From assembly GCF_004103735.1 (NCBI RefSeq), contig NZ_CP035281.1:806001-870000 (forward strand): a stretch of DNA of 64,000 nucleotides. The letters are read 5' to 3'. The stretch is from Aminipila luticellarii (GTDB lineage: Bacteria; Bacillota; Clostridia; Peptostreptococcales; Anaerovoracaceae). The position numbers were made by a program, and so were the translations under genes. How positions within the stretch are numbered: the stretch's first letter is position 1; every line of letters starts with the position of its first letter. Of the stretch, positions 1-64,000 are shown in pieces. The notes beneath the pieces are model-generated. The model did not search any database, was not told the DNA's origin, and saw only the letters and a list, made by a program, of their open reading frames with translations.

Positions 1-1
1 G

Positions 2-88
2 AAAGGTATTCCTTATGCGGAGCAGAATGTGGTACAGACTATTTTGGATTCAGTATTAGAACTTGAGGAGATAAAAATCAGTGAATAG
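2..88 (+). CDS. C-terminal end of an unidentified upstream gene (partial)
   Basis: The frame starting at base 2 is open from the window edge to a TAG at 86-88 and reads as an ordinary protein tail ending LELEEIKISE. Its last 8 bases overlap the GTG start of rnc, and it contains the rnc ribosome binding site (GAGGAG near 64-70), so the two genes are probably translationally coupled. Too little is present to name the product. The overlap and good frame quality are the only support. Confidence 0.45.
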   Translation, partial: KGIPYAEQNVVQTILDSVLELEEIKISE

Positions 89-785
89 CGTTGAATTTCA
101 AAAGAATATATCCTATGAATTTCAAAATCCCGATTATCTGGAGAAAGCACTGACCCATAGCTCTTTTGTGAAAGAGAAGGATGAAAGATGCGGAAAGGAC
201 AATGAGCGTCTGGAATTTTTGGGAGATGCATTTTTTGATGCGGTCATCAGCGAGGATCTCTATAGGAAGCTGGCTCATGTCAGCGAAGGAAGATTGACAA
301 AATTAAGGGCTTCTATTGTCTGTGAAAAATCCTTGGCTCAAAAAGCCAAGGAACTGAATCTGGGAAAGTTCCTTAAAATGGGAAAAGGCGAAGAAAACAC
401 GGGCGGACGAGAACGGGATTCCATTCTTGCCGATGCCATGGAAGCTGTTATGGCAGCTATTTTTTTAGACGGAGGTTTTGAAGAAGCAAAGAAGTTCATT
501 CTCAGAACCTTTGGCGAAACCATCGAAAATGCAGTTTCGGGAAAGTTGTCAAGAGACTATAAGACAGAGCTTCAGGAGAGTCTTCAAACCAACGGCGACG
601 TCAAGATCCAATATCAAGTGGACAGACAGGAGGGGCCGGATCACGATAAGACCTTTTTTGTGTCCCTTCTTGTGGAGGAAAAACTTCTGGGAAAAGGGGT
701 CGGCAAGAGTAAGAAAGAGGCGGAACAGAACGCTGCCCGATATGCTTTAGAAAGTGGTGGAGACAAATGTATTTTAAAAGAATAG
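81..785 (+). CDS. rnc: Ribonuclease III
   Basis: RNase III cleaves double-stranded RNA and processes rRNA precursors in the cytoplasm. The 234-aa length is normal for the family. The N-terminal catalytic domain shows the signature ERLEFLGDAFFDAVIS (residues about 42-57), with the conserved acidic residues of the active site, and a second acidic site in DAMEAVMAAIFLDGG. A C-terminal double-stranded RNA-binding domain follows (about 160-230, ending in KKEAEQNAARYAL). The start is GTG at 81, with GAGGAG ten bases upstream. The 3' end overlaps smc by 19 bp, so rnc and smc are cotranslated. This gene order is common in Firmicutes. Confidence 0.96.
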   Translation: MNSVEFQKNISYEFQNPDYLEKALTHSSFVKEKDERCGKDNERLEFLGDAFFDAVISEDLYRKLAHVSEGRLTKLRASIVCEKSLAQKAKELNLGKFLKMGKGEENTGGRERDSILADAMEAVMAAIFLDGGFEEAKKFILRTFGETIENAVSGKLSRDYKTELQESLQTNGDVKIQYQVDRQEGPDHDKTFFVSLLVEEKLLGKGVGKSKKEAEQNAARYALESGGDKCILKE

Positions 786-3700
786 ATATGCATGGTTTTA
801 AGTCATTTGCCGAACCAGTCTCCATAGAATTCAATCATGGCATTACCTGTATCGTAGGCCCAAATGGCAGCGGTAAAAGCAATATCAGTGATGCACTTCG
901 CTGGGTGCTGGGGGAGCAAAGCCCGAAGACCCTGCGGGGAGGCAAGATGGAAGATGTGATCTTCGCAGGAACGGCTAACCGCAAATCCAGAGGCATGGCG
1001 GAGGTAGTGCTGGTCATCGACAATTCCACAGGGATCCTGCCCATTGATTACAGCGAAGTCGCTATAACCAGAAGAGTTTTTCGGTCCGGCGAAAGCGAAT
1101 ATTATATTAATAATAACCAATGCAGGTTAAAAGATATTCGCGAACTGATCATGGATACCGGAATCGGCGTGGATGGGTATTCTTTAATCGGACAGGGTAA
1201 GATTGCGGATATTGTAAGCAACAAGCCGGAAAGCCGAAGAGAAATCTTTGAAGAGGCTGCCGGTATCGTAAAATACCGGAGTAAAAAAGCAGAGGCCGAA
1301 AGAAAGCTTGAGGCGACCAATGCCAACCTGGACAGGGTAAACGACATTGTCGGTGAGATTGAAGGCCGAATCGGCGGATTGAAGGAAGACAGCGAAAAAG
1401 CCAAAGAATATCTGACTCTGCGGGATCAATATAAAGAACTTGAAATTAATATTACTTTAAAAAATATAGAGAATCTGGAACTAAAAAATGAATATTTAAA
1501 AGACGATATTTCGGAGTTAGCTGCCGGAATAGATGATCTAAAAGAGCAAAGAGTCCTTTTAGACAAAGAATTGGCAGAAAGCAGAATAAGGAGTGAGGCT
1601 TTAGAGTCCTTGAACAATGAGGCAAGGGACAAGCTGGTAAAGAACATTGAAGAAATCAATCTGCTGGTAAATGAGGGAAAGCTGAAAGAAGAAAAGCTGG
1701 CTTCCATGGAAAAAGAAGAAGCCCGATTGAACAGTGAGCTGGCGAACCTGGAGCAAAAACTGGAAAAAGAGCAGCAAAATGCGCAGGAACTGATAACAAC
1801 AAAGAACGACATTGATCGGAGAATGACGGCCTTACAGGATCAGTTGAAAGAAAAAATCGACAGCTATTCCAAGCTGATCTCGGAGCAAACGGCAGTTTCC
1901 GCTGAAATTGACAACGATAAAAACAGTTTATTTAAGCTCCACAGTGATGTCAGTGCTAAAAAAAGTGAAATCAACAGTTTGGAAAACTTGAAGAGCACGC
2001 TGGACAGACGGAAGGAGCTTTTATTATCCGAGAAGGATTCTGCGGAAAATCAGAATGAAGATATTCTGGCAGTACAAAAAGAAGCCCTACAGGAAAGAGA
2101 CAGCTTGAGGGAAAGGCGTGAACGCCTTGCCGAAGAGTTGAGACGGCTGAAAGAGACGTATCAGTCAGCGACCCTGCAAGAAAGAGATTTGACCAGAAAA
2201 ACGGAGGACATACGAATTTCCATAGGTCAGCTTTCCGCCCGCAAGAAAACGATTGAAGAGATGGAGAGCAACTATGAAGGCTACAATTATGCCGTCAAGT
2301 ATGTGATGAGAAATCATTTCAGAGGGGTGCACGGGGTCGTGGCAGATCTGATTCATGTGCCGCAGGGCTTTGAAGTGGCCATTGAAACCGCTTTGGGAGC
2401 ATCCATGCAGAACATTGTTTGTCAGTCTGATGAGGATGCACAGAATATCATCAAGGCGCTAAAGGCCAATAAGGCCGGTCGGCTGACCTTGCTCCCGATT
2501 GAATCCATCCGAGGCAGTTCGTATAATCAGGACAGCAGTCTTCGTAACCGGGAGGGATTTAAAGGTCTTGGTGTAGACTGCATCGAATTTGACAGAAAAT
2601 ATAAAAATGTGATGGAGTATCTGCTGGGCCGGGTGGTCATAGTAGATACGCTTCAGAATGCAGTTAAGCTTTCCAAGCAGGTTTCGGGCGGGCTTCGCTT
2701 TGTCACGCTGGAAGGAGAAGTTATTAATTCCGGCGGAGCGATTACCGGAGGAACCTTTAAAAACAATACGGCCAATCTCTTGGAGAGAAAAGGGGAAGTC
2801 ACAGCCTTACAGGAAAAGCTGGATCAGGCGGTACATGAGAGGGACAGGCTGACGAAGGAGCTTTCTGAGCTCAAGAACCGCATTGCAGAAACTTCTGCTG
2901 GGATGGAAAGCACGGAAAAACAGCATAGGGAGACCGAACTGAATTTACTGTCTGCTGAAAACAGGATTTCCGTCTTTGACGGCAACATGAAGGATTTAGC
3001 GGAAGGAGAAAGTAAAAGACAGCGAGAGCTGGACAGCATGCAGAGTGAAATTTTGTCCGCAAACAATATGATCGAGAAGCTGAACGGGGAGATCGAGGAT
3101 AGAAATGCTCAGATCGAAGCGTTGGAAGAACGCATTGAAAGTCAGATGACAGAACTGGAGCAGTTCAAAGAGAAAGCGGAAGAAGGCAACGAAAGCATTA
3201 CAAGAGCGAGGATTGAAGTGACCGCTTGCGAGAGTGATAAAGCCAATGCGGACACGCTGGTGGAAAGAATACAGCATTCCATTCACGAAATAAACAGTGA
3301 TGCAGACATGAGACAGACGGCCTTGAACAAGCTGAGAGAAGACCGGGAGCTTTTGCTGCACGCCGGGACAAGTTCGGTTTCCGTAAAAGAAAAGGAAGAG
3401 GCCAGAGCTTCTCTGGAAAGGTACATAGAAGAGATTGTTCAGGAGAGATCAGAGCTTGCTAAGCAATTAAATGAAAAATCGGCTGCCAGAGCTTCTATTG
3501 AAGAAAAAGTGAATGCCAGTCAGTCTCAAAAGTACGAGCTGGAAATTAAAAAGGCTAAGAATGAGACTCAACTGGACTCTTACAAAAATAAATTATGGGA
3601 TGAATTTGAGGTCTCTTATCTGCAAGCGATCGAGTTCCGAAAAAAGGAATTTAACATGCATGAATCCGTGAAGTCCAGCCGAGAAATAAAGACAAAAATC

Positions 3701-4315
3701 AAAGCCCTCGGAGAAGTAAATATCGGAGCCATCAAGGAGTATGAAACCGTCAGCGAACGGTATGAATTTTTGTCAGAGCAGCGGGCAGATATTCTGAGTG
3801 CCATGAATTCCTTAAAGCAGATCATTGACGATATGGACAAGACGATTCGTATTAAGTTTAAAGAAAGCTTTGATTTAATCGTTGAGAATTTTGAGAAGGT
3901 CTTTCAGGAGTTGTTTGGCGGCGGCCAGGCTATGCTCCGGTTGGAGGATGAAACAAAGCCGCTGGAGTGCGGCATTGAGATTATAGCACAGCCGCCCGGA
4001 AAGAAGCTTCAGAACATCAATCTGATGTCCGGAGGCGAAAAGACCATGACAGCCATCGCTTTGATGTTTGCGGTACTCAAGGCGAAGCCTACACCGTTCT
4101 GTATTCTGGACGAGGTGGAAGCTGCTTTGGACGATGCAAATATTGAACGCTTTGCAGGGTATTTAAAAAATTTTGATAATATACAATTTGCTTTGGTGAC
4201 CCACCAGAAAGCCACGATGGAATATGCGGATGTGCTTTATGGTGTCACTATGCCGGAGCAGGGAATTTCAAAGGTATTATCCCTTAAATTGGGAGATAAG
4301 ATCGATTTGAACTAA
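767..4315 (+). CDS. smc: Chromosome segregation ATPase SMC
   Basis: SMC forms the condensin core with ScpA and ScpB and organises and segregates the chromosome. The 1182-aa protein has the full SMC plan: Walker A GPNGSGKSN near residue 31, a long coiled coil, a hinge around residues 500-680 (glycine-rich NSGGAITGGTF near 650), a second coiled coil, then the ABC signature LMSGGEKT near 1085 and Walker B FCILDEVEAALDDAN near 1115. The ATG at 767 lies inside the rnc 3' end. A short gap then leads to ftsY, the normal Firmicutes neighbour. Confidence 0.97.
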   Translation: MYFKRIDMHGFKSFAEPVSIEFNHGITCIVGPNGSGKSNISDALRWVLGEQSPKTLRGGKMEDVIFAGTANRKSRGMAEVVLVIDNSTGILPIDYSEVAITRRVFRSGESEYYINNNQCRLKDIRELIMDTGIGVDGYSLIGQGKIADIVSNKPESRREIFEEAAGIVKYRSKKAEAERKLEATNANLDRVNDIVGEIEGRIGGLKEDSEKAKEYLTLRDQYKELEINITLKNIENLELKNEYLKDDISELAAGIDDLKEQRVLLDKELAESRIRSEALESLNNEARDKLVKNIEEINLLVNEGKLKEEKLASMEKEEARLNSELANLEQKLEKEQQNAQELITTKNDIDRRMTALQDQLKEKIDSYSKLISEQTAVSAEIDNDKNSLFKLHSDVSAKKSEINSLENLKSTLDRRKELLLSEKDSAENQNEDILAVQKEALQERDSLRERRERLAEELRRLKETYQSATLQERDLTRKTEDIRISIGQLSARKKTIEEMESNYEGYNYAVKYVMRNHFRGVHGVVADLIHVPQGFEVAIETALGASMQNIVCQSDEDAQNIIKALKANKAGRLTLLPIESIRGSSYNQDSSLRNREGFKGLGVDCIEFDRKYKNVMEYLLGRVVIVDTLQNAVKLSKQVSGGLRFVTLEGEVINSGGAITGGTFKNNTANLLERKGEVTALQEKLDQAVHERDRLTKELSELKNRIAETSAGMESTEKQHRETELNLLSAENRISVFDGNMKDLAEGESKRQRELDSMQSEILSANNMIEKLNGEIEDRNAQIEALEERIESQMTELEQFKEKAEEGNESITRARIEVTACESDKANADTLVERIQHSIHEINSDADMRQTALNKLREDRELLLHAGTSSVSVKEKEEARASLERYIEEIVQERSELAKQLNEKSAARASIEEKVNASQSQKYELEIKKAKNETQLDSYKNKLWDEFEVSYLQAIEFRKKEFNMHESVKSSREIKTKIKALGEVNIGAIKEYETVSERYEFLSEQRADILSAMNSLKQIIDDMDKTIRIKFKESFDLIVENFEKVFQELFGGGQAMLRLEDETKPLECGIEIIAQPPGKKLQNINLMSGGEKTMTAIALMFAVLKAKPTPFCILDEVEAALDDANIERFAGYLKNFDNIQFALVTHQKATMEYADVLYGVTMPEQGISKVLSLKLGDKIDLN

Positions 4316-4350
4316 AATTTTGTAAAAATAAAAAACAGAAGGAGAAGCAC

Positions 4351-5247
4351 ATGCTATTTGATAAACCAAAAAAATCATTTTTCGGGAAGTTATCTGAAAA
4401 GATTTCAGAGGTTTTCTTGGGGAGAACAGTAGATGAAGAGCTGCTGGAAGAATTGGAGGAAGTACTGATTACGTCAGACATTGGTATGGACACCACCATG
4501 AAAATCATCGGACAGCTTCGAGAAGATGTCAGGAAGCAGGGTTTAACGACAGAACAGCAGGTAAAGGACAGAATTGCCGGTATTGTGGAGAGCCTTATTG
4601 ATAAAGGGGAAAACCATCAGATCTGTCAGGAAATACCGCTGGTCATCCTGATGATAGGTGTGAATGGCGGGGGCAAGACCACTTCCATAGGTAAACTGGC
4701 CAATAAATTCAAACAGGAAGGAAAATCCGTACTTCTTGCGGCGGCAGATACGTTTCGTGCAGCAGCGGGAGAGCAGCTTGAACTGTGGGGAGAGCGGGTC
4801 GGCGTCAATGTGATCAGCCATCATGAGGGAGCGGATCCTTCCGCAGTCATCTTTGATGCAATACAGTCTGCAAAGGCGAGACATATCGATGTCCTGATCT
4901 GCGATACGGCAGGACGAATCCAGACAAAAAAGAATTTGATGGTGGAACTGGAAAAGATGAATAAGATCATTGGAAGAGAATATCCGGAAGCAGCCCGGGA
5001 GACGTTGTTGGTGCTGGACGCGACCACCGGAAAGAATGCAATCTCTCAGGCCAAGGAGTTCGGAGAAATTACAGATATTACGGGAATCGTACTGACCAAG
5101 CTGGACGGCACAGCAAAGGGTGGTATTGTTATAACCATAGCCGATGAATTCAACATGCCAGTCAAGTTTATTGGCGTAGGCGAAGGAATGGATGATTTGA
5201 AAGAATTTGACCCGGCGGAATTTGCAGGAGGATTGTTTAATGAGTAA
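4351..5247 (+). CDS. ftsY: Signal recognition particle receptor FtsY
   Basis: FtsY is the membrane-associated SRP receptor GTPase that delivers ribosomes with nascent membrane proteins to the translocon. At 298 aa it is the short form, made of the N and G domains without a long acidic A domain. Visible GTPase motifs are GVNGGGKTTSIGKLA (G1, about 103-117), DTFRAAAGEQL (about 133-143), DTAGR (G3), TKLDGTAKGG (G4) and the closing GVGEGMDDLKEFD. AGAAGGAGAAGC precedes the ATG. The stop codon overlaps the start of der by 8 bp. No ylxM-ffh pair follows here, unlike in many Firmicutes. Confidence 0.96.
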   Translation: MLFDKPKKSFFGKLSEKISEVFLGRTVDEELLEELEEVLITSDIGMDTTMKIIGQLREDVRKQGLTTEQQVKDRIAGIVESLIDKGENHQICQEIPLVILMIGVNGGGKTTSIGKLANKFKQEGKSVLLAAADTFRAAAGEQLELWGERVGVNVISHHEGADPSAVIFDAIQSAKARHIDVLICDTAGRIQTKKNLMVELEKMNKIIGREYPEAARETLLVLDATTGKNAISQAKEFGEITDITGIVLTKLDGTAKGGIVITIADEFNMPVKFIGVGEGMDDLKEFDPAEFAGGLFNE

Positions 5248-6565
5248 ACCGTTAGTTGCCGTAGTGGGCAGACCGAATGTAGGAAAGTCTACATTTTTTA
5301 ACCGAGTAGTGGGGAGGAGAGTCTCTATCGTAGAGGACACTCCGGGCGTTACCCGTGACCGAATCTATGCGGAGGCGGAATGGTGCGGTACTCACTTTGC
5401 ATTGATCGATACAGGCGGTATTGAACCAAATACCAGTGATGTAATCCTGTCTCAGATGAGGGAGCAGGCTGAAATCGCCATGGAGACTTCCGACATTATT
5501 TTATTTATGGTAGACGGTAAAGATGGTCTGACCCATGCGGATGCAGAAGTTGCAGGTATGCTGCGAAGAACCGGAAAACCGGTTCTGGTCGTTGCTAATA
5601 AGATTGATAATCCCAAAAACCTGCCGGATCATTTTTATGATTTTTATGAGCTTGGTCTGGGTGAAGTCATTCCGATTTCCTCGGCCAACATGCTGGGGCT
5701 TGGGGATGCACTGGACAGAATCGTAGAAAGCTTTCCGGAGGGAGAGTTTACAGAGGATGAGGACATCACGAAAATCGCTGTCATAGGAAAGCCGAACGTA
5801 GGAAAATCCTCTCTCATCAACAAGCTGGTAGGAGAAAATCGAGTGATTGTTTCCAACATTGCAGGAACAACGAGAGATTCTATCGACACACCGTTTCAAT
5901 GGGGCGGAGAAGACTTTATTTTAATCGATACGGCAGGAATCAGGCGAAAGAGCAAAGTCACGGAGAACATTGAACGGTATAGTGTAATTCGGGCAGTTGC
6001 CGCCATTGAGCGGTGTGATGTCTGCCTTCTGATGATTGATGCGGTGGAGGGTATCACCGAGCAGGATAAAAAAATTGCAGGAGTTGCCCACGAAGCAGGC
6101 AAAGGCATCATGGTGGTCGTAAATAAATGGGATCTACTGGAAAAGGACAACCATACCATGAAGAATTTTGAAAAGGAAATCCAGAAGGAACTGCCGTTCA
6201 TGGCGTATGCCCCAGCCGTTTTCATTTCGGTTCTGACAGGTCAGAGAGTGGAAAATGTAATGGTCACCGTAAAAAGCATTGCAGAAACCAGAGCTATGCG
6301 AGTACCGACAGGTCAGCTGAACAGCCTCATAGCGGATGCGACCATGCTTCAGCCGCCTCCGTCGGATAAGGGAAAGCACTTAAAGATTTACTATGCAACT
6401 CAGGTTGGCGTGAAACCTCCGCTCTTCTCTTTCCAGATCAACAAGAAGGATTTGATGCACTTTTCCTATGCCAGATATCTGGAGAACAGAATCCGAGATG
6501 CTTATGGATTTAAAGGGACTTCCCTTAAGTTCGTATTCCGTGAAAAAGGCGAAAAGGAAGACTAG
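5240..6565 (+). CDS. der: Ribosome biogenesis GTPase Der (EngA)
   Basis: Der is an essential GTPase for 50S subunit maturation. It has two tandem G domains: GRPNVGKST near residue 10 and GKPNVGKSS near residue 184, each followed by its own DTGGIE or DTAGI switch motif and NKID/NKWD base-recognition motif. A KH-like C-terminal domain occupies roughly 350-441. I start at ATG 5240 (441 aa, family-typical) because GGAGGA sits at 5227-5232, inside the end of ftsY. The longer frame beginning at 5207 has no such site. Confidence 0.95.
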   Translation: MSKPLVAVVGRPNVGKSTFFNRVVGRRVSIVEDTPGVTRDRIYAEAEWCGTHFALIDTGGIEPNTSDVILSQMREQAEIAMETSDIILFMVDGKDGLTHADAEVAGMLRRTGKPVLVVANKIDNPKNLPDHFYDFYELGLGEVIPISSANMLGLGDALDRIVESFPEGEFTEDEDITKIAVIGKPNVGKSSLINKLVGENRVIVSNIAGTTRDSIDTPFQWGGEDFILIDTAGIRRKSKVTENIERYSVIRAVAAIERCDVCLLMIDAVEGITEQDKKIAGVAHEAGKGIMVVVNKWDLLEKDNHTMKNFEKEIQKELPFMAYAPAVFISVLTGQRVENVMVTVKSIAETRAMRVPTGQLNSLIADATMLQPPPSDKGKHLKIYYATQVGVKPPLFSFQINKKDLMHFSYARYLENRIRDAYGFKGTSLKFVFREKGEKED

Positions 6566-6608
6566 ATAGCTGATTTTGATTTAAGAAGAAACGGAAAGGA
6601 GGAGAAGG

Positions 6609-7241
6609 ATGCTTACTTCAAGTGAAGGAATGGCTATAGCAGTTATGATCATTACAGCGGTCATCGCTTATTTTATGGGGAACATTTCACCGGCCATATT
6701 AATTGGAAAGCTGCATGGTATAGACATCAGGAAGGAAGGAAGCGGCAACGCAGGCACGACGAACGTCCTTCGGGTTCTGGGCAAAAAGGCGGCGGTTGCT
6801 ACGCTGCTGATCGATATTTTTAAAGGCGTGTTTGCCGTACTTCTTGGGAAATTGGCCGCCGCCTATCTGTTATCGCCGGAATATGCACCGTATATGGTCA
6901 TGACCTGCGGGCTGGCCGTTTTTTGCGGGCATATATGGCCTGTAGCGTTCGGCTTTAAAGGCGGTAAAGGAGTTGCTACGGCTTTTGGTATATTAATGGC
7001 TATTTCCCCTTTTTTGGGCCTTACCGAACTGGGGATTGTGGTGGCGACGGTGCTGATAAGCAGAATGGTTTCTCTGGGATCGGTGGTGGCAGCCATTGCA
7101 TTTCCCTTTATTGTAAATTATTATGATCCCAGATATTTAGGCTGGGGACTACTGATGGCATTAATTGTTCTTTACAAGCATAATACCAATATATCGAGAT
7201 TAGTAAAAGGGGAAGAGTCCAAAATCAGTTTTAAAAAATAG
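6609..7241 (+). CDS. plsY: Acyl-phosphate:glycerol-3-phosphate acyltransferase PlsY
   Basis: PlsY is an integral membrane enzyme that transfers the acyl group of acyl-phosphate to glycerol 3-phosphate, making lysophosphatidic acid. The 210-aa protein is hydrophobic, with about five membrane segments, and carries the family motifs GSGNAGTTNVLR (about 42-53), GGKGVAT (about 117-123) and a C-terminal LIVLYKHNTNISRL. AAAGGAGGAGAAGG precedes the ATG. It sits 11 bp before gpsA, which makes its substrate, so the two act consecutively in phospholipid synthesis. Confidence 0.95.
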   Translation: MLTSSEGMAIAVMIITAVIAYFMGNISPAILIGKLHGIDIRKEGSGNAGTTNVLRVLGKKAAVATLLIDIFKGVFAVLLGKLAAAYLLSPEYAPYMVMTCGLAVFCGHIWPVAFGFKGGKGVATAFGILMAISPFLGLTELGIVVATVLISRMVSLGSVVAAIAFPFIVNYYDPRYLGWGLLMALIVLYKHNTNISRLVKGEESKISFKK

Positions 7242-7252
7242 GAGGCATAGGC

Positions 7253-8257
7253 ATGGAGTTTAAGAAAATTGCGGTCATTGGAGCCGGAAGCTGGGGTACA
7301 GCTCTGGCGCTTACTTTAAGTAATAAGGGTCATGAAGTAAAAATCTGGGATGTAAATAAAGAACATGTGCAGGAACTGCAAGTGAACAGAGAAAATGTGA
7401 AATACCTTCCGGGTATTCCATTTCCGGATAAATTACAGCCGGTGGCTGCGGTGAAGGAAGCATTGGAAGATGCCCAAGTGGTTCTGTTCTCGGCTCCTGC
7501 CCAGCATTTCAGAAGTGCACTGGACAATGCCCTGCCTTTTATCAGTCAGGATATGATCATTATCAATGTGGCAAAGGGTATCGAACAGAAAACGCTGAAA
7601 CGAATGTCCGAGATTGCCCGGGATAAGATGTCCAATATGAAATATGTGGTGTTATCAGGCCCATCCCATGCGGAAGAAGTGGGCTTAGGACTGCCGACTA
7701 CTGTTGTAGTGGCTTCAACAGACATTAAGCTGGCGGAATATGTTCAGGATATTTTTATGACGGACAAATTCAGAGTGTATACGAACAGCGATGTCATCGG
7801 CGTGGAGATCGGCGGAGCACTGAAAAATATTATCGCCTTAGGAGCTGGTATATCCGATGGAATGGGCTATGGGGATAATGCAAAAGCGGCTATGATGACC
7901 CGGGGAATTGCTGAAATAGCAAGACTTGGTGTTAAGCTTGGAGCAGACATACACACCTTCTCCGGATTGACCGGAATCGGAGATCTGGTCGTAACCTGTA
8001 CGAGTATGCATTCCAGAAACAGGCGGTGCGGTATCCTGATCGGAGAGGGCATGAAACCGAAGGAAGCTACGAAAAAGGTCGGAATGGTGGTGGAAGGAAT
8101 GTATACTACAGAAGCAGCCTATGAGCTTGCTAAAAGGGAAGGGGTAGAAATGCCCATTACGGAAGGAATTTATGCCGTGATCAACGATAAGATCGATGCC
8201 AGAGATGCGGTCAATCAGCTGATGACAAGAGATAAAAAAAGCGAAATTATGTTTTAA
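7253..8257 (+). CDS. gpsA: NAD(P)H-dependent glycerol-3-phosphate dehydrogenase
   Basis: GpsA reduces dihydroxyacetone phosphate to sn-glycerol 3-phosphate for phospholipid synthesis, feeding the upstream plsY product. At 334 aa it has the normal length. It shows the Rossmann motif GAGSWGTALA (about 9-18), the conserved SGPSHAEEV segment, the catalytic-lysine region EIGGALKNIIALGAGISDG, and TGIGDLVVTCTS. GGAGGCATAGGC precedes the ATG. It is the last gene of the forward cluster and is followed by a bidirectional terminator. Confidence 0.96.
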   Translation: MEFKKIAVIGAGSWGTALALTLSNKGHEVKIWDVNKEHVQELQVNRENVKYLPGIPFPDKLQPVAAVKEALEDAQVVLFSAPAQHFRSALDNALPFISQDMIIINVAKGIEQKTLKRMSEIARDKMSNMKYVVLSGPSHAEEVGLGLPTTVVVASTDIKLAEYVQDIFMTDKFRVYTNSDVIGVEIGGALKNIIALGAGISDGMGYGDNAKAAMMTRGIAEIARLGVKLGADIHTFSGLTGIGDLVVTCTSMHSRNRRCGILIGEGMKPKEATKKVGMVVEGMYTTEAAYELAKREGVEMPITEGIYAVINDKIDARDAVNQLMTRDKKSEIMF

Positions 8258-8286
8258 TGAATGGTATATCCATTATAAATTGGAAT

Positions 8287-8322
8287 AAAAAAAGGGCACC
8301 TCGAAAAAAGGCGCCCTTTATG
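8287..8322. terminator. Bidirectional terminator between gpsA and a serine hydrolase gene
   Basis: AAAGGGCACC and GGCGCCCTTT form a stem with one G-U-type mismatch around a short loop, flanked by A-rich and T-rich tracts. It lies between two convergent genes, so it can stop transcription from either side. Confidence 0.75.
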
Positions 8323-8334
8323 CATTTTATAGGA

Positions 8335-9105
8335 TTACGCTTCTGCCTTACAAAACAGCTTATACGATGTATCCCGCATAAAGCTTTCAAAGGTCGGAAC
8401 ATCTGTGTCGTTTGATGCAAAGCATACGATAAAAGGTTCCTTGGCGTATACGATGCCCACGTCATGGGTGGTTTTCTCTTCCTCTCCGGTCTTATGAGCT
8501 ACTTTAAAGGCGTAGGGCAGTTTGGCCGGTATCTTGCTGTTGATCTGTTGTTTCAGCAGAATGTCCTCAATAAATTCCGAGGCCTCTTTGCTGATTAAAG
8601 TTCTTTTATAGATCTTTTCCAGAAGCTCTCCCATTTCTTTTGGTGTGAACACATTCATGATCCCCTTGTTTTCGCTTTCAAAATCGTAAAGGCAGCGGTT
8701 CAATCTCGTCTTTTTCATTCCAAGCTTTTCAAAAACGCCTTTCATTTTTTCGATTCCGAAATGTCTTGCAAGGGCATTTGCAGCCGTATTGTCACTGATA
8801 GTAATCATCAGCTTCCCCAGGGTAAGAATATCCACAGAAGGGTCGCCTGTCATATGCTGAACCGCACCGCAGCCCGGGATTTTCTCGCTTTCTAAAATTT
8901 TGATTTTTTCGCTGAAATCCACATGATTGTGTTCTTTTTCATAAACCATGGCCGCAAACAGCGGGAATTTAAAAATGCTGGCGGCGCGAAACAGTTCGTC
9001 TTCATGAAATCCTACGGTTTCATCCGTGACAAGGTTCTTATAGTAAAAGCCCACCTTTCCGCGCATGCCTTCCAGTTCTTTGAAAAGTTCTTCCCACATA
9101 TTCAT
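8335..9105 (-). CDS. Beta-lactamase-fold serine hydrolase (class A-like), copy 1
   Basis: This protein of about 256 aa belongs to the penicillin-recognising serine hydrolase superfamily (Beta-lactamase2-like). Catalytic motifs are SIFK near residue 42 (nucleophile Ser and general base Lys), SDN in ISDNTAANAL, and KTG in AHKTGEEEK. The class A Glu166 motif (ExxLN) is not evident: TRLNRCLYDFESE occupies that place. A true beta-lactamase is therefore unlikely and a peptidase, amidase or esterase role is more likely. No signal peptide is visible, so it should act in the cytoplasm. The ATG overlaps the stop of the upstream deacylase gene (TAATG), implying coupled translation and a shared pathway. 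Confidence 0.8.
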   Translation of the reverse strand: MNMWEELFKELEGMRGKVGFYYKNLVTDETVGFHEDELFRAASIFKFPLFAAMVYEKEHNHVDFSEKIKILESEKIPGCGAVQHMTGDPSVDILTLGKLMITISDNTAANALARHFGIEKMKGVFEKLGMKKTRLNRCLYDFESENKGIMNVFTPKEMGELLEKIYKRTLISKEASEFIEDILLKQQINSKIPAKLPYAFKVAHKTGEEEKTTHDVGIVYAKEPFIVCFASNDTDVPTFESFMRDTSYKLFCKAEA

Positions 9106-10706
9106 TATTTCTCCCCTCTGCACCTTTCTTTACCTTTTCTCAATATCTGTCCGGCCTTTACGCCGGTATGCCGGCCGTTTTCCGCCGTCAATATGCCATT
9201 TACATAGACCTTTAAAATGCCCTGACATGCGCATTTAGGATTGTGGTAATCCGGGGTATCCTGTATCGTAGCAAAATCCAGCAGAACTAAATCGGCGCAC
9301 ATTCCTTCTTTAATCAGGCCTCTGTTAGGCAGTCCAAGACGAGCAGCAGGAAGTCCGGTCATTTTATAGATGGCTGTTTCCAAAGGGAAAAGCTTTCTGT
9401 CTCTGCAATAATGTGCTATGACACGAGGGAAGGTTCCATACCATCTCGGATGGGGCTGTCCCGGATAATCCAGAGAAGCAGCATCTCCGTCGGAGCCGGT
9501 CATAGTAAAGCGCTGGGACATGATATATTCGATATCTTCCTCACACATACCATAGTTTACCTCGTTGACTCTGCCTTTTTCCTCTACGATCAAATCGAAG
9601 CAGGCATCCGCCGGATCCACCCCTCTGATTTCAGCAATTTCAGCAATGGACTTTCCAATGGTCCAGGCGTTTTTTTCACTTTCCGCGTAGGACACGAAAA
9701 TATCTCCCCAACGACCAACGTGGCTGGCATTGCTCTCCGCCTTGAGCTTTTCTCGTATCTCTGGTGTTTGCAATCGTTCAAGCATTTTTTCCATACCGCC
9801 TTCAAAGCCCCATAAAGGAACATTGCTGTCCATGGTGGTGGAGGACGCACTATAAGGATATTGGTCAACGGTAACGTCCAGACCTTCCCGTCTGGCCTTT
9901 TCGATCATGGCTATGGTCGTTTTGCAGTCCAGCTCCCAATGGGTCTTTCTTGTAACCTTATGATGGGATATTTGCAGTGGGACACCAGAACGCCTGCAGA
10001 CCTCAAGGGCTTCTTTCACGGACTCTACAGTCTGTGTTGCTTCATCCCGCATGTGAGTTGCATAATATCCGCCGTAAGGCTTCAATTCCTTTACTAAAGC
10101 AGCCATCTCATCTACGTCGGAAAAGCATCCCGGCGGATAGATCAGGCCGCTGGACATGCCATAAGCGCCATCCTCCATAGACTGCCTGAGAAGCTGAATC
10201 ATTTCTTCCATTTCCTTTTCGGTCGGTTTTCTGTCATCAAAGCCCATAACGGCCAGCCGGATTGTACCATGCCCAGCCAGTGTTCCGAAATTCGTGCTTG
10301 TGCCGGCCTTTTCCAGTCTGTCCAGATATTCAGAAAACCGCTGCCAGTCGTAGTCCAAATGTCCCGCATAGTCTTTAAGAAGCTTCATCCTGTCCGGATT
10401 TACCGGAGCAGGGGAGATCCCGCAATTTGCACCTATTTCTGTAGTAACTCCCTGAAAAATTCGGCTTTCTGCCAGAGGATAATCAAACAGTGTACTGTCG
10501 CTGTGGGTATGAATATCAATAAATCCTGGAACGAGATACTGATCCTCCGCATCTACGGTTTCCTTTGCCTGTGCTTTTTCAAGAACTCCGATTTTTTCAA
10601 TTCTTCCGTCCTTTATTCCCACGTCGCCTCGGAACCAAGGTGCATTCGTGCCATCAATAATTCTGGCATTTTTAATAATCAAGTCATACATAAAACTATC
10701 CTTCAT
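9105..10706 (-). CDS. N-acyl-D-amino-acid deacylase family amidohydrolase
   Basis: D-aminoacylases of the amidohydrolase superfamily hydrolyse N-acylated D-amino acids to the free D-amino acid and a carboxylate. The protein (about 533 aa) opens with the small beta-sandwich strand YDLIIKNARIIDGTNAPW, followed by the metal-binding motif GFIDIHTHSD (about 60-70). Further metal-ligand candidates are ISHHKV and the late TMTGSDGDAAS. It ends with ENGRHTGVKAGQILRKG, typical of the family. AGGAG lies 8 nt before ATG 10706; an in-frame ATG at 10709 and TTG at 10712 are alternatives. It forms an operon with the serine hydrolase. The paralogue at 46,326 has the same partnership. Confidence 0.88.
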   Translation of the reverse strand: MKDSFMYDLIIKNARIIDGTNAPWFRGDVGIKDGRIEKIGVLEKAQAKETVDAEDQYLVPGFIDIHTHSDSTLFDYPLAESRIFQGVTTEIGANCGISPAPVNPDRMKLLKDYAGHLDYDWQRFSEYLDRLEKAGTSTNFGTLAGHGTIRLAVMGFDDRKPTEKEMEEMIQLLRQSMEDGAYGMSSGLIYPPGCFSDVDEMAALVKELKPYGGYYATHMRDEATQTVESVKEALEVCRRSGVPLQISHHKVTRKTHWELDCKTTIAMIEKARREGLDVTVDQYPYSASSTTMDSNVPLWGFEGGMEKMLERLQTPEIREKLKAESNASHVGRWGDIFVSYAESEKNAWTIGKSIAEIAEIRGVDPADACFDLIVEEKGRVNEVNYGMCEEDIEYIMSQRFTMTGSDGDAASLDYPGQPHPRWYGTFPRVIAHYCRDRKLFPLETAIYKMTGLPAARLGLPNRGLIKEGMCADLVLLDFATIQDTPDYHNPKCACQGILKVYVNGILTAENGRHTGVKAGQILRKGKERCRGEK

Positions 10707-10746
10707 CATCAATCACTCCTCTCTGATGTACATTCTTATTGTATTC

Positions 10747-10775
10747 AGTATACCAGACCTAAAAATAAATTTCAG
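10747..10775 (-). promoter_or_regulatory. Candidate sigma-A promoter of the deacylase operon
   Basis: Read on the minus strand, CTGAAA (-35) and TATACT (-10) are separated by 17 bp, about 40 bp upstream of the deacylase start. Transcription would diverge from miaB. Confidence 0.45.
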
Positions 10776-10882
10776 TAGTTTACACAAAATTTTTAACTAT
10801 TTTATGGTGAATATTATCAAAGAAGAGAAGCAAAAAATTGTGGCAGTTTAACAAGAAAAGGACGATAAAGCCTGATAAATCG

Positions 10883-10911
10883 TTTACACCTACAAGACTT
10901 AATGGTATAAT
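10883..10911 (+). promoter_or_regulatory. Sigma-A promoter of miaB
   Basis: TTTACA at 10883-10888 and TATAAT at 10906-10911 are separated by exactly 17 bp and lie just upstream of the miaB ribosome binding site. This is a near-consensus housekeeping promoter. Confidence 0.75.
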
Positions 10912-10938
10912 AATTCAATTAATATTATGGAGGTTACT

Positions 10939-12324
10939 TTGGAAAAAGATACGATATTGGAAAAATCAGGAAATAAAAAATACCACATCATAACCTTTGG
11001 CTGTCAGATGAACGAGCATGATTCCGAAACCATGGCTGGTATGTTAAACGAAAAGGGTTTTGAAGCGGAAGAAGAAAGAGATCAGGCGGACATTGTCATT
11101 ATCAATACGTGCAGTGTCCGGGAAAATGCGGACAAACGGTTTTTCGGAACTTTGGGTCAGCTGAAAAAAATAAAGGAAAAGAACCCGGAGTTTGTTGCCT
11201 GTGTATGCGGCTGTATGATGCAGCAGCAGCACATCATAGATCAAGTGAAGAGCAAATACCCCTGGGTGGATCTGGTGTTTGGAACCCATAACATTCATCA
11301 ATTTCCGCAGCTGCTGGATAATGTGATCCAAGAGAGAAAGAAAATTGTAGATGTCTGGCAGGACGGCGGAGCCATTGTGGAGGGATTGCCGGCAAAAAGG
11401 CTGTATGATTTTAAGGCTCTGGTGAATATTATGTATGGCTGCAACAACTTCTGCACCTATTGTATCGTCCCTTACACAAGAGGCCGCGAGCGAAGCCGCA
11501 GACCGGAGGAGATTATTAAAGAGGTCCAGGAATTAGTGGAAAACGGAGCAAAGGAAATTACCCTGCTTGGACAGAATGTGAACTCTTACGGAGTAAGTAA
11601 GCATGAAGATGGTTATTGTGCTTCCGAAGAAAAGGGTATGGACTTTGCTGATTTGATTTATGCATTGAATGAAATAGAAGGACTGGAAAGGATCCGCTTT
11701 ATGACGTCCCACCCCAAAGACCTGTCGGATAAATTGATTCAGGCATACAGGGACTGCGACAAGCTCTGTCACGCCATCCATCTGCCAGTGCAGTCGGGAA
11801 GTGACAAGGTGCTGAAGCGAATGAACCGAAAGTATACCAAATCAGATTATGTAACGCTGATCGAAAAACTCAGAGCTGCGGCGCCGGATATAGCTGTCAC
11901 AACAGATTTAATCGTTGGATTTCCGGGTGAAACAGAAGAAGATTTCCAAGAGACGATGGATTTAATTGAAAAGGTCCGATATGATTCGGCGTTCACCTTT
12001 ATTTATTCTATCAGAAAGGGAACTCCGGCAGAAGAGTATGAGGATCAAGTTCCTGAGGAAGTGAAGCATGATCGGTTCAACAGGCTTTTAGAGAGAATGA
12101 ATCAGATTTCAGGAGAAATCAATAAAACCTACGAAGATACCGTTCAAAAGGTTCTGGTAGAGGGCCCGAGCAGCAGCAAGAAAGACGGAAGCACCCTGGC
12201 GGGGCGGACGGAATCAGCAAAGCTGGTGAATTTTCAGGGAAGCGAAGCGCTGACTGGACAGATTGTAAAAGTGAAGATAACCGAAGGGAAGCAATTTAAT
12301 TTAAAAGGCATACTTGAAGCATAA
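10939..12324 (+). CDS. miaB: tRNA-2-methylthio-N6-dimethylallyladenosine synthase MiaB
   Basis: MiaB is a radical-SAM methylthiotransferase that adds a methylthio group to i6A37 in tRNAs. It carries three cysteines for the auxiliary cluster (GCQMNEHD, TCSVRENA, CGCMMQQ), the radical-SAM motif CNNFCTYC followed by IVPYTRGRERSR, and a C-terminal TRAM domain (about 395-460). I prefer the TTG at 10939 because GGAGGT at 10930-10935 sits just before it. The ATG at 10927 would overlap that site and has none of its own. iorA starts 13 bp downstream. Confidence 0.93.
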   Translation: MEKDTILEKSGNKKYHIITFGCQMNEHDSETMAGMLNEKGFEAEEERDQADIVIINTCSVRENADKRFFGTLGQLKKIKEKNPEFVACVCGCMMQQQHIIDQVKSKYPWVDLVFGTHNIHQFPQLLDNVIQERKKIVDVWQDGGAIVEGLPAKRLYDFKALVNIMYGCNNFCTYCIVPYTRGRERSRRPEEIIKEVQELVENGAKEITLLGQNVNSYGVSKHEDGYCASEEKGMDFADLIYALNEIEGLERIRFMTSHPKDLSDKLIQAYRDCDKLCHAIHLPVQSGSDKVLKRMNRKYTKSDYVTLIEKLRAAAPDIAVTTDLIVGFPGETEEDFQETMDLIEKVRYDSAFTFIYSIRKGTPAEEYEDQVPEEVKHDRFNRLLERMNQISGEINKTYEDTVQKVLVEGPSSSKKDGSTLAGRTESAKLVNFQGSEALTGQIVKVKITEGKQFNLKGILEA

Positions 12325-12337
12325 AAGGAGGCTGATT

Positions 12338-14106
12338 ATGAAAATCATTATGACAGGGAACGAAGCAGTGGCCAGAGGTGCGTACGAAGGCGGATTGATT
12401 TTCGCCTCGGCTTATCCGGGAACACCCAGCACGGAAATACTGGAAAACATGGTTCAATATAAAGAAGATATTTACTGCGAATGGGCACCTAATGAAAAAG
12501 TAGCTATGGAGGCTGCCATAGGCGCTTCTGTTGCGGGAGTCCGTTCCATGGCAGCGATGAAGCACGTGGGGGTGAATGTGGCTGCAGACCCGTTGTTTAC
12601 CTTTGCCTACACAGGGGTGACCGGAGGGTGCGTATTGGTTTCTGCAGATGATCCGGGGATGCACAGTTCTCAGAACGAGCAGGATAATAGGAACTACGCA
12701 GTAGCAGCAAGACTTTTGATGCTGGAGCCCTCCGACAGTCAGGAAGCCAAGGACTTTATGAAATTGGGGCTGGAGCTTTCGGAAAAGTTCGATACACCGG
12801 TTCTGCTCAGAATGACCACCAGAGTCTGCCACAGCAAAGGTTTAGTAGAACTCTCAGACAGAGCAGAGGTGCCGGTCATCCCTTACGAAAAAAATATTGC
12901 AAAATTTGTTGCGGCTCCGGCAAACGGGAAAATCATGAGAAAGAATTTGGAACCGCGGCTTAAGGCTATGGAGATGTACGCAAACACTGCAGAAATCAAT
13001 CAGCCGGAATATAACGGAACGGAAATCGGTGTCATCACCTCCGGCATTTCTTATCAGTATGCCAGAGAGGTTTTCGGGGAAGAAGCCTCTTATTTAAAGC
13101 TGGGCATGACCTTTCCTATGCCGATGGATCTGATCCGGAGATTTGCGGAAAAGGTAAAAAGAATTTACGTTATTGAGGAAATGGATCCTTACATAGAAAA
13201 TCATCTGAAAATGGCAGGAATCCAGTGCACGGGCAAGGATGTGATTCCGGCATATGACGAGTTGAATCCCGATATTGTCCGAAGGGCTGTTTTTGGTGAG
13301 CAGGAAGAGGTCATTAAAGTGAGCAGGGACGCTGTCATGAGACCGCCTACCCTTTGTGCAGGATGTCCGCACCGCGGCTTTTTCTATGCACTGAGCAAGA
13401 AAAAGAATGTTATGATTACCGGAGATATCGGCTGTTATACCTTAGGCTCTGCCCCGCCTCTTTCCGCTATGGATACATGCTTCTGCATGGGCGGAAGTAT
13501 CAGTTCAGGGCATGGAGCTGCTCAGGCGCTAAAGAAGGTGGGAAATCAAGATTTAAAGGTGGTATCGGTAATCGGAGATTCTACTTTCTTCCATTCCGGT
13601 GTCACAAGCTTGATGGATGCCGTATATAACAAGGGCTGCAATACGTCTGTCATTTTAGATAACCGTATCACGGGCATGACCGGACACCAGCAGAATCCGG
13701 GCACCGGCTATACTCTGATGGGAGAAGAGACCGCCGAGGTGGATATTCCGAAGCTTTGTCAGGCTATCGGCGTGAAGGAAGAAAATATATATATAGTGAA
13801 TCCGAATAAGCTGGAGGACGTAAATAAAGCTCTGGATGAAGCTATGGCAAAAGACGAGCCTACTGTTGTCATTACCAAATGGCCATGCATTTTAAAAAAA
13901 TTCAGCCCGCAGGATAAAACAGAATTCGATCTGTCACCGAAAAAGTGTACGGTTAATCAGGATAAGTGCAGAAAATGCAAGTTGTGCGTAGGCGTGGGCT
14001 GTCCTGCGATTCATTCCGGTGCTCAGATTGAGATCGACCGGTGTCTTGCACGGGATGTACGGTCTGCCAGCAGGTCTGTCCGTTTGGTGCCATTGAGGAG
14101 GTATAG
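12338..14106 (+). CDS. iorA: Indolepyruvate:ferredoxin oxidoreductase alpha subunit, with an apparent frameshift near 14041
   Basis: IorA is the thiamine-diphosphate subunit that oxidatively decarboxylates aryl-pyruvates to aryl-acetyl-CoA and reduces ferredoxin. Recognisable parts are the pyrimidine-binding domain (AYPGTPSTEILE near residue 29), the ThDP region CAGCPHRGFFYAL and GDIGCYTLG, and the Mg/ThDP segment VIGDSTFFHSG. A C-terminal ferredoxin domain begins CRKCKLCVGVGCPAIHSG. Its second cysteine cluster, CTGCTVCQQVCPFGAIEEV plus stop at 14104-14106, lies in the other frame: one base is missing after IEIDR (about 14041). As written, the frame instead runs on into iorB to give 788 aa. 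Either a sequencing error or a real mutation would explain this. GGAGG precedes ATG 12338. Confidence 0.88.
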
Positions 14107-14107
14107 C

Positions 14108-14680
14108 ATGAATGATGTAAAGAATATTTTATTGGTGGGTGTCGGCGGACAGGGGACTATTTTAGCCAGCAAAGTCTTGTCCGAGGGACTGGTGGAAGCC
14201 GGTTATGACGTAAAGATGTCTGAAATTCACGGAATGTCCCAGAGAGGCGGAAATGTAAGCACACAGATCCGGTATGGTAAAAAGGTGTATTCCCCCATTG
14301 TAGGAAAGGGCGAAGCTGATGTTATCGTTGCTTTTGAAAAAATGGAGGCTCTGAGATGGATTGAATACCTGAAAAGGGACGGGAAAATGGTCATCAATGA
14401 TTTTGAAATCCCATCGGTACCTATTTTAATGGGCCAAGTGGAGTATCCAGAGGGCATTTTGGAAGAATTATCGGAGAATGCATCTGTTCTCGTAGTAAAG
14501 GCTGCTGAAATAGCTGAACAATTAGGAAACAGTAAGGTCATGAACATTGTTTTATTGGGCGCCCTGGTAAAGGCTATGAATGTAGAAGGTGTAAATTGGA
14601 AGAGAACAATTGAAAACAATGTGAAAAAGGGTTTTGAAGAACTGAATCTAAAGGCCTTTGACGAAGGCTATAAGCTTTAG
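14108..14680 (+). CDS. iorB: Indolepyruvate:ferredoxin oxidoreductase beta subunit
   Basis: IorB is the gamma-domain partner of IorA. It begins MNDVKNILLVGVGGQGTILASK, with the typical glycine-rich nucleotide-binding start, and has EIHGMSQRGG, the conserved CoA/partner-interface motif of 2-oxoacid oxidoreductase gamma domains. It is 190 aa, the family length. GAGGAGGTATAGC precedes the ATG at 14108, one base after the restored iorA stop. The normal two-gene arrangement is therefore still readable in the DNA despite the frameshift upstream. Confidence 0.93.
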   Translation: MNDVKNILLVGVGGQGTILASKVLSEGLVEAGYDVKMSEIHGMSQRGGNVSTQIRYGKKVYSPIVGKGEADVIVAFEKMEALRWIEYLKRDGKMVINDFEIPSVPILMGQVEYPEGILEELSENASVLVVKAAEIAEQLGNSKVMNIVLLGALVKAMNVEGVNWKRTIENNVKKGFEELNLKAFDEGYKL

Positions 14681-14731
14681 AAGGCAAAATACCTGACACA
14701 AAGGATGATGAGTAAAAACAGGAGGAAAAGT

Positions 14732-15802
14732 ATGAGTTACAATATTCTGGCCATCAATCCGGGATCTACATCCACTAAGATTGCACTATATAAAGAGGAA
14801 ACGAAGGTTTTTGAAAAATCCATCACCCATACAGCCAAAGAACTGGAAGGGTTTGATGAAGTACTGGATCAATTTGAATTTAGAAAAAATGTAATAAAGT
14901 CTGTTATAAATGAAGAGAATATAGATGTAAAGGCTTTATCGGCAATAGTGGGAAGAGGAGGGATGCTCCCAAACATGAAGGCTGGAGGGTATGTGGTCAA
15001 TAAAGATATGCTGGATACCTTCAAAGAAGGATTGGCATCTCCTCATGCCTCTAATCTGGGCGCATTGATTGCTCATGACCTTGCGGAACCTCTGGGAATT
15101 CCGGCTTATATTTATGATGCGGTGACTTCGGATGAATTGCAGGAGATTGCAAAGATAACCGGTCTGCCGGAAATCAGAAAACAAAGTATATGTCATGTGT
15201 TAAATATGAGAGCCGTATCGAGAAAAATTGCAGACAAGTATGGGAAAAAATATGAAGATATGGATATTCTGGCAGCACATCTCGGCGGCGGCATCAGTCT
15301 GAGCGTACACCATCAGGGAAGGATCATCGATTGCATTCGGGATGATGAGGGACCCTTTGCACCGGAGCGGTCAGGGAGCATCCCTATGCTGTATATGGTG
15401 GACATGTGTTATTCCGGGGAATATACGAAGAAAGACATGATCAAAAAGCTGAGGGGCAACGGTGGTCTGAAAGCTTATTTGGGAACACAGGATTTAAGGG
15501 ATGTGCAGGCCATGATAGACGACGGGAATAAGCAGGCAGAGCTTCTTTTTGAGGCACAGGCCTATCAGATTTCCAAGGCGGTCTGCACCCTGTCAGCAGT
15601 TCTCAGCGGAAAATATGACTGTATCATCTTGACGGGAGGAATGGCTTATTCCAAGAGCCTGATGGAAAAGATCTCGGAGAGAGTAGGATTTATCGCCCCC
15701 GTGGAAGTAGTTCCGGGAGAATTTGAAATGGAAGCCTTGGCTATGGGAGCACGGAGAATTCTTAAAGGGCAGGAAGAGGCAAAAGAATATGTACATCCGT
15801 AA
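14732..15802 (+). CDS. buk: Butyrate kinase
   Basis: Butyrate kinases convert acyl-phosphate and ADP to the free acid and ATP. The protein (356 aa) has the ASKHA-fold signatures AINPGSTSTKIALY (residues 6-19), HLGGGISLSVHHQG and LTGGMAYSK. I take ATG 14732 because GGAGGAAAAG lies directly upstream; the longer frame from 14705 adds an unconvincing extension. Placed right after iorAB, it probably gains ATP from the acyl-CoA made there. The substrate may be branched or aromatic rather than butyrate, and no phosphotransacylase gene is seen nearby. Confidence 0.9.
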   Translation: MSYNILAINPGSTSTKIALYKEETKVFEKSITHTAKELEGFDEVLDQFEFRKNVIKSVINEENIDVKALSAIVGRGGMLPNMKAGGYVVNKDMLDTFKEGLASPHASNLGALIAHDLAEPLGIPAYIYDAVTSDELQEIAKITGLPEIRKQSICHVLNMRAVSRKIADKYGKKYEDMDILAAHLGGGISLSVHHQGRIIDCIRDDEGPFAPERSGSIPMLYMVDMCYSGEYTKKDMIKKLRGNGGLKAYLGTQDLRDVQAMIDDGNKQAELLFEAQAYQISKAVCTLSAVLSGKYDCIILTGGMAYSKSLMEKISERVGFIAPVEVVPGEFEMEALAMGARRILKGQEEAKEYVHP

Positions 15803-15823
15803 AGAGTCAGGAGGAAGTAAAAA

Positions 15824-17029
15824 ATGATTGCAAAGAGTATGGAAAGCTATGTAAAGGGCAGTTCGGCTATTCGAGCCATGTTTGAAGAAGGGGGCAGACT
15901 GGCCAAAATATATGGCAAAGAAAATGTATACGATTTTAGCTTAGGAAATCCCAATGTGGAGCCGCCGGAAGAGATCCGGCAGTCTATCATAGACATTTTG
16001 CAGTCCGAGGAGCCTACCTTTGTTCACGGATATATGAATAATGCCGGATATGAAGACGTAAGAAATGCCATAGCGCAGCATTTGAATAAGCAGCACGGGA
16101 CGCAGTATACGGAACGAAACATCCTGATGACTGCCGGTGCGGCAGGAGGTCTGAATGTCATCTTAAAGACCCTGATCGATCCGGAAGATGAAGTGATCGT
16201 GTTTGCTCCTTATTTTGGTGAATACAGAAGCTATGCAGCAAATTATGGAGCGGAGCTTGTGGTCATTCCGCCGAACCTGCCAACCTTTCAACCGGATTTG
16301 AAGAAACTGGCTGAGAGCATTACGGCAAAAACAAAGGCGCTTATTATTAATTCGCCGAACAACCCCACCGGGGTGATTTATTCAGAGGAAACCATCAAGA
16401 AAATAGCAGAAATTTTAACTGAAAAGGAAAAAGAATTTGCCGCAGATATTTATGTCATTTCCGACGAACCGTACAGGGAATTGGTTTATGACGGAGCGGT
16501 GGTTCCCTATATTCCCCAATACTATAAAAATACAGTTATTGGGTATTCTTACAGTAAATCCTTGTCCCTTCCGGGTGAAAGAATCGGATATCTGGTGATG
16601 CCGGATGAACTTTCAGATTTTGATGACATTGTGAGCGGGGCGACTACCGCCAACCGGATCCTGGGATTCGTCAACGCGCCGTCCATCATGCAGAGAGCAG
16701 TGGCTCGATGCATTAATTCTTCGGTGAATATAGATGTCTATAACAAAAATAGAGAAGCCCTGTATAATGGATTGATTGAAATGGGATACGAATGCGCGAA
16801 ACCGGAGGGCGCCTTTTATCTGTTCGTGAAGTCGCCTATAGAGGATGAGGCTGAATTTTGTGATATGGCGAAAGAACACAGAGTACTGATCGTGCCGGGA
16901 AGCTCCTTTGCCTGCCCGGGTTATGTGAGAATGGCCTACTGTGTATCCTACGACACGATTACTGGTGCGCTGCCGCAGATGCAGGAAGTTATGAATGAAA
17001 TAAAAAGTTCGCGGAACGAAAAGCAATAG
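15824..17029 (+). CDS. Class I/II PLP-dependent aminotransferase
   Basis: A fold-type I aminotransferase of the aspartate aminotransferase family, 401 aa. Visible features are the glycine-rich MTAGAAGGLNVILKTL, the cofactor-binding INSPNNPTGVIY, the ISDEPYRELVYDG segment, the PLP lysine in SYSKSLSLPGERIGY (about 245-259), and the substrate arginine near GYVRMAYC. The RBS is AGGAGGAAG. It is 21 bp after buk, so it probably supplies the 2-oxo acid that IorAB oxidises, by transaminating an amino acid. The exact substrate cannot be told from sequence. Confidence 0.88.
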   Translation: MIAKSMESYVKGSSAIRAMFEEGGRLAKIYGKENVYDFSLGNPNVEPPEEIRQSIIDILQSEEPTFVHGYMNNAGYEDVRNAIAQHLNKQHGTQYTERNILMTAGAAGGLNVILKTLIDPEDEVIVFAPYFGEYRSYAANYGAELVVIPPNLPTFQPDLKKLAESITAKTKALIINSPNNPTGVIYSEETIKKIAEILTEKEKEFAADIYVISDEPYRELVYDGAVVPYIPQYYKNTVIGYSYSKSLSLPGERIGYLVMPDELSDFDDIVSGATTANRILGFVNAPSIMQRAVARCINSSVNIDVYNKNREALYNGLIEMGYECAKPEGAFYLFVKSPIEDEAEFCDMAKEHRVLIVPGSSFACPGYVRMAYCVSYDTITGALPQMQEVMNEIKSSRNEKQ

Positions 17030-17041
17030 CAAAATAAAATA

Positions 17042-17070
17042 GAATAACTTGGATATCCCTTTCATATATT
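17042..17070 (+). promoter_or_regulatory. Candidate sigma-E promoter of spoIVA
   Basis: GAATAA at 17042-17047 and CATATATT at 17063-17070 are 15 bp apart, which fits the mother-cell sigma-E pattern (ATA-containing -35, CATA-type -10). spoIVA is a sigma-E gene in Bacillus. The match is by eye. Confidence 0.5.
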
Positions 17071-17101
17071 GTATCAGTATTGTACGGAAGGGGTATTTTT
17101 T

Positions 17102-18580
17102 ATGGAGAATTTGAACATATATGAAAGTATTTGGGAAAGGACGCAGGGCGATATTTATGTCGGCATCGTTGGTCCTGTCAGAACCGGCAAATCAACTTTC
17201 ATTAAAAGATTCATGGATTTGCTTGTAGTGCCTAATATTGATAATACATACGTAAAAGAGCGGTTGCAAGATGAGTTGCCACAGAGCGGTGCCGGTAAGA
17301 CCATTACAACAACAGAGCCTAAATTTGTGCCTCCGGAAGCAGTTCCTTTCAAGCTGGAAGGCAATATGAATTTCAAGATGCGCATGGTGGACTGTGTTGG
17401 GTATATGGTGCCCGGAGCACTTGGTCATATTGAAGAGGGTAAAGCGCGCATGGTAAGTACCCCTTGGAATGCCAATAAAATCCCTTTTGAAGAAGCGGCG
17501 GAAATCGGAACCAAAAAAGTCATAAGAGATCATTCTACCATAGGAATTGCCGTAACAACGGATGGGAGCATCGGAGATATCGACAGAGAGGCCTATTTGG
17601 GAGCGGAAGAGCGGATCATCCGGGAATTGAAGGAGTTAAAGAAGCCTTTTGTTGTGATTGTGAACAGTATCGAACCATCTGGCAAGGCTGCCGGTGAGGT
17701 GGCAGCGGAAATAAAAAAGAAATTTAACGTACCCGTAAGAGCAGTAAATTGCGCGAAGATGAGCGAGGCTACGGTAAAAGAAATTCTTACGGATGCCCTA
17801 ATGCAGTTCCCGGCATCTCAGATTAATTTTTATTTCCCCGGATTTGTGGAAGGACTTACAAAAGAGCATTGGATCAAAGCGGAAATTATTTCAGGAATTA
17901 AGGAATGGATTAAGGAGCTTGACAACGTAGAGCAGGTGAAACAGTCTATAAGCACGCTGGAAGATGGACAGTTAATATCCGGAATCACCATTACCAATAT
18001 GGATCTTGGAACAGGAGATATTGATGTCCAAGTAGAAATGGTAAATGGCTTGTTCTACCAGGTGGTAGAAGAAATGATGGAACAGCCGGTTAAAAATGAT
18101 TATGAATTCTTTGAACTGCTGAAAGAATTTGCTACTTCTAAAAAAGCGTACGATAAGCTTAAGGATGCCATGGTGCAGGTGGAGGAAAATGGGTATGGCA
18201 TTGTTCAGCCGAAGCTTGCGGAAATGGTTTTGGATGAACCTGAAATATTTAAGCAGGGAAATAAATACGGTGTATGCCTGAGAGCCAAAGCCCCATCCCT
18301 TCACATTATCAAGACAAATATTTCCACTGAGATTTCACCGATCGTCGGAACAGAAAAGCAGTCGGAGGATCTGGTGAAATATCTGCTCACGGAATTTGAA
18401 AATGACCCGTCAAAAATTTGGGAAACCAATATTTTCGGTAAATCCCTTCAGGAAATGGTGACGGAGCAGATGGAGAATAAATTGTCCAATGTTCCAGAGC
18501 ATATCAGAGGAAAGGTGCAGAAATCCCTTCAAAAAATCAGTGATGAAGGAAAAGACTACTTTATATGCATCATTTTATAA
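17102..18580 (+). CDS. spoIVA: Stage IV sporulation protein A (spore coat morphogenetic ATPase)
   Basis: SpoIVA is the ATPase that polymerises on the forespore surface and forms the basement layer of the spore coat. With ATG 17102 the protein is 492 aa, the length in Bacillus subtilis. It has Walker A GPVRTGKST (about 24-32), the conserved MRMVDCVGYMVPGALGH stretch, and a C-terminal end FICIIL. GGAAGGGG lies upstream. It shows the organism can sporulate. The gene is intact, but the mobile element begins 7 bases after its stop codon (TSD included), so its transcript now runs into the element. Confidence 0.96.
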   Translation: MENLNIYESIWERTQGDIYVGIVGPVRTGKSTFIKRFMDLLVVPNIDNTYVKERLQDELPQSGAGKTITTTEPKFVPPEAVPFKLEGNMNFKMRMVDCVGYMVPGALGHIEEGKARMVSTPWNANKIPFEEAAEIGTKKVIRDHSTIGIAVTTDGSIGDIDREAYLGAEERIIRELKELKKPFVVIVNSIEPSGKAAGEVAAEIKKKFNVPVRAVNCAKMSEATVKEILTDALMQFPASQINFYFPGFVEGLTKEHWIKAEIISGIKEWIKELDNVEQVKQSISTLEDGQLISGITITNMDLGTGDIDVQVEMVNGLFYQVVEEMMEQPVKNDYEFFELLKEFATSKKAYDKLKDAMVQVEENGYGIVQPKLAEMVLDEPEIFKQGNKYGVCLRAKAPSLHIIKTNISTEISPIVGTEKQSEDLVKYLLTEFENDPSKIWETNIFGKSLQEMVTEQMENKLSNVPEHIRGKVQKSLQKISDEGKDYFICIIL

Positions 18581-18581
18581 A

Positions 18582-18586
18582 TTTAT
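18582..18586. repeat. Target-site duplication TTTAT, spoIVA side
   Basis: TTTAT lies directly before the element terminus TGTCAGT and is repeated at 38815-38819 directly after the other terminus. A 5-bp duplication is typical of Tn7-like transposition. Confidence 0.85.
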
Positions 18587-18652
18587 TGTCAGTAGGAAAA
18601 TAAGTTTGGACCAACATAAATAAGTTTGGACTAAGTTAAATAAGTTTGGACC
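18587..18652 (+). repeat. Packed (right-type) transposon end: terminus plus three transposase-site repeats
   Basis: After the terminus, AAATAAGTTTGGACC-type sequences occur at 18598-18612, 18618-18632 and 18638-18652, spaced exactly 20 bp, about two helical turns. Dense sites next to the target gene match the Tn7 right end beside glmS. Confidence 0.85.
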
Positions 18653-18730
18653 AAACATGTAAAGAAATGGAATATATAAATATATCATCTGATTTGTATA
18701 TATTCAAAAAAATGAAAAAATATAGACATT

Positions 18731-18747
18731 AAAAAAGCACGTCATTA
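18731..18747. terminator. Left half of a hairpin split by the IS3 insertion
   Basis: AAAAAGCACG here and CGTGCTTTTT at 20630-20639 are perfect complements. Removing the IS and one TTA duplication restores a 10-bp stem with an 8-base loop and a T tract, i.e. a terminator-like hairpin. Confidence 0.6.
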
Positions 18748-18835
18748 TGATACATCCCTTGTCAAGTAGACAAAGAAAATAATTAAATTGTAGGTTCTAA
18801 TCTAACCAGCGTTCATTAGAGTGCTGGTTAGATTT

Positions 18836-19873
18836 TCATATTGCTTGTTGTAATGCCCGTTGTTTCTTTTGTTCTATCTCCGTCCAAAACTTAATGTATC
18901 GATTAGCTTGTTTGATTGGATATATAGTTGGTTCTGCGGATTGCAGAGTTTCTTTTCTAACCTGTCCACAGGTCTTACCTTTATATCGTTTTTGCGGATA
19001 TTCATTTATGTAATAATCGAGTGTTCCATATATAGCGTGGATCATTTCTTCTTTGGATTGAATATTCGGATAGAGAATAAACAGCATATCCTTAAAAATT
19101 CCTTGGAATCCTTCACAAGGTCCGTTATCAATACATCGAGATACCCTAGACATGGATTGTGTCATTCCGTACCCCTTAAGCTTTATTTTAAATACTGTTC
19201 TTGTATACTGGAAGCCTCTATCACTGTGATAAAGTGGCATAGCCTCAGGATAAGCGTCATGAGCCATTTCTAATGCTGTATTTGCGAGAGCAATATCATT
19301 TCTATCTGATACAGCAAAGCTAACAGGATATCTATCATATAAATCCAAAACAGGGCTTATATATAGTTTTTCACCGGTTATTGGTATTTTAATTTCTGTA
19401 ACATCAGTACACCATTTTTCATTAGGCTTGTTAGAATTAAAATCTCTTTTTAAAACATTATCCGCTGTTTCCTCTGGCGTTGATTTTATGTAAGTGTAGC
19501 TGGATGACCTTCTATAAGAGGATTGAATATCGTTGATACACATAATTCTATAAACTCTGTTATGCCCACATGTAAAGTGATGCTTGTTTTTAAGCGTGTA
19601 ATACATATTCATTGCACCAAATAAAGAATTGTTAGAGGCAGCGACTTCTTTGATTTTGATAAGAATTCTTTCGTCTTCCAATTGCTTTCCTGTAGGAGTA
19701 GAATGGAGCCATTTATAATAAGCAGACCTAGAAAGATTAAGATGATTACACATGAAAGATATATCCCATTTTTCATCAGATTCATGAAGTTCCTTTATAA
19801 GTTCATAATCTGCGATTTTATTGTAATGGGCAAAGTAAGTTCTTTTTGCTTTAGCTAAACCCTCAATCACCAC
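18836..19873 (-). CDS. IS3 transposase OrfB (DDE integrase domain)
   Basis: OrfB provides the catalytic domain. It contains an HTH_21-like segment near the start (NLSRSAYYKWLHS) and the DDE triad of the retroviral-integrase fold: D in WCTDVTEI, D in YHSDRGFQYT, and E in DNGPCEGFQGIFKDML. As an open frame it starts at GTG 19873, but it is probably made mostly as an OrfAB fusion by -1 frameshifting at the A7G run in the end of orfA. The frame is intact (345 aa). Confidence 0.92.
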   Translation of the reverse strand: MVIEGLAKAKRTYFAHYNKIADYELIKELHESDEKWDISFMCNHLNLSRSAYYKWLHSTPTGKQLEDERILIKIKEVAASNNSLFGAMNMYYTLKNKHHFTCGHNRVYRIMCINDIQSSYRRSSSYTYIKSTPEETADNVLKRDFNSNKPNEKWCTDVTEIKIPITGEKLYISPVLDLYDRYPVSFAVSDRNDIALANTALEMAHDAYPEAMPLYHSDRGFQYTRTVFKIKLKGYGMTQSMSRVSRCIDNGPCEGFQGIFKDMLFILYPNIQSKEEMIHAIYGTLDYYINEYPQKRYKGKTCGQVRKETLQSAEPTIYPIKQANRYIKFWTEIEQKKQRALQQAI

Positions 19874-20553
19874 CTTTCTCGTTCCTCGGCTTTTTTTAAC
19901 AATTCATATTTCTTTCGATATTCTTCTTTTTCACGTTCTAGCTGAGCAATCTTCCTTTCAGCTTTTTCCAAATCTGATAATTTATCCTCTTGTTTGCATT
20001 TTCCTCGTTTATCAATAAGAGCTGTTTGCCCTTCAGCTTCATATTTTCGAACCCATTGATATAATTGGGCATATTTGCATCCATATTTAGCTGCAGTTCC
20101 CTTGATATCTCTGCCTTGAGCAAGACAATATTTAATGATTTCTATTCTCTCTTCAAAAGTAGTTTTTAATGTATCTACCATATAGACCTCCGGTTTAGGA
20201 TCGTACTCCTTTAATTCTATATGATTATTATACATCTTTATCCATCTAATGAGTGTAGTTCTTGATGGTATATTATACTTAATAACTAATTCGTTTGGAG
20301 AATTAGTGCCGTTAAGGTACTCCTTAACAACTCGTTCCTTGAATTCTTGTGAATAATAATTATTTCTGGCCTTATTAATAAATACAGATGCACCATATGC
20401 TTCGTACTTTTTAACCCAACCACGAACAACACCTCGTCCATGTTTTCCCATATTCAGTTCTATTGCAATTTGAATAGCTGATTTGAAACCTGACAGATAG
20501 TCGGTACATGCTTTTATTTTTTCTTCAACTGTATAGCTTGATTTTCTGGACAT
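19867..20553 (-). CDS. IS3 transposase OrfA (DNA-binding)
   Basis: OrfA binds the IS ends and regulates transposition. The 228-aa protein is longer than usual for IS3 OrfA because it appears to hold two or three helix-turn-helix units: about 8-60, about 70-110 (SRTTLIRWIKMY) and about 120-170 (KYGCKYAQLYQWVRKYE). These are followed by a leucine-zipper-like coil (about 185-225) used for multimerisation. Near its 3' end lies TTA AAA AAA GCC. A -1 slip there enters the orfB frame without meeting a stop. Confidence 0.9.
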   Translation of the reverse strand: MSRKSSYTVEEKIKACTDYLSGFKSAIQIAIELNMGKHGRGVVRGWVKKYEAYGASVFINKARNNYYSQEFKERVVKEYLNGTNSPNELVIKYNIPSRTTLIRWIKMYNNHIELKEYDPKPEVYMVDTLKTTFEERIEIIKYCLAQGRDIKGTAAKYGCKYAQLYQWVRKYEAEGQTALIDKRGKCKQEDKLSDLEKAERKIAQLEREKEEYRKKYELLKKAEERERW

Positions 20554-20627
20554 AATAAAGTCCCACCTCCATAGATAAATGAAATTTAATTATTTCATAT
20601 GTCTACTTAAGTGGGATTGTATCATTA

Positions 20628-21034
20628 GGCGTGCTTTTTATTTGTTATTTGTTAAGTAATTTGAAAAATAATACATAATGTCAAAATATGTCGAAAAATG
20701 GGAAAGAACAAAGCACAAAAGGTAGAAAAAGAGCAGTATACTTATAATAAAGAAGAATTTTAAAATAAATTCAGGATTTATCAAATAACTGAAATATAAA
20801 CATTGGTCGTGCTTTCGATGTTTATGGTTAGGGTTATAGCAATAATACGAAATTCAATTATCTGCAGAACTTGATAAATCTAAACGATAGCATTTCATTT
20901 ATAAGATGATTGTTGGTAAAAAACAGATTGTTGAGGGTGTTACGATTTAAAATATTAGAATTATTTATAATTTTGTAGAGGAACTAACTTGCGGAATAAC
21001 ATTAACAAGAATGCATTCTAATAAAGGAGTATTT
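20628..21034. other. Intergenic stretch between the IS and the first cargo gene
   Basis: About 400 AT-rich bases without a convincing gene. It begins with the right half of the split hairpin (to 20639) and contains a degenerate copy of the cargo intergenic motif (GCTTTCGATGTTTATGG near 20811-20827). This is where transposition genes would be expected in a Tn7-like element, and none is present. Confidence 0.6.
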
Positions 21035-23515
21035 ATGATTAAAACTATAAAAGATACAAAAGCATATGTTCTTTTAAAAAGTAAAGATAGTCCATTTATA
21101 AGTCAAATAGAAGATTTGTATGAGTATGCAGATAAATTTTTGCCACAAATTAACCGACTTTTTTCAAACTATACAGGGCATGGAATGGCTCACTCATTGA
21201 ATGTTACCGACTATATGTTTGAAATCATTGATAAGCCTGAGTTGCTAAGTGATTTAGAAATAGTAACATTAATTTATAGTGCACTACTTCATGATATTGG
21301 TATGGCGGTAACGGAGGCGGAAATCGATTCTATAAAAAATGATGACGACGTTTTTTCAAGTCGTAAATATACGGTGGTCCTTTCAAAATATCAAAATGAA
21401 CTTGTTGCTCTTCAAGAATGTATTCGCCCGACACATGGGAAGCGCTCACACAGCCATATTATGAACATGGATGAAAAACACTTCATGCTTCCAGGGAGCA
21501 CAGCTGTGTCATTTAAAGAAGATGTTGCTAAAATATGTGCTGCTCATAATGAGAGCTTTGAATGGCTGATATCTAATATGATTCTTGACCAAAGAAAAGG
21601 TGAATGGGCACTTAACTCTCAATATATTGCAATGCTATTGCGCATCGCAGATTATTTAGATATTGACGAAGAACGAGCTCCCTTTTATCTTTATCAATTT
21701 CTTAACCCGAAAGATTATGGAGACCTAGAGTGGCAACAACACTATGTTATTGAAAACAAAGATAAAATTTATGTTGATGAAAAAACAGGCAAAAAGAATA
21801 TTGAAATCTATGGAGAAAGTGCAAACCCTGAAATACATAGAAAGTTGTTAAAATATTTTGATGCTGTTAATGGCGAATTGAAAAATGCTATTGACTATTC
21901 AGAAACCTTTAGAGATAAAAAATATTTATTATCAATAGGATCTTCTGTTCACAACAAAATTCGCACAAAAGGATTTGCGTTCTCAGATTTCAAGTTGGCC
22001 TTGGATTATAAAGCTGTGACCAATCTTTTGATGGGGGAAAATATTTATGGGGACGAAAAATATGGTTTGAGAGAACTTGTTCAAAATTCAATAGACGCAT
22101 GTATGATTATGGCTGAGGAATCAAAGAAAAATGAAGAATTTAAATATTCTAAATACAACCCCTTTATTAGCATTATTTTGGATAAAGAACGTAAGCAAGC
22201 AATAATATTTGATAATGGAAAAGGAATGTCGATTGATATATTAAAAAAATATTTCTTAAATGTTGGCGTGTCTTATTATGTATCTGATGACTACCTGTTT
22301 CAAGGAAACAATTATTCCCCGATTGGAAATTATGGTATAGGATTTTTAGCCTGCTTTATGTTATCAGATACAGTTTCTGTTGTTACTAAATATTATGGTG
22401 AGAGTCAAATAAATAAAATTGACTTTGAGAAAAGTAGCGAATATATTTGCTTAACATTTGAAGAAAAGCCAAGAAGTCAAGGTACTGAAATTGTTCTTGA
22501 TTATGATAAATTTATGAGTGCTTTTAGCGGTAAAGAATCAAATGTAGAAGAGTTTATTAGACAGAACTTTGTGGATTGTTCAATTCCTATATCCTTAGTT
22601 ATATGTAAGGAAGGTAGTACTACAACAAAAAGTATTAACTTGAAAAAAATAGGATCATTTTATCCTGAGTCAATCAGACTTGATAGGTATTTTGATGGAA
22701 TTGAGGTTGAAGCAAAATTTAGCTATAAAGGCATTCAATATTTAGAATTTTTTTCTGATATAAGTTGTGATGAAAGTCTGGTTTATCAAGAAAAAACAAA
22801 TGCACTTTTCAAGGAAGAAGAAATTCATCCTCGAAAGCTATTAAAGGATTTTATTGATGATGGATCAATTAAATATTTAAGAGTCCCTATAATAACTCCT
22901 TCTGAAGAAGACGAATTCATAAAATCTTATGAAGTGCTTGATGACTTTGATGAGGCTTTAGATAAAATAAACTATGAACAAGCAAATATTATCGCAGAAG
23001 ATAGCTCACTGTATAATGAATCACAACTGATACGCTACAATTATGACTATATTGTCGATTTTTATTCCCTATCCGACTTTAGAAGTGAAGTTGGACATTC
23101 ACAAGAAGCTCCGACGTATACCTATTTGGAAAAGAAGAAAGTAATCCATGGAAGTGGAAATAAGATTTTGCCATACGATATAGAGAAGTACTTTAGAGGA
23201 AAATATTCATTTCAATGGAAAGATTCGTTATATATTAAAAATGTATTAATTTCATCTGCACATATTAAAATACCTTTTTTGGCTGAAGGAATTGAACTAA
23301 AAGGGTTGGTTATAAATGCTGTTGGAAAAAAAATCGTTCCAAATATTTCAAGGAATAATATAAGTGAGCCTCAGCTACAATTTTTATCTTATGCTATTGG
23401 TAGAGCTATTCATCTTTGGATATGTGATGAAGGTGGATTACAAGTAGAAAATAAACAGTTAATGCAAGGATTTTTAGAAAAATGTTATCCTGATAAAAAT
23501 GAATATATGAAGTAA
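21035..23515 (+). CDS. HD-domain plus Hsp90-type (GHKL) ATPase protein
   Basis: An 826-aa cytoplasmic protein with two recognisable modules. The N-terminal part (about 30-210) has HD-phosphohydrolase motifs: H49/H53 in HGMAHSLN, H86-D87 in LLHDIGMAV, and a late AHNESF/DYLDIDEERAP region. The middle (about 335-480) is a GHKL/Hsp90-like ATP-binding fold: N-box RELVQNSIDAC, G1 box DNGKGMS (about 393-399) and G2 box GNYGIGFLACF (about 430). The rest resembles an Hsp90-like middle domain only in length. No known role is assigned; such fusions occur in defence islands, and nucleotide or nucleic-acid processing under ATPase control is an inference. AAAGGAG precedes ATG 21035. Confidence 0.75.
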   Translation: MIKTIKDTKAYVLLKSKDSPFISQIEDLYEYADKFLPQINRLFSNYTGHGMAHSLNVTDYMFEIIDKPELLSDLEIVTLIYSALLHDIGMAVTEAEIDSIKNDDDVFSSRKYTVVLSKYQNELVALQECIRPTHGKRSHSHIMNMDEKHFMLPGSTAVSFKEDVAKICAAHNESFEWLISNMILDQRKGEWALNSQYIAMLLRIADYLDIDEERAPFYLYQFLNPKDYGDLEWQQHYVIENKDKIYVDEKTGKKNIEIYGESANPEIHRKLLKYFDAVNGELKNAIDYSETFRDKKYLLSIGSSVHNKIRTKGFAFSDFKLALDYKAVTNLLMGENIYGDEKYGLRELVQNSIDACMIMAEESKKNEEFKYSKYNPFISIILDKERKQAIIFDNGKGMSIDILKKYFLNVGVSYYVSDDYLFQGNNYSPIGNYGIGFLACFMLSDTVSVVTKYYGESQINKIDFEKSSEYICLTFEEKPRSQGTEIVLDYDKFMSAFSGKESNVEEFIRQNFVDCSIPISLVICKEGSTTTKSINLKKIGSFYPESIRLDRYFDGIEVEAKFSYKGIQYLEFFSDISCDESLVYQEKTNALFKEEEIHPRKLLKDFIDDGSIKYLRVPIITPSEEDEFIKSYEVLDDFDEALDKINYEQANIIAEDSSLYNESQLIRYNYDYIVDFYSLSDFRSEVGHSQEAPTYTYLEKKKVIHGSGNKILPYDIEKYFRGKYSFQWKDSLYIKNVLISSAHIKIPFLAEGIELKGLVINAVGKKIVPNISRNNISEPQLQFLSYAIGRAIHLWICDEGGLQVENKQLMQGFLEKCYPDKNEYMK

Positions 23516-23605
23516 CTTCACTGGGTGGTGTCAAGGTACACAGACTTTTTAAAATAAATCACTCGATGACATCGCAAGGAACAGTTTACATACTTTGTGT
23601 TAGTG

Positions 23606-23627
23606 AGCTTTCCATTATGTTTATGAT
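23606..23627 (+). repeat. Cargo intergenic motif, copy 1
   Basis: AGCTTTCCATTATGTTTATG continues to 23627. It is the first of four clear copies of the motif GAACTTCCCATTATGTTTAT(A/G)AT, each following a cargo gene. Confidence 0.6.
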
Positions 23628-23651
23628 GGACAAGACGATTGCTAGCAATAA

Positions 23652-23810
23652 TGGGTACTTTTGTTAATAGTAGGTCATTACAATAATCGGTTAGGCCTTT
23701 CAGATCAAAGTGTGGAGTGGGAAGTGTTGTACCGTATCCTTAATGAGTTGGAAACTTATAGAAGTAAGCGGAAACACGAGAAACCGGAATTTATAAAGTT
23801 GGAGAAATAG
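23652..23810 (+). other. Possible short ORF (about 50 aa) before the RloC-like gene
   Basis: A frame open from a TAA near 23650 to TAG 23808-23810 reads ...VGHYNNRLGLSDQSVEWE and ends in a charged tail. There is no clear start codon or ribosome binding site, and the RBS of the next gene lies in its end. It may be chance or the remnant of a larger gene. Confidence 0.2.
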
Positions 23811-23811
23811 T

Positions 23812-26196
23812 ATGTTTGAAAGTATTTATAAACTAAAGCTTAAAGGTGCAGCTTTTGCTGAGGAGACTATACTGCCGTTGTTTTCTGATTCCAAAGACCG
23901 GATTTCGTTGATTTATGGTAAAAATGGAACAGGTAAAAGTACCATATCAAAAGCGGTATTAAAGGCATCTGGTAGATTGATGGAAGAATTGTCAGAGGCA
24001 AGCTTGCTTGATGAACAAGGCCAAATTGTAGCCCTTCCTCAAAATCCTGATGAACAGAGAGTGTATGTTTTTAATGAGGATTATGTTCAGGAGAACATTC
24101 GCCTGAAAGAAGATGGCTTGCAAACAATCATTATGTTTGGCCAGCAGGTGGATTTAGATAATCAAATAACTGCAGCACAGGCTGAATTTGATGCGGCTGA
24201 AATTGCACGCCAGCAACAAGAAGAAAATTACAAGCAATACTCGGATTCGTCATTAGTAACAGCTCCTAGATATTACATAGCCAAAATGAATCTCGCATTA
24301 TCTGGAGACAACCACTGGGCTGGGCGTATAAGGGTGATTGACAGTTCGCGTAGGAGAAATGCGTCTGTAACCGATAATACATACGCTGAGGTTATCTTCA
24401 ATAAGCCGACCAAATCGTCTGAAGAACTACAGCAAGAGTTTAACGAAAAGCTTGCGATTTTACGAAAGGCAGAAGCTGGAACAGGGAAAATCACTACTCC
24501 CGTGAAGTCGGATTTAAAAATATCTCTAATAGAGGAAGATGCTATCACTCTTCTTGCTGGGCAGATCGAACATCCTGAATTGAATAAGAGAGAGGAATAT
24601 TTGATTTCTTTAATTGAAGACGGAAAAAGTAACTGGCTTAGTCAAATGGATACAGAATTTTCGAATGAAGAGACAGTGGCGTGCCCATTTTGCCTTCAAC
24701 CGATAGATGCAGAATACAGAGTTTCACTTTCTGATAGCATTAGAAAAGTATTGTCCAGAATAGTTGAAGAACATAAGGATGCCTTGAATAGACTGATTGT
24801 CAGTAAAATTGTAATTGATTTTCAGCCATATGTGGATTTGCATTCAGATGTATTAGAAGATTGTAAAGCAAAATTGCAACAGCTTAATGATACAATTGAA
24901 GGATTTAACGCCAGAATTCAAGAGAAGATTGATAAGCCTTTCACCCCGATAATTTTGAATTCAATTGATATACAAGAAAAAAGGAAAGTTCTTAATGGTG
25001 CACTGTTTGTTCTTGAACAGATTCGAACAAACTATAATAAGCCATTTGAAAGCACAGCATTATTGCGAAATGACTTGTTTAAGTTAAATGATAATATTGC
25101 ATACTATGAGATTCTTGATTTCTACAATTCGTTTATTAATCAAGATGCAAAAGCAAAAGAAGCAAAGGAAAAATGTGATGCTATGATCATTGCTTCACAA
25201 CAAAAGAAGACGGCATTGGATGCATTAAATGACCTGAAAAAGAGTGTTAGCATTGCACTCGAAATCATTAATTCTAGTCTGAGGTATGTATTCTTTGCAA
25301 ATGGCAGGTTGGAAGTACATTGTGAAGATGAGTGCTACAAATTGTATTCAAATGGATGTCAAGTGAAGCCAAGTGATGTATCAGTTGGTGAAAGAAATAT
25401 TCTTGCTCTTTGCTACTTCTTTACAGAGATACTCCGTCAGCAAGAAGAGAGAAAATCGTATTGTGAAGAAATGTTTCTATTGATAGATGATCCCATATCT
25501 AGCTTTGACCGCGAGAACAAAATCGGAATCATGTCTTTATTAAAAGCAAAACTCAACGCGATAATATGTGCGAATATCAATTCTAGGATTGTGCTGTTAA
25601 CCCATGACATCCAAGCCTTTTTTGATTTACAGAAAATTTGTGATGAAGTGAAGAACAATGCGAATAGAATTCATGGAAATAGGATTGGATCTTATAAACT
25701 TTGGGAATTACAACAGAAATCATTAGTTGATTTTAAGTACAAAAAAAGTAATGAATATTCAAGTATGCTTAATCAAGTATTTGTTTTTGGCTGTTCTGCA
25801 CCTATAGCTCAAGAAATGACTATTGGAAATACAATGCGAAGAGTATTGGAGACATATTCAACATTTTTCTATAAAAAGGGTATCGACGATGTGTCTTGTG
25901 ATGAAACGATACTAAGCGCATTATCAGATCAAAGCTACAAGAAATATTTTGAAAACCTTATGTATAGATTAGTGTTGAACGGTGAAAGCCACATGGAAGA
26001 AAGGGTGCGAGGCGGCTCTGATACTGATTTTGTGGAAATGCTTACCATGGCTGAAAAGAAAAAAACTGCAAGAGATATAGTTTCGTTTATATATCTTTTG
26101 AATCCTACACATGTCATGGCGCATCTTCAGGAGCATCCGGATGCTGAATTAACTATTAATAACTGGTGTGAAGATATTAAAGCATTGAACTTGTAA
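23812..26196 (+). CDS. RloC/PrrC-like ATPase with anticodon-nuclease motif
   Basis: A 794-aa ABC-type ATPase (AAA_13 family). Walker A YGKNGTGKST lies near residues 33-42, a signature-like VSVGERNILA near 523, Walker B MFLLIDDPISSFD near 555, and the H-loop VLLTHD near 595. Long coiled coils surround C291-P-F-C294, a zinc-hook-like CxxC as in RloC. The C-terminal region holds R676-xxx-E680 and H727 (NGESH), matching the Arg-Glu-His nuclease triad known from PrrC and RloC, which cut tRNA anticodon loops upon phage infection. No restriction-modification genes lie beside it; RloC, unlike PrrC, is not always linked to one. All motifs look intact, so it is probably active. Confidence 0.78.
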   Translation: MFESIYKLKLKGAAFAEETILPLFSDSKDRISLIYGKNGTGKSTISKAVLKASGRLMEELSEASLLDEQGQIVALPQNPDEQRVYVFNEDYVQENIRLKEDGLQTIIMFGQQVDLDNQITAAQAEFDAAEIARQQQEENYKQYSDSSLVTAPRYYIAKMNLALSGDNHWAGRIRVIDSSRRRNASVTDNTYAEVIFNKPTKSSEELQQEFNEKLAILRKAEAGTGKITTPVKSDLKISLIEEDAITLLAGQIEHPELNKREEYLISLIEDGKSNWLSQMDTEFSNEETVACPFCLQPIDAEYRVSLSDSIRKVLSRIVEEHKDALNRLIVSKIVIDFQPYVDLHSDVLEDCKAKLQQLNDTIEGFNARIQEKIDKPFTPIILNSIDIQEKRKVLNGALFVLEQIRTNYNKPFESTALLRNDLFKLNDNIAYYEILDFYNSFINQDAKAKEAKEKCDAMIIASQQKKTALDALNDLKKSVSIALEIINSSLRYVFFANGRLEVHCEDECYKLYSNGCQVKPSDVSVGERNILALCYFFTEILRQQEERKSYCEEMFLLIDDPISSFDRENKIGIMSLLKAKLNAIICANINSRIVLLTHDIQAFFDLQKICDEVKNNANRIHGNRIGSYKLWELQQKSLVDFKYKKSNEYSSMLNQVFVFGCSAPIAQEMTIGNTMRRVLETYSTFFYKKGIDDVSCDETILSALSDQSYKKYFENLMYRLVLNGESHMEERVRGGSDTDFVEMLTMAEKKKTARDIVSFIYLLNPTHVMAHLQEHPDAELTINNWCEDIKALNL

Positions 26197-26287
26197 AGTT
26201 GCAGACTATCGAGAAATTATTTCTACGAGATAGATTTAATGATTGGAAAAGCCCGCTAAATATCCGATTGACGGATTACGGTTTGCT

Positions 26288-26310
26288 GAACTTCCCATTA
26301 TGTTTAATTT
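26288..26310 (+). repeat. Cargo intergenic motif, copy 2
   Basis: GAACTTCCCATTATGTTTAA lies 92 bp after the RloC-like gene. A shorter inverted match (AGGAAGTTGAA) follows at about 26330-26340. Confidence 0.6.
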
Positions 26311-26415
26311 ATTATACATAAAATCCAGTAGGAAGTTGAAAATTTGCCTATTTAGCATAAAATTAACTTAAGCTAATAAACAAAATGATATTAATAATAA
26401 ATTGTGAGGTAAAAT

Positions 26416-26664
26416 ATGATTTGTCCGATTTGTGGAAAAGAAATGACTAAAGGCGGTATAATCCTTAGCGGGATAAAATTAGATGGGGAATTTACATGGT
26501 ATTCACAAAATGAGTTTGATAAAAAAGGGCTAAAAGCCTGGGACAGAAGTAATAGAAAAAACATAGATGCTAAGAGAAGCTTAATGGGTGAAGAAAAGTT
26601 TAATAATGCGTATTTCTGTGAATCCTGCAATAAAATTGTAGGTATATTTACTATTAATATATAG
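26416..26664 (+). CDS. Small zinc-ribbon protein (DUF6487-like)
   Basis: An 82-aa protein with an N-terminal CPICGK (C3/C6) and a C-terminal CESCNK (about 73-76) that would together bind one zinc ion, separated by a glycine- and tryptophan-containing core (GEFTWYSQN). The layout resembles the small PF20097-type zinc-ribbon family of unknown function. TTGTGAGGT precedes the ATG. It is separated from its neighbours by the repeated intergenic motif, so it seems to be an independent unit rather than part of an operon. No function can be given. Confidence 0.6.
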   Translation: MICPICGKEMTKGGIILSGIKLDGEFTWYSQNEFDKKGLKAWDRSNRKNIDAKRSLMGEEKFNNAYFCESCNKIVGIFTINI

Positions 26665-26782
26665 TATTGCAATCATTTAAAATTCTGCTGTCCAAATATG
26701 ACCAGTAAATTCGACTGCTCCTTTGAAAGTGAATGGTGTAAAGTTCTAATTATAGCTATGGCCTAGCGTAAAAGGTATTATC

Positions 26783-26806
26783 AAACTTCCCATTAGGTTT
26801 ATGATA
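26783..26806 (+). repeat. Cargo intergenic motif, copy 3
   Basis: AAACTTCCCATTAGGTTTAT, then GATAT, lies between the zinc-ribbon gene and the next gene, just upstream of that gene's probable promoter (TTATAATAAAT near 26816). Confidence 0.6.
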
Positions 26807-26841
26807 TATTAGACTTATAATAAATAGGAGTATACTAGTCG

Positions 26842-27438
26842 ATGTTAAAAATGATTAAAGGATGTAAAATATACGGATTAAATAAACTTCAGGAACATTA
26901 CGAAATAAATGGATTTACCATGAGGGCAAATGTAAATGCGGACAAAATTAGGGAAGTGATACAGCATTTTATATTTTCTCAAACTTCACTATTATTTTTT
27001 GTATTGGAGTTACCATCAAATGAAATTGATGAAAAGCGTCTTAGAAAATGTGATTATGATTCAATGCATAAGGATATTTATTATATTGATGGATTAAGTA
27101 AAGAAGAAATTCTTACTCTTATTACAAATTACGGTGATCTTCTTATTAATGATGGATTAAGCGGTTTTGGCTTTGGCTCGCATGATAATACAGCAGAAAT
27201 AATGGTCGATAAATATAATGTTGTTACCTTATGGACACATAACATGGAAAAATATGATGGCTTCTTTGAACAGCATAATATAAATAGAACTGATAAACTT
27301 GTTACGGCATGGGATACATTCAATGATGATACTCCAGGTGAAAGTTTTTGTTTTGAAGTTGATGGGAAGAATGTTTTTTGTCTTATTGATGAATTAAAGG
27401 ATTGGGGCATTTATTTTGCAAAGCAGAGAGAGGGATGA
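26842..27438 (+). CDS. Hypothetical protein, 198 aa
   Basis: I do not recognise this protein. It looks soluble, mixed alpha/beta and acidic, without signal peptide or membrane segment. A repeated aromatic/glycine stretch GLSGFGFGSHDNTAEIM lies near residues 106-122, and the C-terminal half is rich in W, F and D (TAWDTFNDDTPGESF). The ATG is preceded by a GGAGTATAC site 15 bp upstream. It stands alone between two copies of the cargo motif. Immunity-type proteins can have this size and look, but no partner toxin is visible, so I do not propose that. Confidence 0.6.
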   Translation: MLKMIKGCKIYGLNKLQEHYEINGFTMRANVNADKIREVIQHFIFSQTSLLFFVLELPSNEIDEKRLRKCDYDSMHKDIYYIDGLSKEEILTLITNYGDLLINDGLSGFGFGSHDNTAEIMVDKYNVVTLWTHNMEKYDGFFEQHNINRTDKLVTAWDTFNDDTPGESFCFEVDGKNVFCLIDELKDWGIYFAKQREG

Positions 27439-27460
27439 ATTTATCATATTTTTTTACATT

Positions 27461-27488
27461 CTGAACTTCCCATTATGTTTATAATAAT
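27461..27488 (+). repeat. Cargo intergenic motif, copy 4
   Basis: GAACTTCCCATTATGTTTAT, then AATAAT, starts 23 bp after the stop of the 198-aa gene. A weaker partial copy (TTAATGTTTATAATGAG) follows the next gene at about 30311-30327. Confidence 0.6.
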
Positions 27489-27562
27489 CAGCAAACTCTT
27501 AAAAGATTTCTATTCCTCAATTAACTATAAATACAAGAAACTACCCTATCGGAGGATACTAA

Positions 27563-30307
27563 GTGAACACAAGCAAACACTTGATTTTGAATAAAGGCAA
27601 GGATATTACACAAAATGTGAAGTTCTGTAAATATAATAAGGAGACACGAAAATATGATGTCACTTTTCAAAGTGGCAAGACCTATACATATGATTATCAT
27701 TCAATCGAATGGGTGAAGGATCCTGAGGTGTTGAGCCCAACCATGGTACATATCTCACATGGAAGCATAGAACTATTTAAAATACAGGAAATCTCCGTAT
27801 TCCACGCATCTGCGACGGATTACTGGCATATTCGTTTCTTTGATGAAAGCGAAAGAACGTATGAACGACAGGAACTAAAAATCGTGAATTCCTGCCTTAG
27901 TGAGAGTGAGGCCCAAGACTGCCTTAGATATCTAAGGCAATTGGCGTCCATAAATGAACTCAAAAGCGATGATGGAGAAATTCTACTGCAGAAGCAGTAT
28001 GAGAAGCTAGACTTTATTGGCGATGACACCACTATGGCACTCTATCTTAATCCAGACAAGCATAAGATTGATACCTATCAAAAGAGTAACCTCATATTCC
28101 CGTTTGGCGGTAATGCCAGTCAGTTCAAAGCGGTTCAAAATGCGCTGAATAATCAGGTTAGTGTAATCCAAGGTCCACCCGGTACCGGCAAGACGCAGAC
28201 AATACTAAACATCAGCGCAAATCTGCTGGTGGATGAGAAAAATGTACAAATAGTTTCCAACAACAATTCTGCTACGGCTAACGTATTGGAAAAACTGGCC
28301 TCACCCAAATACAACATGGGGTTTATCGTGGCACAGTTAGGAAACTCAGGAAACAAAAAAGAATTTATTAAGAACCAGCTAGGGTACTATCCGGATCTCT
28401 GTAGCTGGGAGATGGAAATCGGCAAGCAGGCAGAGCTACGCGAGAAAATCAAAAACCACACAAAAGAATTGGCTAGTACGTTTGCCAAGCAAGAGCGTCT
28501 TGCACAGGTGCAGTTGGAGCAGGATGCATTGCTCTTGGAAATCAAGTATTTTGAACAGTATTGCAGTGATTCTAACCATATTTTTTCAAATATAAAACCT
28601 CGTCGGAGTCTAAAGTCGCAAAAAATTATGCAGCTCTGGCAGGAGTGCTACGAGTTCTCAGAGGGTGACCGTGACGTTTCGTTTTGGTTTAAAATCAAGA
28701 GTCTCTTTGTCTACGGTATCTCAGATTGGAACTTTTATAAGAACAGTCTAACGATAATTATTACGCTTTTGCAGAATTTATTCTATCAGGCGCGACAGCG
28801 GGAATTAACTAATGAACTTTCCGCACTGAAAAAGCATTTAGAAGCCGTTGATGTTAAAGGGAAAATGGAAGAACTCACAGAATGGTCTATGGATTATCTG
28901 CGTGCAAAATTGTTTGAGCGATATGGGAACAAGCAAGAGCGTGTGCTGTTCACAGAAGAAGACTTGTGGAAACGAGCCAGAGATGTGGTCAAAGAATATC
29001 CCATCGTCCTCAGCACTACATTTTCGTCCCGTAGTAGTTTAAAGGGCATCACATATGATTACCTTATAATGGACGAAGCTTCACAAGTAGACGTGGCTAC
29101 CGGTGCGCTGGCGCTTTCATGCGCTAGAAACGCAGTTATTGTTGGGGATTTAAAACAACTTCCAAACGTAGTCAAAGACAATATGAAGAAACAATGCGAT
29201 GCAATTTTTAATTCTTATAAGCTATCTCAAGCTTATTCCTTCTCAGAAAATAGTTTCCTGAAATCTGTGTGCAGCATTCTGTCTGAGGTACCGCAGACTC
29301 TACTGAGAGAGCATTATCGTTGTCATCCAAAGATTATAGGCTTCTGCAACCAGAAATTTTATAATAATGAGCTGATTGTTATGACGGAGGATCATGGTGA
29401 ATCAGATACATTGGCGGTCTTTAAAACGGTGGTCGGAAATCATCGTCGCGATCATACTAATCAACGCCAAATCGATGTAACAATCCAGGAAGCACTACCT
29501 CTGTTAGAAAACGTGAAACCGGAGAATATTGGAATTGTTGCGCCATATAAGGATCAGGTGGCTACGATTGTCAAGCAACTGAACACAGATAAAATTGAAG
29601 TACATACCGTGCATAAGTTTCAAGGACGTGAAAAGGATACAATTGTATTGACCACTGTCGATGATATAGTTACAGATTTTTCCGATGATCCATATCTCTT
29701 GAATGTGGCTGTTTCACGTGCCAAGAACAGGCTATGCCTTGTGGTATCGGGTAATGAGCAGCCAGTCGATAGTAACATCGGGGATTTAATTTCGTACATA
29801 GAATATAACAATTTTCATGTAGTTCAGAGTGAAATCTATTCGGTTTTTGACTTGCTCTATCAACAATATACAGACGCGAGAATTGCTTTTTTGAAAAAAC
29901 ATTTGAGGGTATCTGAATATGATTCAGAAAAAATTATGTATGGCACAATTGTGGACATTCTAAATAGCCACTCAAACCTTTCACTAAACGTTATTTGTCA
30001 TCAACCAATCAATATGCTAATCCATAACCCGAAGAGGCTGAATGATGAAGAGTGTCGTTACGCAATGAATATGGCCACTCATGTAGATTTTCTGATTTAT
30101 AACAGAATCAGTAAAAAGCCTGTCCTTGGAATAGAAGTGGATGGGTTCCACAATCACAAGGATGGGACTCGGCAAAGTGAGCGTGATAAGATGAAAAACC
30201 ATATATTTGAACTTTATAACATTCCTTTATTGCGTTTCCCTACTAACGGAAGTGGAGAAAGGGAAAAAATCGAGCAATTCCTAACTGAGTATGCAAACAA
30301 TAAATAA
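27563..30307 (+). CDS. SF1 (AAA_11/AAA_12) helicase with C-terminal DUF2726-like nuclease domain
   Basis: A 914-aa protein starting at GTG 27563 after GGAGGA. The N-terminal 150 residues have no clear assignment. Helicase motifs follow in order: IQGPPGTGKTQT (about 202-213), MDEASQVD (about 503), VGDLKQLP, LREHYRCHP, APYKDQ, HKFQGREKDTIV and NVAVSRAKNR, the Upf1/Dna2-like SF1 set. A helical insertion lies near 290-420. The C-terminal part (about 770-914) contains LGIEVDGFHNHKDGTRQSERDKMK, with spaced E, D and H residues as in the Vsr-like DUF2726 nuclease fold. Single-gene helicase-nuclease proteins of this kind occur in defence islands. DNA or RNA cleavage is inferred. Confidence 0.78.
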   Translation: MNTSKHLILNKGKDITQNVKFCKYNKETRKYDVTFQSGKTYTYDYHSIEWVKDPEVLSPTMVHISHGSIELFKIQEISVFHASATDYWHIRFFDESERTYERQELKIVNSCLSESEAQDCLRYLRQLASINELKSDDGEILLQKQYEKLDFIGDDTTMALYLNPDKHKIDTYQKSNLIFPFGGNASQFKAVQNALNNQVSVIQGPPGTGKTQTILNISANLLVDEKNVQIVSNNNSATANVLEKLASPKYNMGFIVAQLGNSGNKKEFIKNQLGYYPDLCSWEMEIGKQAELREKIKNHTKELASTFAKQERLAQVQLEQDALLLEIKYFEQYCSDSNHIFSNIKPRRSLKSQKIMQLWQECYEFSEGDRDVSFWFKIKSLFVYGISDWNFYKNSLTIIITLLQNLFYQARQRELTNELSALKKHLEAVDVKGKMEELTEWSMDYLRAKLFERYGNKQERVLFTEEDLWKRARDVVKEYPIVLSTTFSSRSSLKGITYDYLIMDEASQVDVATGALALSCARNAVIVGDLKQLPNVVKDNMKKQCDAIFNSYKLSQAYSFSENSFLKSVCSILSEVPQTLLREHYRCHPKIIGFCNQKFYNNELIVMTEDHGESDTLAVFKTVVGNHRRDHTNQRQIDVTIQEALPLLENVKPENIGIVAPYKDQVATIVKQLNTDKIEVHTVHKFQGREKDTIVLTTVDDIVTDFSDDPYLLNVAVSRAKNRLCLVVSGNEQPVDSNIGDLISYIEYNNFHVVQSEIYSVFDLLYQQYTDARIAFLKKHLRVSEYDSEKIMYGTIVDILNSHSNLSLNVICHQPINMLIHNPKRLNDEECRYAMNMATHVDFLIYNRISKKPVLGIEVDGFHNHKDGTRQSERDKMKNHIFELYNIPLLRFPTNGSGEREKIEQFLTEYANNK

Positions 30308-30474
30308 GATTTAATGTTTATAATGAGAATGAAATATATTAGTAAACTATTATTCTAAGTCTCAATAAATACCTGTTGGAAAACTTAATTTTCTTGTGAA
30401 TACTGACATTGAATCAGTATATGTTTTGACACATACAAAATATAAGACTTCGGCACTAGTAAGGAGGATACGAA

Positions 30475-33400
30475 TTGCGCAATATTAATGAATTAATCGG
30501 AATAATAAAAGGCATAAATTTTGATGGTATTATTAACGAAAAGGAAGTGGTGCGGCTTCAATCCTGGGTTGATAAGAATCGTAACCTTGCATATGAAGTT
30601 CAGCAGGTGGAGCTAATTAAATTAGTGGATGAAGTGTTGGAAGACAGTTTTATCACTGATGAGGAGCGAGATTTGATGCTCCGCTCTTCTGAACGATTTC
30701 TTAAGAAAACCATGGATAATTCCACAAGAATTTATGAACTTAATGGAATTATAGAGGGCATTATTTGTGATGGAGAAGTTAATGAACAAGAAGTGTACCG
30801 TTTAAAAGCTTGGATGGATGCCTATGGTAATTGTATTAAAGGGTACAAATCAAGTGAATCACTCTGCAATATTATAAAAGCTATTTTAGCTGATGGAATT
30901 GTAACAAAGGCAGAACAAGAGCAGTTGCTGCAAATGTTGTCAGTAAAAATAAGTAGTTCTCAATTTGAAACCAAGCTAGAATACTTGCGAAAACTAGTAA
31001 AATCTCGAAATAATATAGGTATTGATTTAATAGATATTCTGGATAATAAAGGTGCAATGGATGAAATACATAGACTTGCAGAAGCACAGCTAAAAAATAC
31101 ATTAAATTCTTATACAGTAAGCTTCGTTAGTGATAGTGAAATTGTATTTATATCCCTAGTTCTAATTGCAATGTTGAAATACGATGGCAATTATTATGAT
31201 AATGTACAGACAACTTATACAACGCTATATCGTTTGTATCCTGAACAGAAGATTGAAGGTCTTATTAGAACCATATTAAATCGATACAGAACAGGCGAAG
31301 AAACAAGAACCAGCAGATCACGTATTATTAATGTGGTTTTAGCTAATGCAATTGTACCAAGTCATTTTCTTACACCATTTTTTGAATTTATATATGATAT
31401 CTATAAGCTTAATTTTGAATATGCATTAGTGGAAGATTTATATGGAGAATTTAAGTTTGTATATGAAGGGCTACAATCTCATATGTTGTCAGATGGAGAT
31501 GATATACAATTAAACGTTACCAAGAAGACGTACAAGCTGATTAGATCAACCAAAAGATTGATTGCAAATGATAGGGATATGGAATCAGCCATCAGGCTAA
31601 GTATGATTATTGTAAGGCTGATAGATAAGAAAATCTGGAATAAGGAAATAAAAATTAATAACCCATATTTGAAGGCAGGATATGAGGGATGGCTTGCAAC
31701 ATTGAAGGCTGATATCTCTGACAAAAAACACGGCAGGATGCTTTCTGATATTCACTCTCGTTGGGAGCCCAAATATCTGTTGAATAATAATGAAATACAT
31801 ATTGTGCCACCAATTCATAAGGTAAAAGCTGAATACAACTATCGTGATATCAAGGTCGTTGTACTGAATGGAAAAAAAGAAATTTATGTAAATGCTGAAC
31901 CTGATATACGAGAAATTATTGGAGGATATCAGATTAGCATTAGCCAAATTAATATTGAAGAACCACTCGGAAGGATATCATATAAACTAATGGCTGGCAA
32001 AGATGTTATTTATGATAGCAAAGATAAACTATATCGAAATGTGATTGTTTTTGATACGAATGGAAATGAAATTCAAAATAATAGTGATTATTCAGGAACA
32101 TCAGTATTTTGCTATAAAAATGAACATAAGAAGCTAAAAGCTTTTTATAATTGCAGCTATTACAAACTAGCATCACAAAATGTAAGATTAGGTTCTGCAT
32201 ATGTAATTGAGGATACAATTTTTAACTTTTCATCATTGATTAAACCAGGCATATTTGGGGAGGAATATTCAAATCATTATCTTGTAGAAGTGAAGTCAGA
32301 AAAAAAGATACTTGTTTATAAGCATGTAAAGTTCCTTGTGTTTGAAAGTGAAAATACATCATTATCTTTTGAAATTGTACTTGACGGAAAATCGTATGGA
32401 CTGAGTAAATTTAATTACACAATTACAGAAAGAGAAGGTGTTAATAAATATGTTGTCGATCTAGAAATTAATGAGTCAGGAATACATTCTATTTGTGTGT
32501 ATCAGTTGGCAAATGGAAAGAAAGTAAAACTATGGTTATTTGATTTTGCTTTAGATAAAGCATTAGAAGTTGATGAACTAAAATTGGATGACGAAAGATA
32601 TATGGTTAGTGTTAAAACTGATATGTGTGCTGCTGTCATTAATGCAGAAATCAATGTGAGTGACTTTTCAGAGGATCTTATAAAAATTGAATGTAATCAA
32701 GGCGAATATATATATTGTATTCCGTTTAATTTTGAAATATATAGGATAGAAGGCTCAAGTTGGAAACCAATGAATCAAGCACTATGGATTGGTGATATTA
32801 CACAGGAAAGTATTTTTAATATCTATGGTACAGAAGTTAATAAACTACAGGTATATGCTAGTACAGGAGAACCTTTAGATGAAGTAATAAAGTTAAAAAG
32901 TAAAGGTGTATATCAACAAGTGCCGATTGGATTTATTATGTCATATAAATCTTCTTATGATTATATTCGTCTAATATTTTTGCTTGATGGTATAGAAAAG
33001 AAGGAGATACTCTGCTATAACCGTTGTATTTTGGATGAGAGTGAAACGGATATTATTTTTGACTCTGTTAATAAGATACTAGATGTTTCAACAAGCTATT
33101 ATGGGCAAGGTCAGGTGTTTTTCTCAATGTACAATACTTTAGGAGAGCAGGTTTATAAGAGTGATATTATTGAAAACGGAAGGACTGAACGTATAGTTGG
33201 ATTAAGGTCCTTCGAGAAGTATAGTATATGTTTTTATGAAAAGGTTAAAGGTATTTCACTTAAAAAAGATCGTCTGATGCAGCAGTATGAAAAAGTCTTC
33301 TATGCATGGGAGGATTTCATAGGTCACTCCTTCAAAATTAGGGAAGTATATTTTGATCAATTTGTCAAAGGCAAATTTTTACGTAGGAACCATTATTTCA

Positions 33401-33681
33401 ACACAACTTATGTAAGATTCATAAGTAAGAAAGATGAAGATTTATATATGGGAGATGTGTTTGTAAAGACCGGTAAAGGAAAGTATTTGCTATATTGCAT
33501 AAATCCTGTATCAATAGAGATATGTAGCGAAGTACTTGATGAGACAATAGAGTTATCTATGACAAAAGATGGCGATGGCTTATTTTTAGATTTTGAGAAA
33601 CATGAAATAAAAAATACCTTGTATGATGACTCTGCGACGGATATTTTTTCTTACATAATTGATATGAATGAGGTGGAGTAG
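30475..33681 (+). CDS. Large TerB-like-repeat protein of the two-gene helicase operon (DruH-like by position)
   Basis: A 1068-aa protein starting at TTG 30475 after AAGGAGG. The first 160 residues are two copies of an about 80-residue repeat with motifs GIIKGINFDGIINEKEV and GIIEGIICDGEVNEQEV, each followed by a second acidic helix pair (TDEERDLM, TKAEQEQLL). These look like TerB or EF-hand-like units. A helical region extends to about 460, and the remaining 600 residues are beta-rich, like repeated beta-sandwich domains. No catalytic motif is visible. It ends 1 bp before the TTG start of a giant helicase, so the two act together. Druantia type III has the same layout of an uncharacterised protein of about 1000 aa (DruH) plus DruE; homology to DruH itself is untested. 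Confidence 0.6.
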   Translation: MRNINELIGIIKGINFDGIINEKEVVRLQSWVDKNRNLAYEVQQVELIKLVDEVLEDSFITDEERDLMLRSSERFLKKTMDNSTRIYELNGIIEGIICDGEVNEQEVYRLKAWMDAYGNCIKGYKSSESLCNIIKAILADGIVTKAEQEQLLQMLSVKISSSQFETKLEYLRKLVKSRNNIGIDLIDILDNKGAMDEIHRLAEAQLKNTLNSYTVSFVSDSEIVFISLVLIAMLKYDGNYYDNVQTTYTTLYRLYPEQKIEGLIRTILNRYRTGEETRTSRSRIINVVLANAIVPSHFLTPFFEFIYDIYKLNFEYALVEDLYGEFKFVYEGLQSHMLSDGDDIQLNVTKKTYKLIRSTKRLIANDRDMESAIRLSMIIVRLIDKKIWNKEIKINNPYLKAGYEGWLATLKADISDKKHGRMLSDIHSRWEPKYLLNNNEIHIVPPIHKVKAEYNYRDIKVVVLNGKKEIYVNAEPDIREIIGGYQISISQINIEEPLGRISYKLMAGKDVIYDSKDKLYRNVIVFDTNGNEIQNNSDYSGTSVFCYKNEHKKLKAFYNCSYYKLASQNVRLGSAYVIEDTIFNFSSLIKPGIFGEEYSNHYLVEVKSEKKILVYKHVKFLVFESENTSLSFEIVLDGKSYGLSKFNYTITEREGVNKYVVDLEINESGIHSICVYQLANGKKVKLWLFDFALDKALEVDELKLDDERYMVSVKTDMCAAVINAEINVSDFSEDLIKIECNQGEYIYCIPFNFEIYRIEGSSWKPMNQALWIGDITQESIFNIYGTEVNKLQVYASTGEPLDEVIKLKSKGVYQQVPIGFIMSYKSSYDYIRLIFLLDGIEKKEILCYNRCILDESETDIIFDSVNKILDVSTSYYGQGQVFFSMYNTLGEQVYKSDIIENGRTERIVGLRSFEKYSICFYEKVKGISLKKDRLMQQYEKVFYAWEDFIGHSFKIREVYFDQFVKGKFLRRNHYFNTTYVRFISKKDEDLYMGDVFVKTGKGKYLLYCINPVSIEICSEVLDETIELSMTKDGDGLFLDFEKHEIKNTLYDDSATDIFSYIIDMNEVE

Positions 33682-33682
33682 A

Positions 33683-36600
33683 TTGCGCAAATTAAATTCG
33701 ATTGAAAGATCAAAATATATAAACGATAGATATAAAGATTATCTGAGGTCTTCCTTCAAATTTGGAAATGGGAAACTGCAGAAACTTTTTGAAGATCGGC
33801 TGAACAGTGAGGTACTGTTCAAAGGTCCATATGTAGATTTAAATCTTCCATTTCAGAGAGGGCATTGCCTCAATGAGCTTATGGATGAGGGAGTGGTTTG
33901 TAAGTCTTTTTCTAAGTTAGGTGATATCAATTTTGAGAGATCCCTGTATTCACATCAGGAAGAGTCAATCCGCAGGATTGGTGCAGGTAGAAGTGCAATT
34001 ATTACCACCGGTACAGGATCAGGAAAAACAGAAAGTTTTCTTTATCCCATTCTAAATGAACTGATGAGTGACATAGAACAAGGAAATAGAGAGGTTGGGA
34101 TTCGAGCAATTTTTTTATATCCAATGAATGCATTGGTAAATGATCAAATTGATCGTGTTAGGAAAATATTAACTCAGTGCCCAGACATTACATATGGATT
34201 CTTTACAGGTGACACGAAAGAATCTGTTGCAAAGAATTATAGGGTAAAGTATGGTGAAGAAAATGATACTTTTATCCCAGACAATGAACTTGTATCCAGA
34301 GAGGAAATAAGGGAGAATCCTCCACATCTTTTATTTACGAACTATTCTATGCTGGAATATTTACTTATCAGGCCAAATGATTATGCAATATTTGAACCAA
34401 ACATATTGAACAATTGGAAATATGTTGTTTTGGACGAAGCCCATTCTTATTATGGATCATTGGGAATAGAGCTTTCTTTATTAATGCGAAGATTGACAGG
34501 TCTGGCTGAAAAGAAACCAAGATTTATACTTACCAGTGCTACATTAGGAGAACAGGGGAAGTCTGAAAAAGAAATTGTGGATTTTGCAAGAAGTCTTACC
34601 TCAGCTACTTTTGAGGTTGAAGATATTATTTTTTCAAAGAGAATTCTACTACAAGCATCAAGCATTCAATATAGGGTTGATGGTACTGATTATTTGCAAA
34701 TAAAAGATAATATCGATAATTTGGATACAGTAAACCAGCTTTGCACGAAGTATTTAAAGATTCCTGTAACAGATATTCGAACCTGCTTATATGAACTTCT
34801 TGCTAGAGATGGAAATGTTTTCAGAATTTATAATTTCTTAAAGAATGAAAGTAAAAATTTTAATGAGATACATAAGGAAGTTGGTGACACTTTGTCAACA
34901 GAGCAACTTATTGTACTTATTGACTTAATTAATCTGGCCGAAAAGAATGGTATTGGATTATTTGATTTAAAATACCACTCTTTTGTTAGGCCACTATCAG
35001 GGGCGTATATAACATTAGGAAATGAACAACGATTAGGTCTTACAAAAACAAATATGATCGAGGGGTTAAAAGCATTTGAAGTTGGTAATTGCAGGTATTG
35101 TAGTTCACCATATATTATTGGAAAAATTCAGCATAATGAAGTGGATCAGCTTGATTATTTGTTCCAAAATAAAGAAATTGATATTTACGAGAACTATGGA
35201 AATAATGAATTTGTAAAATTAGATTATTTCCTCATGGAAAATGCTGTAAACGAGGAGAAAACAGATAAGTCAATTTTAAAAGAATTTACAGTTTGCTCAA
35301 AATGCGGTGCAATTCATCCAGCTGGCAACTTAAATGCAAAAAAATGTGGATGTGGTGATGAATTCAAATTTATTATTTATAGAGTAGTTCAATCCAAGGA
35401 TGATGAAGGTGAAACAGTATTTAATAATATTAACCAGTGCCCATGTTGTGGACATAAAGGACAGTCAGGTGTAGTTAAGAGTCTGAACCTTGGTAAAGAT
35501 GAAGGAACCTCTTTAATTGCACAGATTTTGTTAGAAGCTATTGACGAGGGAGAATTAGAGATAAAACAACCTGGAAAACTGTCTTTGAAAATGAATACTA
35601 AAAAGGAAACTGTAACAAAAAATGCAAAAGTAAAGCAATTCTTATCTTTTTCAGATAGCAGACAGCAGGCAAGTTTTGCAGCAGCCTTTTTGGATTCGAA
35701 TCAGGTAAGACTGCTGCAAAAACGCTTGATATGGGAAATTATTGAAGAACAAAATTATAGAGATATTCCAATTGATGAGCTAGCGGCTTTTTTGACATCA
35801 ATAATTAAAACAAAAGATTTGTTCCCAAATGATTTGACTACACATAAGAATGCCTGGATTGCGCTACTTATAGATTTACTTCGTATTGATGGTGCATATG
35901 ATGGAGAAGGTTTGGGATTATATTATTTTGATCTGGACCTCTCGGATATTATGGACAACATTGATGAAGAAGATGTAGAGGAAGCTTTTGGAAAGTATAA
36001 TATCAATAAAACTGAGTTAGAAACAATTATTCAGGTAGTGTTTGGTGTTTTTAAACTAACACCGGCGATTAACTATGTAAAATCTACTTTGACTCCAGAC
36101 GAAAAAATGGAGTATTTGGAATATAGAAGATTTGACAATTATGTCATGTTTAATAGCCCTAAGGCGATTAAGAATACTAGAAGTTTTTTGCCGGTAAACG
36201 GCAAAGAGAATATGGTTGTGAGATATATAGAACGAGTTTGCGCTTGTGATGATACAGAAGCTAAAGATGTTTTGAATATTATCTTCAATAATTTGGCAGT
36301 GGAAAGTGGTCTGCTGAAGAAACACGATACCAAGGATGCATATCAGATAGATGTTAGTCAGTATTGTATAAAGAATTATAGAAGATCCAAGTATTATCAG
36401 TGTTCAAAGTGTGGACGGTTAACGCCTTATAATGTACATAATGTATGTGTTCAGGACAAGTGTGATGGCAATTTGAGTGAAGTGGATCCTGATGTAGCTT
36501 TTGCAACGAATTATTATAGGGAACAGTATAAACATAAAAAAATTGAAAGTATTGTAGTTAAAGAACATACTGCACAATTAGATAGAAAAACAGCAAAGAA

Positions 36601-38362
36601 ATATCAGTTAGATTTTAAGAATAAAAAAATCAATATTTTAAGTTGTTCTACTACTTTTGAAATGGGTATCGATATTGGTGATTTGGAAACAGTATTCATG
36701 CGAAATGTACCGCCTACACCAGCCAACTATGTACAGAGAGCAGGTCGTGCTGGAAGGCGTAAAGAGAGTGCTGCATATATACTCACTTATTGTGGCACTG
36801 GTTCACATGATTTTACATATTTTATGGCACCAGAGAAAATGATATCAGGAGTTATAAATCCTCCGTATTTTAATGTGTTGAACAAGAAAATTATTGTACG
36901 TCATTTGATGACAACTTGTTTAGGATTCTTCTTTAGGCAGAACCCAAGTTATTTTAACACAATTAATGGTCTTGTTTTTGGTGACGGAGTTGAACGATTT
37001 AAGGAGTATGTAGCAAATCATCCTGAGGACTTGAATTGCTATATTAATGAAAAAATTTTACCTGAAAGTGTCTATGCAGAATATCATAATTTCAAGTGGT
37101 TTGATGAAATGAATGGAAATGATGAGAAGATGGAACATTTTGTCGAAAGTATAAGAGATATAGCAAAAGAATATGAGGAAGCAAAGAAACACGCCTTAAC
37201 AGAAGAGAAATACCAAGAAGCAGATTATTATGCAAGACAGATTGAAAAGCTTCATAAAGAAAAAGTGATTGATTCATTATCAAAATACTGCGTTATTCCT
37301 AAGTATGGATTCCCAGTTGATGTCGTTGAGTTACAAATTTACAAAGAAGGTGTTTTAGATAATAGATATGATTTGAATCGTGATTTGAAGATTGGATTAT
37401 CGGAGTATGCACCTGATTCGGAAGTTATTGTAGATGGGAAAAAATATACATCGAAATATATTTCCTTACCAAAAGCATCACAGTTTCCGCGCCATTATTT
37501 TTGTACTTGTCCTAATTGCAAGAAAATTAATGTTTATGTTAGTACACGAACAGCTAGCAAATGCAAGTACTGTGGAGAATCAATTGTAGCAGAGCGGTCA
37601 GAGTTTTTTATTGAACCAATCAACGGTTTTAAAACTGGTGTTACAAAAGAAAGTACACGTATGAAGCCAAAACGTTCTTATGCAGGAGAGGTATCGTATC
37701 TTGGTGGTGGCATTAAGGATGAGAATCGCCTTGAAATTGGAAAAGCGTTCACGATAGAAACTAGTACAGATGATGAACTTCTTGTTATGAATAAATCTGG
37801 GTTTTATATGTGTCCAATATGCGGCTACAGTGATATTATGAAGAGAAAAGTTATTACACCTGAATTATTAAAGAAGCATAAGAATTTTAGACAGTTTGAT
37901 TGTCAGAATGAAAATTTAGAACAGCTAAAGCTTGGTCATAGATTCCAGACGGATGTAGCACGATTTACGATTCCACTTCTAGATTCAATAGATGTGACAA
38001 GCTATTCTAGGGCGTTGTCATTTATGTACGCTTTTCTGGAAGGTGTAAGCAATGCTCTTGGCATAGAAAGAAATGATATTGATGGTATTTTGGAATTAAA
38101 CCTGGAAGAACATAGTTATGATATTCTATTATATGACAATGTGCCAGGTGGTGCAGGGCATGTAAAGCGACTTATGAATAAAGCTGCAATTATCAATTCA
38201 CTTCGTTCAGCGCATAATAAGGTCTCGCAGCAGTGCTGTGATGAAAATACATCCTGCTATAATTGTTTGAGAAATTATTATAACCAGGCGCATCATAGCA
38301 GACTTCGAAGAATTTATGCAAAAGAAGTTATTGAAAAAATATTATGTGAAATAGGCGTATGA
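33683..38362 (+). CDS. Giant DEAH-box SF2 helicase with DUF1998/MZB-type C-terminus (DruE-like)
   Basis: A 1559-aa helicase. Walker A is TTGTGSGKTES (about 107-117), motif II LDEAHS (about 250), motif III TSATLG, then a long insertion with several zinc-binding pairs (CRYC, CSKC, CGCG, CPCC). The second RecA domain is marked by FSDSRQQASF, TFEMGIDIGDLE and QRAGRAGRR (about 1017). The C-terminal third has more CxxC pairs (CPNC, CKYC, CPIC) and YDNVPGGAGH ... CYNCLRNYYNQ, the DUF1998/MrfA zinc-binding type. This is the hallmark of the Druantia DruE and DISARM DrmA helicase group; no methylase or PLD gene supports DISARM. I start at TTG 33683, with AGGTGGAG just upstream. Confidence 0.8.
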   Translation: MRKLNSIERSKYINDRYKDYLRSSFKFGNGKLQKLFEDRLNSEVLFKGPYVDLNLPFQRGHCLNELMDEGVVCKSFSKLGDINFERSLYSHQEESIRRIGAGRSAIITTGTGSGKTESFLYPILNELMSDIEQGNREVGIRAIFLYPMNALVNDQIDRVRKILTQCPDITYGFFTGDTKESVAKNYRVKYGEENDTFIPDNELVSREEIRENPPHLLFTNYSMLEYLLIRPNDYAIFEPNILNNWKYVVLDEAHSYYGSLGIELSLLMRRLTGLAEKKPRFILTSATLGEQGKSEKEIVDFARSLTSATFEVEDIIFSKRILLQASSIQYRVDGTDYLQIKDNIDNLDTVNQLCTKYLKIPVTDIRTCLYELLARDGNVFRIYNFLKNESKNFNEIHKEVGDTLSTEQLIVLIDLINLAEKNGIGLFDLKYHSFVRPLSGAYITLGNEQRLGLTKTNMIEGLKAFEVGNCRYCSSPYIIGKIQHNEVDQLDYLFQNKEIDIYENYGNNEFVKLDYFLMENAVNEEKTDKSILKEFTVCSKCGAIHPAGNLNAKKCGCGDEFKFIIYRVVQSKDDEGETVFNNINQCPCCGHKGQSGVVKSLNLGKDEGTSLIAQILLEAIDEGELEIKQPGKLSLKMNTKKETVTKNAKVKQFLSFSDSRQQASFAAAFLDSNQVRLLQKRLIWEIIEEQNYRDIPIDELAAFLTSIIKTKDLFPNDLTTHKNAWIALLIDLLRIDGAYDGEGLGLYYFDLDLSDIMDNIDEEDVEEAFGKYNINKTELETIIQVVFGVFKLTPAINYVKSTLTPDEKMEYLEYRRFDNYVMFNSPKAIKNTRSFLPVNGKENMVVRYIERVCACDDTEAKDVLNIIFNNLAVESGLLKKHDTKDAYQIDVSQYCIKNYRRSKYYQCSKCGRLTPYNVHNVCVQDKCDGNLSEVDPDVAFATNYYREQYKHKKIESIVVKEHTAQLDRKTAKKYQLDFKNKKINILSCSTTFEMGIDIGDLETVFMRNVPPTPANYVQRAGRAGRRKESAAYILTYCGTGSHDFTYFMAPEKMISGVINPPYFNVLNKKIIVRHLMTTCLGFFFRQNPSYFNTINGLVFGDGVERFKEYVANHPEDLNCYINEKILPESVYAEYHNFKWFDEMNGNDEKMEHFVESIRDIAKEYEEAKKHALTEEKYQEADYYARQIEKLHKEKVIDSLSKYCVIPKYGFPVDVVELQIYKEGVLDNRYDLNRDLKIGLSEYAPDSEVIVDGKKYTSKYISLPKASQFPRHYFCTCPNCKKINVYVSTRTASKCKYCGESIVAERSEFFIEPINGFKTGVTKESTRMKPKRSYAGEVSYLGGGIKDENRLEIGKAFTIETSTDDELLVMNKSGFYMCPICGYSDIMKRKVITPELLKKHKNFRQFDCQNENLEQLKLGHRFQTDVARFTIPLLDSIDVTSYSRALSFMYAFLEGVSNALGIERNDIDGILELNLEEHSYDILLYDNVPGGAGHVKRLMNKAAIINSLRSAHNKVSQQCCDENTSCYNCLRNYYNQAHHSRLRRIYAKEVIEKILCEIGV

Positions 38363-38578
38363 GTTTTAGAATATGATAGTATCTCCTTTTTATCAGAGGG
38401 TATGATTAAACAAATTACGAAAATCTTAATAAAAATTGTATTGCAAAATATTAAAAAAATGATATTTTATAATAAAATTTAACATTTTCGAGAAAAAATG
38501 AACACGAACCGGAAAGTTTGCAGATTCTATTTAAAAAAATTGAATAGTGATACATTTTTAAAAATTAAAATATAAGAA

Positions 38579-38614
38579 AAATAAGGACATCTAGATGTCC
38601 TTATTTCGTTTTTT
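38579..38614 (+). terminator. Terminator of the helicase operon
   Basis: AAATAAGGACATCT and AGATGTCCTTATTT form a perfect 14-bp inverted repeat, followed by CGTTTTTTGG. It lies about 215 bp after the helicase stop; the intervening AT-rich DNA shows no gene. Confidence 0.75.
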
Positions 38615-38666
38615 GGACATAACAAAAAAATTATTATATAATATAAAATTTTAAAATGCTTAATCA

Positions 38667-38814
38667 ATTGGTCCAAACTTATTTTCCTAAAAATTAGGAA
38701 AATATTGGGTGAAAATAATATTTAGTCCAAACTTATTTTCCTAAAAATAAAAAATTGAATATAAGTTTAATACTTCTGTGATATGTTTAGTCCAAACTTA
38801 CTTTCCCACTGTCA
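38667..38814 (-). repeat. Spread (left-type) transposon end: terminus plus three transposase-site repeats
   Basis: Inverted copies of the site, AGTCCAAACTTATTTTCC-type, begin near 38668, 38722 and 38786. The last merges with the terminus ...CCCACTGTCA ending at 38814. Three sites spread over about 150 bp match the Tn7 left end. Confidence 0.83.
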
Positions 38815-38819
38815 TTTAT
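38815..38819. repeat. Target-site duplication TTTAT, far side
   Basis: This is the second copy of TTTAT, directly after the terminus, identical to 18582-18586 beside spoIVA. Confidence 0.85.
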
Positions 38820-38835
38820 TGTGAATAGGTAAATG

Positions 38836-38884
38836 AAAACCTTCAGACAGATGTAAGAAATTACTTCGTTTGGAGGTTTTATTA
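38836..38884 (+). terminator. Displaced original terminator of spoIVA
   Basis: AAAACCTTCAGAC pairs with GTTTGGAGGTTTT (13 bp with two G-U pairs) around an inner GTAA-GAAA-TTAC hairpin, followed by a T-rich tract. It begins 17 bp after the far duplication. With the element removed it would lie about 20 bp after the spoIVA stop, exactly where its terminator should be. Confidence 0.7.
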
Positions 38885-38885
38885 T

Positions 38886-39093
38886 GGCCGGCTGATGACA
38901 ATTATCACTACTAAGTAGGAACAGTTTAAAATATTAAATTTTAATTTGTGAAAAATTCGACATATTATAACAATCGCTTATGATATACTGTGTATGCAAA
39001 GTTATGCAGTATTTGCTTTTTAAAAAGCTGTCTAGTTTATTTAGCCGATTCATCCGTTATTGTAAAAAATAAATTCTGTAAAGGAGACAAAGT
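38886..39093. other. Intergenic region upstream of the small secreted protein gene
   Basis: No gene is seen. TATGATATACT near 38979-38989 could include a -10 element (TATACT), but no convincing -35 accompanies it. Confidence 0.4.
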
Positions 39094-39279
39094 GTGAAAA
39101 AAAGAATTTTAGGTTTGTTTTTAGTTGTTATAATGATAATGGGAAACAGCTCAATGGTTTTTGCCGGAGTTATTGAAGAATCTACACCTATTAATAATGT
39201 AAATGGTACTAGTACAGTTTTAACAACAGACAATACGACTTTAAATGTGGACACAGAATATAAACTGCTTGATTACTAG
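39094..39279 (+). CDS. Small secreted protein (61 aa)
   Basis: This small protein starts at GTG 39094 after AAGGAGA. Residues 1-24 form a standard Sec signal peptide: KKR, then GLFLVVIMIMG, then a cleavage region MVFAG. The mature part is about 37 residues of polar, Thr/Asn-rich sequence without cysteines, ending YKLLDY. I do not recognise it. It stands 17 bp before a small membrane protein gene with its own strong RBS, so the two are likely coexpressed. A peptide signal or cell-surface role is possible but has no direct support. Confidence 0.6.
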   Translation: MKKRILGLFLVVIMIMGNSSMVFAGVIEESTPINNVNGTSTVLTTDNTTLNVDTEYKLLDY

Positions 39280-39293
39280 GAGGATAAAGCACC

Positions 39294-39494
39294 ATGAAAC
39301 ACACAAAAGTATTAGGGTACACATTAATTGGGTTAAGCATTTTTATTACGTTATTATTCCTATTTAATACTAATTTAATACGCTCTGAATCGTATATTCT
39401 TGCAGTAGATGGATATATAATTTCAAAAAATCTTATAACTATTTTTTTACTTTTTAGCCTTTCACAACTAGGCTATCATCTGTTAAAAAAATAG
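39294..39494 (+). CDS. Small membrane protein (66 aa)
   Basis: It has two hydrophobic segments (about 8-26, VLGYTLIGLSIFITLLFLF, and about 45-62, NLITIFLLFSLSQLGYHLL) joined by a short polar loop, so it is a double-spanning membrane protein. AGGAGGATAAAGCACC precedes the ATG. It probably forms an operon with the preceding secreted peptide and is followed by a strong terminator. No family is recognised. Confidence 0.6.
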   Translation: MKHTKVLGYTLIGLSIFITLLFLFNTNLIRSESYILAVDGYIISKNLITIFLLFSLSQLGYHLLKK

Positions 39495-39549
39495 ATGACA
39501 ATAGGCCTGAATCGGCTACAATAAATTAATACTATATATCAACCTATTT

Positions 39550-39589
39550 ACTCTTGAGAAATTGCAGTTTTCTCAAGAGTATTTTTATA
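39550..39589 (+). terminator. Terminator after the two small genes
   Basis: ACTCTTGAGAAA and TTTCTCAAGAGT form a 12-bp perfect stem with a short loop, followed by ATTTTTATAA. Confidence 0.85.
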
Positions 39590-39692
39590 ATACCTAAAAT
39601 ACATAAAAAAAAATTGAAATATAATATATAATATTTGCTGTTATAATGATATGTAAAGTTGTAATTTTCTATACTGAAAGGATGTGGCTCTA

Positions 39693-41027
39693 TTGGATCT
39701 TGTTGCCGCTTTTATCATGACATTTTTACTGCTAGTAATCTGTGCATTTAAGGGAATCTTTCTTGCGTATCCTTTAGCTGCCGGAATAATTTTATTTTTT
39801 ATAGTTGCATGGAGAAGAGGATATAGTTTTAAAGATATATTTAATATGGCATACAGAGGGGGAAAAAAATCTTATGTAGTGATAAGAGTTTTTATTATGA
39901 TCGGAGCTCTTATTCCCATATGGACAGCTTCCGGTACGGTGCCGGCTATCGTTTATTACGGAATAGAATTAATTAAACCCAATCTGTTCATTTTATCGTC
40001 ATTTTTAATCAGTTGTTTTGTATCCTTTTTAATAGGAACATCGGTTGGAACCTCCGGCATTGTCGGAGCAGCTCTAATGGTTATTGCGAAAAGCGGCGAT
40101 GTGAACTTAGCAGCTGCGGCCGGAGCAATCATTGCAGGCGCTTATTTTGGTGACAGGTGTTCCCCTGTTTCTTCAAGTGCCAGCTTTGTTGCCTATATAA
40201 CGGAAACCAATATATATGACAACATCAAAAGCATGTTTAAGACAAGCATCATTCCATTTGCAATTTCAGTGGCTTTTTATACGGCAGTGTCACAAAGGTA
40301 TCTTCTTCACGGGCGGACAAACATTATGCATGATCTGATACTCAAGGAGTTCAACCTGAATTGGGTTGTATTGATTCCTGTGCTTGTCGTTTTCATTTTC
40401 TCAATATTTAGGGTGGACATTAAAAAGTTAATGCTGCTAAGTATAATTGCGGCATTTATAATCAGTATTACCGTGCAGCATCAGACCGTATTAAGCTGTA
40501 TAAAGTTTATAGTGTTCGGGTTCAGCATGGATGACTCAAGTCCTCTTCATCCCATAATAAAAGGCGGCGGAATCATTTCTCTTCTCAAAACAGCTTTAGT
40601 CGTATTTTTGGCCTCCGCTTTTGCAGAAATATTGGAAGAGGCTGAGATACTCAGCAATATAGAACGGATTACTTCAAATGTGAGTTCCAGATATGAAATT
40701 TTCAGAAATGTATTCATTACAAGTCTGTTTGGAGCAATTATAGGATGCAGTCAGACTTTTGCGGTAATGCTTACCTATATGCTGAACAAGAAAGGATACG
40801 AAAAAAACAAACTGGATAATTCCTATGCTGCCATGGATCTCGAGAATACAGCTATAATGGTATCGGCACTGGTCCCGTGGAATGTAGCGATGCTTACTCC
40901 GATGACGATATTAGGCACAAATTCGGCCTGTATACCGTATTTGACATACATATATATGATTCCTCTATGGAATTTGCTCTATTTAAAATTGCGAGAAAAT
41001 ATCGTTAAGAAGATCGATTGTGTTTAA
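39693..41027 (+). CDS. NhaC-family Na+/H+ (or ion-coupled) antiporter
   Basis: A polytopic membrane protein of about 444 aa with roughly eleven hydrophobic segments. The conserved NhaC-type segment SFLIGTSVGTSGIVGAAL and the motif AGAYFGDRCSPVSSSA (about 150-165) place it in the ion-transporter superfamily family NhaC. Some relatives exchange organic acids or amino acids instead of sodium. GAAAGGA at 39676-39682 fits a TTG start at 39693 better than the GTG at 39684. It is followed closely by a sigma-54 activator, suggesting dedicated regulation; no -24/-12 promoter is seen upstream. Confidence 0.82.
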   Translation: MDLVAAFIMTFLLLVICAFKGIFLAYPLAAGIILFFIVAWRRGYSFKDIFNMAYRGGKKSYVVIRVFIMIGALIPIWTASGTVPAIVYYGIELIKPNLFILSSFLISCFVSFLIGTSVGTSGIVGAALMVIAKSGDVNLAAAAGAIIAGAYFGDRCSPVSSSASFVAYITETNIYDNIKSMFKTSIIPFAISVAFYTAVSQRYLLHGRTNIMHDLILKEFNLNWVVLIPVLVVFIFSIFRVDIKKLMLLSIIAAFIISITVQHQTVLSCIKFIVFGFSMDDSSPLHPIIKGGGIISLLKTALVVFLASAFAEILEEAEILSNIERITSNVSSRYEIFRNVFITSLFGAIIGCSQTFAVMLTYMLNKKGYEKNKLDNSYAAMDLENTAIMVSALVPWNVAMLTPMTILGTNSACIPYLTYIYMIPLWNLLYLKLRENIVKKIDCV

Positions 41028-41076
41028 AAATCCGGTATGTTAAACTATAAACAGTTTGATGGTAGAGGAGATATAA

Positions 41077-42876
41077 ATGGATAAGACTAATAGTTTTATA
41101 GCGGCAGAAGATGGCAAAATTATTTTTTTAGGAAGAAAAGTATTATCTTATTTAAACTTAAAGACGGACAGGGTTTTTGCATATCCTGATGGGACTTTTA
41201 ATAAAGGCGATCTGGTTTTATACATTGATTTTAACTGCGGACAATTAATACCGCAGGAAAAGAAGCTTCTCCCTAAAATCGGAATAGACCAGGTAAAGCC
41301 CCAACTGATTAGTGTAGGAATTTATGACAATGAAGAAATACAATCCGTACAGAAAAGTATAGATAAAAAGATTCACGAGAGTAAAAACGTGTCGATAGAT
41401 ACGATCTTTAACTGTAATAGAATAATGGTTTCATATAATCCGGCAGATTGGAGTATCCATATTACGGTAAATAACCAACGTTTTAATTTTTGTATGGGAG
41501 CTCAAACGAATGCTCTTTTTTGCTTTAATGATGACGGAATAAAGTATTTTAACTACAGTAAAAATCATAGGATATTGGGGCTTGAAAATGTTTTAAATGG
41601 TCAGCCTTATTTAGGCTATTCCCAAATTCAGGATTATTCTATGGTAGACATAAAGGAGACGGATATTTTTCAATCCTCTTTTGTGTACGCATTACATGAA
41701 GCAAGAAAACATCAAGCATTTATGGCCGTAAAGGATAGTGACAAACATTTTTATATTTTTGCCAATAAGATTAAGATAAGAGAAAATTTTTTTTATCAGT
41801 ATTATATCGGGCAAAAGCAAGATTTTCTGGTGTGCATGAGTTCTGCAACCAATTACTATAGGGCATTAGTCAAATCAGAGTATTCCCTGAGTAATAATAC
41901 CTTAGCTTCCGGATTCAGATTATGGGGGCAGGACAGTGCTCTGGTGAAGATCAAATCCCTGCTGCAGAAAGCCTGTGTTACCAGCATCACCATACTGCTT
42001 ACAGGAGAAAGCGGCACAGGAAAGACCTTCCTGGCAAAAGAGATTCATCAGAATAGTAAGCGCAATAAATTTCCTTTTATCCATGTGAACTGCGCGGCTA
42101 TTCCCTATCAGCTTATTGAAAGTGAACTTTTCGGATATGAAGAAGGTTCTTTTACAGGGGCCAAAAAGGGCGGGAAAAAAGGATATTTTGAATTAGCTCA
42201 GAACGGTACTATTTTTTTGGATGAGATCACCGAAATGCCCTTGTCGCTGCAGGGGAAGCTATTGGAAGTTATTCAGAACAAGACCTTTTACCGGGTCGGA
42301 GGCTCTGAAAAAATAAATATTAATGTCCGATTTATTGTGGCAACTAATAGAAATTTGAAAAAATTAGTAGAAGAAAAACAGTTCAGAGAGGATTTGTATT
42401 ACCGAATCAATGTATTTCCCGTGGAACTGCCGCCGTTAAGAAGCAGAAAGGATGCTCTGATTGAGATTATAAATGATGTCCTTCCTGAAATTTGTGAGAA
42501 TATCGAGATCGAACCACTGATGGTGAGCAATCAGGCGATGGAAAAGCTGAGAAAGTACAGATGGCCGGGAAATATTAGAGAGCTTGAAAATGTTTTGGCT
42601 AAAGCTGCCATTATGTGTGACGGAAAGATAATTTTACCGGAAGACATTGAATTTCAGGAGGACGAGGATGCAGAAATAGATGAAGATGACACAGTTTGCG
42701 GAACGTATAAGAAACAAAAAGAGTTTTATGAAAAAAAGATTATACAGGAGGCTTTAAAGAAGTATAACGGTCAAAGAATTAAAACTGCAGAATATTTGGG
42801 CATCGGAAGAACGAACCTGTTTGAAAAGATAAAAAAATATGGACTGGAAGAATTTGAGAGTAATCCGGAGGAATAA
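41077..42876 (+). CDS. Sigma-54-dependent transcriptional activator 1
   Basis: A 599-aa enhancer-binding protein. The N-terminal 290 residues form a sensor region I cannot assign, although part resembles a PAS-like fold. The AAA+ domain has Walker A TGESGTGKTFLAKEIH (about 309-324), the sigma-54 contact loop EGSFTGA (GSFTGA instead of GAFTGA, a tolerated variant), Walker B TIFLDEITEMP, and the arginine finger region FREDLYYRINVFPVELPPLR. A Fis-type HTH ends it (RIKTAEYLGIGRTNLFEKIKKYGL). It lies between the NhaC antiporter and a degenerate serine hydrolase and probably controls sigma-54 promoters of related transport genes. Confidence 0.93.
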   Translation: MDKTNSFIAAEDGKIIFLGRKVLSYLNLKTDRVFAYPDGTFNKGDLVLYIDFNCGQLIPQEKKLLPKIGIDQVKPQLISVGIYDNEEIQSVQKSIDKKIHESKNVSIDTIFNCNRIMVSYNPADWSIHITVNNQRFNFCMGAQTNALFCFNDDGIKYFNYSKNHRILGLENVLNGQPYLGYSQIQDYSMVDIKETDIFQSSFVYALHEARKHQAFMAVKDSDKHFYIFANKIKIRENFFYQYYIGQKQDFLVCMSSATNYYRALVKSEYSLSNNTLASGFRLWGQDSALVKIKSLLQKACVTSITILLTGESGTGKTFLAKEIHQNSKRNKFPFIHVNCAAIPYQLIESELFGYEEGSFTGAKKGGKKGYFELAQNGTIFLDEITEMPLSLQGKLLEVIQNKTFYRVGGSEKININVRFIVATNRNLKKLVEEKQFREDLYYRINVFPVELPPLRSRKDALIEIINDVLPEICENIEIEPLMVSNQAMEKLRKYRWPGNIRELENVLAKAAIMCDGKIILPEDIEFQEDEDAEIDEDDTVCGTYKKQKEFYEKKIIQEALKKYNGQRIKTAEYLGIGRTNLFEKIKKYGLEEFESNPEE

Positions 42877-42883
42877 AAGAGTT

Positions 42884-43681
42884 ATGATACTGAACAAAAT
42901 TGAAGACAGGCTGGAAAGTCTAAAGGGCAATATTGGAATAGATTACATTGATTTGACCACAGGGATGGGATGTTTTGCGGGAAACTGTGATCTTTTTCCT
43001 TCTTCCGGTATCGCTAAATTAATGGTCCTTATAGAAGTTTTTAATCAATTGGAATCAGGGAAGCTGAACCAAGAAGATAAGTACATATTAAAAAAAGCGG
43101 ATTCGGAATACTATAAAGGGCTGCAGATCGAAGAGCCTACTTATGGTGTGCTCAGCTTTCTTCACGAAGGTCTGGAGCTCAATGTACGTGATTTATACAA
43201 TTTAATGATTACAATCAGTGACAACGTAGCTTTCAATATATTATTAAAAATGGTGCAAAAGGATAATATAAATCAAACATTAAGAAAAAACGGGTTTAAT
43301 GATACGGTTATTAACAGAGCCTTTTTTGATTGGGATAAGATAAATGCGGGCATTGACAATTATCACTCAGTAAAAGAGGTGGCGGATATGTTCAGAAAAT
43401 TATATTTGGGACAGCTTATTTCAAATAAGGCTTCCGGCCAGATGCTGGAGCTTCTTAAACGCCACCAGCGAACCAATATTATCCCTTACTATTTCAGTGA
43501 AAAACTCAGTATTGCCCATCAGACGGGGTTTGATGAAAATCTCATACATGATATGGGTATCGTTCTTTCGGAGAGGCCATTTGTACTTTGTATGAGTGCC
43601 AGCAATGTAGATACCCGAAAGGCCGAAAGTGTAATGCGAGATGTGGCACTGATTTGCTTTAACCATTCAAAGTCTTTATAA
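42884..43681 (+). CDS. Degenerate beta-lactamase-fold protein (probable pseudoenzyme), copy 2
   Basis: This 265-aa protein is clearly paralogous to the three other serine hydrolases in the window: YIDLTTGMGCF, DLYNLMITISDNVAFN and MGIVLSERPFVLCM align throughout. Two of three catalytic motifs are lost. Where copy 4 reads AASVIK, this one reads SSGIAK, so the nucleophile Ser is Gly; KTG has become QTG in AHQTGFD; SDN remains. It should therefore be catalytically dead or strongly altered. It may still bind the ligand, for example as a sensor partner of the adjacent sigma-54 activator; that role is inference. I start at ATG 42884 after GGAGGA, not at 42839 inside the regulator gene. Confidence 0.78.
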   Translation: MILNKIEDRLESLKGNIGIDYIDLTTGMGCFAGNCDLFPSSGIAKLMVLIEVFNQLESGKLNQEDKYILKKADSEYYKGLQIEEPTYGVLSFLHEGLELNVRDLYNLMITISDNVAFNILLKMVQKDNINQTLRKNGFNDTVINRAFFDWDKINAGIDNYHSVKEVADMFRKLYLGQLISNKASGQMLELLKRHQRTNIIPYYFSEKLSIAHQTGFDENLIHDMGIVLSERPFVLCMSASNVDTRKAESVMRDVALICFNHSKSL

Positions 43682-43716
43682 GAACTGAATTTTAGTAGAA
43701 ATTGAAACAGAAGTTA

Positions 43717-43757
43717 AAAGCCGTGTCTGCTGATTTGCTGCGGACACGGCTTTAAGA
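43717..43757. terminator. Bidirectional terminator between convergent genes
   Basis: AAAGCCGTGTC and GACACGGCTTT form a perfect 11-bp stem with A and T tracts outside. It separates the degenerate hydrolase gene from the convergent VanX-like gene. Confidence 0.85.
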
Positions 43758-43786
43758 AAGTTAATCTATTCATGATAAAGCCTCTT

Positions 43787-44353
43787 TTATATGGGATAAT
43801 CCAGAAAGGGTGTAGGGGGTGTTTTTTTATCATAAAAGTGCCACCATTCACGGTCATAACCTTCAAAGCCGACTTTTTCCATAACCTTTTTCAAATATAA
43901 TGCATTTTCTCTGCCCTTCTCTGAAATATCGGGACAAGACAGGCTTGCTTTTTCTGTAAAATCATCAAATCCGGAAGGCATTTCTAATTCATTTCCGTTT
44001 TTATCTACCAAGGTGAGATCTACACAAAGACCGTTCAAATGAGTAGCTCTAAAGTTTTTTAAGGTATGCATGTCCGGCGGGATTGCCACAAAATCTGGGT
44101 CCGGTAATACTTCAAAGAATTTCTTTTGAGCTCGAATGGGCCGATATGCATCCCATATTTTTACGGAGTAACCGTCTGATTTAAAAATATTTTTAGCTTC
44201 AATTAAGAGCTTCGCCGTATTTTTATTTATATAGCATTCACCTGATTCGTAAATGATCCGACCAGTAAAGTTATCCGGCGTAGCATATTTTAATTCAATA
44301 ATAAAGTCTGAGTCTAAGTCCAATAGTCTGATCAAATCTCCTTTTTTTTCCAT
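43787..44353 (-). CDS. D-alanyl-D-alanine dipeptidase (VanX/DdpX family)
   Basis: Zinc dipeptidases of this family hydrolyse D-Ala-D-Ala released from or destined for peptidoglycan. The 188-aa protein has the family zinc ligands in ATHLNGLCVDLTL (His and Asp, about 106-118) and EWWHF (about 173-177, the catalytic Glu and third ligand), plus the substrate-binding AYRPIRAQ. No signal peptide is visible, so it should act in the cytoplasm. I start at ATG 44353 because GGAGGT lies 8 bp before it; the frame extends upstream without such a site. No VanH or VanA ligase is near, so scavenging of wall dipeptides fits better than vancomycin resistance. Confidence 0.88.
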   Translation of the reverse strand: MEKKGDLIRLLDLDSDFIIELKYATPDNFTGRIIYESGECYINKNTAKLLIEAKNIFKSDGYSVKIWDAYRPIRAQKKFFEVLPDPDFVAIPPDMHTLKNFRATHLNGLCVDLTLVDKNGNELEMPSGFDDFTEKASLSCPDISEKGRENALYLKKVMEKVGFEGYDREWWHFYDKKTPPTPFLDYPI

Positions 44354-44592
44354 TAAAGTACCTCCATGTTGTGATATATATTGTATTAAAGCAAAGATTA
44401 TGCCAAAATGGGTTTTTGGAGACGAGTAAAGCATGAACCGGTAGCATGAGTTATGTAATATTCCAACATTTTATTTCTAATTACTATACATATAAGCAAG
44501 CTTGCAAACTTGAGAACAGGACAGAAAAAAAGTTGTGTATTTTGAAGCTTTATTAAAAAATACTGCTAAAATAGAAAGAACCGTATAAATGA

Positions 44593-44610
44593 TGTTCAAA
44601 AAAATGAACT
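44593..44610 (+). promoter_or_regulatory. Candidate enhancer (UAS) for a sigma-54 activator
   Basis: TGTTCA-AAAAAA-TGAACT is an inverted repeat with a 6-base spacer. The same arrangement is found in the longer palindrome at 50523-50552, in front of the other sigma-54 promoter. It lies about 95 bp upstream of the -24 element. Confidence 0.6.
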
Positions 44611-44704
44611 GAATGTTATAAAAAGTGAACTTAAAGCTTGCAGATACAACACAATATATCGGGCATTTAAGAGATGACATGGGGTTACGCCGTATTTTAT
44701 CCGC

Positions 44705-44720
44705 TGGCACAATATTTGCT
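44705..44720 (+). promoter_or_regulatory. Sigma-54 (-24/-12) promoter of the permease-deacylase-hydrolase operon
   Basis: TGGCAC-N5-TTGCT matches the sigma-54 consensus at every key position. It lies about 185 bp before the permease start, in a 550-bp gene-free stretch that otherwise shows only the upstream palindrome. Confidence 0.85.
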
Positions 44721-44905
44721 TATATTTAATGGCAGATGCATCAAGTTTATATTATAAATCTGTCAGGGGGAAATAGTATTATATACAAGTTAAAATATGT
44801 GTATATGATCACTCAGAGTAAATGCTAGCTGATTCAGGAAAGAAGGGATTGATTTCTTGATTTTAAAATCATATTGAAAATGAATTGTGTTAAGGAGAGA
44901 TAATC

Positions 44906-46300
44906 ATGGAAAACAAATCAACAACTGTTGGAAATGGAAAATTCAAACGTGAGATCGGATTATTTGGCGGTATAAGCTTGGTCGCCGGCATGACAATCGG
45001 GTCAGGTATTTATTATCTTGGAAGCTATGTATTAGAGCGTACCCATATGAGCATGGGGCTGGCTCTGATATGCTGGATTATTGGCGGTATTGTATCCATA
45101 CTGGGCGGGCTCTGTTTTGCCGAGCTTGGAGCCTCTATGCCTGTACAGGGAGGTATGACTACATATCTCAGCAGAGCCTATAATCCTGCGGTTGGGTTTA
45201 TTAATGGATTCTGTTTATTCTTGGCAAACGGATCCGGCTCTATTGCGGCATTGGCAATAGCTTGTGTGACTGTCTTTGCCGGTACGTTTGCAATAGGGGA
45301 AATGACGGTAAAGATCTTAGCAATCATTATAATAGTATTGTTTACGGCACTGAACCTGCGAGGCGTTAAATTTGCGTCTTTGTTTCAGAATTTTACAATG
45401 GTCGTCCGAGTCATACCGATTATTCTTATTATTGCCCTAGGCCTTGCCTTAGGAAATGAAACACCAGATTTGAGCTTTGTTCCGGCAGGCAACAGCACAG
45501 GCTTTACTTTTGGAGGTATGGTTACAATAATTGCCTATGCGACCTTTGCTTCTTTATGGGCATATGAAGGCTGGACGAATTTGAATACCGTAGCCGAAGA
45601 AATGAAGAATCCCAGAAGAGATCTTCCTCTTTCTATTATTCTTTCTCTGGGCTTTATTATGATTATATATACTTTATTTAATTTTGCCATATATAAGGTT
45701 ATTCCGGCTAATGAAATTACGGATATGATGAAAGCAGGAAATATTTATTTTGGCAATGAGGTAGCAAATCGGCTGATGGGCAATTTTGGATACTGGATTG
45801 TTTTGATCGGCATGGTAGTAGGAATCCTTGGAACGGTAAACGGAGATATTTTAACTTTTCCGCGTACCTATTATGCTATGGCAAAGGATGGCTATTTTCC
45901 AAAATCATTTGCCAAAATTAATCCTGTAACCGGTGTACCTTCTGCTGCTATCCTTGCATCTTCTGCTGTAGCGATTATCATGGTGCTACTGAGAAATTTA
46001 GAGCAGCTGACGGATCTGGTAATATTTACGAGTGCGGCTTTGAATACTTTAGCCATTTTCGCCGTTTTAATATTCAGAAAGAAATACCCGGATATGGAAC
46101 GCCCTTATAAAGTATGGGGAGGACCCGTTACAGTTGCTGTTACTTTGATACTATTTGGCGTTCTGCTAGTGAATCAGCTGATCACCGATCCGATGAATTC
46201 CTTGATAGGGCTGGTAATCCCACTTGTTGGATATTTTGTATATTTGTATTTTAAAAAGGTAAACGGCGGAGCAGATTATACAGGAAAAAGTATAGAGTAG
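44906..46300 (+). CDS. APC-family amino acid permease 1
   Basis: An amino acid/polyamine/organocation superfamily transporter with 464 aa and about twelve membrane segments. The first helix carries the typical unwound motif GGISLVAGMTIGSGIYYLG (about 18-36). The conserved YATFASLWAYEGWTNLNTVAEEMKNPRRDLP (residues about 212-242) is the family signature around helix 6. It is first in the sigma-54 operon with a D-aminoacylase-type hydrolase and a serine hydrolase, so it probably imports their substrate (a D-amino acid derivative or peptide). GGAGAG precedes the ATG. Confidence 0.9.
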   Translation: MENKSTTVGNGKFKREIGLFGGISLVAGMTIGSGIYYLGSYVLERTHMSMGLALICWIIGGIVSILGGLCFAELGASMPVQGGMTTYLSRAYNPAVGFINGFCLFLANGSGSIAALAIACVTVFAGTFAIGEMTVKILAIIIIVLFTALNLRGVKFASLFQNFTMVVRVIPIILIIALGLALGNETPDLSFVPAGNSTGFTFGGMVTIIAYATFASLWAYEGWTNLNTVAEEMKNPRRDLPLSIILSLGFIMIIYTLFNFAIYKVIPANEITDMMKAGNIYFGNEVANRLMGNFGYWIVLIGMVVGILGTVNGDILTFPRTYYAMAKDGYFPKSFAKINPVTGVPSAAILASSAVAIIMVLLRNLEQLTDLVIFTSAALNTLAIFAVLIFRKKYPDMERPYKVWGGPVTVAVTLILFGVLLVNQLITDPMNSLIGLVIPLVGYFVYLYFKKVNGGADYTGKSIE

Positions 46301-46325
46301 CAGTTAGAAAAAAGAAGGTTAAAAA

Positions 46326-47684
46326 ATGAAAACAGTATTAATAAAAAATGGGCATGTAGTGGATCCTTTAAATGGTTTGGAGGAAGATTTGAATATTTTG
46401 ATACGAAACGGTAAAATTGCTGATTTGACCCATGAGCTTCCTCAAGCCGATTGCTGCATTGACGTAAAAGGAAAAACGGTCTGTCCCGGATTTATCGATA
46501 TACATATGCATGAGGATCCCTATGATCAGGAGAAGGGGTTATTGGATAAAAGCATTGCAAAATCAATGGCTCTAATGGGAGTGACAACGGCTGTCGGAGG
46601 AAATTGCGGAGATAATGTTATGGACCCTTCCCGGTATTTGGATATTTTAGACCGAGAAGGTACGGCAACCAATCTTGGGCTTTTAGCAGGCCACACTTTT
46701 ATACGAAAGGCTTGCGGGAGAAGCGATAAGTATTCTCCCGTCAGTCAGCAGACCCTAGAGAAAATGTATCAGTATGGTGAAAGGTGTTTGCAAGAAGGTT
46801 GCTTTGGCATTTCCTTTGGGTTAAAATATGTACCGGGGACTTCCTGTGAGGAATTGACTAAAATGGCAAGCTTGTGCAATAGCGGTCACAAATTAATAGC
46901 TGCACATGTCAGGTATGATGTGGAGCGCGTATTCGAAGCGGTAAAGGAAATGGCAGATGTAGGAAAGCGATTAGAGCTGCCTGTCCAAATCTCCCATATA
47001 GGGAGTATGGGAGGATATGGGCAGATGAAAGAATTACTTGGGGATATAAGAAAATATCAACAGGAAGGGATTGATATAAAATGTGATTGTTATCCTTATG
47101 ACGCTTTCAGTACGGCTATTGGAGAAACCACTTATGATGATGGATTTCTGAAACTGTATGATTCCGACTATAACAATATTTTGATTTGTGATGGGAAATA
47201 TGCGGGAAAACGATGTACGAAAGCTATATTTGATGAATTGAGAGCCACGGCACCGGAAACCATGACGGTGGGGTACTTCATGAAGGAAGAGGATATCGCG
47301 CTGGCTATGCTGGAGCCTGAAATCATGGTAGCAAGTGATGGGATTCGAAATGGAGATCAGGGTCACCCACGTGCGGCTGGCACCTTCCCGCGATTTATTA
47401 ATAAATACGTTAAAACAGGCAAGCTGCCTTTGATGGATGCCATTCGTAAAATGACAGAGATGCCGGCAAGCCGCTTGGGATTAAAAAATAAAGGTAATTT
47501 AACGATCGGATCCGATGCAGATATTGTGGTATTTAATTATGATACCATTGAGGATCAGGCGACTTATGAACAGCCTGCGCTTCCCCCTGCTGGCATGGAC
47601 TATGTGCTGATAGGAGGAAAAGTAGCGGTGTCGGAAGGAAAATTGGTTTGTGATAGTCTGGGAAGAACGGTTAGGTGTAAATAA
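46326..47684 (+). CDS. D-aminoacylase/N-acyl-D-amino-acid deacylase-like amidohydrolase 2
   Basis: A 452-aa amidohydrolase related to the deacylase at 9105 but shorter. It starts KTVLIKNGHVVDPLNG, has the metal motif GFIDIHMHED (about 58-67), an AAHVRYD/QISHIGSMGG pair supplying further histidines, and a late MVASDGIRNGDQGHPRAAGTFPRF corresponding to the catalytic Asp region. The C-terminus IGGKVAVSEGKLV closes the beta-sandwich. The likely reaction is hydrolysis of N-acyl-D-amino acids or related amides. Second gene of the sigma-54 operon. Confidence 0.85.
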   Translation: MKTVLIKNGHVVDPLNGLEEDLNILIRNGKIADLTHELPQADCCIDVKGKTVCPGFIDIHMHEDPYDQEKGLLDKSIAKSMALMGVTTAVGGNCGDNVMDPSRYLDILDREGTATNLGLLAGHTFIRKACGRSDKYSPVSQQTLEKMYQYGERCLQEGCFGISFGLKYVPGTSCEELTKMASLCNSGHKLIAAHVRYDVERVFEAVKEMADVGKRLELPVQISHIGSMGGYGQMKELLGDIRKYQQEGIDIKCDCYPYDAFSTAIGETTYDDGFLKLYDSDYNNILICDGKYAGKRCTKAIFDELRATAPETMTVGYFMKEEDIALAMLEPEIMVASDGIRNGDQGHPRAAGTFPRFINKYVKTGKLPLMDAIRKMTEMPASRLGLKNKGNLTIGSDADIVVFNYDTIEDQATYEQPALPPAGMDYVLIGGKVAVSEGKLVCDSLGRTVRCK

Positions 47685-47720
47685 CGGAAAAGAGTTCAGA
47701 AAGCATAGGAGGAAAGTTTT

Positions 47721-48479
47721 ATGAGAGATGAAATAATAGAGAAAATATCGAAAGCGGACGGAAAAGTAGGGTTTTATTATAAAAATTTAGTTACCGGAGA
47801 AGAAATTAAGTTCAATGAAAATGAGACTTTTAGACCGGCAAGTGTTATAAAGCTGCCCATTTTTGCTGAGATATCACGACGTGACGCCCTAAAAACGGCG
47901 GATATGGCAGAAAAAATTGTGATTAAAAACAGTGAAAAGGTACCGAGCTGCGGTGCTCTAACGCTGTTTACGGATGAGCCGGCAGTAGATATCCGAACCC
48001 TCTGCAATTTAATGATTGCTATAAGCGATAATACGGCAACAAATGTTCTGATAAAAAGATTCGGTATAGAAGCCTTAAATGAAGGGTTTCGTATAATGGG
48101 CCTGGAAAAGACAAGGGTAAACCGGTTGCTGTTTGACATGGAGGCAGCGGCACAGGGGAAAGAAAATGTCGTTGTTCCCCAAGAGATTGGCAGGCTTTTA
48201 GAAAAAATCTATCGGAAAGAATTTGTGAATGAGGAAGTCTCTGAAAAAATTGCGGAAACATTGCTGGCTCAGCAAGTCAACCATAAGATTCCGGGAAGAC
48301 TGCCTGAAGAAATTGGAGTGGCACACAAGACAGGGGATGATGATGGCATTACTAATGATGTTGGAATTGTATATGCAAAGGAACCTTTTGTAATTGTTTT
48401 TCTATCGAATGAAACGGATGTACCTGCATTTGAACAAATTATCCGGGATGTGACTTATCAATGTTGTCAATTGCAATAG
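47721..48479 (+). CDS. Beta-lactamase-fold serine hydrolase (class A-like), copy 3
   Basis: This 252-aa protein has all three superfamily motifs: SVIK (ASVIKLPIFAE, about 42-45), SDN (AISDNTATN) and KTG (AHKTGDDDG). The class A Glu166 position is not conserved (TRVNRLLFDMEA in its place), so a role in beta-lactam breakdown is doubtful. It lacks a signal peptide. It is the third gene of the operon with the APC permease and the amidohydrolase, the same pairing seen at 8335-10706, which suggests the hydrolase and deacylase act in sequence on one imported compound. AGGAGGAAAG precedes the ATG. Confidence 0.82.
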   Translation: MRDEIIEKISKADGKVGFYYKNLVTGEEIKFNENETFRPASVIKLPIFAEISRRDALKTADMAEKIVIKNSEKVPSCGALTLFTDEPAVDIRTLCNLMIAISDNTATNVLIKRFGIEALNEGFRIMGLEKTRVNRLLFDMEAAAQGKENVVVPQEIGRLLEKIYRKEFVNEEVSEKIAETLLAQQVNHKIPGRLPEEIGVAHKTGDDDGITNDVGIVYAKEPFVIVFLSNETDVPAFEQIIRDVTYQCCQLQ

Positions 48480-48556
48480 GATATTTTAAGAGATTATAAA
48501 TCAAATTCGGAAAATATAGAAATAGAGAAAAATATACAGTCAAAAGAATCCATAAT

Positions 48557-48609
48557 AATGTTGAGGCAGAAATCCCGGCTAAAGGGACTTCTGCCTCAAC
48601 ATTTTTATT
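48557..48609. terminator. Bidirectional terminator before the sigma-54 activator 2 gene end
   Basis: AATGTTGAGGCAGAA and TTCTGCCTCAACATT form a 15-bp perfect stem, with a T-rich tract after it. It sits between two convergent genes and touches the stop codon of the minus-strand activator. Confidence 0.88.
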
Positions 48610-50431
48610 TGATACCATATTTTTTTAATTTATTATAGAAACAGGTTTTCCCAATTCCCAGATATTCAAAGGTCTTAATATAGTCCTGTTCATTTAATTT
48701 CAAAGCTTCAAGGATTACTTTTTTTTCATAAGCAGCCATCAATTTATCCAATGTTTTTTCGCGGATATCGATGCCTGCTGTATTTTCTGCCCGTTTCAGC
48801 ATAAGATGTTCAGGATAGATGACTTCTCCTTCCGAAAGAACAAAGGCTCGTTCAATAATATTTTCTAATTCCCGTACATTCCCCGGATAGTTATAAGAAA
48901 GAAGCATTTTATTAGCCTGAACAGAGAGAACCTTATGTTCATCGAGAGAGGCATTATTTTTTTTCATATTATAGTCGATCAACTGGCTTATATCTTCTTT
49001 ATGTCTTTTTAAGGGCTCTATATAAATGGGTAGAATATACAGCCGATAAAATAAATCTTCCCGAAAATGCTTATTCTTAATCTCATCTTCTAAATTTTTA
49101 TTTGTTGCTGTAATAATTCTAACATCCACGTGAATTTCTGTATTTCCGCCAACTCTGTAAAAGGATCTCTTTTGTATGAACAATAAAAGCTTGGCCTGCA
49201 TTTCTAGGGGCATATCACCGATTTCATCCAGAAAGACAGTTCCTTCATCTGCTATTTCAAAAATACCTTTTTTGCCATCCGGACGTGCTCCGGTAAAAGC
49301 ACCATTTTCATAGCCGAATAATTCACTTTCTAGTAATTCTTTTGGTATAGCGCAGCAATTAATTTCTACAAAGGGAAATTTATTGCGTTTACTTTTTTCA
49401 TGAATTTTTTTGGCGATAAAGGATTTTCCTGTTCCACTTTCTCCTAAAATAAGAATATTTGCATCACTGTTGGCGGCTTTCATTGCTACACGCTTAACTT
49501 CTTTCATAGATAGACTGCTACCAATGATTTCAGGAAATAAATCGTTGGTTTGATAGTGTCTTTTTAGATTTTCTAGTTCATTTAACACTGCATTTAATTC
49601 ATTTTGATTTTTCTCTAGCATAGAAATATCAGACATTGTTAATAAGGCTCCACATCTTTCTTCCCCGATATTGACAGGATGAATGGAGGCCATTACAGTG
49701 AAACCGTTTATATTGCTCAATTTATTTTCAATATATCCGTCACAATTTCCTGAAGCACAGTTTACTAAATCAACTGTTAATGAATTTTCTGCATGAAAGC
49801 TGTAAATGTTTTTTCCTTCTACGTCTAGATTAAACATACCATCTTTTTTCTTGAAAGGAATGCCGCACATGATATCAAACAGAGATTCTTTTCTCGCCGT
49901 GTACCCTTTTATCTGATAAAAAGCAAGTTCCTTATTTCTTATAATAACTACGTTGGCAATATTTAGAATATAATTTAATTTGTATTCTTTGCTGTCTACG
50001 CAAATGGTAGTTTCTTTATTATAATAATCAATGGCACAGTATAATTTTTGTCCGTCCATATTGCATTTAAGTTCATGCGCTTTGTTGTCATTATATTCAA
50101 TTACTGAATAATGAACGGAATTCTTTACATCTTTTTTGCCTATATATAAAAGGCCTTTCTTTTCTAAAGGCTTATCATATTTAACCCCATATGCTTTTAG
50201 GATTTTTGTATTTAAGCCTCCATCATCCTCTCCAACTGAAGTATCTGCAAATAGTAAAATATCTTCTGATTCCAATTTGCCAGCCTGATGGGAGGTTGCA
50301 TTATAACCGGTGAGACCAAGAATTTCTTTTGCTTTAGAATTGTATTTTATAATTGTACCATTTTTGTCAATCAAAATAACCCCTTCGAAAATATATTCCT
50401 CGATTGAAATACTGTCTAAATCTTTATACAT
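48605..50431 (-). CDS. Sigma-54-dependent transcriptional activator 2 (PAS domain)
   Basis: A 608-aa enhancer-binding protein. It has an N-terminal PAS-like domain (EEYIFEGVILIDKNGTIIKYNSKA, about 10-33) and a second sensor region ending near residue 275. The AAA+ domain shows Walker A GESGTGKSFIAKKIH, the sigma-54 contact motif GAFTGA, and VFLDEIGDMP. A Fis-like HTH closes it (TFEYLGIGKTCFYNKLKKYGIK). I start at minus-strand ATG 50431 with AAGGAAAGG upstream; the frame extends to 50779 only through the divergent promoter region. It is divergent from the permease operon at 50726 and convergent with the operon at 44906, both of which have sigma-54 promoters it probably controls. Confidence 0.93.
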   Translation of the reverse strand: MYKDLDSISIEEYIFEGVILIDKNGTIIKYNSKAKEILGLTGYNATSHQAGKLESEDILLFADTSVGEDDGGLNTKILKAYGVKYDKPLEKKGLLYIGKKDVKNSVHYSVIEYNDNKAHELKCNMDGQKLYCAIDYYNKETTICVDSKEYKLNYILNIANVVIIRNKELAFYQIKGYTARKESLFDIMCGIPFKKKDGMFNLDVEGKNIYSFHAENSLTVDLVNCASGNCDGYIENKLSNINGFTVMASIHPVNIGEERCGALLTMSDISMLEKNQNELNAVLNELENLKRHYQTNDLFPEIIGSSLSMKEVKRVAMKAANSDANILILGESGTGKSFIAKKIHEKSKRNKFPFVEINCCAIPKELLESELFGYENGAFTGARPDGKKGIFEIADEGTVFLDEIGDMPLEMQAKLLLFIQKRSFYRVGGNTEIHVDVRIITATNKNLEDEIKNKHFREDLFYRLYILPIYIEPLKRHKEDISQLIDYNMKKNNASLDEHKVLSVQANKMLLSYNYPGNVRELENIIERAFVLSEGEVIYPEHLMLKRAENTAGIDIREKTLDKLMAAYEKKVILEALKLNEQDYIKTFEYLGIGKTCFYNKLKKYGIK

Positions 50432-50522
50432 CGTGTATTCCTTTCCTTCAGTTCCTATTTTGATATGATTATAATTAATATACTTTAAAAGAAAAGAAAA
50501 AACAATACATTTCTCTATCAAT

Positions 50523-50552
50523 GAAATCTGTTCACATATATGAACAGATTTC
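50523..50552. promoter_or_regulatory. Palindromic enhancer for the sigma-54 activator
   Basis: GAAATCTGTTCA and TGAACAGATTTC are perfect 12-bp inverted arms around CATATA. A further half-site (TGTGAAC) follows near 50558. It lies about 100 bp before the -24 element and next to the activator gene, and shares TGTTCA-N6-TGAAC with 44593-44610. Confidence 0.75.
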
Positions 50553-50649
50553 ACTATTGTGAACTTATCATTTTTTTTGCACGATCTAATTTTGCCATTC
50601 AGCCTTGAAAACACTGGACGTAAGCCGAATGTATACAAAAGAATTATTT

Positions 50650-50665
50650 TGGCATAAAAATTGCT
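50650..50665 (+). promoter_or_regulatory. Sigma-54 (-24/-12) promoter of the permease-lysA-hydrolase operon
   Basis: TGGCAT-N5-TTGCT matches the sigma-54 consensus with one change (T for C at the sixth base). It lies about 60 bp upstream of the permease start codon. Confidence 0.82.
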
Positions 50666-50725
50666 TTTTATATTATCGATTAAATAAGAGAAGAATCTCT
50701 TAACATTATTACAGGAGGTATAAAA

Positions 50726-52180
50726 ATGGATTCTAAAACGGAAAGTAAAGAAATGCAAAGAAGTCTGAAACCAAGGCATATGGTCATGATTTCCATTGGC
50801 GGAGCAATCGGAACAGGGTTATTTGTAGCAACGGGAAGTTCTCTTAGTACTGCCGGACCCGGAGGGGCGATAGTAGCCTACGGAATTATTGGTATCATGG
50901 TTTATTTTCTTATGACAAGTCTTGGGGAGATGGCCACACATCTGCCCGTTGCCGGCTCTTTTGAAACGTACGCAACCAGGTATGTAGATTCGGCTCTTGG
51001 TTTTGCACTTGGCTGGAATTATTGGTATAACTGGGCTATTACGGTGGCATGTGAACTGGTTGCAGGGGTTATTGTTATAAAGTTTTGGCTGCCGGATGCG
51101 TCCGAATTATTAATTTGCGTATTATTTTTAGCTCTTTTATTTGGGTTGAATTATTATTCAGCCAGATCCTATGGGGAAAGCGAATTTTGGTTCGCAGGGA
51201 TTAAGGTAGTCACCATTATTATCTTTCTTGTTGTGGGCATATTAATGATTCTGGGGGTTTTAGGCGGTCATTCACCCGGATTCTCCAATTGGACCCTTCA
51301 AGATGCTCCTTTTGTGGGGGGATGGGCATCCCTTGTAAACATTTTCATGGTGGCAGGATTTTCATTCGGAGGCGTTGAAATCGTGGCCGTAGCTGCCGGC
51401 GAAAGTGAAGACCCGAAAAAAAATGTACCGAAAGCGATTAAGACCATATTCTGGAGAATTATGCTCTTTTATGTTGGGGCAATCATTGTTATTGGCTTTT
51501 TACTGCCTTACACAGATCCGAATCTGTTGAAGGGAGATATTGATAATGTGGCTGTCAGTCCGTTCACTTTAATTTTTGAAAGAGCCGGGTTAGCAGCGGC
51601 CGCTTCTGTTATGAATGCGGTGATTCTTACCTCCATTCTTTCCTGCGGAAATTCATCACTTTATGTGTCTTCCCGTATGTTATATGCTTTAGCTAGAGAA
51701 GGGAAAGCGCCGAAGATATTCAGCAGGCTGAACAAACGCGGAGTTCCTGTTATATCCTTGCTGGCGACCACAGCAATCGGTGCGGTATGCTTCTTGACAA
51801 CCAAAATTGGAGAAGGTACTGTATATGCATGGCTGGTGAATGCCGCAGGCCTGGCCGGATTTATTACCTGGTTCGGCATTGCTATCTGTCATTACAAATT
51901 TAGAAAGGCCTTTCTGGCTCAAGGACATGATTTGTCTGAATTGCAGTTCAAAGCAAAATTCTATCCCTTTGGACCAATCTTTGCCATGGCGTTATGCATC
52001 ATTGTAATTCTAGGACAGAATTATGCAGCTTTTCTCGGCGGAACAATAGACTGGAAGGGCATTTTGGTATCCTACATTGGTTTGCCTTTGTTCCTGATAC
52101 TATATGTTGCTTATAAAATCATTAAGAAAACAAAGATCATAAAACCAGAAGACGCTGATTTATCCGGGGTTGAGGAATAG
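50726..52180 (+). CDS. APC-family amino acid permease 2 (AAT type)
   Basis: A 484-aa amino acid permease with twelve predicted membrane segments. It opens RSLKPRHMVMISIGGAIGTGLFVATG (about 12-37), the hallmark of the bacterial amino acid transport (AAT) branch. Other typical stretches are YNWAITVACELVAG, GVEIVAVAAGESEDPKKNVPKAI and SCGNSSLYVSSRMLYALAREGKAP. AGGAGGT precedes the ATG. It is transcribed from the sigma-54 promoter with a LysA-like decarboxylase and a serine hydrolase downstream; its substrate is unknown, with a D-amino acid or diaminopimelate as candidates from context. Confidence 0.92.
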   Translation: MDSKTESKEMQRSLKPRHMVMISIGGAIGTGLFVATGSSLSTAGPGGAIVAYGIIGIMVYFLMTSLGEMATHLPVAGSFETYATRYVDSALGFALGWNYWYNWAITVACELVAGVIVIKFWLPDASELLICVLFLALLFGLNYYSARSYGESEFWFAGIKVVTIIIFLVVGILMILGVLGGHSPGFSNWTLQDAPFVGGWASLVNIFMVAGFSFGGVEIVAVAAGESEDPKKNVPKAIKTIFWRIMLFYVGAIIVIGFLLPYTDPNLLKGDIDNVAVSPFTLIFERAGLAAAASVMNAVILTSILSCGNSSLYVSSRMLYALAREGKAPKIFSRLNKRGVPVISLLATTAIGAVCFLTTKIGEGTVYAWLVNAAGLAGFITWFGIAICHYKFRKAFLAQGHDLSELQFKAKFYPFGPIFAMALCIIVILGQNYAAFLGGTIDWKGILVSYIGLPLFLILYVAYKIIKKTKIIKPEDADLSGVEE

Positions 52181-52270
52181 AGTATCAGAAGAAAATAATA
52201 AAACGCGTTTATTAAATTTATTACATAAGATCAAAGCTTACATATACGAAAATATATTAGGAGGAATAGT

Positions 52271-53563
52271 ATGATATCAGAAATAAAAAATAATGTTTTG
52301 TATGTAGATGGATGCAATACAATCGAATTAGCAGAAAAGTATGGGACTCCATTGTATGTATACTCTGAGAATGCCATTGTAAAGGAATGCAGAAAATTAC
52401 AAGAATGTTTCTTGAATAAGTATGAAAATACCAGAGCTGCTTATGCGGCAAAAGCTTTTTCCTGTATAGCTATGTGCAGAATTATAGAAAGAGAAGGTCT
52501 GTGTCTGGACGTGGTTTCCGGCGGAGAACTCTTTACCGCGATAAGAGCAGGGTTTCCGGCAGAAAGGATTGAATTCAACGGAAATAATAAACTGAAAGAA
52601 GAATTGGAACTTGCGATTGACTATGGGATCGGAAGAATTATCGTGGATGGTCTGCAGGAATTAAATTTAATTGAATCCATATGCAGACAAAAAAATAAGA
52701 CTATGGATGTTCTTTACCGAATTACGCCGGGGGTGGACAGTCATACTCACAATTACATTACGACGGGTAAAAAAGATTCTAAATTTGGAATCCCACTGGA
52801 TGATGATGTTATCTATCCTGCCGTTGAAGCGGCTATCAATAGCTCTTATGTGAACTTTAAAGGAATTCATTTTCATGTGGGCTCTCAGTTATTTGACAAT
52901 AAATCTCATTTACTGGCGTTGGAAACGGTGCTTCAGCTAGTGAAAAATATTAAAGAACGGTTCAATTATGATGTGACAGAATTAAATGTCGGAGGTGGAT
53001 TTGGAGTTACTTATACAGATGAAAAACAAAAATCATATGAGTACTTCTTAGATCCCATTATGGAAAGAATCATTGAATTTTCTCAAAAAATGAACATAAA
53101 AAGACCGGCAGTAGTAATTGAACCTGGCAGAAGTGTGGTGGCAGAAGCCGGAGTCACGTTATATAAAGTGGGAAGCATTAAAGATATTAAAGGGATTCGA
53201 AAATATGTTTCTGTGGACGGCGGCATGACAGATAATATCCGCCCGGCTTTATATCAGGCAGCGTACAGAGGAGCTCTTGCAAATAAAATGAATGAGCCTG
53301 CTGACCATACGATTACCGTATGCGGTAAATGCTGTGAATCCGGTGATATATTAATTAAAGACGGTCAATTTGCGGAAGCACAGGCAGGAGATATTCTGGT
53401 GATTTTCACAACAGGAGCTTACGGTTATTCCATGGCAAGTAATTATAATAAAAATCCTGTTCCGGCAGTTGTGCTTGTTAAAGATGGTAAGTCCACAGAA
53501 ATCATCCGCAGACAAAGCTATGAAGATATCATTAGCAGGGAGTCAACGGAGGAACTTTGGTAG
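52271..53563 (+). CDS. lysA: Diaminopimelate decarboxylase-like PLP enzyme
   Basis: LysA decarboxylates the D-configured centre of meso-diaminopimelate to give L-lysine. The 430-aa protein has the PLP lysine in AAYAAKAF, the alanine-racemase-fold barrel motifs HFHVGSQ and NVGGGFGVTYT, the phosphate-binding EPGRSVV, and the catalytic cysteine segment CGKCCESGDIL. This is the standard LysA length and motif set. It is unusual in lying within a sigma-54-controlled operon between a permease and a serine hydrolase, so it may serve catabolism of imported diaminopimelate or another D-amino acid, not only lysine synthesis. AGGAGGAATAGT precedes the ATG. Confidence 0.87.
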   Translation: MISEIKNNVLYVDGCNTIELAEKYGTPLYVYSENAIVKECRKLQECFLNKYENTRAAYAAKAFSCIAMCRIIEREGLCLDVVSGGELFTAIRAGFPAERIEFNGNNKLKEELELAIDYGIGRIIVDGLQELNLIESICRQKNKTMDVLYRITPGVDSHTHNYITTGKKDSKFGIPLDDDVIYPAVEAAINSSYVNFKGIHFHVGSQLFDNKSHLLALETVLQLVKNIKERFNYDVTELNVGGGFGVTYTDEKQKSYEYFLDPIMERIIEFSQKMNIKRPAVVIEPGRSVVAEAGVTLYKVGSIKDIKGIRKYVSVDGGMTDNIRPALYQAAYRGALANKMNEPADHTITVCGKCCESGDILIKDGQFAEAQAGDILVIFTTGAYGYSMASNYNKNPVPAVVLVKDGKSTEIIRRQSYEDIISRESTEELW

Positions 53564-53571
53564 GTGAGAAT

Positions 53572-54414
53572 ATGCTTAGACAATATATTGATGAAAAATT
53601 AGGCTTGCTGAAAGGTCATACCGGCGTATATTATAAAAATTTAATAACGGGGGAGACCCTTTTGACCAAAGGGGAAGATCAGTTCCTGGCAGCCAGTGTG
53701 ATAAAAATATGGGTTATGGCCGAAGCTTTTTATCAGATACGAGAAGGAAAAATAAAAAGAGAGCAAAAGATCCTTTTATGCGACTCTGATAAAATCCCGG
53801 AGGGCGGAATGCCGGACTACTTGGCTCAAAAAAAACAAGGTGTTTTATCAGATGACATGTTTCCGGAAAGCGGAGTCCTTAATTATCTCCATAGCGGAAT
53901 TCCCTTTACTGTAGAGGATCTATATAAGCTTATGATCGTCATCAGTGACAACACGGCAACCAATATGCTGATTCGTTTATTGGGAATAGATAAAATCAAT
54001 GAGTTTATTGCATCCCTTCACATGAGTAAGACTCGATTGAACAGGCTTCTTTTCGACACGAGCAAAGAAAAGGAGAACACCATTTCTCTTGAAGAGGCTG
54101 GAATTTTTCTGGAAAAAATCTATAGAGGTGAAATGATTTCTCCGGAAGCAAGCCGGGAAATGTGTGCGATTTTGCAGAACCAGCAGGCTAATTTTAAAAT
54201 ACCTTTTTTTCTGCCTCAGATTCCCATAGCTCATAAAACGGGTGAAGATAACGGCATAACCAATGATGTAGGAATCGTATACGGCGAGGTGCCTTTCATT
54301 CTATGCTTTGCTGCAAATGATGCGGATGTTCCAAGTGCAAATCAAGCTTGTCAGGAAATCGCAAGAGCGGCATATCGATACAGTCTGGGTATGGAACGTT
54401 TATCAGAAAGCTGA
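53572..54414 (+). CDS. Beta-lactamase-fold serine hydrolase (class A-like), copy 4
   Basis: This 280-aa paralogue has intact motifs SVIK (AASVIKIWVMAE), SDN (VISDNTATN) and KTG (AHKTGEDNG). It is longer than copies 1 and 3 because of an insertion of about 25 residues before SDN (MPDYLAQKKQGVLSDDMFPE), as in copy 2. It lacks the class A Glu166 and a signal peptide. I start at ATG 53572, with AGGTGAG 4 bp upstream; TTG 53557 would overlap the end of lysA. Last gene of the operon, it presumably releases a product handled by the decarboxylase or the reverse. Its exact substrate is unknown. Confidence 0.82.
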   Translation: MLRQYIDEKLGLLKGHTGVYYKNLITGETLLTKGEDQFLAASVIKIWVMAEAFYQIREGKIKREQKILLCDSDKIPEGGMPDYLAQKKQGVLSDDMFPESGVLNYLHSGIPFTVEDLYKLMIVISDNTATNMLIRLLGIDKINEFIASLHMSKTRLNRLLFDTSKEKENTISLEEAGIFLEKIYRGEMISPEASREMCAILQNQQANFKIPFFLPQIPIAHKTGEDNGITNDVGIVYGEVPFILCFAANDADVPSANQACQEIARAAYRYSLGMERLSES

Positions 54415-54441
54415 TAGGTAAAATAAAATAAACATCTATTC

Positions 54442-54484
54442 GAAAGAGGAAGAAGACTCAATAGAGGAATCATCCTCTTTTTGA
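54442..54484 (+). terminator. Terminator of the permease-lysA-hydrolase operon
   Basis: AAAGAGGA pairs with TCCTCTTT, followed by further T residues. It lies 28 bp after the hydrolase stop. Confidence 0.65.
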
Positions 54485-54539
54485 TTGGAGAAAATCTTCG
54501 GTATGTCTACAGCCGGCTGGGAACTTTTAACTTATATCC

Positions 54540-54568
54540 TTTACTGTTTTGTAGAAAATTGGTATAAT
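54540..54568 (+). promoter_or_regulatory. Sigma-A promoter of the lipoprotein esterase gene
   Basis: TTTACT (54540-54545) and TATAAT (54563-54568) are separated by 17 bp, about 40 bp upstream of the start codon. Confidence 0.7.
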
Positions 54569-54605
54569 ATAAATTGGTTTATACTAGAAAAAAAGGAATA
54601 ATAAG

Positions 54606-55880
54606 ATGAATCATAGCATAAAAAGAAAAACTTTAGTATTTATAGTATTAAATTTAATTTTTACCACCCTTCTTTTGACAGGATGCAGCTCCTCAGAAGA
54701 AAATAAAATTAATGAATTAATAAAAATGGACGATAATCATTATAGGATAGAAATTGCAGAGGACAACAGTCTGGTCATAAGATTGCCGGAAGGAAGGCCC
54801 AGAGTGCCGCAGCTGCAGTGCGCCGGGGCAGATGTGGTTCAAGCTATGTTCCCGGACGGATGCAAGGAGGCTCTGGCAAAAATCTATACCAAGGATCAGT
54901 ATTACGCGGTTCGTTTCATAAAGGAGGCTTCTCTGGGATTTGAACTTCAATATGATGATCGGTATAAATTCATACCCAAAACCATAACCGCTACAGGTTT
55001 TTCCAGCAGCAATCCGAATGTGGCTCAGGTGGATGACCTTGGAAATGTTAAAATTGTAGGCGTTAGTGACGACGGAGCCGTTATCACGGCAACAGATGGA
55101 CAGCATGAAGAAAAATTAACGATAAGCAGAACGGTCCGAGCCCCTCTGGACATTTATTTTATAACGGGACAGAGCAATGCTTCTTATTACTATGCAGACC
55201 CGGCGCTGGCCACGGTGACAAAACCCGGAACCGCATATCATTACAGTGAGCTGGCCGGAGGGGTTCAAATCTGCTCCATGAATGATGAAAGCGGCGCCAT
55301 GCAGCGTGGAAATCTGGAAGCGTCTTTCGGAAAGACCCTGTATGATTTGACGGGAAACAAGGTCTTGATGGTCAATGCGGGTGTCAGCGGTCAGAAAATA
55401 GAGACCTTTGTACCGCTGAACGGGCAATCGTACCAGTATATCAGCAAGGTCTGGCAGATCGTACAACGATATGTTAACGACGAGACCTTTTTAAATCATT
55501 ATGAACCCCATATAAAAAGCTACATTTGGGCGCAGGGAGAATCCGATCCGGATTTGGATATCGGGGTATATAAAAACGATTATATGAAGCTTCATGAAAT
55601 GCTGACAAGCTCAGACTATGGATTTAAATACGGATTTATCATAAAGGTGCGATCCATTTTTCCGAATCCGTCAGAAGCACAGGAAGAACTGGCCAGTGAG
55701 AATGAGGATATTGCCATAGCCACCAGATCTTCCGATCATTTTACAGTAGAAAATGGCAAAATGCGGTTTGACGACCTGCATTATTCCCAGATCGGAGATA
55801 ACCTGCTGGGGGAAGAGACGGCTCGAACCATTGTCAAGGCATATACGGAGGGAATGGATTCCGTAACGGGGAATTATTAA
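54606..55880 (+). CDS. Lipoprotein with SASA-type (sialate O-acetylesterase/CE6-like) esterase domain
   Basis: A 424-aa surface lipoprotein. The lipobox LLLTGC lies near residue 27, so it is anchored to the outer face of the membrane. Residues about 95-175 contain a bacterial Ig-like segment (SSSNPNVAQVDDLGNVKIVG). The C-terminal half is an SGNH-type esterase: nucleophile motif GQSNASYYY (about 188-196), the WAQGESD block and the catalytic DDLHYSQ. Such enzymes deacetylate sugars; the acetylated glycan here is unknown. It has its own promoter and is followed by an MFS transporter gene on the same strand. Confidence 0.8.
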   Translation: MNHSIKRKTLVFIVLNLIFTTLLLTGCSSSEENKINELIKMDDNHYRIEIAEDNSLVIRLPEGRPRVPQLQCAGADVVQAMFPDGCKEALAKIYTKDQYYAVRFIKEASLGFELQYDDRYKFIPKTITATGFSSSNPNVAQVDDLGNVKIVGVSDDGAVITATDGQHEEKLTISRTVRAPLDIYFITGQSNASYYYADPALATVTKPGTAYHYSELAGGVQICSMNDESGAMQRGNLEASFGKTLYDLTGNKVLMVNAGVSGQKIETFVPLNGQSYQYISKVWQIVQRYVNDETFLNHYEPHIKSYIWAQGESDPDLDIGVYKNDYMKLHEMLTSSDYGFKYGFIIKVRSIFPNPSEAQEELASENEDIAIATRSSDHFTVENGKMRFDDLHYSQIGDNLLGEETARTIVKAYTEGMDSVTGNY

Positions 55881-55926
55881 ACGAATTGGTAAAATAATTC
55901 ATTATTTTTTATGAAAAGCGCATAAT

Positions 55927-57303
55927 ATGAACATGAATAATATATATGATAAAAAACAAAGAGCAACTTTAATTGTGGTGATAGTGACCTCTTTTATAAC
56001 GACCTTTACCGGAAGCGCATTGAATTTGTCCGTGCCGGCTATCGGCACTGAATTTCAGGTCAGTGCCGGTCTGGTAGGCTGGATCGTGACCTCCTACATG
56101 CTGGCATCAGCAGCTTTTTCTGTACCTTTTGGGAGGGTGGCGGACATTACATCCAGAAAGAAAGTATTGGTAACCGGTATTTTAATTTTTGCCCTATGCT
56201 CCCTTGCCGCTGCTTTTGCTTGGAATATGAAAATCATTTTAGCCTTAAGGGCTCTTCAAGGGTTTGGGGCTGCCATGATTTTCAGTACCAATATAGCTGT
56301 CCTAATCAGTGCCTTTCCGGAAAGTACCAGAGGTAAGGTTCTGGGATATTCTACGGCATCTACTTACATCGGGCTTTCGGCGGGACCTGTTATAGGAGGC
56401 TTGTGCAATCATTACTTTGGATGGCGTTCCATTTTTATATTGACCTCCGTAGTTAGTGCCGCTGTATTTTATATGGCGGTAAGAGGACTTCCCAAGACGG
56501 AGAAGAAAAATGAAAAAATAGATGTTGATATTGCCGGAAATGTGTTGTATATCGCAATGATCCTTTGCCTTTTATACGGATTGTCTGCTTTTTCCACAAA
56601 TCTTCTGGCGAAGGTCTTACTGCCGATAGGGGCGGCTTCCGCCATACTGTTCGGAAGGCATGAACTGAAAACGGAGAATCCCATTGTGGAGTTAAGATTA
56701 TTTACCCATAATTTAGCCTATACCTTTTCAAATATTGCCGCCCTGCTAAATTACGGTGCTACATTTGCAATCAGCTATTTATTGTCCATATATCTGCAGG
56801 TGGTCATGGGATACAGCTCTCAGACTGCCGGGATTATTTTGGTGGCACAGCCGGTGGTCATGGCGCTTCTGTCACCGTATGCGGGAAAGCTGTCGGACAG
56901 GATATCCCCTTTTAAGCTGGCATCCTTTGGCATGGGTCTATGTGCCGTTTGCTTGCTGTTTTTCTCCTTTTTATCGGAAAGCTTTCCGCTGTGGAGCATT
57001 ATTGCGGTTTTGATGGTGGCCGGTGTTGGCTTCGCTTTTTTCTCCTCCCCCAACACCAATGCAGTCATGGCCTGTGTGGAGAAAAAAGATTACGGCGTGG
57101 CTTCGTCCCTGTTGGCGACCATGCGAACCATAGGGCATACTTCAAGTATGGCCACGGTTACTTTTGTGGTCGGAATGTATATGGGAAATACGGCTCTGGC
57201 GGAAGCAGAACCCTACGTGTTAATAAAGACGATGCATATGTCTTTTATTATATTTACAGGAATTTGTGCTATAGGAACCTTTTTTTCTTTAAAAAGGAAA
57301 TAG
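55927..57303 (+). CDS. MFS drug:H+ antiporter-type transporter
   Basis: A major facilitator protein of 458 aa. It has the DHA2-like opening TSFITTFTGSALNLSVPAIGTEFQVSAGLVGWIVTSYML, the loop motif GRVADITSRKKV (about 72-83, motif A) and motif C-like GPVIGG. About fourteen hydrophobic segments can be counted, fitting the EmrB/QacA group. Export of a toxic compound or peptide is the usual role. The translation signal is weak (AAAAGCG before ATG 55927; ATG 55933 is an alternative). Confidence 0.88.
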   Translation: MNMNNIYDKKQRATLIVVIVTSFITTFTGSALNLSVPAIGTEFQVSAGLVGWIVTSYMLASAAFSVPFGRVADITSRKKVLVTGILIFALCSLAAAFAWNMKIILALRALQGFGAAMIFSTNIAVLISAFPESTRGKVLGYSTASTYIGLSAGPVIGGLCNHYFGWRSIFILTSVVSAAVFYMAVRGLPKTEKKNEKIDVDIAGNVLYIAMILCLLYGLSAFSTNLLAKVLLPIGAASAILFGRHELKTENPIVELRLFTHNLAYTFSNIAALLNYGATFAISYLLSIYLQVVMGYSSQTAGIILVAQPVVMALLSPYAGKLSDRISPFKLASFGMGLCAVCLLFFSFLSESFPLWSIIAVLMVAGVGFAFFSSPNTNAVMACVEKKDYGVASSLLATMRTIGHTSSMATVTFVVGMYMGNTALAEAEPYVLIKTMHMSFIIFTGICAIGTFFSLKRK

Positions 57304-57333
57304 TAAACGGAATATTTGATTTTGGAGAGTAAC

Positions 57334-58050
57334 ATGATGTTGAATAAAAATAGCAAGGATGCAGCAACAGAGGAGGAAAACTCTGAAAAGAAGGCAGAAC
57401 CAAAAAAATCTAAAAAGTCGAAATCCTCTTCTTATGAAAGGGCTCTGAAAAAGAGACAGCGGGTAAAACGGTCTGCCGCCGATCAGGTCAGAAGAGCCGA
57501 AGCCAAAATTCAAAAAGCGGAGCAGGCTGCGACCAAGAAAGAAAGGGCCGCTGAAAAAAAAGAACAAGAAAAAGAAAAAAAATTAGCTGAGCTCATTAAA
57601 AAAGAAGAAAAGATTGTTGAAGAACAAGAACAAAAGAAAGCGCAAAAAGCAGCAGATAAAATAAAAAGGCGGGAAGAAAAGGAACAAGAAAAAGCAGAAA
57701 AAAGGCAGAGAAAGGCGGAGCTTGCAGCCCGGTCTCCACTGCAAAAAAAGGTTGACAGACGAATAAAAAGAAAAAAAATTCTTTCCAAACTTTTGATTAT
57801 ACTGATTGCCGCATGTCTCATACTGGCCGGAATGAAGTTTGGACCGACCATGCTTAAAATCCTTCCGATACATGATATGAGCATAACGGAGATTACAGAA
57901 AACATAAAAGCGAAAATCCCTTTCTTAAATAAAGAAAAGGAACCGGCTGCGGAAGCGGGAAATATAAGAAAACTATACATATGTAATACTGAATGGAAGG
58001 ATAGGGGCAAGCAAGTTATTTTTTCAGTATATAGTATAATTGGAGAGTAG
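57334..58050 (+). CDS. Coiled-coil membrane protein, truncated duplicate
   Basis: A protein of about 238 aa with a Lys/Glu/Ala-rich coiled coil (about 10-150), then one membrane segment (ILIAACLILAGMKFG, about 157-171). After that comes a short extracytoplasmic tail of about 60 residues that breaks off after LYICNTEWKDRGKQVIF. The cytoplasmic half, membrane anchor and even the RBS context (GGAGAGTAACATG) match the next gene, whose ectodomain is about 300 aa long. It therefore looks like a tandem duplicate that lost its binding domain; its stop codon lies in the RBS of the next gene. The truncated protein could still act through its coil. Confidence 0.65.
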   Translation: MMLNKNSKDAATEEENSEKKAEPKKSKKSKSSSYERALKKRQRVKRSAADQVRRAEAKIQKAEQAATKKERAAEKKEQEKEKKLAELIKKEEKIVEEQEQKKAQKAADKIKRREEKEQEKAEKRQRKAELAARSPLQKKVDRRIKRKKILSKLLIILIAACLILAGMKFGPTMLKILPIHDMSITEITENIKAKIPFLNKEKEPAAEAGNIRKLYICNTEWKDRGKQVIFSVYSIIGE

Positions 58051-58054
58051 CACG

Positions 58055-59473
58055 ATGGTAAATAACAGCAAGGATGCGATAGAAGAGGAAGCCTTTGAAA
58101 TAAAGAAAACCAAAAAATCAAAGCAAACACCTGAGGAAAAAGCAGTCAAGAACAAGCAGAAGGTGGAGCGGGCAGCCAATGCAAGGGTCAGAAGAGCAGA
58201 GGCTCAGGTCAGAAGAGCAGAACAGGCTTCTAGGGACAAGGAAAAGTCCTCTGAAAAAAAACAGAAAGAGAAAGATAAAAAGGCGTCCAATAAAATAAAG
58301 GCGCAGGAAAAGAAGGTCAAGCAGAAAGAGAAGAAACAGGCACAGAAAGAAACGGGAAAAATTAAAAAGCAAGAAAAAAAGGAAAAGCTAGAAGCTCAGA
58401 AAATGCAGAAAAAGGCAGAGCTTGCAGCGCGTACCCCATTACAAAAAAGAGTGGATCGAAAACTCAAAATGAAGAGAATCCTGCCAAAGGTAATTGTTTT
58501 ACTGGCCTTGGGCATACTGGTATTTGTAGGAGTTCGGTTCGGATCTCAGCTGATTCATTTTGCCGAAGAAAAGTTTCCTGCTATTTCTTCTTTACATAAA
58601 ACAGATTCCGATAAAAAAGCAGAAAAATCGGCAGATCAGAAAACAGAAAAAGCCGATGAAGAGACTGCTGAATTATACATAGGCGGAAACACCGCATTAA
58701 AAGATTTTTACTCGGAGGCGTTAAAAGAATTTCTGGGCTCGGAAGGTAAAGAAACCGAGAAATATTGCAGTGCATTTAATACAGGCGATGCCTATAAAAG
58801 TTTAATAGCAGGCAAACAGGATCTAATTTTAGCTGCTCCGCCGACGGAGAAGGAGCTGGAGATGGCAAAGAAGGCGAAGCTGGAATTACAAAAGGCTCCG
58901 GTCTTAAACGGAGGATTTGTATTCCTTGTTCATAAGGATAATCCTGTGGAAAGCCTGACTATGCCGCAATTAAAAGGAATTTACTCAGGTACTATTACAA
59001 ACTGGAAGGAACTGGGCGGAAAGGATGAACCGATTGTTGCCTACCAGCGGGCGGAGAATACGGGCAGCCAGCGGGGAATGTATCAATACGTGGTCAAAAA
59101 AGAGGAGATCATGAAGACTTCAATCAAGATGAAGGTGGGTGATACAGAGGCTGTAGTAAAAGACATTTCCTCGGAAAAAGGAGGAATCGGATACTCCTAC
59201 TATTATTACGTGGCAAGGCTAAAAAATAAGAACGACGTTAAAATGATTGCCGTAAACGGTGTAGAGCCGGCTAAAGAGACTATTGAATATGCTCAGTATC
59301 CCCTGACAACGTATACGTATGTAGTTATTGCGGAGAAGGAAGACGGGAGCAGCATGGAAGGCACGAAAGAAGAAGAACGGCTCACGAAAATCGATTTTAT
59401 TCGATGGCTTTTAAGTGAGGACGGTCAGAAGCTGGCAGAGAAAAAGGGTTTTATAAAGCATAGTAATCGATAA
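58055..59473 (+). CDS. Membrane-anchored PstS-like substrate-binding protein with cytoplasmic coiled coil
   Basis: A 472-aa protein. The N-terminal 140 residues form a highly charged coiled coil, followed by a membrane segment (VIVLLALGILVFVGVRFG, about 150-167). A periplasmic-binding-protein domain (about 205-472) has the phosphate-binding-type features LKDFYSEALKEF, GGFVFLVHKDNPVESLTMPQLKGIYSG, TNWKELGG and the GSQRGMYQ substrate loop. Binding of phosphate or a similar anion outside and coupling to a cytoplasmic coil suggest a sensing or scaffolding role; no ABC transporter genes are beside it. The RBS GGAGAG is the end of the previous gene. Confidence 0.75.
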   Translation: MVNNSKDAIEEEAFEIKKTKKSKQTPEEKAVKNKQKVERAANARVRRAEAQVRRAEQASRDKEKSSEKKQKEKDKKASNKIKAQEKKVKQKEKKQAQKETGKIKKQEKKEKLEAQKMQKKAELAARTPLQKRVDRKLKMKRILPKVIVLLALGILVFVGVRFGSQLIHFAEEKFPAISSLHKTDSDKKAEKSADQKTEKADEETAELYIGGNTALKDFYSEALKEFLGSEGKETEKYCSAFNTGDAYKSLIAGKQDLILAAPPTEKELEMAKKAKLELQKAPVLNGGFVFLVHKDNPVESLTMPQLKGIYSGTITNWKELGGKDEPIVAYQRAENTGSQRGMYQYVVKKEEIMKTSIKMKVGDTEAVVKDISSEKGGIGYSYYYYVARLKNKNDVKMIAVNGVEPAKETIEYAQYPLTTYTYVVIAEKEDGSSMEGTKEEERLTKIDFIRWLLSEDGQKLAEKKGFIKHSNR

Positions 59474-59486
59474 AGAGGTGGCCATA

Positions 59487-60959
59487 TTGTATTTATTTTA
59501 TTCCATATTGAGCAGCATGCCCTATTTTGTAAGCACTTTGTTTATGGTCAATCTAGTTATTGCGTTTACGATTATTTTTCTGGAGAGAAAAAATCCGTCG
59601 GCAACCTTGGCTTGGATCATGATATTATTTTTGCTTCCTGTAGTGGGTATTCTGTTTTATTTTATGTTTTCACAAAATCTTTCCAGAAAGAAGATTTTTA
59701 AATTGACGAGATTTGAAGAGGAGATCATCCATACTTCCCTTCAAACGCAGATCAAAGAAATGAAAAACGGAGAATATTCCTTTACCACTAAAGCGGCGCA
59801 GTATTGGAAAGACTTGATCCGGCTGAACCAGGTTTATGGGCAGGCGTATTTTACGCAGGACAATAAAATAAAGATCATAACAGATGGACAGGATATGCTG
59901 AATAAACTTCTGAAGGATATCAAAGTCGCCCGGCATACGATTAATATACAATATTTTATTATAAAAAATGACATGGTCGGGAGAAAACTGATTGACGCCT
60001 TGACAGATAAAGCAAAACAGGGGGTGGAAGTCAGGCTGCTGATTGATGCAATGGGCGGAAGACAGCTTTCCAAAAGAACAGTGTGCATTCGGGAGCTTAT
60101 GGCAGCAGGCGGACAGGTGGCTTTTTTCTTTCCGCCTAAATTGAAATTTCTGACTATGAAGTTAAATTACAGAAATCACCGTAAAATTGTTGTGATCGAT
60201 GGTGAAATCGGGTATATCGGCGGCTTTAATATCGGTAAAGAATATGTAGGCATGAAAAAAAAGTTTGGTTATTGGCGGGATACGCATCTTAAGATTTTAG
60301 GGGGATGTGTTCAAGATCTGAACGCCAGATTTCTGATGGACTGGCGGTCGGCCTCCAAGGAAGAACTGGTTCTTTCGGAAGCCTATTACAGTGACATTAT
60401 TAAAGGGGGATGTACGGGAGTACAGATCGTATCCTGTGGTCCGGATCAGGGAAAATCACAGATAAAGCGTGGGTACATGAAAGCGATAACCTCCGCCATG
60501 AGAAATATTTATATTCAGACGCCTTATTTTGTACCGGACAACAGTATGCTGGAATCGTTAAAAATGGCGGCACAGTCGGGGGTGGATGTGAGGCTGATGA
60601 TTCCGTGCATGCCGGATCATATGTTTGTATATTGGGCAACCTATGCCTATGCCGGAGAAATGATTCGATCCGGTGCAAGGGTTTTCGTATATGACAAGGG
60701 CTTCCTTCATGCCAAGACTTTAGTGGCGGACGGAGAGGTAGCGTCTATTGGTTCTGCAAATTTTGATGTGAGAAGTTTTAAATTGAATTTTGAAGCCAAT
60801 GCATTTTTCTTTGATGAAAAGGAAGCGCGTAAAATGGAGGATATTTTTGAGGAGGATATGGCGGACTGCCATGAGCTGACGAAAGAACTCTATGCTCAAA
60901 GAGGTCTGGTCATAAAGTTTAAAGAGTCGGTTGCCAGACTTTTGACGGATATACTGTAA
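59487..60959 (+). CDS. cls: Cardiolipin synthase (phospholipase D family)
   Basis: Cardiolipin synthase joins two phosphatidylglycerol molecules into cardiolipin at the membrane. The protein (about 490 aa) has two N-terminal membrane helices and two PLD domains with the HKD motifs HRKIVVIDGEIGYIGG (about 230-245) and HAKTLVADGEVASIGSANFD (about 408-427). GGAMG-type spacing and length are normal for bacterial ClsA. AAAGAGGTG fits TTG 59487 as start; GTG 59478 is an alternative. It follows the PstS-like gene by a few bases and may be cotranscribed. Confidence 0.93.
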   Translation: MYLFYSILSSMPYFVSTLFMVNLVIAFTIIFLERKNPSATLAWIMILFLLPVVGILFYFMFSQNLSRKKIFKLTRFEEEIIHTSLQTQIKEMKNGEYSFTTKAAQYWKDLIRLNQVYGQAYFTQDNKIKIITDGQDMLNKLLKDIKVARHTINIQYFIIKNDMVGRKLIDALTDKAKQGVEVRLLIDAMGGRQLSKRTVCIRELMAAGGQVAFFFPPKLKFLTMKLNYRNHRKIVVIDGEIGYIGGFNIGKEYVGMKKKFGYWRDTHLKILGGCVQDLNARFLMDWRSASKEELVLSEAYYSDIIKGGCTGVQIVSCGPDQGKSQIKRGYMKAITSAMRNIYIQTPYFVPDNSMLESLKMAAQSGVDVRLMIPCMPDHMFVYWATYAYAGEMIRSGARVFVYDKGFLHAKTLVADGEVASIGSANFDVRSFKLNFEANAFFFDEKEARKMEDIFEEDMADCHELTKELYAQRGLVIKFKESVARLLTDIL

Positions 60960-60975
60960 AGAAGGATAAAACAAC

Positions 60976-61039
60976 GGGGCTGTTGCAAAATAGAAAATAA
61001 ATGGCTTTGCCTGTAAATTCACTATTTTGTAACAGCCCC
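60976..61039. terminator. Long hairpin after cls, terminator or MITE relic
   Basis: GGGGCTGTTGCAAAATAG and CTATTTTGTAACAGCCCC are 18-bp inverted arms with one mismatch around a 28-base loop. It lies between convergent genes and could stop transcription, but the lack of a T tract and the GGGGCTGTTGCAAAA-type arm resemble small transposon ends. Confidence 0.6.
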
Positions 61040-61113
61040 TTAGTTCATATGTTTTGAAGCCCTGCTGCATCTTTAATGCAGTTCCGGTAGTTTTGCTGCC
61101 GAAAAGCTTTCTG

Positions 61114-61473
61114 TTACCTAGGAATGCAGAGTTTCATTCCTACTCTTAGGTTATATGGATCAATGTCAGGGTTTGCTTCCATGATGGCGTTCAGTGTAAC
61201 CCCGTGCATTTTGGCGATCATGTATAGGGTATCCCCTCTTTCGACGGTGTACAGCGTACCCTGACAAGCCGGTTCCGCAGGCTCCATACCCGCTGTGGGA
61301 TCCATTTCACCCGGAATGCAGATTTTTGTTCCGATTCTTAAGTTATATGGGTTCTGGATACGGTTTGCCATCATCAGATCGCAGACGGATACGCTGTACT
61401 GTTTACAGATAGAATAAAGGGTATCACCCGGCTTGATCGTATAGACCTCCACACAATAACATTTTCTTTTCAT
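61114..61473 (-). CDS. Double-LysM protein (119 aa)
   Basis: It consists of two LysM domains, VYTIKPGDTLYSICKQYSVS...IGTKICIPG (about 9-55) and LYTVERGDTLYMIAKMHGVT...VGMKLCIP (about 72-118), joined by a short linker. LysM domains bind N-acetylglucosamine-containing polymers such as peptidoglycan. No clear signal peptide is seen (the N-terminus is MKRKCYCVE), so the route to the wall or spore coat is unclear. Small LysM proteins of this kind occur in spore formers, where some are coat or cortex-associated; that link is inference. Confidence 0.8.
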   Translation of the reverse strand: MKRKCYCVEVYTIKPGDTLYSICKQYSVSVCDLMMANRIQNPYNLRIGTKICIPGEMDPTAGMEPAEPACQGTLYTVERGDTLYMIAKMHGVTLNAIMEANPDIDPYNLRVGMKLCIPR

Positions 61474-61644
61474 ATTCCTTCAATTCACCCCTTGCGCAAT
61501 TTCATATACTATATACTATTTGCATGAACTGTATTTTGTGATAAAATGTTCGAGTATAATTTTGAAATAAGGGGACTGCAATCCCGGGGGATCTAAGTGG
61601 CGGCAGTTCACTAATATCTAAACTACTGAAAGGATGGTATTATT

Positions 61645-62361
61645 TTGAAGAGATTTTTTAACCCGACTATTTTGGTTTTAATACTGATTATGGTAGTGTT
61701 GTCGTTTACCAGCGGCCGCTTTTCCAATCCGCTGGATTGGCTGATGAGGATGGCTCTGTCTCTGCCCGCCATCGTGATCGGCCTGTCATTTCATGAATTC
61801 GGCCACGCAATCGCTGCATATAAGCTGGGGGATATGACTCCTAAATATCAGGGAAGGGTGACCTTGAACCCTATGGCGCATATGGATCCTTTTGGCTTTT
61901 TATGTCTGTTGATTGCCGGTTTTGGATGGGGAGTCCCCGTTCAGATCGATCCCAGGAACTTTAAAAATCCCAGAAGAGATGAACTGATCGTATCGGTGGC
62001 CGGTGTAGCGATGAATCTGCTGATTGCCATAGCTGCTGCCGGAATTTTGAAGCTGTTTTATCAGTTTGCCGCTTCTTTTATTGCGATGTCTTATATGGGC
62101 GGTATTGTACAGCAGATTTTGATAAATATTATCCTGATCAATCTCGTCTTGATGATTTTCAATTTGCTGCCGATACCTCCTTTGGATGGGTTCGGTATCA
62201 TCACCGAATTGTTCAATTTGAGAAACACAGAATTCTATTATAAAATATATGATAAGGGTTTTCTGATTTTAATGGTGCTTATTATCTTCAATATCACCGA
62301 TTTAGTCCTTACGCCGTTAGTGAGCTTATGCTACAGCGGTATCCTAGGCCTATTTTTCTAG
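61645..62361 (+). CDS. Site-2 protease family (M50) membrane metalloprotease
   Basis: A 238-aa polytopic protein with the zinc-binding motif SFHEFGHAIAAYKLGD (HExxH, about 50-65) in a membrane helix and the third ligand in NLLPIPPLDGFG. It has about six hydrophobic segments and no PDZ or CBS domain, so it belongs to the small M50 group. Relatives cut membrane-embedded substrates such as anti-sigma factors, but the substrate here is unknown. It starts at TTG 61645, with GAAAGGATGG upstream, and is followed by a terminator. Confidence 0.85.
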   Translation: MKRFFNPTILVLILIMVVLSFTSGRFSNPLDWLMRMALSLPAIVIGLSFHEFGHAIAAYKLGDMTPKYQGRVTLNPMAHMDPFGFLCLLIAGFGWGVPVQIDPRNFKNPRRDELIVSVAGVAMNLLIAIAAAGILKLFYQFAASFIAMSYMGGIVQQILINIILINLVLMIFNLLPIPPLDGFGIITELFNLRNTEFYYKIYDKGFLILMVLIIFNITDLVLTPLVSLCYSGILGLFF

Positions 62362-62402
62362 GTCATTTTTCGGAACAGCTTTCGAAAAAGCTTTCTTGTA
62401 TG

Positions 62403-62431
62403 GAACCTCATCCTCCGGGATGAGGTTTTTA
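62403..62431 (+). terminator. Terminator between the M50 protease gene and clpB
   Basis: AACCTCATC and GATGAGGTT form a stem around a short loop and are followed by TTTTTAAA. Confidence 0.85.
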
Positions 62432-62458
62432 AATGCTCTTTTGACACAGGATAATTTT

Positions 62459-62485
62459 TTAGCACTCTCGAGGTAAGAGTGCTAA
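62459..62485. promoter_or_regulatory. CIRCE element (HrcA operator) before clpB
   Basis: TTAGCACTC-N9-GAGTGCTAA is the exact CIRCE consensus. HrcA binds it to repress heat-shock genes. A promoter candidate TTGTTT-N18-TATAAG (62491-62520) lies just downstream of it. Confidence 0.95.
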
Positions 62486-62564
62486 AAATGTTGTTTACTT
62501 TTTGCAAATAGAGGTATAAGATAACATTATAAGGAAACAACAACATGTAAGGGAGGGAAGATTA

Positions 62565-64000
62565 ATGAACTTTGATAAATATACACAAAATGCGCAGAGC
62601 GCAATGATGGATTGTCAGAACATAGCGATTCAGGAGGGGCACCAGCAGCTGGACGGAGAACATTTACATTTAGCTTTGATGAAACAGCAGGAAGGTCTTA
62701 TTCCCAAACTGATTCAATATATGGGGAGCAATCCGGCGGACATTGTCAGAGACTTGCAGGAAGAGCTGGATAAACTGCCAAAGGTGGCCGGAGGAGATGA
62801 CAATATCTATTCCACAAAGCGTTTAAGCAAGATTCTGATGGAGGCCGAGAAGATTGCCGCCAACTTTAAGGATGAGTATGTAAGTGTAGAACACATTTAC
62901 TTGTCCTTGCTGGAAGAGAAGATGACTCCTTCCGCAAAAATTTTTAAGAAGTATGGTATTACCAAAGAGAAGTTCTTGCAGAACCTGACCAAGGTACGGG
63001 GCAATCAGAGAGTGACCAGCCAGAATCCGGAGGAAAATTATGAAGCCCTGAGCAAGTATGGAAGAGATCTGGTGGAAATGGCCAGAGACGGAAAGCTGGA
63101 TCCGGTTATCGGAAGGGATGCAGAAATTCGTCATGCGATTCAGATATTATCCAGAAGGACAAAGAATAATCCGGTCTTAATCGGAGAACCGGGTGTCGGT
63201 AAAACGGCAGTCGTGGAAGGTCTTGCCCAGCGAATTCTAAACGGCGATGTGCCGGAAGGGCTGAAAGATAAGACCATTTTTGCCCTGGATATGGGTGCTT
63301 TAATTGCCGGAGCAAAATTTAGGGGCGAATTTGAGGAAAGGCTGAAAGCAGTTCTGAATGAGGTGGAAAAATCAGAAGGACGAATCATCCTATTCATCGA
63401 CGAAATCCATAACATTGTGGGTGCCGGAAGGACCGAAGGCTCGATGGATGCCGGAAATCTGTTAAAGCCAAAGCTTGCAAGAGGGGAACTGCATTGTATC
63501 GGAGCGACGACTTTAGACGAATACAGAAAATATATTGAAAAGGATGCAGCACTGGAAAGGCGTTTCCAGAAGGTGCTGGTGGATCAGCCTACAGTAGAAG
63601 ACACCATTTCTATTTTGAGAGGGTTAAAGGAACGGTTTGAGATTCATCACGGAGTAAGGATAACAGACGGGGCGCTGATCGCCTGTGCCACGCTGTCCGA
63701 CCGATATATCAGCGACCGATTCCTACCGGATAAGGCTATTGACCTGATGGATGAAGCGGCTTCCAAGATTCGAACCGAGATCGACAGTCTCCCTGCGGAG
63801 CTGGATGAGATCTCCAGAAAGATCATGCAGCTTGAAATCGAAAAACAGGCCCTGTCCAAGGAAACGGACAAGGCTTCCAAACAGAGACTGGAAAATCTGG
63901 AAAAGGAACTGTCGGAATTAAAGGCTGAAAATGCTTCCATGAGGGCGCAGTGGGAAAACGAAAAGAAATCCATCACTGATGTAAAGGCGGTAAAACAGCA
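62565..64000 (+). CDS. clpB: ATP-dependent chaperone ClpB (5' part)
   Basis: ClpB is the heat-shock disaggregase working with DnaK. The 478 visible residues include the N-terminal Clp repeat domain (about 1-150), Walker [19 protein letters not shown] of the first AAA+ domain (about 206-223), Walker [15 protein letters not shown], and the start of the middle coiled coil (from about 405, [20 protein letters not shown]) that distinguishes ClpB from other Clp ATPases. GGGAGGGAAG precedes ATG 62565. The gene runs past the window end. A CIRCE element upstream indicates HrcA control. Confidence 0.95.

What the first reader, a model, noticed from the sequence alone, without database searches (positions are those of the whole stretch)
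30475..38362. Two-gene operon of giant proteins resembling Druantia type III, with a TerB-like-repeat partner
A 1068-aa protein of unknown function is followed after 1 bp by a 1559-aa DEAH helicase with several zinc motifs and a DUF1998/MZB-type end. Type III Druantia is DruH plus DruE with this layout. Both genes use TTG starts with nearly identical context (TTGCGCAA). The first protein has two tandem TerB/EF-hand-like repeats and a beta-rich body, which may indicate a divergent subtype or a different helicase-based system.
Basis: partly seen in the sequence, partly recalled or inferred. Interest (0 to 1): 0.72.

Follow-up and report, generated by a model that had tools for sequence, protein, structure and literature searches.

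The report
Druantia-like two-gene phage-defence operon
This is a pair of adjoining genes in a Clostridia-type bacterium, a DruE-type DNA helicase and a large partner protein that standard defence-gene profiles do not recognise; it belongs to a widespread but little-annotated branch of the anti-phage system Druantia, and here the partner carries an unusual extra helical module at its front end.

Summary
In detail: 1068-aa gene 30475-33681, then after 1 bp a 1559-aa DEAH helicase (TTG 33683-38362). The helicase is DruE by profile (PADLOC DruE1 3.5e-184, DruE3 1.7e-162, Pfam MZB), ends just after MZB and has no fused nuclease. The partner hits no PADLOC or Pfam model, DruH profiles included. It nevertheless belongs to one DruE-partner superfamily: 100 of 130 related DruE loci have a large co-directional ORF just upstream, 86 of them joined within 40 nt. 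Profile-profile comparison links the window's partner to these, to mycobacterial partners, and (only through merged profiles of other members) to E. coli-type DruH. The helicase lies outside the clade whose partner is DruH and fits the 'Druantia III-like / III-B' branch of PMC12458937. A mycobacterial pair of similar layout is antiphage (PMC13316683); I infer that it is of this branch. So the layout is type III, but not canonical DruH-DruE. The TerB-like front end is a lineage-specific add-on: intact in four of seven close homologues, halved or frame-split in two, absent in one; it is shared with DnaQ-exonuclease/BRCT proteins, and the name TerB is weakly supported. Neighbours are defence genes. 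Verdict: new variant of a known kind.

The parts
30461..30467 (+). ribosome-binding site (aaggagg) of the partner gene
   Evidence: sequence
30475..33681 (+). partner gene (DruH position; 1068 aa; no model in PADLOC or Pfam)
   Evidence: relatives
30475..30966 (+). N-terminal helical module of four DG..I..E helix pairs (TerB-like), shared with DnaQ-exonuclease/BRCT proteins
30967..31713 (+). conserved helical region of the partner core (aa 165-413)
   Evidence: AlphaFold; conservation
31762..33663 (+). array of Ig/fibronectin-III-like beta sandwiches (aa 430-1063), about 600-920 the most diverged part
33496..33660 (+). strongly conserved C-terminal segment (aa 1008-1062, NPVxIE...TKDGDG...DIFSY), candidate DruE contact (inference)
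33670..33676 (+). ribosome-binding site (gaggtgg) of the helicase gene inside the end of the partner gene
   Evidence: sequence
33683..38362 (+). DruE-family (YprA-like) DEAH helicase, 1559 aa from TTG (1564 aa from ATG 33668)
33950..34552 (+). DEAD/DEAH RecA1 domain
   Evidence: Pfam PF00270
36533..36760 (+). helicase C-terminal (RecA2) motifs
   Evidence: Pfam PF00271
38024..38269 (+). MZB / DUF1998 zinc domain; no nuclease domain follows
   Evidence: Pfam PF09369
27563..30307 (+). adjacent SF1 helicase with C-terminal DUF2726 nuclease-like domain (neighbouring defence gene, 167 bp upstream; possible trans nuclease, not shown)
   Evidence: relative beside the DruE of L073

Best explanation
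A two-gene antiphage system of the Druantia III-like (III-B) branch. Shown here: an adjoining, probably translationally coupled pair of a nuclease-less DruE helicase and a DruE-partner superfamily protein made of a helical scaffold and a long Ig/FN3-like array, with a lineage-specific helical module in front. Inferred: the partner is the infection sensor and regulator, its diverging beta-sandwich array and front module binding a phage product or an altered host complex. Once triggered it licenses or recruits DruE, which loads on 3' single-stranded ends of replicating phage DNA and translocates with its zinc-rich canopy, blocking circularisation or replication. DNA breakage, if any, comes from the partner itself or a separate nuclease, not from DruE.
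For: DruE profiles 3.5e-184 (DruE1) and 1.7e-162 (DruE3), far above DrmA, DpdJ and Cas3; best PDB match is the 2108-aa helicase 9tu7 at 1.4e-77 versus YprA 6znp at 3e-19. 100 of 130 related DruE loci carry a large upstream co-directional ORF, 86 joined within 40 nt. HHalign: window family to Clostridial partners 100% (2e-43); those to the 1300-1660-aa partners 100% (4e-42); these to mycobacterial partners 99.9-100%; merged profiles of other groups to DruH 95% (2e-8) against 0.1% for reversed DruH. In one search the partner body was found in only two other class genomes, G222 and G035, both beside DruE. Partner dN is 1.6-2.2 times DruE dN in all six comparisons, as expected of a sensor; greater divergence of DruH than DruE is also reported (PMC13192584). 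Window neighbours 21011-30307 are defence-type genes in a low-GC island; relatives' neighbours include type I R-M and NERD-helicase genes. M. smegmatis DruH-DruE (1132 and 1667 aa, overlapping, no canonical nuclease) lowers plating more than 10^4-fold and needs both proteins to interact (PMC13316683); DruE of type III unwinds 3'-tailed DNA (PMC13192584).
Against: No functional data on this locus or any Clostridial member. The direct window-family-to-actinobacterial profile match is weak (0.2%, 5.9%); the link holds through intermediates (m6 98.4%, m4-m5 99.9%). The DruH link is weak when Clostridial profiles are used alone (2% or less). M. smegmatis MSMEG_1253 itself was not in hand; the mycobacterial relatives used are other species, and its reported R410/E651 were not recovered as conserved positions. 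The PADLOC scan of neighbours had no random-gene control. Sensor role, trigger and output are inferred.
Confidence: 0.62

Rival explanations
1. Canonical Druantia type III whose DruH has simply diverged beyond profile detection; the partner is DruH and works as in E. coli.
For: Same two-gene order, similar partner length, Ig-like beta array as reported for DruH (PMC13192584), merged-profile match to DruH 95% over about 410 columns.
Against: None of 81 partners scanned in two sets, nor two further mycobacterial ones, hit a PADLOC DruH profile at E 1e-3. DruH-associated DruEs form one separate clade with 100% support. No PLD nuclease pair at the DruE C-terminus. The Clostridial profiles alone reach DruH with at most 2% probability, and Ig-fold similarity can be generic.
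Confidence: 0.2
2. A DNA-repair helicase (MrfA/YprA type) with an accessory protein, not defence.
For: YprA-family helicase with MZB; front module shared with DnaQ-exonuclease/BRCT proteins.
Against: DruE profiles win by hundreds of bits; no MrfB-like neighbour; patchy presence (15 of 391 class genomes, 37 of 398 phylum genomes), none in the seven other same-family genomes listed; defence neighbours.
Confidence: 0.05
3. A larger nuclease-coupled system in which the DruE pair works with the adjacent SF1-DUF2726 helicase 27563-30307 (or, in relatives, a NERD-helicase) as trans nuclease.
For: The SF1-DUF2726 gene is co-directional, 167 bp upstream, with no terminator-like site on the + strand between them; a relative lies beside the DruE of L073; seven distinct loci have a NERD-nuclease/helicase within 12 nt of, or overlapping, the DruE end.
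Against: The SF1 gene is close to DruE in only 2 of about 130 loci; NERD genes are absent in the window; the mycobacterial pair reported works as two genes (PMC13316683).
Confidence: 0.12

Closest known systems
Druantia type III-like / III-B branch (PMC12458937)
   Same: YprA-like DruE with DEAH, zinc modules and MZB; phylogenetically apart from type III; most often no C-terminal nuclease
   Different: the front helical module on the partner, and this Clostridial partner, are not mentioned in the text read; the branch's representative sequence could not be placed in the tree
M. smegmatis DruH-DruE, MSMEG_1253-1254 (PMC13316683)
   Same: two overlapping genes, partner of about 1,130 aa, DruE without canonical nuclease; shown antiphage, interaction needed
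   Different: sequence similarity to the window's partner is shown only through intermediates and other mycobacterial relatives; no TerB-like module reported
Druantia type III of E. coli (DruH-DruE; PDB 9tud, 9tu7; PMC13192584)
   Same: gene order, DruE helicase core, Ig-like partner proposed as sensor
   Different: partner not recognised by DruH profiles; DruE lacks the two PLD domains; separate helicase clade
Druantia types I, II and IV
   Same: share DruE
   Different: DruA-D, DruM/F/G and DruL not found among the neighbours
DnaQ-exonuclease / BRCT proteins with the same helical repeats (L004-L009)
   Same: front 150 aa 27-34% identical
   Different: no DruE-partner body; role unknown, probably unrelated to Druantia

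Membership tests
Druantia (any type): DruE | YprA-family SF2 helicase matching DruE profiles, with MZB/DUF1998 | tested here: met
Druantia type III (canonical) | DruH partner recognised by DruH profiles | tested here: not met
   no hit for the window protein or for other partners scanned; E. coli and Marinobacter DruH controls hit strongly
Druantia type III (canonical) | two-gene order partner-DruE, adjoining | tested here: met
Druantia type III (canonical) | two C-terminal PLD-like domains on DruE | tested here: not met
   protein ends 30 aa after MZB; no PLD hit
Druantia type III (canonical) | helicase in the DruH-associated clade | tested here: not met
   seven DruH-linked DruEs form one side of a branch, support 100; window elsewhere
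Druantia III-like / III-B branch | DruE outside the III clade, usually without nuclease | tested here: met
Druantia III-like / III-B branch | groups with representative GIH50614.1 | not testable with these tools
   sequence not held; actinobacterial relatives such as L165 and L181 are the nearest stand-ins
Druantia type I / II / IV | DruABCD, or DruMFG, or DruF+DruL next to DruE | tested here: not met
   none among neighbours 18836-41027
MrfA/YprA repair helicase | best match MrfA/YprA, MrfB or no conserved context | tested here: not met
   DruE over YprA by far; conserved partner
TerB domain (Pfam PF05099) | match above the curated cut-off or confident fold match | tested here: inconclusive
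   17.1 bits versus cut-off 24.4; no confident Foldseek hit
Druantia (function) | protects against phage | not testable with these tools
   needs a plaque assay

The most novel reading that the evidence does not exclude
The DruE partners outside canonical type III form one rapidly diverging sensor superfamily, a distant cousin of DruH, in which a conserved scaffold and Ig/FN3-like array carry exchangeable front modules (TerB-like here; some other partners match coiled-coil, PglW or RNA-polymerase alpha-CTD models). It would be the main, largely unannotated form of two-gene Druantia in Bacillota and Actinomycetota, with the TerB-like module giving a separate input shared with exonuclease/BRCT proteins.
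Probability: 0.4. Interest if true: 0.58.

Novelty: new variant of a known kind. Interest (0 to 1): 0.45.

Why it matters
Annotation tools see a lone DruE in such genomes because the partner has no profile. Recognising the partner family would turn many orphan DruE calls into complete two-gene systems, link the mycobacterial and E. coli 'DruH' work through one superfamily, and make the sensor question testable by exchanging arrays and front modules between related pairs in laboratory hosts.

Tried and rejected
Viral contigs and plasmids gave no relative of the partner. L013 was a chance hit. PDB sequence searches with the partner, or with its family profile, gave nothing meaningful. Foldseek with the partner model returned only generic Ig/FN3 ectodomains and phage FN3 proteins with low TM; DruH 9tud was not among the top 50, and it is unknown whether that library holds it, so this neither supports nor excludes DruH. 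The TTGCGCAA start similarity was rejected as coincidence. Placing M. smegmatis DruH by its published residues R410/E651 failed; that genome was not recognisably among those drawn. PADLOC model C3a139 matches the partner of G636/L089 strongly and L100 weakly, but not the window's. The alpha-CTD hits could not be pinned to positions. No Rfam families or tRNAs in the window.

Full report
What is there. The window is G000:C1:806001-870000 of a 2.75-Mb genome. Two co-directional genes lie at 30475-33681 (1068 aa, TTG, aaggagg upstream) and 33683-38362 (1559 aa, TTG, 1 bp after the first stop; an ATG at 33668 would give 1564 aa). The island 18-40 kb has GC 0.29-0.41 against about 0.45 on the left flank and 0.35-0.44 on the right. 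It holds an IS3 element, an HD-CE/Hsp90-ATPase protein, an AAA_13 (PDC-S06/PrrC-like) ATPase and an SF1 helicase with DUF2726, then the pair.

The helicase. PADLOC gives DruE1 613 bits, DruE3 541, DruE2 379, DruE4 330, then a fall to about 107 bits for the next family. Walker A, DEAH, TSAT, QRAGRAGR and eight CxxC pairs are intact; MZB is at 1453-1534 (ATG numbering) and the protein ends 30 residues later. The best solved relative by sequence is the 2108-aa helicase 9tu7, of nearly the same length as E. coli DruE. In a tree of 122 DruE proteins the window sits with six Clostridia/Bacilli MAG sequences (52-82% identical, support 100), and the seven DruEs whose partner is DruH (STY4851/ECs_5259 family; E. 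coli, Marinobacter, Azotobacter, Pseudomonas, Sinorhizobium, Rhizobium, Methylocystis) form one other side of a branch with support 100 (FastTree, midpoint root for drawing only, some long branches). [quoted passage not shown] this fits, though its representative could not be placed.

The partner. It has no match in PADLOC or Pfam, and only one NCBIfam hit far below cut-off. DruE relatives were found in 15 of 391 class and 37 of 398 phylum genomes and in 80 further loci of named species. Of 130 loci, 100 have an upstream same-strand ORF of 600 aa or more next to DruE, 58 overlapping by 1-40 nt and 28 with a gap of 0-40 nt; many of the rest are cut by contig ends. In a first set of 46 partners, phmmer single linkage at 1e-10 joins all but two. 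Profile-profile: window family to Clostridial ~940-aa partners 100% (2e-43), those to 1300-1660-aa partners 100% (4e-42), these to mycobacterial/actinobacterial partners 99.9-100%. A direct window-to-actinobacterial match is weak and becomes 97-98% with merged profiles.

Is it DruH? Two sets of partners (39 and 43 rows, both including the window) and three mycobacterial proteins gave no PADLOC DruH hit, while genuine DruHs from E. coli and Marinobacter score up to 2511 bits. Merged profiles of the other groups do align with DruH at about 371-821 at 94-95% with a reversed-DruH control at 0.1%; profiles dominated by the window's own relatives do not (2% or less). So distant homology to DruH, over the Ig-like part, is likely for the superfamily but not shown for this protein directly.

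Architecture. AlphaFold (18 sequences, mean pLDDT 79, pTM 0.43) gives helices to residue 413 and beta strands 433-1063; Foldseek finds only tandem Ig/FN3 ectodomains, which says fold class and no more. Conservation is highest at 201-360 and 1001-1040 and lowest around 600-920 within the core. The first 164 residues are four repeated helix pairs, found again at 27-34% identity between a DnaQ-type exonuclease and a BRCT domain, or before a BRCT alone, in other genomes of the class. Among the seven close homologues two repeats are intact in four (window, L119, L120, L122), one repeat remains in L121, L123 has them split between two frames, and L124 lacks them. No other partner examined has them. 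Hence it is an add-on of this lineage. TerB identity is inconclusive.

Mechanism. Reported for related systems: E. coli DruE loads on 3'-tailed DNA and DruH is the likely sensor (PMC13192584); the M. smegmatis pair blocks phage DNA circularisation and replication and needs the two proteins to interact (PMC13316683). Inferred here: the window's partner senses infection through its diverging array and front module and licenses a nuclease-less DruE that remodels or blocks phage DNA. In agreement, the partner's dN is 1.6-2.2 times that of DruE against every one of six relatives, with dS saturated.

Neighbourhood. In 75 neighbouring genes of related loci PADLOC at 1e-30 finds type I restriction-modification, MADS and NERD-helicase families (no random control). 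Seven distinct loci carry a NERD-nuclease/helicase within 12 nt of, or overlapping, the DruE end, a possible third component not present in the window.

Verdict. Observation confirmed; interpretation partly supported. New variant of a known kind: the DruE branch is described, and a probably related pair is tested in M. smegmatis, but the Clostridial partner with its front module is not in any library used here and not in the papers read.

Noticed in passing
L121:8201-9913, L126:15119-16828, L064:156-1880, L079:12333-14111, L063:8739-10508, L144:10455-12302, L071:1906-3516: NERD-nuclease/SF1-helicase gene (PADLOC RTasNERD-Hel) directly downstream of DruE, gap 1-12 nt or overlapping, in several III-like loci; L121 is a close relative of the window pair.
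   Followed up: partly
window 27563-30307 and L073:466-3214: SF1 helicase with DUF2726 end lies beside the DruE pair in the window (upstream) and, split in two ORFs, in L073 (downstream).
   Followed up: partly
window 21011-26196: HD-CE plus Hsp90-type ATPase protein and AAA_13/PDC-S06 ATPase: further candidate defence genes in the same low-GC island.
   Followed up: no
window 18836-20553, minus strand: IS3-family transposase (two overlapping frames) at the left edge of the island.
   Followed up: no
L123:145-504: The two helical repeats of the partner's front module lie in different reading frames here; real disruption or assembly error not decided.
   Followed up: no
L089:5129-9010 (G636), L100:3-3884 (G570): PADLOC model C3a139, described as HKD+Snf2, matches these DruE partners (1e-174, 1e-23) although Pfam finds no helicase or PLD domain in them.
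   Followed up: partly
L110, L111, L188, L190: Cyanobacterial DruE-like helicases of about 2100 aa follow two ORFs (about 300 aa and about 790-970 aa; three ORFs in L110) instead of one large partner.
   Followed up: no
window 38362-39684: 1.3 kb without a gene, low GC (0.29), with terminator-like hairpins at 38579 and 39549.
   Followed up: no
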